From contig JAJONP010000010.1 in NCBI GenBank assembly GCA_021323555.1, forward strand, positions 1-31,054: DNA of 31,054 nt. The letters are read 5' to 3'. A model generated the notes under the pieces. That model did no database searches and had not been told where the DNA came from. It was given only the letters and a program-made list of their open reading frames with translations. The position numbers were made by a program, and so were the translations under genes. The DNA comes from Gammaproteobacteria bacterium. Lineage in GTDB: Bacteria > Pseudomonadota > Gammaproteobacteria > DSM-16500. Below are positions 1 to 31,054 of this stretch, piece by piece. How positions within the stretch are numbered: position 1 is the first letter of the stretch; the number at the start of each line of letters is the position of its first letter.

Positions 1-2120
1 GTAATATCCCCGCTATTCTCTAGTAAGAATTTGACGGTCTCAGTTTTACCGCTTGAAGCAGCGCATAAGAGGGCTCTCATCCAAGTATCGTCTCTTCTAG
101 TGAGGTCAGCCCCATTTCTTAATAAACAAGGAATAATTGAGGTATAGCCGCGGCTTGCCGCCCACAGTAAAACTGGCGTTTCCCCTTTTTCTCCTATTTC
201 CTTTTTTTCTTCAGCCAGCTTTTTGCTATTGTCTAATAAAAATTGAATGACCTCAGCCATGTCGTTCTGATCTTCCACAGTAAGGTTAGCACCATTCTCT
301 AGCAAGAGCTTAACAATCTCTGCTTTACCCTCCTCTGCGGCTAAAAGCAGCGCTGTTCTGCCTTCCTTATCTCTTTCAATCAAGCTCGCTCCATTTTCTA
401 GCAAATATTTAGCAGTCTCAATATAGCCATACTCAGCGGCATAAAGGAGGGCTGTTTTGCCGAACATGTTCTTTTCATTAATATCTATGCCTTTTTCTAG
501 CAGGAGCTGGATAATCTCAACGTAATGGTATTTAAAAGCCCAAAAAAGCATCATCTGACCTTCTCTTTTGCCAGCCGGATTAGCTCCTTTCCTTAGCAAA
601 AATTCGACAGTTTCCTGATGGTTTCTATCGGCACTCCACAGTAGTGCGGTGCGCCCGTCATTATCTTTTTCAGTAATATCCGCGCCACTCTCTAACAAGA
701 ATTTAACCATGTTAGTATGACCATACTTAGCTGCTAAAAGTAATGCTGTCTTACCATCTTTATTTTTTTCAGCTAGATTCGCTCCGTTTTCTAGCAAACA
801 TTTAGCAATCTCAGTGTGGCCATACTTAGCAGCATACATCAACGCTGTCTTTTCTCCCGTAGACGTGCGATCCTCGTCCCACACATAGTGAGAGTGATCT
901 TTTTCAGTAATGTCCGCCCCATTCTCTAACAAGAATTTAACAGCTTCAATTTTCCCGCTTAAAGCAGCATAAAGCAGTGCGGTCTTACCAGATCTACTCT
1001 TTATGTTAATATTTACTCCTTTTCTCAGTGCAAATTGGATAATCTCAATGTGGCCATATTGAGCGGCCCAAAGAAATAGCCACTGATCCTCTGTTTTGTC
1101 AATCGGATCAGCGCCGTTCTTCAGCAAAAATGCGACAGTCTCAGCCTGGTTTCCTTTTAAAGCATACGGTAGCGCTGTTCTGCCGCCCTTATCTTTTTCA
1201 GTGATAGCCGCACCATTTTCTAACAAAAATTTAATAGTCTCAATGTGACCTCTGTAAGCAGCCCAAAACAAGGCTATCCTACCCCTTTTATCTTTTTCAG
1301 CGAGATCCGCGCCACTCTCCAGTAAAAATCGAATAGTTCCAATATGGCCATTCTCAGCCGCACAATGTACAGCTGTCTTACCTTGGTTATTCTTTTCATC
1401 CAGGCTCGCCCCATTCTCTAGCAACCATTGGACAGTTTCAGTTTTACCATTCAAAGCTGCCCACAACAAAGCTGTATTCCCATATTTGTCTTTTTCAGTG
1501 AGCATCGCTCCCTTGTCTCGCAACCATTTAAGCAGAGATAAGTTGCCCATCTTAGCTGCGTACATTAAAGGGGTCGAACCCCCTTGATCACGAATATCAA
1601 TGGCTATCCCTGCTTCCAGTGCCGCGAGCACATGTTTTTCCTCTCCTCGGTAAACTGCTTCATGCAGCGGTGTATCAAATGTCGCACCTCGCGCTACTAA
1701 GATATCTACACAAGCCGGTACGCTCACTGCGAAAGAGAGGGGTGTACTACCCTGCTCGGTATCGCCTCGATTAACATCTGCACCAGCATCCAGCAGCATC
1801 CTTACCATCATTAAGGTTTTCTTTTGTATGTCAAGTCTAGCAGAGTTAAGTTGAAAAACTGCTTCTGCTAAAAGTGTCCTCTCCTGGTTAATACTATTTA
1901 CGTCAACTTTTTTTTCTAAAAAAGCCTTCAGCCATTCACTGTTTCCCTGTTGGATAGCTCCGAACAATAATCTATGTTCAGAAATTTCCTCTATGTTTAT
2001 AAGAGCTTGATTTTCATCGCTTTTTCTTTCATCATTTTCGTAAACCTTTTCTAACTCCTTGTTGCTTTCATTGAAGTTTTTCGGATTTTCATCGGGAACT
2101 GGTAATCTATGTTTAAACAT
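1..2120 (-). CDS. Ankyrin-repeat protein, partial (C-terminus beyond left edge)
   Basis: An open frame reads from ATG at 2120 to the window edge (706 codons, no stop), so the C-terminus is missing. A GGAGG ribosome site lies 5 nt before the ATG, in the 10-nt gap after the stop of the upstream PARP-type gene, so the two are co-transcribed. The first ~45 residues are charged and of low complexity. The rest is about eighteen tandem ankyrin repeats of ~33 residues with the usual GxTALxxAAxxGH and LLExGAD motifs. Several repeats are close copies, and a three-repeat block (around 900-1195) recurs around 370-665. Near residues 405-420 a ~15-residue insert containing HYVWDED breaks the repeat phase. 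Ankyrin arrays bind proteins, and in intracellular Legionellales they are common in secreted effectors. No catalytic domain is visible in the part present. Effector status is inferred. Confidence 0.9.
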   Translation of the reverse strand, partial: MFKHRLPVPDENPKNFNESNKELEKVYENDERKSDENQALINIEEISEHRLLFGAIQQGNSEWLKAFLEKKVDVNSINQERTLLAEAVFQLNSARLDIQKKTLMMVRMLLDAGADVNRGDTEQGSTPLSFAVSVPACVDILVARGATFDTPLHEAVYRGEEKHVLAALEAGIAIDIRDQGGSTPLMYAAKMGNLSLLKWLRDKGAMLTEKDKYGNTALLWAALNGKTETVQWLLENGASLDEKNNQGKTAVHCAAENGHIGTIRFLLESGADLAEKDKRGRIALFWAAYRGHIETIKFLLENGAAITEKDKGGRTALPYALKGNQAETVAFLLKNGADPIDKTEDQWLFLWAAQYGHIEIIQFALRKGVNINIKSRSGKTALLYAALSGKIEAVKFLLENGADITEKDHSHYVWDEDRTSTGEKTALMYAAKYGHTEIAKCLLENGANLAEKNKDGKTALLLAAKYGHTNMVKFLLESGADITEKDNDGRTALLWSADRNHQETVEFLLRKGANPAGKREGQMMLFWAFKYHYVEIIQLLLEKGIDINEKNMFGKTALLYAAEYGYIETAKYLLENGASLIERDKEGRTALLLAAEEGKAEIVKLLLENGANLTVEDQNDMAEVIQFLLDNSKKLAEEKKEIGEKGETPVLLWAASRGYTSIIPCLLRNGADLTRRDDTWMRALLCAASSGKTETVKFLLENSGDI

Positions 2121-2130
2121 TCAATCCTCC

Positions 2131-5100
2131 TTATGGTTTGTTTTTTAAAATTGCACTGCCATCCGATACGGGATTTTTTTGTTTGGCATGAGCTTCTTTC
2201 ACTTTTTTCGATTTAAAGAAAGGCATGTAGGACTCAGGGCCTCTTAGCCGATTAACCGTACTCTTTTTAAGTTGCACCAGATACCGTGGCATACACGCCA
2301 TTAAATTAAAAACAACCAACTCATGGTACGTAGGTTTTTGGTTAATGCCACAGGGGTAGTAATTGACTTCATTCGGGTTAGCAGGGTCTCGTGGCCGTAC
2401 CGGTATATAATGCGCATCATAATTGGCATAATTACCTCGCTCCGCTAATTTAGGCATGTCGCCTTGGATAACAGGATAGGCAGAATAACAAGCGACCCAA
2501 TTAATTAATAATGTCCCTTTACTGTAGACCCGATGGGCATACTCCGCTTCATACGCCGAATAAAGCCCTTTTCCAAAAAACCCACTGTCTGTTAAAGCAA
2601 GATTCGCAAAGCCGGCATTACAAATGCTGGGAACCACTTGGGGCGCAGTGCCATGCCATAAAGGCAACAAGGTGACATTCAGGTGTTCGTTGTCCCGATA
2701 CTGTTTCGCTTTTTCCTCTAAAGAAGTTGCCACCGCTTCGCGTAATTCAGGTTCTTCTTCCTCTCGCCAACGAGGTGCAAACACCAGATTCCCTTCTCTC
2801 TGCTGCAATAACCTCAAATAAATCGAAAACCCTTTCTCCATCGTGGGATTATAAACGACACGTACATCGGCTATTTCGTGATTTGTAACCGGCGACCGTA
2901 GGTAACACGAAAAAACTTTCTCCAGATCCGGCTCCATCGGATCTAAAAGAGCATACTGCGATCCTGGGGGTAATAAAATCATCCCTTGTGCCCGCACCGC
3001 TGCCGAATGCCAAGGCTGGAAGGGGACAATATCTCTAAGAGGCGGAGGAAGAGGCGCGCTGTCTTTTTCTTCGCCTACCGCCTCATAGAGTCCCAATTGA
3101 TCCACAGGCACCAGCGTGGTTAAAAGATCTTTGATCATCCCATAACACGTTGATTGCGTATGCGTGTAGGTGTCCACTTTCTGGCCTTCGCCATCTGCGG
3201 CTGCCTGAGGCGCTTCTCCTTCCCCTCGGAAGAGATGGACCCGCTCGCTTAATAAGCGCTGGCTTTCATGATACAAGATGACTGCCTGGGGAGCCTCAGG
3301 CTGTTGACTGCAAACCCAGAGTGTTTTTAAGACCCGCGCAAACAGCGTGATTTCCATCTCGTTGCGTCGAATAAGCCGGGCGGCTAATTCAAGTAATAAC
3401 TGAAGTGACAACTGATATTCTTCTAAAGATAAAGACGCATTAACGAAAACGCTCCTATGCATTTGCAACAAGGCGCGGTAATAACGATAATCGCGTTTAG
3501 CAATTTGTTCTCGGTAGTTTTCAGGTAGAAAATGGATGTTGTCTAACCCCAAACATAAGACGCTTTTGTCATTGGGATAATCTTTTTTCACACCCTCTAA
3601 AAAAGCGCCATCGTTCGCGATCACCGTCAAGCGGTAATCCACGGGCGGGTGCTGACGTAAAGTGCGGCCGACCCAGAGCGCCATGGCTTCCCACCGCACT
3701 AAGAGCGTTTCTTCCGCTGCCTCTATCCCTTCGGGTACCGCTAAGATCGCATTCAATGACAGGTGATGGGCGTGGATATAAGCCCGTGCCGCCTCATCGA
3801 TTTTTTCATCACCCACTTCACACAATACGCGACCCTCCGCCGTTTTCAGTAACTGTAACAAAGGGTACTGTGCTTCCGATCCTTTCTTGGCTTGTTCTAC
3901 TAAGACTTCACTTGAGATCAAAATGACATGAGCGCTTTCTTTCACGCGATGGGGCATAAGCTTATTAAAACACGTTAACGATTTTTGATAGTCTGCCATT
4001 GACCCAGGGTAAAAACGGTAATCCACCCGTTTATAAAACAAGGTTAATTCTTTTTCTACAATAACGGAAGACTTTTCAATCAAGTGCTTGACCACATTGA
4101 TCACTTCTAATTTATCGTCATATACGAGAATCTGGCTGTGACGTGGCAGGCGCGACAGCACATGCTGCAACAAATGAAATTTGCCTTGACGCAAGGATTC
4201 TTCTTTGGGTTCACTTTGAATATGACATTCAATACTCGCTACTTCCTCGGCAATTACTTGTTGATGCGGGTGACGCAGTGCGTGATCCGGCGCATCCGGA
4301 TAGCGCAATCTATTCTTCTTTATCTGACGTTCGCACGGTAAAACCGTCTCTGCATAGTAAGTACCGAGCGGGTCATTGACTGTTTCTATGTAAGGTGTAT
4401 TAGAAGTAATCACACCATCCACCCAAACGCCATACCGCGCTAAGCGTCTGACCATATCCATCCGAGAAGAATTATGACGAACCGTGTGCAGGGCATTGTA
4501 ATGCAAGGAATAAGAGGTCACTAAAAAAAGCGCGTCCGCCGGATGATGCCTTAATGCTTGTAAGAGCGCCAGATTGAGTTCGCCTTGGCTATTCACAATC
4601 GTATTATCCACATCCAATAAAATAACCGTTTGGGGTGTTTCATCCCCTTGTTCGAGGCAGGAGGACACCCAGGAAAGAGGAGAGAAAGAAGGCTGCGGCA
4701 GAGCGGAGATCACGCACGCGCCCTCCGTTTGCTGGGTCGATTGCAACCAGGCGACCGTGCCGACTTTCCCTTTACGGCGCGCTTTATCGAGCGGTGTTTG
4801 ACCCAATTTATCGGGTAGATGTAAATGGGCACCGTGCTGTTGTAATAGTTTTAAAAAATCGATATCCCCTTGGCTCGCCGCAATATGCGCTGCTGTATAT
4901 AAGGCATCATTCAGGTAGTCTGGGTCAGCTAATTGATGAGCTAACAAATATCGAGCGAGTCCTAGATTCCTATACTCTGCCGCGAGGTGCAACAGCGATT
5001 GATGGGCTCGAGAGGCAGCAAACAAGGCTTTGACGCGTAAGAAAAAATGCATCGGAAAGGCAGAATCATCTTCTTCTACAGCCACTGCCGCAGCAGCAAC

Positions 5101-6756
5101 TTCTCCTTCGCCCGCAGGCGCTACATTCTCTTTCCACGTCTCAAACCGCTTATAATCGATGCAATTTAACAACTGGATCAGACTTTCTTGGGAACTACAC
5201 CCCTTTCTTAAAGAAAGAGAAGGAGACGACCGCAGAAGAATCTCCCTGCCACAGGCGCGAAACGCCGCTCGCCCCGAAAGATTGAGACGCGTTCCCCATT
5301 CCAATCGTTCTGCCTCGTTGGAAAAACTGGTTTCATATAACGCTTGCTGGCTCCTTAATACCTCCTGATCATGTTCAGCTAAAATGCAATGATAATACTC
5401 TGCTAACTCGGGCTCGAGTCTTTCAAAAAGCGCCTGGTGTGTTACAATAGGAAGCTGTCTAAGAAGATCAAAAAGGCTGCAAAGCTTAGCGTAAACCGTG
5501 GCGACAACACCTATTTTAAGGCGCGTCCCAAAGAAAAAATCTTGCAGTTCCCCAGGGGTTTTTGCGGGTGCGCACCCGTCTGACAGTAAGGTATCGTACA
5601 ATGCTTGGCGTTCTCCCAATAAAGCTAACCATTCCAACATCACCCTTTCGGGTGTTGTCTTCAGTAACGCCTCACGAAACGCGTTGGAAAAAGGCAATTG
5701 CATATGGGGTAAAAAATACAAGACTTGTTTAATAAGAGGAACTCTTCTCTTCTGACCCGCTTCGTCACTCTCGACCCAGGTGGAATCCCCCCATGCAAAG
5801 GCTGCATCCATCCCGTATAAGCGGACATGCCTCTTCTCGGTATATTCCACAGCATATTGATCGGCCGTAGCATCCAAAGGCCCTACTAAGAGTCCTATGA
5901 CAAACGCTTCTGAAAAATTTTCCCACTCTACATCATACTGCGAAGCAAGATCGGCCAAAGGAGTCTGTAAGATATCGTGTAAAGTGTGTTCGCTCAAAAT
6001 AGGCGACACTTCATATAGTCGTACATCGCCCGAGCCCGTGAATACTTTACACAAATCGGGCATCCGAGCGCTCTGGCTGGTTAAAACGTATTCTAAGCTG
6101 CTCACGGCAAAATGCCTGCGCCCTTCAGAAGACGAAGGCGGATCAAAACGGTAAGAACCTGCAACAAATCCTGCTTGTACACTCTCAGGTAACGCGACCC
6201 ACGCGGCCATGGCCTCATTCAATGCTTTCGCCTCAAGATCCTTCCCGACTACTAGCGCCGGCACACGATTCAAGAACGCATCCGGTGCAAGAGCTGGTAT
6301 CGCTATCACCCATTCGATATACTGCCGGTAAAGTCCACAGAGTCGCTCAAGCGGCTCTTTCACGCCTAATTGTTCTCCACACGTTTTGGCTGCCTTTTCG
6401 AGCCACTGGATCTGGCGATGGATTTCCGCAAACTTAGGATGATGATCGGGCGAGGAGATGGAGGAAAAGAAAGAAAACAGCGCATTCTTTTTTACAGAAG
6501 GATCAGCCACCACGAGAAGGGCGGGGTGGTTTAAATCAGCAAGTGGGAAAGAGGGCGGGAGCATCGCTGAATAGGAACGGATGATCGCGATTTCTTTCCA
6601 AATATGGTAAGTAAAAATAGCGAAAAGATCAGAATTGGCGTCTGCTCCTTTCACCAAGAGTTCGCTTAACTTCTCCCAGAGGGAGCCCCTTGCGTATGCG
6701 AGGAATTCACTTTCTTTATGCTCTTCTACCAAAAGAGAGTTGACGTAACTTTGCAT
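2131..6756 (-). CDS. Giant multidomain protein: ankyrin, HAD-like and PARP-type ADP-ribosyltransferase regions
   Basis: 1541 residues. The start is fixed by AAGGAG 8 nt before the ATG, overlapping the stop of the upstream TIR gene. Residues 1-580 are unrecognised and largely helical. Ankyrin-like repeats lie at ~585-675. A HAD-like core follows: motif I DVDNT (D715, D717, T719), TSYS at 747-750, and an acidic VYDDK at 878-882. Residues ~940-1100 form a further alpha/beta-looking segment. The C-terminal ~1350-1505 carries PARP signatures: LWHGT (H1368), FGKGLY (Y1399), YHELVVFN (E1479) and then MPRYLV, giving the complete H-Y-E triad of PARP/ARTD enzymes that transfer ADP-ribose from NAD+. The family link is from motifs. 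Ankyrin plus PARP recalls tankyrase, but the SAM domain and domain order differ. A host-directed effector is likely but inferred. G+C is visibly higher than in the rep/par region. Confidence 0.88.
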   Translation of the reverse strand: MQSYVNSLLVEEHKESEFLAYARGSLWEKLSELLVKGADANSDLFAIFTYHIWKEIAIIRSYSAMLPPSFPLADLNHPALLVVADPSVKKNALFSFFSSISSPDHHPKFAEIHRQIQWLEKAAKTCGEQLGVKEPLERLCGLYRQYIEWVIAIPALAPDAFLNRVPALVVGKDLEAKALNEAMAAWVALPESVQAGFVAGSYRFDPPSSSEGRRHFAVSSLEYVLTSQSARMPDLCKVFTGSGDVRLYEVSPILSEHTLHDILQTPLADLASQYDVEWENFSEAFVIGLLVGPLDATADQYAVEYTEKRHVRLYGMDAAFAWGDSTWVESDEAGQKRRVPLIKQVLYFLPHMQLPFSNAFREALLKTTPERVMLEWLALLGERQALYDTLLSDGCAPAKTPGELQDFFFGTRLKIGVVATVYAKLCSLFDLLRQLPIVTHQALFERLEPELAEYYHCILAEHDQEVLRSQQALYETSFSNEAERLEWGTRLNLSGRAAFRACGREILLRSSPSLSLRKGCSSQESLIQLLNCIDYKRFETWKENVAPAGEGEVAAAAVAVEEDDSAFPMHFFLRVKALFAASRAHQSLLHLAAEYRNLGLARYLLAHQLADPDYLNDALYTAAHIAASQGDIDFLKLLQQHGAHLHLPDKLGQTPLDKARRKGKVGTVAWLQSTQQTEGACVISALPQPSFSPLSWVSSCLEQGDETPQTVILLDVDNTIVNSQGELNLALLQALRHHPADALFLVTSYSLHYNALHTVRHNSSRMDMVRRLARYGVWVDGVITSNTPYIETVNDPLGTYYAETVLPCERQIKKNRLRYPDAPDHALRHPHQQVIAEEVASIECHIQSEPKEESLRQGKFHLLQHVLSRLPRHSQILVYDDKLEVINVVKHLIEKSSVIVEKELTLFYKRVDYRFYPGSMADYQKSLTCFNKLMPHRVKESAHVILISSEVLVEQAKKGSEAQYPLLQLLKTAEGRVLCEVGDEKIDEAARAYIHAHHLSLNAILAVPEGIEAAEETLLVRWEAMALWVGRTLRQHPPVDYRLTVIANDGAFLEGVKKDYPNDKSVLCLGLDNIHFLPENYREQIAKRDYRYYRALLQMHRSVFVNASLSLEEYQLSLQLLLELAARLIRRNEMEITLFARVLKTLWVCSQQPEAPQAVILYHESQRLLSERVHLFRGEGEAPQAAADGEGQKVDTYTHTQSTCYGMIKDLLTTLVPVDQLGLYEAVGEEKDSAPLPPPLRDIVPFQPWHSAAVRAQGMILLPPGSQYALLDPMEPDLEKVFSCYLRSPVTNHEIADVRVVYNPTMEKGFSIYLRLLQQREGNLVFAPRWREEEEPELREAVATSLEEKAKQYRDNEHLNVTLLPLWHGTAPQVVPSICNAGFANLALTDSGFFGKGLYSAYEAEYAHRVYSKGTLLINWVACYSAYPVIQGDMPKLAERGNYANYDAHYIPVRPRDPANPNEVNYYPCGINQKPTYHELVVFNLMACMPRYLVQLKKSTVNRLRGPESYMPFFKSKKVKEAHAKQKNPVSDGSAILKNKP

Positions 6757-6761
6757 GGCGT

Positions 6762-7100
6762 CTACTCCTTATGCGCTTCTTTAATGCCTGTTGCCATTGT
6801 CTCTGCGATATTTTTATCCATGCTGTCGATATCGAGAAAAACCTCATAACCTGCTTCCTTTAAATGCGTTTCAATTTGAACTAATTTTTTTTGAAGCAAA
6901 TTATTGGCTTCCTCTGATTCCCATGCATAGCTAATAAAAAGACCGCATCCTTGCCGACCGGCGTGGTGTACCATTTGCTGTAAAAGAGCATGACATGCCG
7001 CTTCTGTATTCCGAAAGCAAGGAGGGAAACCTCGTGGTAAGTCAGGCGAGACGGATCCACCAGAGAATTTTTGTTCAACGGGAGGGTCTTGATGTAGCAT
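6762..7100 (-). CDS. Truncated TIR-domain protein
   Basis: 112 residues. Residues ~51-112 match the first half of a TIR domain: strand A FISYAW (55-60), a long helix, then GYEVFLDID (84-92) and a helix ending at the stop. The second half of the fold, including the region holding the catalytic Glu of NADase TIR domains, is absent. The gene stops 5 nt before the PARP-type gene, and its last codons form that gene's ribosome-binding site, so the two are translationally coupled. Residues 1-50 are unrecognised and rich in Pro and Gly. The start site is weak (GAG about 10 nt upstream) and an in-frame stop precedes it closely. It may be a decayed remnant or a shortened protein kept as a leader. NADase activity is unlikely as encoded. 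Confidence 0.6.
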   Translation of the reverse strand: MLHQDPPVEQKFSGGSVSPDLPRGFPPCFRNTEAACHALLQQMVHHAGRQGCGLFISYAWESEEANNLLQKKLVQIETHLKEAGYEVFLDIDSMDKNIAETMATGIKEAHKE

Positions 7101-7280
7101 GTGGCACGCACTCTAAAAAATTAATTATATTCAAATTCATCCCATTTCCTTCTCTTTGTGATGGCTCCTTAGCATGATAGAAAGGATTCACTCTAATCAA
7201 CAGGCTAAGAATAAACAATCCTCTCTCTCTTTCTTTCTCTGATTTCCAGTAACTCCCATTATCAGAAATATATTCTTTAC

Positions 7281-7496
7281 TTACTTGTAGTAATCTTTGC
7301 TCGCACTCCATGCACCCGCTATTGCAAGAATACCCAATAAGAAAATATCAATCACGGCCTCCAGGAAAGAACTATAAAACATCGTGAGGCTCGAGATAGT
7401 CGCACAAAAAAACAGACCTATCACAAACCCTTTCCAGTAGACAGGACGGATTACTAAAACTTTCTTAAAAAAGTGGTTTGCCCAATCTGTTTTCAA
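7281..7496 (-). CDS. Small two-helix membrane protein, hypothetical
   Basis: 71 residues with two predicted membrane helices (about 20-41 and 45-62) and a charged C-terminal tail. The start is TTG with GAGAAG about 5 nt upstream, so it is not firmly set. No family is recognised. It lies ahead of the TIR-PARP-ankyrin genes on the same strand, but ~180 nt separate it from the TIR start. It could be a genuine small inner-membrane protein or a fragment of a larger lost gene. Confidence 0.4.
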   Translation of the reverse strand: MKTDWANHFFKKVLVIRPVYWKGFVIGLFFCATISSLTMFYSSFLEAVIDIFLLGILAIAGAWSASKDYYK

Positions 7497-8372
7497 TAGC
7501 GCTTCTCAAATAAGATGGGGGGATTGTACACGAGCGATTCCCTATGTCTGTAGGAAATGTGCGTAATTTTCTTTAAAGCAATCGCATAGTTTTTACAGTC
7601 CATTTTCCAGTGATTCTCTGGTTTTATTTTTAAGTGGTCATTTTAAAAAATATAAGGGATAATCGCGTTTCTAAAATGAATGGGTTTCGCGCTATTATGA
7701 ATCGCTTAATGAAGACAGTCGCTCTTGTATCCTCCACAGGAAAAGTCATCTCAATACCGAAGACTGATCTACAAAGCACACGCCTTGTATTGAAGTCCTT
7801 ACAACTCTAACTGGATCAAGCGTTAAAAAAACAGTACGCACAAAAATCGCAGGCTTTTTTGGATAAAAAAATAAATAGCAATGAAACAGTCCACACTCAT
7901 CGTTTGGCTCGATAAAATTTTTTTATTTATATTTTTCTGGATGGATTGCTGTGAAAAAGCAAGGGTGTTAAGCGCTCAGAAAAAAGAGAAGTGACTGTCG
8001 TTGTGAAAATAGAGGATAATAGATAGAGAGTATCAATCGCTTGTTATATCGTTTCAAGCATTATTAAAAATAGAACTTATTACTGTTTTAATCATTCAGG
8101 CTGCTACACTTTGCCGTCATTGATAAAATAGTCTGTAAGAGATTTTCTCTCTCTTCTGTAGGAAATAAGCGCCAATTTGACGCGATAAAACACTCGTGAA
8201 AAAATACAAGTCTATGATTTATTACCTAAATAATGAATTGAACAGCCCCTCCTGTAGCCTATGGGGTACGTTCTGCTATTGTCATTTCATTCCTTTGTTG
8301 TAGAGTATTTCCTCTTTAGACGCTTTTGAATTTTAAGAAAAGAAGTTCACCCTTCAGGGAGGAGATAGAAAG
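7497..8372. other. Long gene-poor stretch
   Basis: 876 bases with no convincing intact gene. It is AT-rich with many stops in all frames. It holds one interrupted frame (7676-7915, listed separately). A weak CCCC/GGGG pair around 8248-8268 lies upstream of the 8373 gene. No tRNA, clear terminator or insertion-sequence ends were seen. It reads as decayed accessory DNA. Confidence 0.6.
7676..7915 (+). pseudogene. Short interrupted reading frame, possible pseudogene
   Basis: From ATG 7676 (or 7697) the frame runs to a TAA at 7808-7810, then continues open in the same frame to TAA at 7913-7915. Joined, it would be about 79 codons. The first half contains VALVSSTGKVISIPK, and the second half is a Lys/Gln-rich helix. 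No family is recognised and no good ribosome site is seen. One in-frame stop in an otherwise open frame could mean a recent nonsense mutation, but chance is also possible at this length. Confidence 0.2.
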
Positions 8373-8726
8373 ATGAACCCGACAAAAATAGAAATACCAC
8401 GTCATGCCCAAACGCCTGTTCCACTTGAGACGATTGATCAATTTAAAAATGCTTGTCTTGATCTCAGACGTTCTATTCACGAAATGTCTGATTCTTCTGC
8501 TAAAGAAATGTTGCTTTTTTATATGGATTCTCTCATCTCTCTCGATATTTTTTCTTATGAGGAAGAAGCGAAAAACAGCATTGAACGGATGCGCTCCATT
8601 CTGGAGCGAACTTCTGTTAAGTTAAGCCTGGAACGCCAATTCGTTTATTTGGATGATGCTTTCTTAACAATCTGTAAAGGAAGTATGAGCGTAAAAATGG
8701 CGCATTTTAGACGAAAGCACCATTAG
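8373..8726 (+). CDS. Hypothetical protein, 117 residues
   Basis: Starts at ATG 8373 behind a strong GGGAGGAG site (~8357-8364). It is mostly helical and charged, with no signal peptide or membrane helix, and has a basic C-terminus ending RRKHH. No family is recognised. It is convergent with the GacA-type regulator gene at 9114-9773. It may be a small cytosolic regulatory or structural protein, and nothing in the sequence decides the role. Confidence 0.65.
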   Translation: MNPTKIEIPRHAQTPVPLETIDQFKNACLDLRRSIHEMSDSSAKEMLLFYMDSLISLDIFSYEEEAKNSIERMRSILERTSVKLSLERQFVYLDDAFLTICKGSMSVKMAHFRRKHH

Positions 8727-9113
8727 GATATTGACTACATACTCTTATAGGATATTTTAATCCAGACGACTAACCCCCCCTTTCCTTTTCTACAGTTTAC
8801 AATGTCGAAAAGAAGGCCAGCATCATTTGCCAAAGAGTAAATTCAGCCTGTGCTTTCGCTTTTAGGCTTTTGGAAAAATAAAAATTTGTTGTTGGGCTGT
8901 GGGCCCTTGTGGGCATGTGGATAACTGGCTGTTTAGTTATCCATATACCCACAAAGTCCACAGCAGTTACATCTCATTAAAAAATGAATGTACCTTATAG
9001 CATACAGCAATCAAAAATTCACTTTTCGTATCTCAATAGTAGAAAAAACTAGATATTACTTTTAGTTCTATTTTCAATACAGCAGTACATAACAGAGAGC
9101 TATAAAAATAAAC
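8727..9113. other. Convergent intergenic region with DnaA-box palindrome
   Basis: 387 bases between two convergent genes. The only clear structure is the long palindrome at 8896-8964 (listed separately). A poly-pyrimidine run lies at ~8773-8790. No gene or standard terminator is seen. Confidence 0.6.
8896..8964. repeat. 69-bp imperfect palindrome carrying a DnaA box
   Basis: Outer arms GCTGTGG (8896-8902) and CCACAGC (8958-8964) enclose 20-nt inner arms at 8908-8927 and 8934-8953 that match at 18 of 20 positions, leaving a short loop. The left inner arm contains TGTGGATAA (8916-8924), the reverse complement of the consensus DnaA box TTATCCACA. The right arm has TTATCCATA (8938-8946). The core GTGGATAACT facing AGTTATCCA also occurs at the replicon-2 origin (21364-21385). 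It is a candidate origin, single-strand origin or resolution site. It is not an obvious terminator because no T-tract follows. Confidence 0.6.
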
Positions 9114-9773
9114 TCATGCAAGCAAAGAAATCTCTTCCAAATACCCCAGTTCTTTTGCTAATAAAATAAGTGCGACTGCACTTCTCACGTTTAATTTCTG
9201 AAATATCTTGTCGCGATGCGCTCTTACCGTTTGAGAGCTGAGATCCAAAGTTTTGGCAATCGTATTCACTTCTTTCCCCTCCATCAGTTGCAAAGCGATT
9301 TGTAGCTCACGCGGCGATAATAAATCGAAAGCCGCCGCAATTTTTTGACGACCACCCCTATTCTTTAATGCAAGTCGCTCAGTAATAGTTGGACTCACAT
9401 ACCGCTTTCCTGCGATGACATTTCTTACTGCCGTGAACATTTCCTCTGAAGTGCAATTTTTAGAGAGATAAGCAGATACACCCATTTTTAATAAATACAG
9501 AGGGTAAAGATAGGCGTGTACCTTACTCAAAATAATAATTTTAATACCAGGATGATAAGCCAGTATTTTGCGAGTGGTTTCAATCCCATCCATCCCAGGC
9601 ATTAAAATATCCATAAAAATAATATCGGGATGCAATTCTTTAGCAAGACGCAGACCTTCTGATCCATTCACGGCATCCCCTACCACTCTTACCTTCGCCA
9701 GGGATTGCAGTTTATATCGAATAGCCACGCGAACAATTTCGTGGTCATCTATAATAAGAACCGTTGTCACCAT
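9114..9773 (-). CDS. GacA/UvrY/LetA-type response regulator
   Basis: 219 residues with the NarL/FixJ layout. The N-terminal receiver has the acidic pair D9-D10, phospho-acceptor D55 in FMDILMPGMDG, S83 and K105, all the switch residues of an active receiver. The C-terminal LuxR-type helix-turn-helix (~150-212) has LSPRELQIALQLMEGKE and the recognition segment SSQTVRAHRDKIFQKL. In gammaproteobacteria this family is phosphorylated by BarA/GacS kinases and turns on the small RNAs that sequester CsrA/RsmA. In Legionella the homolog LetA controls the switch to the transmissive phase. No partner kinase of that type lies next to it. A plasmid copy could modulate or mimic the chromosomal one (inference). 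The start has no strong ribosome site, and the GTG one codon later is an alternative. Confidence 0.88.
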   Translation of the reverse strand: MVTTVLIIDDHEIVRVAIRYKLQSLAKVRVVGDAVNGSEGLRLAKELHPDIIFMDILMPGMDGIETTRKILAYHPGIKIIILSKVHAYLYPLYLLKMGVSAYLSKNCTSEEMFTAVRNVIAGKRYVSPTITERLALKNRGGRQKIAAAFDLLSPRELQIALQLMEGKEVNTIAKTLDLSSQTVRAHRDKIFQKLNVRSAVALILLAKELGYLEEISLLA

Positions 9774-9972
9774 TCTGACTGAACCTAAAGAATGTTATTA
9801 AAATAACAATCCGCGATTATAGTGCCTTTGCTCAGTTTTACAAGCAACAATGATACGCAGCACAGGTACTCGTGTTACCCATTTTTTTATAAATAAAATA
9901 GGCATATTGGCCGACTCTCTCACTTGAAAGTCAGCCAGTATGAGTTAAGAACAGTCTTTGTTATTCTGTGAG

Positions 9973-10224
9973 CTACAAGTAAGTGGAAACCTCGTCGCAC
10001 ACTGCACTGAGTTGATTCATCTGGTCTTCTATTACCCAAAAATAGCCGCGTAATGTGCGCTGGCCGCATTTCGCTAGCTTTTTATGGGTATTGGCAACCC
10101 TTATCAGAGCGTTTAACCTTTCTAAATGTATGTTCAGTTTATCATTTAATTGAAAGATTTTGCTTGATACTGGAAAATCGCCTTTATTTTCACTGGATGG
10201 ATCGTGATATACTTGCTCGGTCAT
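9973..10224 (-). CDS. Hypothetical protein, 83 residues
   Basis: A small, soluble, helical protein. ATG at 10224 follows AAGGAGT by about 8 nt, a good ribosome site. A central amphipathic helix (about 26-55) contains LNDKLNIHLERLNALIRVA, followed by a basic stretch. No family is recognised. It lies downstream of the Rep_3 gene on the same strand, behind a leader that can fold (10260-10288), so it could be a plasmid maintenance or copy-control gene. That is a positional guess. Confidence 0.6.
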   Translation of the reverse strand: MTEQVYHDPSSENKGDFPVSSKIFQLNDKLNIHLERLNALIRVANTHKKLAKCGQRTLRGYFWVIEDQMNQLSAVCDEVSTYL

Positions 10225-10259
10225 AATCGGTACTCCTTATTAGTATCGGTTGTGAAAGT

Positions 10260-10288
10260 AATGATCAGGTGTTGTCGCACCTATCATT
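10260..10288 (-). other. Hairpin in the leader of the 83-residue gene
   Basis: AATGATCAGGTG (10260-10271) and CACCTATCATT (10278-10288) pair with one bulge around a 6-nt loop. A second weaker stem, GGGAG/CTCCC, lies at ~10291-10312. On the minus strand these sit between the end of rep (10416) and the ATG at 10224. No clear T-tract follows on that strand. It may be an attenuator, a processing site or a weak terminator. Confidence 0.35.
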
Positions 10289-10415
10289 GCGGGGAGGGGT
10301 AAAACTCTCCCTTTTCCCATTTTAACAAAGTTATGATAGCGGAATATAAAATTAACGCAAGTTGAATTTATATTTTATTCTAGTTTTTTTAATAAATCTA
10401 AAACGATTATTGCTA

Positions 10416-11762
10416 TTAAACAACTTCTTCCTCAGAAATATATTCTTCAAAATTTAAAAAATCAATGCCATGATTTTGATAATTTTTATCAGCATATTCA
10501 ATAAACTCCATCATGGCAGGCAGGGAATGGATACCTTTTTTTTGATATAATTCTCCCATGATTTGATTCGTATTAGTCATATTTTTTATAAATTCAGTGC
10601 GAATGGTGTCCTCTATTTTTCGCTCGGAAAAATATTTTATATACTGATCAAATTTATATTGTACATATTTCTTTTTGAGAGAACGCACTTGAGATGCCTC
10701 GCTGGTTTCTCGCTGGTATGTATTAATTACCCCCCTACTCTCTTGTTTATCTCTTCTTATTTTCTCATTTTCTTTATAATCATTTTTTAACGCGGCTACT
10801 AAATAAGCTCCTGGCTTTTCTATTTTTTTACTTCTTTTTACTAAAGCAATTTTTTCCGCCATATAATCCGCAGAATAATTCAAAAGTAACCCTTGTGCTT
10901 GTTTTTCTTGCATACCAAAATCAGAAGCTAATATTGCAAGTAATGAAGAGTGAGTCAATTCATGATTAACTGTTACATCTAATGACCGAGGCGCTCTTTT
11001 AAAGGCTGGCTTATAATTTTCATTTTCAAAAATCAAAAATCGAATTGACGTAATTGTACGCCCTACTTTCCTATATTCAGGCTCCACTTTAATATCAGAT
11101 TTTTTATTAATTTCATCAATCGCTATCGTGATAACATTCCTTTTTAATTCTTTAAAAGATTCGTATTTCTTCCCTATTAAACCCATCAATGAACGAAATA
11201 AATCTAATTTAAACCACGCCGTTTTTGAAATATTTTTAAACCTGATACAATTTTCATATAAAACAAGGCTATAGTTAGAATTAAATTTCGCCTGAACAAA
11301 CAAATTAATACGTCCATAAATTTCTAAAGAAGACAGTACAGATTTTATTTGAGGGCTATAAGAATAAGAAATAACACCACGCTCAATGGATGCCCCTGCT
11401 AACAATGCACTTGCATTCCATGAAACGGCATCTTTTGAAAAATTAGCTTCATTTAAAAACTTACTGTCATCAAGAAGATTCCATTCCATGATTGTAGAAA
11501 TTAAGCCCTTAATGGATTTTTTTATTAAATGAATATCGTTACTCCTATAACCAATTAAACTACATAATTGATTTAATGGAATCTGATGAATTTCTTTGTT
11601 TTCTATACCATCTAATGCGTGAAATAAAAATACATTGCAAATTTTTCTTTGCAAGAAGGAAAGTTTATTTTCGCAATGAATGAGACCTACATGTTTTTTT
11701 AAAACAGGCTCTGAATGGCTATTCGCTCTTTCAATGAGTTTGCCATTTTTTTTATATTCCAT
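10416..11762 (-). CDS. Plasmid replication initiator, Rep_3 (RepB/Pi/RepE) superfamily
   Basis: About 448 residues. The start is placed at ATG 11762, with AGGA 8 nt upstream. An upstream in-frame ATG at 11771 abuts the first iteron and has no spaced ribosome site. The N-terminal half has the double winged-helix layout of Rep_3 initiators, including KLSFLQRKICNVFLFHAL and LCSLIGYRSNDIHLIKKSI, then SPQIKSVL and the ELKRNVITIAIDEINKKSDI segment of the second domain. The C-terminal ~180 residues are Lys-rich, longer than in classical initiators, and include an extra helical region. The protein should bind the adjacent 22-bp iterons and open the neighbouring AT-rich DNA. Iterons directly before the start suggest autorepression. 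The gene is strongly AT-rich, like the parA/parB genes. Confidence 0.82.
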   Translation of the reverse strand: MEYKKNGKLIERANSHSEPVLKKHVGLIHCENKLSFLQRKICNVFLFHALDGIENKEIHQIPLNQLCSLIGYRSNDIHLIKKSIKGLISTIMEWNLLDDSKFLNEANFSKDAVSWNASALLAGASIERGVISYSYSPQIKSVLSSLEIYGRINLFVQAKFNSNYSLVLYENCIRFKNISKTAWFKLDLFRSLMGLIGKKYESFKELKRNVITIAIDEINKKSDIKVEPEYRKVGRTITSIRFLIFENENYKPAFKRAPRSLDVTVNHELTHSSLLAILASDFGMQEKQAQGLLLNYSADYMAEKIALVKRSKKIEKPGAYLVAALKNDYKENEKIRRDKQESRGVINTYQRETSEASQVRSLKKKYVQYKFDQYIKYFSERKIEDTIRTEFIKNMTNTNQIMGELYQKKGIHSLPAMMEFIEYADKNYQNHGIDFLNFEEYISEEEVV

Positions 11763-11768
11763 TAATGC

Positions 11769-11878
11769 CATCCTGTAAACTTACACTTTATATCCTGTAT
11801 TGCTACACTTATTATCCTGTAAACCTACACTTTATATCCTGTATTGCTACACTTATTATCCTGTAAACCTACACTTAA
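11769..11878. repeat. Iteron array, five 22-bp units (replicon 1)
   Basis: Five direct repeats start at 11769, 11791, 11813, 11835 and 11857, exactly 22 bp apart. All share CCTGTA at the left and TACACTT at the right. Two types alternate: units 1, 3 and 5 have TCCTGTAAACCTACAC (unit 1 has T for one C), and units 2 and 4 have TCCTGTATTGCTACAC. This makes a 44-bp composite repeat. The array lies just upstream of the Rep_3 start and next to AT-rich DNA, as in iteron-regulated plasmid origins. Confidence 0.93.
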
Positions 11879-12007
11879 ATAATATATTTTAATTATTATT
11901 TAATCAGTTATAGATATTAAACTAGTAAAATAACTTAAATAAATAAAACATACAGCGAATGTATTATTTAAATCGTTTAATAAACAATATCTCCTTCTAA
12001 CAATCAC
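11879..12007. other. AT-rich segment, candidate unwinding element of replicon 1
   Basis: This stretch between the iterons and the parA promoter is nearly all A and T, with runs such as AATAATATATTTTAATTATT. Its position beside the iterons fits the DNA-unwinding part of oriV. No perfect DnaA box was seen within it. Confidence 0.5.
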
Positions 12008-12036
12008 TTGTTCAGCTTTGTACTACTTAGTATAAT
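12008..12036 (+). promoter_or_regulatory. parA promoter (-35 TTGTTC, -10 TATAAT)
   Basis: TTGTTC (12008-12013), a 17-bp spacer and a perfect TATAAT (12031-12036) precede parA. CTAC/GTAG half-repeats overlap the -10 and might be an autoregulatory operator. GGAG lies about 7 nt before the parA ATG. Confidence 0.7.
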
Positions 12037-12061
12037 GTAGGCGATTGAATGGAGAATTGCA

Positions 12062-12937
12062 ATGAGAATAATTTCTGTTGTGAATAATAAGGGTGGTGTC
12101 GGCAAAACAACTGTCAGTAGAATACTGGCTGAATACTTCTCTATTATTAAAAAAGAACGCGTACTAGCACTTGATATGGACCCACAAGCAAATTTTAGCA
12201 ATCGGTTTTTGAAAATGGAAATTGATACTTACCAAGAAGAAGGAAAAATCCCTCCTATTCACCCTAGTTATGATAAACAAGACCCTGAGCATGAGAACTG
12301 GGATGGTCGAAGTAGTATCGCAGGTATCTTTTTTGGTGAAGCAGTGTTTCCTTATCAAACTTATATTGAGAATTTAGAAATTTGTCCATCACATAGCTCA
12401 AGAATATTATTGGCCGAAGCAGTCACACGCACAGAGGTTGTCCAAAAGGTATATGAACAGTTAGCTAAGTTTTTAACGCTGGAAGAAGTTAAAGAAAGCT
12501 ATGATAAAATCATTATAGATACCCCACCCTCTAAAGGCCCCGTCACAATCAGCGCGCTAAGAGCTTCTACGGATATCATCATACCTTCTATTATGGAACC
12601 ACAAGTGATTGAAGGTATTTATGGAATGATCCATCTTTGGAAGACAGAAAAACTCAGGCGCTCAAGTAATAACAATCTTAATCTTATTGGCATTTTACCC
12701 AATTCTTATGTCAATAGAGCCATTATTCATAGAGACCATCGAGAAAGTCTTATAAAGGAAATTCCAGATCATGTCTTAGATTCTGTGATTAGCAGAAGAC
12801 TTATTTATGCTGAAGTAGATGCGGATGATGCAGTGCCACGTTCCATTTTTATGTATCAAGATAAAAATCCAGCAAAAATAGAGGTTTTGAAAGCTTGTAA
12901 CGAAATAGAAGAAAGGATGAATGTTTATGTCAGCTAA
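12062..12937 (+). CDS. parA: ParA-family partition ATPase
   Basis: 291 residues. The deviant Walker A motif NNKGGVGKTT (8-17), LALDMDPQAN (Walker A' region) and IIIDTPPSKGP (Walker B region) identify a ParA/Soj-type ATPase. There is no long N-terminal DNA-binding domain, so it resembles the small type Ib/Soj class. It would move or position plasmid copies over the nucleoid together with ParB. The start is set by GGAG ~7 nt upstream, and a strong promoter precedes it. It overlaps parB by 11 nt, so the two are one operon. It is divergent from the Rep_3 gene across the iteron origin, the usual arrangement for low-copy plasmids. Confidence 0.93.
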   Translation: MRIISVVNNKGGVGKTTVSRILAEYFSIIKKERVLALDMDPQANFSNRFLKMEIDTYQEEGKIPPIHPSYDKQDPEHENWDGRSSIAGIFFGEAVFPYQTYIENLEICPSHSSRILLAEAVTRTEVVQKVYEQLAKFLTLEEVKESYDKIIIDTPPSKGPVTISALRASTDIIIPSIMEPQVIEGIYGMIHLWKTEKLRRSSNNNLNLIGILPNSYVNRAIIHRDHRESLIKEIPDHVLDSVISRRLIYAEVDADDAVPRSIFMYQDKNPAKIEVLKACNEIEERMNVYVS

Positions 12938-13925
12938 AAAAAGTTTTTCTATATCCAAAGGACTTGCAAGTGGATTACGATCTTCAGTTGAATCTGCTTC
13001 AACAAACCATGGCCAACAATTACATTATGACATGATGTTAATTGATGTTATTGAACCAGACCCAAATAATCCCAGAAAGCTTTTAATATCCAGACAAGAA
13101 ATTACTCAAGGATTGAATAAGGCTGATCCTGATTATGATCATAAGGCAAAAGAATTGAACGACCTTAGCGATCTTGCCGAATCTATCAAAAAAGTAGGTA
13201 TTAGAAATGCTATTGAAGTCTATAAAGGAGATAATAAATATAGAATTATTTCAGGTGAAAGGAGGTATTTAGCTGCAATATTGGCTGGTCAATCTTATGT
13301 GCCTGCGCGTATTAATCAGAAATTTGATGAATTTAAGTTACGCTATATTCAGTGGGTTGAAAATATCAATAGGCAAGATCTATCTTTATGGGAAAGATAT
13401 AATAACCTTGTTTCGATGGCAGATGCTTATTATAAAACAAACTCTGCTCCATTGAATTCCCAGTTATTGAAAAAATTGCTTGGTGTATCGGATACACAAT
13501 CTTATAGATATTTATGTTTATTAAAAGCAGATAAAGAAATTATTGATCTTGTTAAAAGTGGGAAATTAACTAACTTAAAGCTTATTCAAGAATTGGCCTG
13601 TATTAAAAACAAAATAAATTACCAAAAAACAGTACAGGAAATCAAAAATATACCAGGAGTAATAACATCTCTTAAAAAGTTTAAATCATTATTAGAAAAA
13701 ACTGCACCCGCACGCTCTGTAATTAGTTTAGGAAAAATAAAGAACATAAACACCGCTAAACATTTACTTAAAATCGTACTTTCAGATTTGACACTCAATA
13801 AATATCAACATCATTTTAATGGCATTAACTGGGATTCTACAAAGGCAATTAATAAGGCTTTTAAAGAATTATTAAATATCCTGGAGAAAGAATTCCATAA
13901 TGAAGAGACGGTTGATGCAAATTAG
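12927..13925 (+). CDS. parB: ParB-family partition DNA-binding protein
   Basis: About 332 residues from ATG 12927, chosen over 12921 because AAGGA lies 9 nt rather than 3 nt upstream. The N-terminal ParB/Sulfiredoxin-like domain has IEPDPNNPRK (near 42-51) and the CTP-binding box SGERRYLAA (box II). QWVENINRQDLSLWERYNN matches the helical segment that follows in ParB, and the helix-turn-helix around LLGVSDTQSYRYLCLLKA should bind parS. A ~20-residue insert after NPRK separates the two first motifs. It works with ParA in plasmid segregation. The 3' end overlaps the next small gene. Confidence 0.92.
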   Translation: MSAKKSFSISKGLASGLRSSVESASTNHGQQLHYDMMLIDVIEPDPNNPRKLLISRQEITQGLNKADPDYDHKAKELNDLSDLAESIKKVGIRNAIEVYKGDNKYRIISGERRYLAAILAGQSYVPARINQKFDEFKLRYIQWVENINRQDLSLWERYNNLVSMADAYYKTNSAPLNSQLLKKLLGVSDTQSYRYLCLLKADKEIIDLVKSGKLTNLKLIQELACIKNKINYQKTVQEIKNIPGVITSLKKFKSLLEKTAPARSVISLGKIKNINTAKHLLKIVLSDLTLNKYQHHFNGINWDSTKAINKAFKELLNILEKEFHNEETVDAN

Positions 13926-14271
13926 AAAAAAATCAAAAAAGCTAACAGTTCGTTTTGCTAAGCGCCTAAAAATCGAAATGCAGCAAGCTATTATTAATTC
14001 AGATTATGGATTACATGGCAAAAGTCGATGGCTAGCTGAAGCAATAATCATTTTTCTTAACCAGGCAAACTATGTTGAGCTTGTTGAGCATGGTATTAAT
14101 ATCAACCAGGCGGATTTAAGCGAAGTAGAAGCATTTTACCTAGATGAAGAAATGCTTATAAAAGTAAAAAATGCATTAACGAATGTAAGAGTTAAATATC
14201 CCTTGTTTGAAGGCGTACAAAGCGCATTTATTAGAGCATGTGTTATATATAAATTAATGCTAAGAAAATAA
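13900..14271 (+). CDS. Small protein at the end of the par operon, possible ribbon-helix-helix type
   Basis: 123 residues, overlapping the parB end by 26 nt, so it is translated from the same message. The basic N-terminus is followed by KLTVRFAKRLKIEMQQAI and a helix pair around KSRWLAEAIIIFL, which resembles a ribbon-helix-helix DNA-binding fold (a beta strand then two helices). The C-terminal half is helical and unrecognised. It may be an auxiliary partition or copy-control protein that binds plasmid DNA. An internal ATG at 13915 is an alternative start. The fold call is from pattern only. Confidence 0.65.
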   Translation: MKRRLMQIRKKSKKLTVRFAKRLKIEMQQAIINSDYGLHGKSRWLAEAIIIFLNQANYVELVEHGININQADLSEVEAFYLDEEMLIKVKNALTNVRVKYPLFEGVQSAFIRACVIYKLMLRK

Positions 14272-14354
14272 TATTTCCCTGGGAAAAAACAAGATTAACC
14301 AATTGATTATATTAAAAAATTAGTGTTTTATAAGAAATCTCTATTAGTTGAAAG

Positions 14355-14370
14355 GTGTAGGTTTACAGGA
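14355..14370 (-). repeat. Lone inverted copy of the replicon-1 iteron core
   Basis: The minus strand reads TCCTGTAAACCTACAC, identical over 16 bases to iterons 3 and 5 at the origin 2.5 kb away, but in opposite orientation. A 16-base match this close is very unlikely by chance. It may take part in handcuffing or act as a decoy for Rep. Confidence 0.75.
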
Positions 14371-14600
14371 AAAATTAGATAGATAACTGGAATGTTAAAT
14401 TAACTTTCACGTAGAACGATATTTTCGCATTACGTTAGTATGCCTCTTTTTATAATGTAAAAAGTATTCAAGGTGGTGTTTAGCGCACATTAATCAAGTT
14501 AAGTTATGACATTCATATAACAGCTATAGATAATAAATTGATTTATGGGACAGTTACATAATAGATCAAGTTAGGATTTTGAATTAAGGCAGAAAGAATA

Positions 14601-14632
14601 AAAGGGCGATAAAGGGGCGGAAATGGGGCGGA
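14601..14632 (+). repeat. G-rich short direct repeats
   Basis: Three tandem units spaced 10-11 bp apart: AAAGGGCGAT, AAAGGGGCGG and AAATGGGGCGG. Helical-period spacing suggests protein binding on one DNA face. They lie just beyond the 3' end of the aldehyde dehydrogenase gene. The function is unknown. Confidence 0.4.
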
Positions 14633-14709
14633 ACATAAATAATCACATGATTTTATTACGATTTTTAATTTCAGTAAAAAAGTATCGAGGGCGTATATTT
14701 AATAGACAA

Positions 14710-16101
14710 CTATGCTTCTGCAATCACTTTCATCTGACATAACTCTTGAAACCCATGGCGACCATGTTCATGTCCCCTACCCGAGGCTTTCCATCCCCCA
14801 AATGGGGTGCAGGGTTGCCAATGATTTCCGTGATTGATCTCAACACAGCCTGCCTGTAGGTGGCTCGCAATATATCGCGCTTTGTTTATATCCTTGGAGC
14901 AAATCAGCGCGCCTAAACCGTAAGAGGTGTCATTCGCCAGGTGAATGGCTTCTTTATCATTTTTAAATGAAACGATAGGTAACACAGGCCCAAATACTTC
15001 TTCCTGCCAGACACGCATCTCTTTTTTAATATGTGTTAAAAGGGTAGGGGTATAATAAGCGCCCGAAAATTTCCCTGGCCGTTTCCCGCCGATCATTAAA
15101 GTCGCTCCTTTAGCAAGCGCATCATTCACTTGCGCCTCCAGTGTTTCTCGATGTGACAGGGATACGAGTGGCCCTAATTCTGTTTCTTTATTTTGAGGAT
15201 CGCCTATTTTTATTTTTTTTAATCGATGAGTAAGACGGTCGACTACTTGATCGAAGAGGGTATCATGAACGAGTAAGCGTTTGATGGCATCACACACTTG
15301 TCCGCCATTTAAAAATCTTCCCATATATACTTTCTCCATTAAACCATCCACATCCGCGTCTTCAAGAATAATGGCTGGATTAGAGCCGCCCATTTCTAAG
15401 AGGGCTTTAATTTGTTTTCTCCCTGCAATTGCAGCCAATTCACGTCCTACAAGAGAGCTGCCTGTAAACCAAATCATATCAATCTCTTGTTGAACTAGAT
15501 AGGTGCCTTCCTCCGCATCGCCGTAAATCGCAGAAAATACGCCGTGAGGCAACTCTTTTAATGACAATAGACTTTCTTCAAGTAATTTAGAAACGTGCGG
15601 ACATTCTTCCGAATGTTTAAATACAACTGTATTGCCCACAATCAAATTAGGAATCACACTCCAGATAAAATTGCCGAAGGGATAATTCCAAGGAGCAATG
15701 CAAGCGACCACCCCTCGAGGTTCATACGTAATACGATGGATAGCATTTTCTTTCTGAAAAACGATTTCATCTGCAATATAATTTGCGCCTTCCGTCAAAA
15801 AATTATTGAGATAAATAAAATCACCCTCAAAGTCACTCAAGCTTTCTAAAATCGGTTTACCGATTTCTTGAGTCGTCAGATAGGCAATTTCTTCTTTCTT
15901 TTTTTTAAATAGTTCTTGTAGCGGACGTAAAATATCAATTCGCTTTTCTACACCGAATGCTTTCCAAAGAGGAGCTGCGGCACGCGCGTATTTTATTTTT
16001 TCTGTGATCTGGTGCGGAGTAGAGGCCTCCATTTCGCCTATCACACTCTGATCGGCTGGATTGAGGGATATTATTTTTTTAGAGGATAAATTATTTTTCA
16101 T
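14710..16101 (-). CDS. NAD(P)-dependent aldehyde dehydrogenase (succinate-semialdehyde dehydrogenase-like)
   Basis: 463 residues, full length for the family. The catalytic set is visible: N139 in APWNYPFG, K162 in VVFKHSEE, the nucleotide-binding FTGSSLVG (212-219), the general base E236 in LEMGGSNP and the nucleophile C270 in NGGQVCDAIKR. It oxidises an aldehyde to the acid with NAD+ or NADP+. The pattern resembles Sad/GabD-type succinate-semialdehyde dehydrogenases, but the substrate cannot be read from the sequence. It follows the histidine-kinase gene after 28 nt with AGGA before the ATG, so it is probably the last gene of the sensor operon. That suggests its aldehyde or acid is linked to the sensed signal (inference). 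It is complete, with no missing catalytic residues. Confidence 0.9.
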   Translation of the reverse strand: MKNNLSSKKIISLNPADQSVIGEMEASTPHQITEKIKYARAAAPLWKAFGVEKRIDILRPLQELFKKKKEEIAYLTTQEIGKPILESLSDFEGDFIYLNNFLTEGANYIADEIVFQKENAIHRITYEPRGVVACIAPWNYPFGNFIWSVIPNLIVGNTVVFKHSEECPHVSKLLEESLLSLKELPHGVFSAIYGDAEEGTYLVQQEIDMIWFTGSSLVGRELAAIAGRKQIKALLEMGGSNPAIILEDADVDGLMEKVYMGRFLNGGQVCDAIKRLLVHDTLFDQVVDRLTHRLKKIKIGDPQNKETELGPLVSLSHRETLEAQVNDALAKGATLMIGGKRPGKFSGAYYTPTLLTHIKKEMRVWQEEVFGPVLPIVSFKNDKEAIHLANDTSYGLGALICSKDINKARYIASHLQAGCVEINHGNHWQPCTPFGGWKASGRGHEHGRHGFQELCQMKVIAEA

Positions 16102-16129
16102 GTGAGGGTTCCTATGAACGGTTAGCCAA

Positions 16130-18385
16130 TCATAAATGATTATTTATTTTTAATGGAATAGTTTGTATCACAAATTTAGGTAGTAGCCAGACGCCAAGTT
16201 GTGTGCAGTATTGTTGGATTGAAGCGTCTTCTGCCTCGCTCGTGACGAGGTAGCCACGATTCCCTGCTTGAATTTTTTCTAAGAGCGCAAGACCCGTCCA
16301 TATCGGGTCTTCTAATTCATGATTAAATAAATAAACGGCGTGGTTGGCTCTGTCTGGATGCTGTAAACACCAGTCTATCAAAGTACTCGCTTCTTTAAAG
16401 GAAATCATTTCTATTTTAGAAGATTTTAAATCGTCCTGCCAAAACGCACCTATGGTTTCATCCTCATCTAACACGATCACGAGATCCTCTTTATTTAATA
16501 GAATTCCTTCAGGGAACCAGGATGGGGCAGGGGACTCTGGAATGAATAATTCTAATTTTGTTCCTTTTCCGAGGAAAGAGATGAGACTTAATGTACCGCC
16601 AAGCGCTTCGATATAGCTTTTAGCACCTGAGAGACCCAGTCCTTTTCCTGGATGCTTTAAACTTTTTCCTTCTAACATGTCTACTACATGTTCTCTCGCA
16701 ATACCACACCCCGTATCAGAAATACATAAAGAGAGATACGCGTTTTGTTCAGTCGTGAGGGTAATATCAATTTGCCTTTTATCTTGTAACGACTCATAGG
16801 CATTATTTAATAAATTTGAAATAATTCGCCTAAAATCGCGTGGAACCATCAATACCCAGCCTGTCTTTTCTCGCATGTGCAGGGTAAGATTGATTTCAGA
16901 GGGTCGTGCTGCCCATTCCACTTTTTTTTGTGAGGCTATTTCTTCCATCACATGAGGTAAAAACAGATAACAGGGCATTGAGTTAGGTTTAGAATGACTT
17001 GTAGGATGGTGGCGTATATTTGACAAGGTTAGGAGACTTCCTGGGCTTCGGTATTTTTCCAGAAGCGTATAAGCCATCGTTCGTATGCCTTGTATAGCTT
17101 TTCTCAGTTGAGTTTTTAAATCAAGGGGCAGCTGTTCGCGGTGGAGGTGTACTGTCATTTCCATCAAGGCGAGCGGGGATGCAATATCATGCGCAACGCT
17201 CGCGGCCAAGGCGACTATTTGGCGCTCGATCGTATGTTGTTCGTATAAGGATAAAAGCGCTTTCTTTATAAATTTCTTAAGATCAATATATTCTCGTATT
17301 CCATAATCTTCGTGCCATTCAAGTAGGGGTTCAAATTTTCCTTGAAATGAATAATCTTTGATGATGGCTTCAAGCTCTTTGAGGGGCTTTAGCAATTTCT
17401 TTGAAAAATAAACACTTAAGATCACGGTGATAATGAAGAGAAGGATGATCAGAGGGGGAAGGTATTTTAATACGCTTTCGCTGGGAGGAGCGACATGTGC
17501 CGCATATTCCACAAAAATGGAAAATAATACGATGGCGAATCCTCCCAGACAAAAACCCCCTACGGCAATTTGAAATTGTAGACAGTTTATACCATAACAC
17601 CAGTTGTCTATAGAATTTTTCTCTGGGTTTTGTTTTAAATGCAGGAGACCATACAGGATGAGTAGCTGGCCTGCCATCCAGGTAAACTCAAATGGACTAT
17701 TCCGCACGCTGGCAAGCGCCACCACAGGGAGCCTAATCATATAATTAGAACAAATAATGATAAGAAAGCCGATAGCCATGGATGAAATAGCTTTGTTGGC
17801 CGATGTTCCGAGACAAAGAGAGACCAGTACGAAATTGGCAGCTTCTATCAAAACATCCGCGAGTTGATAAAGACCTTCGCCTGATAATCGGTTGATTTTC
17901 CATCCGCCAAAATATAAAAATACCCCGAATACGAATAATGAAGAGATTATTAAAGGGAGATGAGTGAGTAAGGACGCTTTCTGTGGTCTGTTCTTGGCAT
18001 TGGCTTCCTGAAAGAGTTCCCACCATAGCCAGGCTTGTAAACATAAGAAAAATAATAAGGGAATCTCGAACAAGGAAGAGATCAAAAGGGAGGGGTTAGA
18101 AATGCCAAACACATTTTGGAAGAGATTATAGAGGCTGTCCGCAAGGCTTTCGATGAAATAAGAAATGGCGGTCAATCCAAATAGCCGACGCCTTTTGCCA
18201 CTTGTTTCATCATATAACGGGAGGGAGAGTACACCGAGCAGGATGTCCATGCCCGCTTCCCCCATTAATGTTATCCCCCCAATGAAGGAGGGCTTACTGA
18301 GAGGACTTATCGCATAACTTATCGCACCCACTAAACAAAACGACAAAAAGACTAATAACCCATATCCTTTGAACATGCTTATCAT
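16130..18385 (-). CDS. Membrane hybrid histidine kinase with a degenerate receiver domain
   Basis: 751 residues. The N-terminal ~330 residues hold about eight to ten membrane helices with no large periplasmic loop, so the input is probably a membrane-soluble or membrane-associated signal. Then come a HAMP-like linker, the phosphorylation site VAHDIASPL (H399), N-box IISNLLNNAYE (N524, N528), G1 SDTGCG (D557-G559) and G2 GKGLGL, which make a complete HATPase. The C-terminal ~635-748 folds like a receiver (VLDEDE, LVTS, PK), but the phospho-acceptor position is N688 in YLFNHELED, so this domain should not accept phosphate. It starts 12 nt after the response-regulator gene and is followed by the aldehyde dehydrogenase. 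The second ATG at 18376 is an alternative start. Similar HDIxSPL kinases are common in Legionellales. Confidence 0.88.
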   Translation of the reverse strand: MISMFKGYGLLVFLSFCLVGAISYAISPLSKPSFIGGITLMGEAGMDILLGVLSLPLYDETSGKRRRLFGLTAISYFIESLADSLYNLFQNVFGISNPSLLISSLFEIPLLFFLCLQAWLWWELFQEANAKNRPQKASLLTHLPLIISSLFVFGVFLYFGGWKINRLSGEGLYQLADVLIEAANFVLVSLCLGTSANKAISSMAIGFLIIICSNYMIRLPVVALASVRNSPFEFTWMAGQLLILYGLLHLKQNPEKNSIDNWCYGINCLQFQIAVGGFCLGGFAIVLFSIFVEYAAHVAPPSESVLKYLPPLIILLFIITVILSVYFSKKLLKPLKELEAIIKDYSFQGKFEPLLEWHEDYGIREYIDLKKFIKKALLSLYEQHTIERQIVALAASVAHDIASPLALMEMTVHLHREQLPLDLKTQLRKAIQGIRTMAYTLLEKYRSPGSLLTLSNIRHHPTSHSKPNSMPCYLFLPHVMEEIASQKKVEWAARPSEINLTLHMREKTGWVLMVPRDFRRIISNLLNNAYESLQDKRQIDITLTTEQNAYLSLCISDTGCGIAREHVVDMLEGKSLKHPGKGLGLSGAKSYIEALGGTLSLISFLGKGTKLELFIPESPAPSWFPEGILLNKEDLVIVLDEDETIGAFWQDDLKSSKIEMISFKEASTLIDWCLQHPDRANHAVYLFNHELEDPIWTGLALLEKIQAGNRGYLVTSEAEDASIQQYCTQLGVWLLPKFVIQTIPLKINNHL

Positions 18386-18397
18386 CTCGATAAACTA

Positions 18398-19327
18398 TTA
18401 TAAATCGAGCGTTGTCCAATAATAGCGTTCTCTCCCTTCTACTGTCTCTGACGGATAAAAACAATGTCTCCACTCCGAGGCTTCTATTTGCCACGCTTCT
18501 TTTCCCACACCAAAAAAAGGAATTTTTTTATTTTCTTTGATAGCGATTACTTCGAGGAGGGATAACTCTGAGCAATAAAAAGAAAGCCAGAAATTAATAC
18601 TTTTATCTGTGTGTACCACAAAACATTTTTTTTGTTTTTTCTTATCAATACATAAATAACTGCCTTGTTTGTCCATCAAGTAATATTCTTCTATTTCGTT
18701 TTTTTTGCAGTACCATTCAAAATGCTTAATAAAGAGAGGATCAGAGAGAGGAAGTTTACTTTCAGTTTCCAAGTGGGTGAGCAGGGGCAATGAGAGTTTT
18801 TGAAAATATTCGAAGGTGGCTTGTTGCAGATACATCGCTAATGTTGTGACAAGATCGACTTCCTGTTTTTGCACGTATCGGTGAATTAAATTATTATTGA
18901 AGCCTGTCATCGCCTCATGGGATTCGATCGCGCCTGTCAGCAGTATTTTCTGAATGGGAAGGCTATTCATTTCTTTAACGAAGGTAAAGCCATCCATTTC
19001 TGGCATTTGGTAGTCAATGACCATCGCCGTAATCTCTTGATGCCGATCGAGATCATTCGCAATCTTCATTAACAAGGTGACATCGAAATCAGTGGGCGTG
19101 TGTTTTAACACCCCGTAGGTTTCATCATGGGAAAGACTTTTTAAAAAAGTATATTTTGAAAAAGGGGATTGGTAATTTTTTAAAAAATCCAGACACTCTT
19201 TGGCTGAGTAGAAGGGTTTGATGTGATTATAATCCTCGAAAGTTGACACCATATTATCTAAGAGTGTTTTATCGTCATCAATCCAAAGCCATGTACTCGG
19301 GTAATAAAATAATGGAAGGGTTTGCAT
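18398..19327 (-). CDS. Atypical response regulator, LqsR-like architecture
   Basis: 309 residues behind an excellent GGAGGT site. The receiver has the acid cluster IDDDK (16-20), phospho-acceptor D105 in VIDYQMPEMDG, T135-G136 in LLTG and a Lys in YVQKQE, so it should be phosphorylatable. The acceptor lies about 50 residues later than in ordinary receivers because of an insert at ~50-95. Legionella LqsR is also reported with an atypical receiver and a late acceptor Asp, so the architecture is similar. The C-terminal ~170 residues have no DNA-binding motif and are unrecognised. The gene directly precedes its probable partner kinase. The LqsR link is a hypothesis from layout, not a sequence match I can run. 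Confidence 0.78.
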   Translation of the reverse strand: MQTLPLFYYPSTWLWIDDDKTLLDNMVSTFEDYNHIKPFYSAKECLDFLKNYQSPFSKYTFLKSLSHDETYGVLKHTPTDFDVTLLMKIANDLDRHQEITAMVIDYQMPEMDGFTFVKEMNSLPIQKILLTGAIESHEAMTGFNNNLIHRYVQKQEVDLVTTLAMYLQQATFEYFQKLSLPLLTHLETESKLPLSDPLFIKHFEWYCKKNEIEEYYLMDKQGSYLCIDKKKQKKCFVVHTDKSINFWLSFYCSELSLLEVIAIKENKKIPFFGVGKEAWQIEASEWRHCFYPSETVEGRERYYWTTLDL

Positions 19328-19401
19328 GGTCTACCTCCTACTAAAAATCCGCAGCGCGTATTTTTTTATAGCGCAATATTGAGTTTAATTAATCATAGTC
19401 A

Positions 19402-20109
19402 CTACTCTTTAAAACTGAGGTGAGACGCTATAACCACTCCAATCATACGACTATTTTCTGGATCGAAATTTATCGTTTTTAATTCTTTTTGTAACGGGTA
19501 AAGGTATTTAGAGGGCCCTTCCGAAATATATTTTTTGATCGCAGCCGTTGAATCATTGATGAAACTCACTACGACATAATCGCCACTCTCCGGTGTAATG
19601 ACAGGGTTGACAATGACACGCGTACCCTGAAAAAAAATAGGCTCATACAAGTTATTCTTGATGGTTACTGCAAATAGTTTGTCTTCTCCCGATATTTCTG
19701 TTGATGGATAGAGGGGTTGCCAGCGAATCCAATTCCGAGGCGTTTGCACATAGTTTTCAAATTGAGTGGCTTCCGCCAGAGAGAGCAAGGGGATCGATAA
19801 GGGCGGTTTTATTTTTAATGTACCTGCTTTACCCTCTGTTACGAGCTTTCCTTCCAATGAAGCTCTGCCTACTAATTGGTCTAGCGTGATACCAAAATAA
19901 TTGGCGATCTCGATTAAGGTAGAGGCGCGAGGATCTTCCACTTCTCCCGTTAATAAGCGGTTCACCGTGGGGGTTGGAAGATGGATTTTTTTGGCTAACG
20001 CATTTGCGCTGATACCCGCCTGGTCTAGCAATTGTCTCAATACCAACATGAGGCAGGCTGGCTGAGGGAGGTGGGTAGTCAATGTGTCCATAGAAAGTCT
20101 ATTGCTCAT
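19402..20109 (-). CDS. XRE helix-turn-helix regulator with non-catalytic S24/LexA-like domain
   Basis: 235 residues. The N-terminal HTH (~22-80) has ISANALAKKIHLPTPTVNRLLTGEVEDPRASTLIEIANYF features (recognition helix at TPTVNRLL). The C-terminal ~125-230 follows the S24 peptidase fold of LexA and CI, ending GVVIASH. Where active members have the nucleophile in GDSMEP, this protein reads NNLYEP, so the Ser is gone. The Lys partner region AAIKKYI remains. It should bind DNA and dimerise but not self-cleave. It is divergent from repA, with a palindromic operator array in between, and lies 74 nt upstream of the response-regulator operon on the same strand. It probably represses its own promoter and repA, and possibly the sensor operon by read-through. 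The start lacks a clear ribosome site; ATG 20094 is an alternative. Confidence 0.83.
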   Translation of the reverse strand: MSNRLSMDTLTTHLPQPACLMLVLRQLLDQAGISANALAKKIHLPTPTVNRLLTGEVEDPRASTLIEIANYFGITLDQLVGRASLEGKLVTEGKAGTLKIKPPLSIPLLSLAEATQFENYVQTPRNWIRWQPLYPSTEISGEDKLFAVTIKNNLYEPIFFQGTRVIVNPVITPESGDYVVVSFINDSTAAIKKYISEGPSKYLYPLQKELKTINFDPENSRMIGVVIASHLSFKE

Positions 20110-20140
20110 TTCAAAATAGTTAAAAAAAATAAATTACATC

Positions 20141-20258
20141 TTGACAATATAACATTAATGCAATAAAAAGTAAACACATTAATGTTATATATTTTTATAT
20201 TACTGTTTTATAACATCACTAGGCGCTTGTTGTACGCGGTTTATAACATAAATGTATA
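20141..20258. promoter_or_regulatory. Divergent promoter/operator region between repressor and repA
   Basis: Four copies of a TATAACATNAATG-like operator occur: 20148-20160, a perfect inverted partner CATTAATGTTATA at 20177-20189, a partial copy at 20209-20220 and another at 20242-20254. Rightward promoter candidates are TTGACA (20141) with TAAAAA (20164) and TTGTAC (20230) with TGTATA (20253), both with 17-bp spacers. The leftward promoter reads TTTACT (20169-20174 on the complement) and TATATT (20146-20151), also with a 17-bp spacer. Operators overlap every promoter, the classic layout of an autorepressed divergent switch. Confidence 0.72.
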
Positions 20259-20376
20259 TTTTCTGTTTGTCAAGCATGGCGAAAGATGCCAAGCGATAAT
20301 GAGATTTTTTTTACAATTCAATAAAGGCCATTCAGAAAAGTGAATTGAGTGTGAAATGAGAGTGTAAGGGGACAGT

Positions 20377-21390
20377 GTGAATCAGTATCTTAATAAGGCC
20401 ATTCAAATAAGGGATGATAAATCCTCTGACCAGATAGCTTTCATGGCGCGTTCCATGGTCATGGCTACCTTGCCGCATAGCCCCTCTGATGAACTTATTT
20501 ACCAACGTAAAAACGGTCATTACATTTTGATGATGATTGCAAACCCGCAATTTGGGTTGCCTTCGGGCTCTCTTGCCAGAATGCTGTTGGCATGGATTAC
20601 GCGCGAAGCTGTGATAAAAAAATCACCGGAGCTTGAACTCGGTACGTCATTCAAAGCATTTTTAAAAAAATTAAAATTGCAAAATGGTGGAGGGAAAAGA
20701 GGGAATATGACGCGTGTGCGTGATCAAATGATGCGATTGCTCACATGTAGTATTTCTTGTGTTTATCAGGATAAAAGAAAGGGCGTTTGCGAAAGCGATC
20801 AATTTCAGGTAAGTCGCTCATTTCATTTTGGGTGGAATCCTTTCCAGACTGGACAAGGAAAGGAGTTTTTGCCTGAATCAAGAATTGTTCTGGCGAAAGA
20901 TTTTTTTGACGAATTGATTAAACAGCCTGTGCCTGTTGATTTTTCTGCGTTGAATTTATTGCGTCATTCTCCTTTGCAAATGGATATTTATAGTTGGCTG
21001 ACGTACCGATTTTCTTTTTTAAAAGAAGAAACCTGTGTGCCATGGGTTTCGTTAAAAAATCAGTTTGGCTCGGATTATTCGGACGATGCCCAGGGATTGC
21101 GGAATTTTAAAAAGAAATTTATCAAAGCACTCAAAAAAATAGGGATTGTTTACCCTGCTGCCAATGTGTCGCCCATTGATAAAGGTATTTTGTTGTATCC
21201 AAGTCGCACGCATATCAACAGGAAACAAAAAGAAGTGACCGATTCAGAAGAATGTCTGGGGCGTTATTTTCAGACTTTAGCAAACAGAGATGGATACGCC
21301 GAAGGAGGCGCATCTCTGTCTGAAAGTAACGCCCCAGCTATTTTTCTGAAACCGTCTGAACCTGTGGATAACTTAAGTTATCCACGATGA
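20377..21390 (+). CDS. repA: Plasmid replication initiator, RepA_C family (replicon 2)
   Basis: 337 residues from GTG 20377, with AAGGGG about 6 nt upstream. It matches the RepA_C family of plasmid initiators: the N-terminal FGLPSGSLARMLLAWITREAV motif region, then LRHSPLQMDIYSWLTYRFSFL, and SLKNQFGSDY followed by the FKKKFIKALKKIGIVYPAAN block. It should bind the iterons just downstream of its gene (21385-21456) and recruit DnaA to the boxes there. The conserved domain ends near LLYPSRTHI. The last ~45 residues are encoded by an inserted nested-hairpin repeat (21243-21350) plus a DnaA-box palindrome, so the tail is not ancestral. The stop codon lies inside iteron 1. The divergent S24-type repressor probably controls it. 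Confidence 0.88.
   Translation: MNQYLNKAIQIRDDKSSDQIAFMARSMVMATLPHSPSDELIYQRKNGHYILMMIANPQFGLPSGSLARMLLAWITREAVIKKSPELELGTSFKAFLKKLKLQNGGGKRGNMTRVRDQMMRLLTCSISCVYQDKRKGVCESDQFQVSRSFHFGWNPFQTGQGKEFLPESRIVLAKDFFDELIKQPVPVDFSALNLLRHSPLQMDIYSWLTYRFSFLKEETCVPWVSLKNQFGSDYSDDAQGLRNFKKKFIKALKKIGIVYPAANVSPIDKGILLYPSRTHINRKQKEVTDSEECLGRYFQTLANRDGYAEGGASLSESNAPAIFLKPSEPVDNLSYPR
21243..21350 (+). repeat. Nested-hairpin repeat, copy 1 (inside repA)
   Basis: 33-nt arms at 21243-21275 (starts TTCAGAAGAATGTCT, ends TTATTTTCAGAC) and 21318-21350 (starts GTCTGAAAGTAA, ends ATTTTTCTGAA) pair almost fully. The 42-nt interior holds its own stem, AGAGATG..CGCC with GGCGCATCTCT, closing on GAAGGA. The element is read in frame as part of the RepA tail. 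The second copy is at 25796-25904. Confidence 0.88.
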
Positions 21391-21525
21391 AATGGAACCG
21401 CTTTAAGGGGGTTTTAACGATGAAATGGAACCGCTTTGACGATGAAATGGAACCGCCTTATATAGAAGCCTGTATTTACATGTATATAAACCTGTAGTTA
21501 GGAGTGCTAAGTTGTGGATAACGGG
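21363..21525. other. Candidate oriV of replicon 2 (DnaA boxes and three iterons)
   Basis: A perfect 22-bp palindrome at 21364-21385 (GTGGATAACT, TA, AGTTATCCAC) forms two facing DnaA boxes. Another perfect box TGTGGATAA is at 21513-21521. Between them the 17-bp repeat CGATGAAATGGAACCGC occurs at 21385-21401, 21418-21434 and 21440-21456, with spacings of 33 and 22 bp, that is 3 and 2 helical turns. This is the usual content of an iteron origin next to its initiator gene. Confidence 0.82.
21436..21464 (+). promoter_or_regulatory. Promoter of the conjugation operon, with an iteron as its spacer
   Basis: TTGACG (21436-21441), a spacer of exactly 17 bp and TATATA (21459-21464) form the best sigma70-like promoter before the transfer genes. 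The third RepA iteron (21440-21456) occupies nearly the whole spacer and touches the -35, so RepA binding should block RNA polymerase. TAGGAG follows before the first gene. Confidence 0.65.
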
Positions 21526-22005
21526 GATAAAAAAAACGAGATGAAAACGTATCACTATTTTGTGATAGGAGTATGTCTCAGTTTAGGGCTATTTTCTTTT
21601 TCTGTGTATGCCGAGAATGTGACACAGATTGATCGTTATAGCACGGTGGAAAACAAGCCGACACGCGCCCAAATCAACCCTTTAATGGCGGTTGCTTATT
21701 ATAAATTTCCTGTCTCCATCAAAACAGTCGGAGAGGCCGTCCAGATGGTGTTAAGTCAGACGGGCTACGCGTTGGCCCCTGAAAATCATTTATCACCTTC
21801 GGTGAAAGACGTGTTCGGGAAGCCCTTGCCGATGACCGATCGTCAATTAGGGCCTTTGTCCATTAAAGACGTTCTGACCGTTCTGATGGGACAGACTGTT
21901 TTCGCTCTGTCGATTGATCCCTTGAACCGGCTAGTCAATTTTGAACTCAAACCCTTTTTTGTTAAAGCATCAGGAGTCAAGCATGGAAGATTATTCAAAA
22001 AATAA
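21514..22005 (+). CDS. PilL N-terminal-like protein (PFGI-1 PilL family), first gene of the transfer operon
   Basis: 163 residues. The start is GTG 21514 with TAGGAG 9 nt upstream, lying inside a DnaA box; ATG 21541 is an alternative. An N-terminal signal peptide ends near VYA. The domain at ~55-155 contains VSIKTVGEAVQMVLSQTGYAL and LSIKDVLTVLMGQ, typical of the PilL N-terminal (TcpQ/STN-like) domain found at the head of G-type ICE transfer regions. The C-terminal extension seen in longer PilL proteins is missing. It is periplasmic, probably linked to pilus or outer-membrane channel assembly. It overlaps the next gene by 23 nt. Confidence 0.75.
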   Translation: MDNGDKKNEMKTYHYFVIGVCLSLGLFSFSVYAENVTQIDRYSTVENKPTRAQINPLMAVAYYKFPVSIKTVGEAVQMVLSQTGYALAPENHLSPSVKDVFGKPLPMTDRQLGPLSIKDVLTVLMGQTVFALSIDPLNRLVNFELKPFFVKASGVKHGRLFKK

Positions 22006-22696
22006 TATTAATCCTAAAATACAGGTGACAAAAAAGAGAAGTCATTTTTTATTGCCCTTTAATTCGAGGTTGATAAAACAGCAAAAAGCGCTGCTTGTAA
22101 TAGGCGCCATTCTTACCGGCATGATGATGGTAGGGGGTTATGCCTGGCATGAAAATTTTTTTGTATCCACGACTATTCATAAAAAAAATGGGAATGATCA
22201 TCGACAGCTTGTCCAGCAATTGAATGAGGTTGCGATAAAAATGGCAGCGATAGAACATCATTTGGCAACTGATCCGCTCATTTATATTGAAAAAATACAA
22301 TTGGACTTAGCGAAATTAAAAGAGCGTACGGAGCAAGTAGCCTTGGAAAGCCGCCAAGTGATTTCTCATCAGATAGAACAAGCTACCCTTGATCTTAACC
22401 AACATTTGACAGTGCTGACAGCGCGACTTGAAAAGCTTGAAAAAGAAAAGACACAAGCAGTTTATTTGTTCCCCTCCAGCCTTCCTTTTGAAATACAGCA
22501 CATCGACACTATCCAACAAAGCACGATAGTCACAGTCTATTATGACAATACGACTTTTCCTCTCGAAGTTGGCGATTACTTGGCTGGCTGGAAGCTGATT
22601 TCAGTCGATTTTACAGAACAGAAAGCGGAATTTATAAATCAGAAGCGGCAGCATGTTGTGGTTGACTTAAACCATTTGAATGAGAAAAAAAGATGA
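21983..22696 (+). CDS. Single-pass membrane protein with coiled coil, transfer operon
   Basis: 237 residues from ATG 21983, set by AGGAG ~7 nt upstream. It has a short cytosolic basic segment, one membrane helix (about 31-52) and a periplasmic coiled coil (~65-160, rich in Glu, Gln and Leu). The C-terminal beta domain has PLEVGDYLAGWKLISVDF, which recalls the PilP/GspC-type fold (VGDxLxGWKV). That link is by pattern only. It overlaps both neighbours, so it is translated with them. It could bridge the inner membrane to the PilL-like periplasmic protein. I do not recognise a named ICE family. Confidence 0.7.
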   Translation: MEDYSKNNINPKIQVTKKRSHFLLPFNSRLIKQQKALLVIGAILTGMMMVGGYAWHENFFVSTTIHKKNGNDHRQLVQQLNEVAIKMAAIEHHLATDPLIYIEKIQLDLAKLKERTEQVALESRQVISHQIEQATLDLNQHLTVLTARLEKLEKEKTQAVYLFPSSLPFEIQHIDTIQQSTIVTVYYDNTTFPLEVGDYLAGWKLISVDFTEQKAEFINQKRQHVVVDLNHLNEKKR

Positions 22697-23550
22697 TGAA
22701 TAAAAACAATGTTTGTCGAGGGATGTTAATGGGATTTTTAACGCTCGTATCATCATGGGCGGAGGCGGACTCTGGATGGCGTTTTTTACCGGATTCAAAA
22801 GACAAAGATGCAAATGCGGAATTTCATCAACGATTACCTGAAAAATTTCAGGATGATATGACAGAGGAGCAAGAGGCTTCTAAAGTGATATTAACCGCAC
22901 GGGAACAGCATGAGGCGAAAGCATGGGGTTTATCTCTGGATGAAGAAAAACGGTATCTTTTTTTGATGCAGAACCAAAGTGGCCTTCATTATGGCCGTAA
23001 GGATGTCAGTCCTGTGGAAATATTAGGAATCAATGCCAGAGATGATAAAGAAAGGGATTATTACGCAGTTTTGTATGCTAAACAAAATTTACAACGGACT
23101 GCCAAGGAGCTTGCGTTTTACAGTGAGAGTGGAGTGGCGTTTAATGCACGCCTGCAACAGTATTCGCTGCCTCGTGTGCGTCCTTTTAATGTCGAGCCTT
23201 ATTCGCCTTATCACTATGAGCCTCTTCCATTGCAGGATAAAGATGAATTAGCGTTTTTTATTCATGAAGAAGATCCTGTCAAACCTGTTATTTCATCACT
23301 CATGCGCTCCATGATGAAAAATCCGAGTGTTCGATTACATATTTATTTTATTGAGCCCGCAATTAATCAGATACAGATAGAGGCGTGGGCAAAGAGATAC
23401 GCGGTTTCTTCACACCTCATGGGTTCCAAAGCCATTACATTGCAGAGAGGGGCAAGCGAATTTGCCAAATTAAAGGATAAACCAAAAGTACCCGCGCTTT
23501 ATCTCATACGGGCAGGGGTCTCAACACCGATTAGCATGGAGAATTTTTAA
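22693..23550 (+). CDS. ICE protein, TIGR03759 (PFL_4693) family
   Basis: 285 residues with a signal peptide ending near WAEA. The family signature is clear in EAKAWGLSLDEEKRYLFLMQ, VSPVEILGINARDDKERDYYA and KELAFYSESGVAFNARL followed by PRVRPFN. The C-terminal ~85 residues look thioredoxin-like (LHIYFIE...IQIEAWAKRY). It is periplasmic, with a role in mating-pair formation that is not defined biochemically. It is first of the canonical G-type gene order and overlaps the preceding gene by 4 nt. Confidence 0.87.
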   Translation: MMNKNNVCRGMLMGFLTLVSSWAEADSGWRFLPDSKDKDANAEFHQRLPEKFQDDMTEEQEASKVILTAREQHEAKAWGLSLDEEKRYLFLMQNQSGLHYGRKDVSPVEILGINARDDKERDYYAVLYAKQNLQRTAKELAFYSESGVAFNARLQQYSLPRVRPFNVEPYSPYHYEPLPLQDKDELAFFIHEEDPVKPVISSLMRSMMKNPSVRLHIYFIEPAINQIQIEAWAKRYAVSSHLMGSKAITLQRGASEFAKLKDKPKVPALYLIRAGVSTPISMENF

Positions 23551-24063
23551 ATGAGGAAATTAATAAAATTACCGATGATTTTTATGTGTTTTGTTGTATC
23601 GGCATTATTTCATCTAGCCTCTGCGAATGAGCCCCTGAAAGATCCGTTATCTTTTGTGAATTTGACCTCGGCAAAAGACATGCAGGCTCTTGTCACTGCA
23701 CAAAAAAGTGTTTTTGAAAATAAGACTGTTTCAATCAATTCACTGCTGATTTCGTCAGAAAATGAATTTACAGAAGGGTATGTTCCGAAACATCTTCTTC
23801 CGAATGCGCCCTTTAATACGTTTTCTTTTTTTATTATCAGTACGGATCAGCATTCGATGGAATGGGCAAGTGAGAATGCAGCCTGGCTTCAATCCATTCA
23901 TGCCTTTGGTATTGTGACGCATATTAAATCCAAAGAGGAAATAAAACTACTCGAAGATAAAACAGGATTGCATGTATTGCCTGCCACTATTAACGGGTTA
24001 TCCGCATTGATTGGAACAACACATTATCCTGTGCTGATTTATAAAAATTGGGTGTTGCAATGA
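23551..24063 (+). CDS. ICE protein, TIGR03765 (PFL_4695) family
   Basis: 170 residues, starting immediately after the previous stop, with GGAG ~10 nt upstream. It has a signal peptide ending near ASA. The body has the family features: FSFFIISTDQHSMEWASENAAWLQ, then an alternating strand-helix fold and a C-terminal HYPVLIYKNWVLQ, a thioredoxin-like alpha/beta pattern without a CxxC pair. It is a periplasmic component of the transfer apparatus. In typical elements a lytic transglycosylase gene precedes it and TraD follows it; here neither is present. Confidence 0.83.
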   Translation: MRKLIKLPMIFMCFVVSALFHLASANEPLKDPLSFVNLTSAKDMQALVTAQKSVFENKTVSINSLLISSENEFTEGYVPKHLLPNAPFNTFSFFIISTDQHSMEWASENAAWLQSIHAFGIVTHIKSKEEIKLLEDKTGLHVLPATINGLSALIGTTHYPVLIYKNWVLQ

Positions 24064-24782
24064 GCCGAGAGATGAACGAAAAAAGCCCTCACTCTTCACG
24101 GAGAGGCTCTGACAACAGTGTCGTCAGCAAATTAATTTTTGTTTTATGGGTCGCATGGGTGGTTGCGATGGGCTTGAATATAGTGGATTGGCATAGAAAA
24201 GGGTATACCGCTTTGATACAAAAATTGGATCAGAATTATGCTGAACAAATGAAAGGGCTTTTTATCAGAAATGAAACAATGAGCGTCTATTCGGATGCCG
24301 TCATCGTTCTGATTAAACAGCATACCCAGTTATTTTTTATCGTAATGGTTGGAAAGATAAAATCTTTGCTGAGTTCAGTGCGTTTGTTTGATTTTAAGTC
24401 TGACAAACAAGAAGAAGAATGTATGTCGATGATTAGCCAAGAGGTTATTCAATTTTTATCTGTCATGGTGAAAACGACCCAGGTTTTATTGGCTAAAGTC
24501 ATCAGCGTCCTCGCTTCTTTTTGGGTCTATATTTTTTATTCTTTGGTAGGGGTATTGGATGGCTTGGTAAAACGCTATATCCGAACGAGTGAAGGGGGAC
24601 GGGAGTCGACCTTTGTTTTTCATAAAGTGAGCAATCTTGTGATTCAACTGCCTGTTGGGATAGTGGTATTGTATTTGATCGTGCCTGATTTATTTTCACC
24701 TGAAATAGTCGTTATTTTGATGAGTTTTTCATTATTTGCTTTCTTTAAAATTGCCACCAGTCAATTGAAAAAATATTTATGA
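24060..24782 (+). CDS. ICE membrane protein, TIGR03747 (PFL_4697, DUF4400) family
   Basis: 240 residues from ATG 24060 (ATGA overlap with the previous stop). Membrane helices lie at about 25-45, 160-185 and 200-230, with a large central segment between the first two. The opening VSKLIFVLWVAWVVAMGLNIVDW fits the family, which lies next to TraD in ICEs of this class and is thought to act with the coupling protein at the inner membrane. TraD itself is not adjacent here. Confidence 0.8.
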   Translation: MSREMNEKSPHSSRRGSDNSVVSKLIFVLWVAWVVAMGLNIVDWHRKGYTALIQKLDQNYAEQMKGLFIRNETMSVYSDAVIVLIKQHTQLFFIVMVGKIKSLLSSVRLFDFKSDKQEEECMSMISQEVIQFLSVMVKTTQVLLAKVISVLASFWVYIFYSLVGVLDGLVKRYIRTSEGGRESTFVFHKVSNLVIQLPVGIVVLYLIVPDLFSPEIVVILMSFSLFAFFKIATSQLKKYL

Positions 24783-24789
24783 GGTTTTT

Positions 24790-25152
24790 ATGAAAAGAAA
24801 ATCACGCATCGGATTATTCGTTTTACTCTTATTACTCGTGGGCGGGTTTTTTTGCGGGAATTTTGCTTTTGCAAAGGATGCGTTAATGAAAGAAGCGTTA
24901 GTTAAGATTATCCATCAGCTTGAAGTCATCAAGCCTTTATTAAATGAAGCGGAGCGTGCGCAATCACTCACTCCCGCAATCAAAATTCACTTTAATGCGT
25001 GGCGAGATGTGAATGGCATCATGCACGCGGGGTTGCGTCAAGATATTCAGCGTATTCAAACCGCACTGATTCATATCGTCAATCAGAAAAGGGTTGACCC
25101 GCGTTGTTATCCACCGATTAAAAATGATTTTATAGGACAAGACCATGTTTGA
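24790..25152 (+). CDS. RAQPRD-family ICE protein
   Basis: 120 residues with GAGG 6 nt before the ATG. It has a signal peptide with a long hydrophobic core ending near AFA. The mature part is a helical pair with a small C-terminal tail VDPRCYPPIKNDFI, which corresponds to the RAQPRDP...GDY motif that names this family, although the RAQ part is altered. It is a small periplasmic protein of unknown biochemical role, always in this position of G-type transfer operons. It overlaps the next gene by 8 nt. Confidence 0.8.
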   Translation: MKRKSRIGLFVLLLLLVGGFFCGNFAFAKDALMKEALVKIIHQLEVIKPLLNEAERAQSLTPAIKIHFNAWRDVNGIMHAGLRQDIQRIQTALIHIVNQKRVDPRCYPPIKNDFIGQDHV

Positions 25153-25393
25153 AATGAGCGAGCCAGAACAAAAGGCTGCACAAGAGGCCATGAATGGTAT
25201 GCTAGTGAATCACTTTTCGCACACTGTCTTATATTGCATTGGCGTCATTGCGACTTTTTGGCTTCTCATGATCTTATTTGGGATCCATCAAGAATTACAA
25301 ATGAGAAAAATAGATTGGGGAGATGCGCTCGGCCTGATGGCGCTGGCTGTCTTTATTTTTATTGGCACAGGCACATTAATTCATTATCAATAA
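25145..25393 (+). CDS. Small ICE membrane protein, TIGR03758 (DUF3262) family
   Basis: 82 residues with two membrane helices (about 25-46 and 62-80). The second half DWGDALGLMALAVFIFIG fits this family, always encoded just before the putative pilin in G-type systems. It overlaps the RAQPRD gene by 8 nt. The ATG at 25154 is an alternative start. Confidence 0.78.
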   Translation: MFEMSEPEQKAAQEAMNGMLVNHFSHTVLYCIGVIATFWLLMILFGIHQELQMRKIDWGDALGLMALAVFIFIGTGTLIHYQ

Positions 25394-25406
25394 GGAGAAT
25401 CATTGT

Positions 25407-25790
25407 ATGAAGAAAATCGTTTCTTATTTTAAAAAAAGTTATGACAAAGGATTTTTAGCTCTTTGTCTCTTACTGACTTATCGAGGGTCTTATGCAGACA
25501 ACAATTTAATACCTATCACAGGTGATGACAAAACAGCCGATACCTCGAATGTGGCGACCACTTTTATTTCGATATTACAAAAAGATATTTTGCCACTGAC
25601 TGAATTAGGGGGCGCTTGTTATTTGCTGTATGTGTGTTTAGGTGGGATATGGAAAGGTTATCAGGAATATCAGCGAGAAAAAGATATGGCGCCTTTAAAA
25701 CATGCTGTGATTGCTTCAACCATTGCCATTGTGGTGGGCGGCGCTCTTCTTTTCTTACTGGATAAATTAAGAGAGTATAAATTTCAATAG
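25407..25790 (+). CDS. Putative pilin-like protein, TIGR03745 (PFL_4702, DUF2976) family
   Basis: 127 residues. AAGGAG lies about 9 nt before the ATG, one of the best ribosome sites in the operon, as expected for an abundant subunit. The long signal sequence ends SYA (near residue 30). The mature ~97 residues have two hydrophobic helices (about 62-82 and 100-120) joined by a charged cytosolic loop, the plan of conjugative pilins such as TraA. In this ICE class the family at this position is regarded as the pilin candidate. It is followed by the nested-hairpin repeat at 25796, which could stabilise the upstream message. Confidence 0.8.
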   Translation: MKKIVSYFKKSYDKGFLALCLLLTYRGSYADNNLIPITGDDKTADTSNVATTFISILQKDILPLTELGGACYLLYVCLGGIWKGYQEYQREKDMAPLKHAVIASTIAIVVGGALLFLLDKLREYKFQ

Positions 25791-25795
25791 AGGCA

Positions 25796-25904
25796 TTCAG
25801 AAAAATGTCTCTGGAGTTATTTTCAGACGAAGGGGCTCTTCTCCTGCTTGCGTACCTCCTCTTACGCAATGGTCTGAAAGTAACTCGGGAGACATTTTTC
25901 TGAA
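25796..25904 (+). repeat. Nested-hairpin repeat, copy 2 (inside the transfer operon)
   Basis: 33-nt arms at 25796-25828 and 25872-25904, with the same ends as copy 1 (TTCAGAAAAATGTCT and its complement, plus TTATTTTCAGAC). The 43-nt interior holds a perfect stem TTGCGTA/TACGCAA. The imperfect pairs are mostly G-U on the plus strand, so the structure would be best in the transfer-operon RNA. It fills the gap between the pilin-like gene and the next gene. Confidence 0.88.
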
Positions 25905-25928
25905 CCTTGAGAGTGGAGGAAGTGTGAC

Positions 25929-26276
25929 ATGAAAACCCGTGCTAGTTGTCGCTATTTGACGCATAAATACCCTGCGTTTTTAGGCTGTACGTTAGAAGAG
26001 GTGGTGATGATTGTTTGTTTTTATCTCGTAGCAGATTTGTTTTTATCTCTTATTTTTGCGTTGATATGGGGTTTGTTTTTTTTATTTTTAGTCGGCTTTT
26101 TTTTACTATCACTTTTTTTTATTTCTTGGACTTGTCGGAAAGTAGGGGCATTTAAAGAAAATAAACAGCCTGGCTATTTAATTTTGCGCCTGATGCAACT
26201 TTTAAATAAAACAGTGGGGTTGCCTTTGCCTTTTGTCATGCGTCACGGGCAATGGTCAAGGCGGAGATCATTATGA
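25929..26276 (+). CDS. TraL/VirB3-like protein, TIGR03750 (DUF3487) family
   Basis: 115 residues behind GGAGGAAG. The start CRYLTHKYPAFLGCTLEEV, two close membrane helices (about 30-75), then PGYLILRLMQLL and the C-terminal FVMRHGQWSRRR match the family fully (the final motif is normally R-x-G-x-WS-x-RR). It is an inner-membrane partner of the VirB4-like ATPase in conjugation. Its stop overlaps the next start (ATGA). Confidence 0.87.
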   Translation: MKTRASCRYLTHKYPAFLGCTLEEVVMIVCFYLVADLFLSLIFALIWGLFFLFLVGFFLLSLFFISWTCRKVGAFKENKQPGYLILRLMQLLNKTVGLPLPFVMRHGQWSRRRSL

Positions 26277-26932
26277 GATTTAGAGAAATGACAAACTCAC
26301 TCAAAGAAATAGTGTTTCCTGAGTGGGAACAGAAGGCACAACAGCAGACAATAATTAAAATGTTATGGCGCATGATCGGGATTTTGGTTTTATTAAATGG
26401 CCTCTTTTTTATAGGGTGGAAAACAGCGCCGACCCACCTACGTATTTTTATCCCACCCAATATTGAACAAGGAGGATTTCTGAAAGTCGATAGTGTGCCG
26501 CCAAGTACAGTCTATGCCTTTGCCTATCAAATTTTTACAGCATTGAATACCTGGACGAATGGTGGTGAACAGGATTATAAGGCGAATATTTATTCTTATA
26601 AAAATTATTTTTCGGATAAATTCTTTCATGAGCTTTTGATGGATTATACAGAACGCTCTTCAACGAGTGCTTTAAATCGAAACCGTATTATGTCAGGAGT
26701 TACAGACAGTGGTTACGACCCTGACAGTGTGAAGTCATTGGGGAATGGCACATGGCTCGTCAACTTGAAATTCCATATTGTGGAGACGGTGGATGCCACC
26801 GTTGTGAAAGATGTTCTCATGGATTACGGGTTGAGGATTGCGAGAATCAAGGAGTCTATTCAATTGAATCCTTGGGGATTGCAGATTGTGGGATTGGACA
26901 AAGCCCCTGAACGGGTCAAGACGGTTATTTGA
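26273..26932 (+). CDS. TraE/VirB8-like protein, TIGR03746 (PFL_4703) family
   Basis: 219 residues from ATG 26273. A cytosolic N-terminus is followed by one membrane helix (about 28-48) and a periplasmic domain with PPSTVYAFAYQIFTALNTW and the NTF2-like strands near WLVNLKFHIVETVDATVVKDVLMDYGLRI. VirB8/TraE-like proteins organise the assembly at the inner membrane. It stands in canonical order. Confidence 0.86.
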   Translation: MRFREMTNSLKEIVFPEWEQKAQQQTIIKMLWRMIGILVLLNGLFFIGWKTAPTHLRIFIPPNIEQGGFLKVDSVPPSTVYAFAYQIFTALNTWTNGGEQDYKANIYSYKNYFSDKFFHELLMDYTERSSTSALNRNRIMSGVTDSGYDPDSVKSLGNGTWLVNLKFHIVETVDATVVKDVLMDYGLRIARIKESIQLNPWGLQIVGLDKAPERVKTVI

Positions 26933-26943
26933 AGGAGAAGAAA

Positions 26944-27825
26944 GTGAAGCGTATTTTCTATGTGATCATCAATTTTTTTCTCGTGACATCTTCTTTTACG
27001 ATGAGTGCTTTAGCAAAAGAAGAAACAAAAGAAATAAGAGAAATAAAAAAAATAAATGAAATGCCAGTGAGTGCTATTCCTTATGAACATGCTGTCTGGA
27101 ATAAAATCCCTATTTCGTTTGTTGTACCCGTCAATCAGGAACGCATGCTGATTTTTCCTGGAAAAATTGATTTTAAAAATTTGGATGCACGCTTAACAAT
27201 GGATAAAGTCTCTATTTTAAATAATGATGGCACGTTGTATGTTCAGGCTAAGCAACCCTTTCCTGCGATCCGTGTGCCTATTACTTTAAAAGAGACAGGC
27301 CATACGATTTTAGTGGATATTTCAGCCGATCCCCATGCGGATGATACGCCGCTTGAAGTGGTCTTGCCGAGTGAAAACGAAAATGACGAGAACCCTCGGC
27401 AAACATCGGATGTTAAAAAAAATTCATCGGAGGTTATTCATTATGTGACGTTACTGCGTTATGCGATCCAGCATCTTTATGCGCCTGAACGGTTGATCAT
27501 AGAGGATAATCGTATCAGTCGTTCGCCTATGTATACCACGCGAAGTATCGATCTTTTTTATAATAAAAACGTGATCGCGATGCCGCTTCTCTCCTGGTGT
27601 GGGGGCAACTATACGGTCACGGCCATTTTGATAAAAAATAATGAAAATCATGTCATTGAGTTAGACCCCCGTCAAATCCGTGGGCAATGGCTAGCCGCCA
27701 GTTTTTATCCTACGAACCAATTGAAGAAGGCGGGAACAACGCAAGATCGCACCACACTTTTTTTACTCTCAGACCGCCCTTTTCAGGCGGCGTTGACGAG
27801 TCTGAAAAGCTATGAGGATGAATAA
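26944..27825 (+). CDS. TraK/VirB9-like protein, TIGR03749 (PFL_4704) family
   Basis: About 293 residues. Start GTG 26944, because GGAG lies ~8 nt upstream and the signal peptide (ending SALA) then begins properly; the TTG at 26929 lacks such a site. The mature protein is beta-rich, with ERMLIFPGKIDF and VQAKQPFPAIRVPI typical of the family's N-terminal TraK/secretin-like domain, and a C-terminal domain with CGGNYTVTAILIKN. It is periplasmic and probably part of the outer-membrane core complex with the TraV-like lipoprotein and the TraB-like protein. Confidence 0.85.
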   Translation: MKRIFYVIINFFLVTSSFTMSALAKEETKEIREIKKINEMPVSAIPYEHAVWNKIPISFVVPVNQERMLIFPGKIDFKNLDARLTMDKVSILNNDGTLYVQAKQPFPAIRVPITLKETGHTILVDISADPHADDTPLEVVLPSENENDENPRQTSDVKKNSSEVIHYVTLLRYAIQHLYAPERLIIEDNRISRSPMYTTRSIDLFYNKNVIAMPLLSWCGGNYTVTAILIKNNENHVIELDPRQIRGQWLAASFYPTNQLKKAGTTQDRTTLFLLSDRPFQAALTSLKSYEDE

Positions 27826-27826
27826 A

Positions 27827-29197
27827 ATGCCGAAGATGCTTTTAGTCGTAGGTGTATTTTGTTTACTTTTGTTGGGAGGATTTTTCTGGTCTTTCCATGA
27901 ATCTCCGAAATCAGATCCTGTGTCACCTGTGATGAAAAAATCATTTTTAAAAGAGAGCGCATTAGGGGATACCAACACCGAAGTCTTAAGGACGGTCGTT
28001 GCAAATCAGCGTTCTTTACAAAAACAAAATGAGAAATTACAAGAAGAGAATAAAAAACTTAAACAAAGTGGCATTGAAAAGTTTCAAGATAAACTGCTTG
28101 AAATAAAATCGACTTTACAAGAACAAATCGCAGCCCAAAAGAAGGCGATTGCTGAATTGCAGACACATATTCCTTACGATACCCCTCATAAAAATGAAAA
28201 AGGAGAGATAACCACAGAGGCGTTCAATTCTATGGATGCAACTACAAAAGAACCCGAAGTGATCCATGAGATACCTGATTTATCGGTGTCGCGTGATACC
28301 CTGGATGATCCTCTTTCAAGAGTGGTAGAAACGAATCATAAAAAGAATCTTCCGCCTATTTTGCCTTCCGATGAGCGCTTGAAAGAAAAAAAGGAGGTTC
28401 TTCCGCCTCAAAAAATACCTTATTACACGATCCCCGCGAATTCCACTTTAAATCATGTGGTATTGATGACCTCTCTCATTGCGGAAGTCCCTGTGGGCGG
28501 GCGCTTGATTGCACCTGCGTTTCCTTTTAAAGCGATCATTGGTCGTAAAGATTTGTTTGCAGCGAATGGCCATTCGGTACCTCGCGAAATAGCAGGGATT
28601 GTGATGGAGGGCTATTCCATTGGCAATATGACAATGAGTTGCGCGCGGCCTTATGTGACGCGCGTCTTATTTGTTTTTGAGGACGGGCATTTTGTGGTTT
28701 ATCCTGATAAATCAGAGATAGATGCGACTCAAATTTATCCTAAAGAGACACTGGGTTTTTTAAGTGATGCGTATGGGAATACCTGCATCAATGGGGAATA
28801 TCTGACAGATGCCCCTAAAGTGATTGCGAATATGGCGGTCTTAGGCGGAACTGCGGCGACTGCGAGTGCTTTGTCTTCCTCGCAGATGACAACCCTCAAT
28901 AATGGGTCTCAATCTAACACGCAATTAACAGGGAATGCCGCAAAATATATGGGTGGCGCATTTTTAAATGGCGCGTCACAAAAAGCCTTGGATTGGTATA
29001 CCACGCGAGTGGCCGATGTTTTTGATGCGGTTTTTATTCCAGCAACTTCTCGAAATAAAATTACTCAACACATCGAAATGAAACAAATGGTTTTTCATGT
29101 GGAACAAACGATACCCGTTGATTTAGATAAAAAAGGGAGAACATTGCGTTATGAAGCATTTCATTTTCAAGCGGCTTACGCTCGTCATTTTGATTAG
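27827..29197 (+). CDS. TraB/VirB10-like protein, TIGR03752 (PFL_4705) family
   Basis: About 456 residues from ATG 27827 (GAGGA ~9 nt upstream; ATG 27812 and 27818 are also in frame). One membrane helix (4-24) is followed by a periplasmic coiled coil (~50-115) and a Pro- and charge-rich linker. The TraB-type beta-barrel domain (~200-455) contains YYTIPANSTLNHVVLMTSLIA and VGGRLIAPAFPFKAIIGR and a Cys pair. It spans the envelope and forms the core-complex channel. The 3' end overlaps the lipoprotein gene by 47 nt. Confidence 0.88.
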   Translation: MPKMLLVVGVFCLLLLGGFFWSFHESPKSDPVSPVMKKSFLKESALGDTNTEVLRTVVANQRSLQKQNEKLQEENKKLKQSGIEKFQDKLLEIKSTLQEQIAAQKKAIAELQTHIPYDTPHKNEKGEITTEAFNSMDATTKEPEVIHEIPDLSVSRDTLDDPLSRVVETNHKKNLPPILPSDERLKEKKEVLPPQKIPYYTIPANSTLNHVVLMTSLIAEVPVGGRLIAPAFPFKAIIGRKDLFAANGHSVPREIAGIVMEGYSIGNMTMSCARPYVTRVLFVFEDGHFVVYPDKSEIDATQIYPKETLGFLSDAYGNTCINGEYLTDAPKVIANMAVLGGTAATASALSSSQMTTLNNGSQSNTQLTGNAAKYMGGAFLNGASQKALDWYTTRVADVFDAVFIPATSRNKITQHIEMKQMVFHVEQTIPVDLDKKGRTLRYEAFHFQAAYARHFD

Positions 29198-29582
29198 CGT
29201 TTTATACCTGACAGGATGCGCGAACCCAGGCAAGGGTACGTTACCCGAGGGAGGAGAGATGACGATGGCAGATATTTATAAACAGGAAACAGGCATTACA
29301 TCTGACGATAAAGCAGATAATCATGACCGTCATTTCTCGTTAGAAGAAACACGGCATCGGGTGGAGGTGTCAAGTGAAACCACAGATTATAGAGGCTATA
29401 CCACCACTTCTCTGAATCAGCTCCATCATCTTTTTAAAAAATTGAATAATCCTGAAGTGCCTTTATATGTTTACCCGCATCTGATTTTACAAAATGAAGA
29501 AGATATGCCCGTGCCAGGCTATACCACAGCTTTTTTCTTGTATCAGAGAAATCAGTTTGTATTGCCGAATGAGCGTTTTTAA
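29151..29582 (+). CDS. TraV/VirB7-like lipoprotein, TIGR03751 family
   Basis: 143 residues. The signal peptide with lipobox LTGC gives the lipidated C23. After it, GEMTMADIYKQETG matches the family's GPTMxDIY motif. The gene starts inside the TraB-like gene, with GGGAGA 10 nt upstream. It is an outer-membrane lipoprotein that anchors the core complex. Confidence 0.85.
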   Translation: MKHFIFKRLTLVILISVLYLTGCANPGKGTLPEGGEMTMADIYKQETGITSDDKADNHDRHFSLEETRHRVEVSSETTDYRGYTTTSLNQLHHLFKKLNNPEVPLYVYPHLILQNEEDMPVPGYTTAFFLYQRNQFVLPNERF

Positions 29583-29622
29583 AGAATGTCAATGAGAAAG
29601 ATCATCCAATGGAAGAATCTCT

Positions 29623-31054
29623 ATGTGGCTCAGAAAATCAGAAAAACGAGACAAAAAAGATCAGAAAAAAAAGGTAGAAAAAAAGGATATTGAAAAACAA
29701 TATCAAGACGCGCCTTCTTTTTCTGACAGGCTGCCCTGGTGCGACTGGTCTGATGCGCATGATATGATGTTGCTCGAAGACCGTTATTCCGTAGGCGCGG
29801 CACTCGAGGTTCGTGATTTACCACTTGAAGTGGCATCGGACGCACGGGTTGAGACGCTTCATCAAAAGATGACACAGCTTTTTTCAACGATTGTACCCTT
29901 ATGTGATGAGAATCCTTGGGTATTACAATTTTTTATTCAGGATGAATTGACGCTTGATCCTCTTTACCATCGGTTAAAAAGCTATATTCAAGAAAAGAAT
30001 CATCCCGAAGTGCTGAGTGATCCGTTTGTCAAAAAATATTTATCGATCTATCAAAACCATTTTAATTTGTTAAGTCGAGAAGAAGGGCTTTTTTTAGACC
30101 CCATGAGTGGATTGCCTTTTCGTGGGCGCATGCGTCGTATTCGGCTCGTGTTTTACCGCCGTTACACGTCAGACCATGAGTCTACGGATATCGATGTCGT
30201 AGATGAATTAGAAAAAACAGCCACTGTATTAATAAGTCGTTTAAATCAGGCAGGAATGACTGTTCGCCGTTTAAGAGGAGAACATTTTTATGAATGGTAT
30301 GTGCGCTGGTTTAATCCGAAAAACGCGAAACAGTTACTTCAACAATTTCCTTATGCGAAAGATAAAAAACCCTTTGGCTGGAATTTTTCTCAAAATGTTT
30401 TTTTTAATCCAATCGAATCGGATGGTCAACATTGGCTATTTGATGGAGTCAAACACAAGGTTCTGATTTTTCAGGATCTGCAAAATACAGTGGACATTGG
30501 AGTGATTTCACGGGAGCGTGCCTTTGGCAATGGTGACCAACGGTATGCGCTTTTAGATAAATTGCCCGCAGGCAGTCTCTATACCATTCAAATGGTATTT
30601 GAATCAAAAAACCGTCTTTTGAAGCACTTGGAAATGTTAGAAAAAGCGGCTGTAGGGAAGGGCGAAGTCATCAAAGATATTTTGGGTAATATTAATCGCG
30701 CGCGATATGAAATTAATGAAAATAATAATATGCTATTTCGGTGCGTCGAAGCGCTTTATATACGAAGCAAGGACGCCCAAGAATTAGCGGCTATTGAAAC
30801 GCACTTAAATGCGTTATTCATGGATTCAGGTCTCTTGTTACAAAATAGCCGTGAGGAACTGTATCCCTTGGATGCGTATTTACGGTTCTTGCCTTTTAAT
30901 TTTAATTACCATTTTGATAAACAACACGCTTTTCGTTCGAGCTATAAATATGCCGATGATGTCGCGCGGTTGTTGCCCATTTATGGCCGCTCGCGGGGGG
31001 ATGGCCTCTATCCCTTATTTATATTTTATAATCGGGGCGGCGAATTTTTTATTT
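29623..31054 (+). CDS. VirB4/TraC-like conjugative ATPase, TIGR03744 (PFL_4706) family, partial
   Basis: 477 codons are present and the frame runs off the right edge. The start is ATG 29623 with GGAAG ~7 nt upstream, 40 nt after the lipoprotein stop. The Lys-rich opening is followed by DRLPWCDW and LEDRYSVGAALEVRD, then KKYLSIYQNHFN, GLPFRGRMRRIRLVFYRRY and, near the edge, LLPIYGRSRGDG...FIFYNRGGEFF. This last block comes just before the Walker A motif in the family, so the ATP-binding half is outside the window. It is an inner-membrane ATPase that powers pilus assembly. Confidence 0.9.
   Translation, partial: MWLRKSEKRDKKDQKKKVEKKDIEKQYQDAPSFSDRLPWCDWSDAHDMMLLEDRYSVGAALEVRDLPLEVASDARVETLHQKMTQLFSTIVPLCDENPWVLQFFIQDELTLDPLYHRLKSYIQEKNHPEVLSDPFVKKYLSIYQNHFNLLSREEGLFLDPMSGLPFRGRMRRIRLVFYRRYTSDHESTDIDVVDELEKTATVLISRLNQAGMTVRRLRGEHFYEWYVRWFNPKNAKQLLQQFPYAKDKKPFGWNFSQNVFFNPIESDGQHWLFDGVKHKVLIFQDLQNTVDIGVISRERAFGNGDQRYALLDKLPAGSLYTIQMVFESKNRLLKHLEMLEKAAVGKGEVIKDILGNINRARYEINENNNMLFRCVEALYIRSKDAQELAAIETHLNALFMDSGLLLQNSREELYPLDAYLRFLPFNFNYHFDKQHAFRSSYKYADDVARLLPIYGRSRGDGLYPLFIFYNRGGEFFI

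What the first reader, a model, noticed from the sequence alone, without database searches (positions are those of the whole stretch)
2131..6756. Plasmid-borne ankyrin-HAD-PARP fusion with a complete H-Y-E triad
Seen: H1368 (LWHGT), Y1399 (FGKGLY) and E1479 (YHELVVFN), with MPRYLV after it, in a 1541-residue protein that also has ankyrin repeats and a HAD-like DVDNT core. Known: H-Y-E PARPs transfer one or many ADP-riboses; ankyrin plus PARP is the tankyrase theme in animals. Inferred: a host-directed ADP-ribosyltransferase effector. I know of no described bacterial protein with this domain order.
Basis: partly seen in the sequence, partly recalled or inferred. Interest (0 to 1): 0.82.

Follow-up and report, generated by a model that had tools for sequence, protein, structure and literature searches.

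The report
Likely ankyrin-PARP effector on Legionellales-like plasmid
A plasmid of an unidentified Legionellales-like bacterium carries a large protein whose last part is very likely a PARP-type ADP-ribosylating enzyme module, and that module proves to be one of many that other bacteria and an amoeba have joined to different partner domains, probably to act on host cells.

The parts
2131..6756 (-). ORF of 1541 aa: N-terminal region of unknown fold - ankyrin repeats - HAD-like region - region of unknown fold - PARP module
   Evidence: GC 47.6% (GC3 46.8%) against 38.8% GC of the window outside 2131-7100
2245..3030 (-). PARP catalytic module, residues 1243-1504
2653..2655 (-). codon of H1368 (first triad residue)
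   Evidence: H in 109 of 109 modules
2560..2562 (-). codon of Y1399 (second triad residue)
   Evidence: Y in 109 of 109 modules
2320..2322 (-). codon of E1479 (third triad residue)
   Evidence: E in 104 of 105 modules that reach this column, N in one (P0080), four have a gap there because they end earlier
3877..4689 (-). HAD-like region, residues 690-960: DVDNT at 715, LVTSYS at 745, K859, VYDDKLE at 878
   Evidence: motif positions; relatives in genomes G025, G016, G003; local alignment score 107 against a maximum of 63 in 1000 shuffles for the G025 relative; Pfam below cut-off; AlphaFold without relatives failed, pLDDT 34.4
4741..5001 (-). ankyrin repeats, residues 586-672
   Evidence: Pfam Ank_2, Ank_4, Ank_5
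5332..5916 (-). residues 281-475, weak similarity to a very long ORF with LRR and HEAT repeats in genome G002
   Evidence: 23% identity over 196 positions, E 5e-7 for the single comparison; 6e-6 in the genome search, 1 of 36 genomes; repeats of the partner
3..2120 (-). neighbouring ankyrin-repeat ORF on the same strand, at least 706 aa, runs off the window; starts 10 bases after the stop of the PARP gene
6762..7100 (-). 112-aa ORF just upstream: first part of a TIR domain only, probably the remnant of a TIR-NTPase gene
   Evidence: PF13676 24.6 bits, below cut-off 28; 56% identity over an 80-column alignment to a TIR-AAA protein of genome G032; no significant match of the rest of that protein's first 600 aa in the window
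10416..14271 (.). Rep_3 initiator (-), ParA-type ATPase (+), ParB_N protein (+) and a small ORF (+): plasmid maintenance block
   Evidence: the small ORF has no Pfam match over a cut-off

Best explanation
The gene encodes a probable host-directed effector of a Legionellales-like bacterium, most likely one that lives in protists. Its C-terminal 262 residues are an H-Y-E PARP module that most likely binds NAD+ and transfers ADP-ribose to a host protein (or to itself). The ankyrin repeats probably select the partner; the HAD-like region probably adds a phosphohydrolase step or is a degenerate binding domain. The PARP module is a mobile cassette that Legionellales, Chlamydiae and one amoeba have each joined to different partner domains; the window protein is one such assembly, carried on a plasmid with conjugation genes and differing from it in base composition. 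Shown here: the fold (as a confident model), the conserved triad, the modular family, the plasmid context. Inferred: catalysis, delivery by Dot/Icm (not seen in the window's own genome), host, target, and the role of HAD.
Against: No activity, secretion or host is shown. The window's own genome is not held, so Dot/Icm there is unknown. The last 30 residues hold one glutamate, so no clear E-block-type signal (the motif is recalled). Only one member sequence of the full-length protein is known, so selection on it cannot be judged. The HAD fold could not be predicted and no other of the 108 relatives has that region. Mono versus poly cannot be told.
Confidence: 0.7

Rival explanations
1. The module is a PARP-fold pseudoenzyme or NAD-sensing/binding domain; the ankyrins make it a scaffold.
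For: No activity data; human PARP13 keeps the fold without activity (established knowledge) and is the best PARP match of the family profile by sequence.
Against: Complete triad, invariant in the family apart from one N for E; further invariant residues (D1390, G1392, G1395, G1397, Y1406, Y1411, D1447).
Confidence: 0.12
2. It acts inside the bacterial world: anti-phage defence, toxin against other bacteria, or a plasmid-maintenance toxin.
For: Plasmid location; TIR and ankyrins also occur in defence genes; one PADLOC model matches, through the ankyrins (PDC-M72A, E 5.3e-6, residues 580-671).
Against: In the three proteins scanned no PADLOC model matches the PARP part; partners in the family are eukaryote-like; none of the six nearby ORFs scanned with Pfam (3-2120, 6762-7100, 7075-7311, 7281-7496, 8373-8726, 9973-10224) matches an immunity or antitoxin model, though unknown immunity genes would be missed.
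Confidence: 0.1
3. A decaying chimera: a recent fusion on a plasmid with no selected function.
For: Truncated TIR gene directly upstream; no second full-length homologue.
Against: 1541 codons open without a stop, the PARP catalytic columns intact and HAD motifs present.
Confidence: 0.08

Closest known systems
PARP-type toxin domain of Legionella drancourtii (LDG_5757) and Tox-ART-PARP of actinobacteria, Zhang et al. 2012 (PMC3482391; passages seen)
   Same: H-Y-E clade, PARP-related, in toxins of bacteria, one of them a Legionella
   Different: The passage names no ankyrin, HAD, kinase or PDE partner for it; whether LDG_5757 belongs to this module family was not tested here
Human PARP12/PARP13/PARP10/PARP14/PARP15 catalytic domains
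   Different: About 14-23% identity in the structural alignments; those lack the third E (established knowledge), here it is kept; no ankyrins there
Tankyrase (PARP5a/b)
   Different: No SAM detected, few repeats, HAD-like region between; weaker by sequence (0.058 against 2.2e-5 for PARP13), though PARP14 is no better (0.048)
Bacterial PARPs of the 2014 and 2018 surveys (PMC4245714, PMC5966428; passages seen)
   Same: Bacterial; H-Y-E in 27 of 28 in the 2014 survey
   Different: Those carry WGR and/or regulatory domains or the catalytic domain alone; the passages tie no ankyrin, Legionella or Chlamydiae to a bacterial PARP
SidE family effectors (SdeA and relatives) and Lem26
   Same: ADP-ribosyltransferase effectors; some relatives of the window's PARP module carry the SidE PDE domain
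   Different: SidE and Lem26 use an R-S-E transferase (PMC11696984, passages); the window protein has no PDE

Membership tests
PARP/ARTD catalytic domain (PF00644) | Profile match over the curated cut-off | tested here: met
   29.4 bits, cut-off 26.7
PARP/ARTD catalytic domain (PF00644) | PARP catalytic fold | tested here: met
PARP/ARTD catalytic domain (PF00644) | H-Y-E triad on three core strands | tested here: met
   Positions 126, 157, 237 of the model fall in strands 120-128, 156-159, 235-240; conservation. Distances not measured
PARP/ARTD catalytic domain (PF00644) | NAD+-dependent ADP-ribosyl transfer | not testable with these tools
   no experiment
Tankyrase | SAM domain between ankyrins and PARP | tested here: not met
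   Pfam scan of the whole protein at E up to 1 lists only ankyrin models and PARP
Tankyrase | PARP domain closest to tankyrase | tested here: inconclusive
DNA-repair type bacterial PARP | WGR and/or PARP regulatory domain | tested here: not met
   Neither in the Pfam scan; some surveyed bacterial PARPs have the catalytic domain alone
HAD superfamily | Motif I DxDx[T/V] followed by S/T, K and acidic motifs in order | tested here: met
   DVDNT 715, LVTSYS 745, K859, YDD 879-881 (the motif definition is recalled)
HAD superfamily | Profile match over a curated cut-off | tested here: not met
   PF00702 E 0.11, TIGR01484 E 0.15, only PDB profile match up to E 5 phosphoserine phosphatase E 0.7
HAD superfamily | Rossmann-like HAD fold | tested here: inconclusive
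   single-sequence model pLDDT 34.4, unusable
Dot/Icm effector | Producer has Dot/Icm | tested here: inconclusive
   Own genome not held; the 3 class-sample genomes with the PARP module have DotI/IcmL
Dot/Icm effector | Translocation into a host cell | not testable with these tools
   no experiment
SidE family | PDE domain | tested here: not met
   No PF12252 in the window protein at E up to 1

The most novel reading that the evidence does not exclude
The module family is a second, independent route into SidE-like chemistry: an H-Y-E PARP does the ADP-ribosylation that SidE does with an R-S-E transferase, and a partner phosphoesterase in the same chain processes the ADP-ribose. At least seven proteins carry this PARP module followed by a SidE-type PDE (six of the 108 relatives and L086); in the window protein a HAD phosphohydrolase would take that place, giving a phosphoribosyl or ribosyl mark on ubiquitin or another host protein.
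Probability: 0.12. Interest if true: 0.85.

Novelty: new variant of a known kind. Interest (0 to 1): 0.6.

Why it matters
The two surveys of bacterial PARPs that I saw passages of describe mainly WGR-bearing, DNA-repair-like proteins, and the ADP-ribosyltransferase effectors tabulated in the passages seen of the L. pneumophila atlas are R-S-E types (one further model there, Lpg0796, resembles Tse6). A modular H-Y-E PARP cassette shared by Legionellales, Chlamydiae and an amoeba, joined to kinases, ubiquitin-system domains and SidE-type PDEs, points to an effector chemistry that can be tested directly with purified modules, and to gene exchange between bacteria and amoebae.

Full report
WHAT IS THERE. 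The open reading frame at 2131-6756 is real but lies on the minus strand: 1541 aa from an ATG. Pfam finds ankyrin repeats at 586-672 and PF00644 (PARP) at 1343-1497, the latter over its curated cut-off (29.4 against 26.7 bits). It finds nothing in the first 578-580 residues and nothing in the piece 951-1339, which takes in most of the stretch between HAD and PARP. The gene has 47.6% GC and 46.8% GC3; the window outside 2131-7100 has 38.8% GC.

THE PARP MODULE. A search in 36 genomes of the order of a related Legionellales MAG (G002, the genome of locus L003) found PF00644 in 2 of 36. One of these hits, a 777-aa protein (L082), carries a module 47% identical to window residues 1243-1498, followed by ankyrin repeats; the other (L083) is only remotely similar. 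Searching with the first 330 residues of the L082 protein gave 108 proteins, itself included; the window protein is outside that search's length limits. Together with the window protein the module is present in 109 of 109. H1368 and Y1399 are invariant (109 of 109); E1479 is E in 104 of the 105 that reach it, N in one, and four modules end earlier. Other columns invariant in all 109 include D1390, G1392, G1395, G1397, Y1406, Y1411 and D1447; H1449 is kept in 108. A profile built without the window scores it 354.7 bits.

A MODULAR FAMILY. Scanning all 108 relatives (54, 54; E up to 0.001): PARP model 97, protein kinase PF00069 42, Sel1 29, WD40 8; only the 25 commonest families are listed per call, so rarer partners are lower bounds. 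SidE_PDE (PF12252) is in 5 of the 54 and in P0056 of the other half, so at least 6 of 108. It starts 21 to 33 residues after the PARP module in P0056, P0066, P0070, P0083 and P0105 and about 150 after it in P0077 (module ends), with E 2.7e-26 to 8e-38. A seventh case, SH3-kinase-PARP-PDE, is in genome G150 (L086; E 8e-35). OTU proteases are in P0021 and P0083. On a quick maximum-likelihood tree of 111 modules the eight amoebal ones form one side of a branch (support 95). The gammaproteobacterial and the chlamydial ones each fall in several places, as gene transfer would give; the strongly supported branches force this for the chlamydial rows (at least 2 changes) but not for the gammaproteobacterial ones (at least 1), and the PDE-bearing rows need at least 2. 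Several rows have long branches, and the window's place (with P0087, support 89) is not a starred one. The L082 module lies in a starred group of 11 (support 99) that leaves the window out, so ankyrin-PARP unions probably arose more than once.

HOW COMMON. The module was found in 3 of 369 genomes of the class sample and 1 of 398 of the phylum sample; G002, the centre, is the one genome found in both. All three genomes of the class sample have DotI/IcmL of Dot/Icm; 52 of the same 369 have it at E up to 0.001, 50 over the cut-off, and none of the 14 control genomes. Chance of 3 of 3: 0.0027; of 2 of 2 without G002: 0.019; both ignore kinship. In one search all 9 of 9 genomes that I picked had it; they were picked as relatives, so this is no independent test.

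THE HAD REGION. DVDNT (715), LVTSYS (745), K859 and VYDD (878-881) stand in the HAD order (motif definition recalled). Curated models catch only 30-40 residues round motif I, below cut-off, and a profile of the four sequences matches one PDB chain up to E 5, phosphoserine phosphatase at E 0.7. Residues 699-823 match one protein in 1 of 36 order genomes (G025; E 1.2e-5; alignment score 107, shuffled maximum 63 of 1000); a profile of both finds two more genomes, G016 and G003, so 3 of 36 with G025 itself. The G003 copy has N for the first aspartate of motif I. So this is a domain that recurs at different places in large proteins of that order; its fold could not be modelled, and no other PARP-family member has it. 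I hold it a HAD-like domain at about 0.75.

CONTEXT. The window has a Rep_3 initiator, a ParA-type ATPase and a ParB_N protein; ParA is 77% and Rep 51% identical to Aquicella lusitana plasmid 3, and ParA's two nearest genome-contig relatives (76% and 74%) are in MAGs titled Gammaproteobacteria and Legionellales. A RepA_C gene and conjugation genes follow: TIGR03746, TIGR03749 and TIGR03752 over their cut-offs, TIGR03750 and the window-truncated TIGR03744 below theirs. The window protein is known from two contigs, the longer 39,067 bases. Directly before the gene lies the first part of a TIR domain, 56% identical over 80 columns to a TIR-AAA protein of genome G032; after it, 10 bases on, a long ankyrin-repeat ORF.

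MECHANISM. Step 1, NAD+ binding and ADP-ribose transfer by the PARP module: supported by predicted fold and triad, not shown. Step 2, delivery to a protist host by Dot/Icm: inferred from kin and partners; the C-terminus gives no clear signal. Step 3, target choice by ankyrins: inferred from the general role of such repeats. Step 4, HAD as phosphohydrolase: open. The PARP-PDE unions make ubiquitin a candidate target for the family, since SidE uses ADP-ribosylated ubiquitin with its PDE (PMC11696984, passages seen); for the window protein this is only a lead.

IN PRINT. PMC3482391 (2012, passages) reports a PARP-related toxin domain in Legionella drancourtii. PMC4245714 and PMC5966428 (passages) list 28 and 72 bacterial PARPs, with WGR, regulatory and catalytic domains; Legionella is not mentioned in either, and the passages tie neither chlamydiae nor ankyrins to a bacterial PARP. 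PMC11696984, PMC4209131 and PMC9803151 show no occurrence of 'PARP' in the main text. The capped lists show no paper whose title or abstract start describes this module family or a PARP-SidE-PDE union; only the top of each list was seen and only open-licence papers are held, so this is no proof of absence.

VERDICT.

Noticed in passing
P0056, P0066, P0070, P0077, P0083, P0105 and L086 (7-3006 +): PARP modules of the window's family in one chain with a SidE-type PDE domain (PF12252, E 2.7e-26 to 8e-38 in the P proteins, 8e-35 in L086); SidE itself pairs its PDE with an R-S-E transferase.
   Followed up: partly
P0084, P0086, P0089, P0094, P0102, P0103, P0106, P0107: Eight eukaryotic proteins (prefix m51a1) hold the same PARP module, one with a RING domain, six with FG-GAP-type repeats; they form one clade.
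   Followed up: partly
window 6762-7100 (-): Truncated TIR gene, about the first 80 aa shared with a TIR-NTPase protein, with its own stop just before the PARP gene.
   Followed up: yes
window 3-2120 (-): Very regular ankyrin array of at least 706 aa that runs off the window.
   Followed up: no
L083 1189-2550 (+): A different, shorter PARP-domain protein (453 aa, PF00644 E 1.2e-13) in genome G021 of the same order; only a 47-residue, E 0.04 match to the window's module.
   Followed up: no
L092 556-1782 (-): HAD-like relative whose first motif-I aspartate reads N, probably a degenerate copy.
   Followed up: no
window 20377-21390 (+) and 10416-11771 (-): Two different replication-initiator types (RepA_C and Rep_3) on one plasmid-like window.
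   Followed up: no
window 14710-20109 (-): Aldehyde dehydrogenase, sensor kinase, response regulator and S24/XRE repressor-type genes in one run between the par block and the conjugation genes.
   Followed up: no
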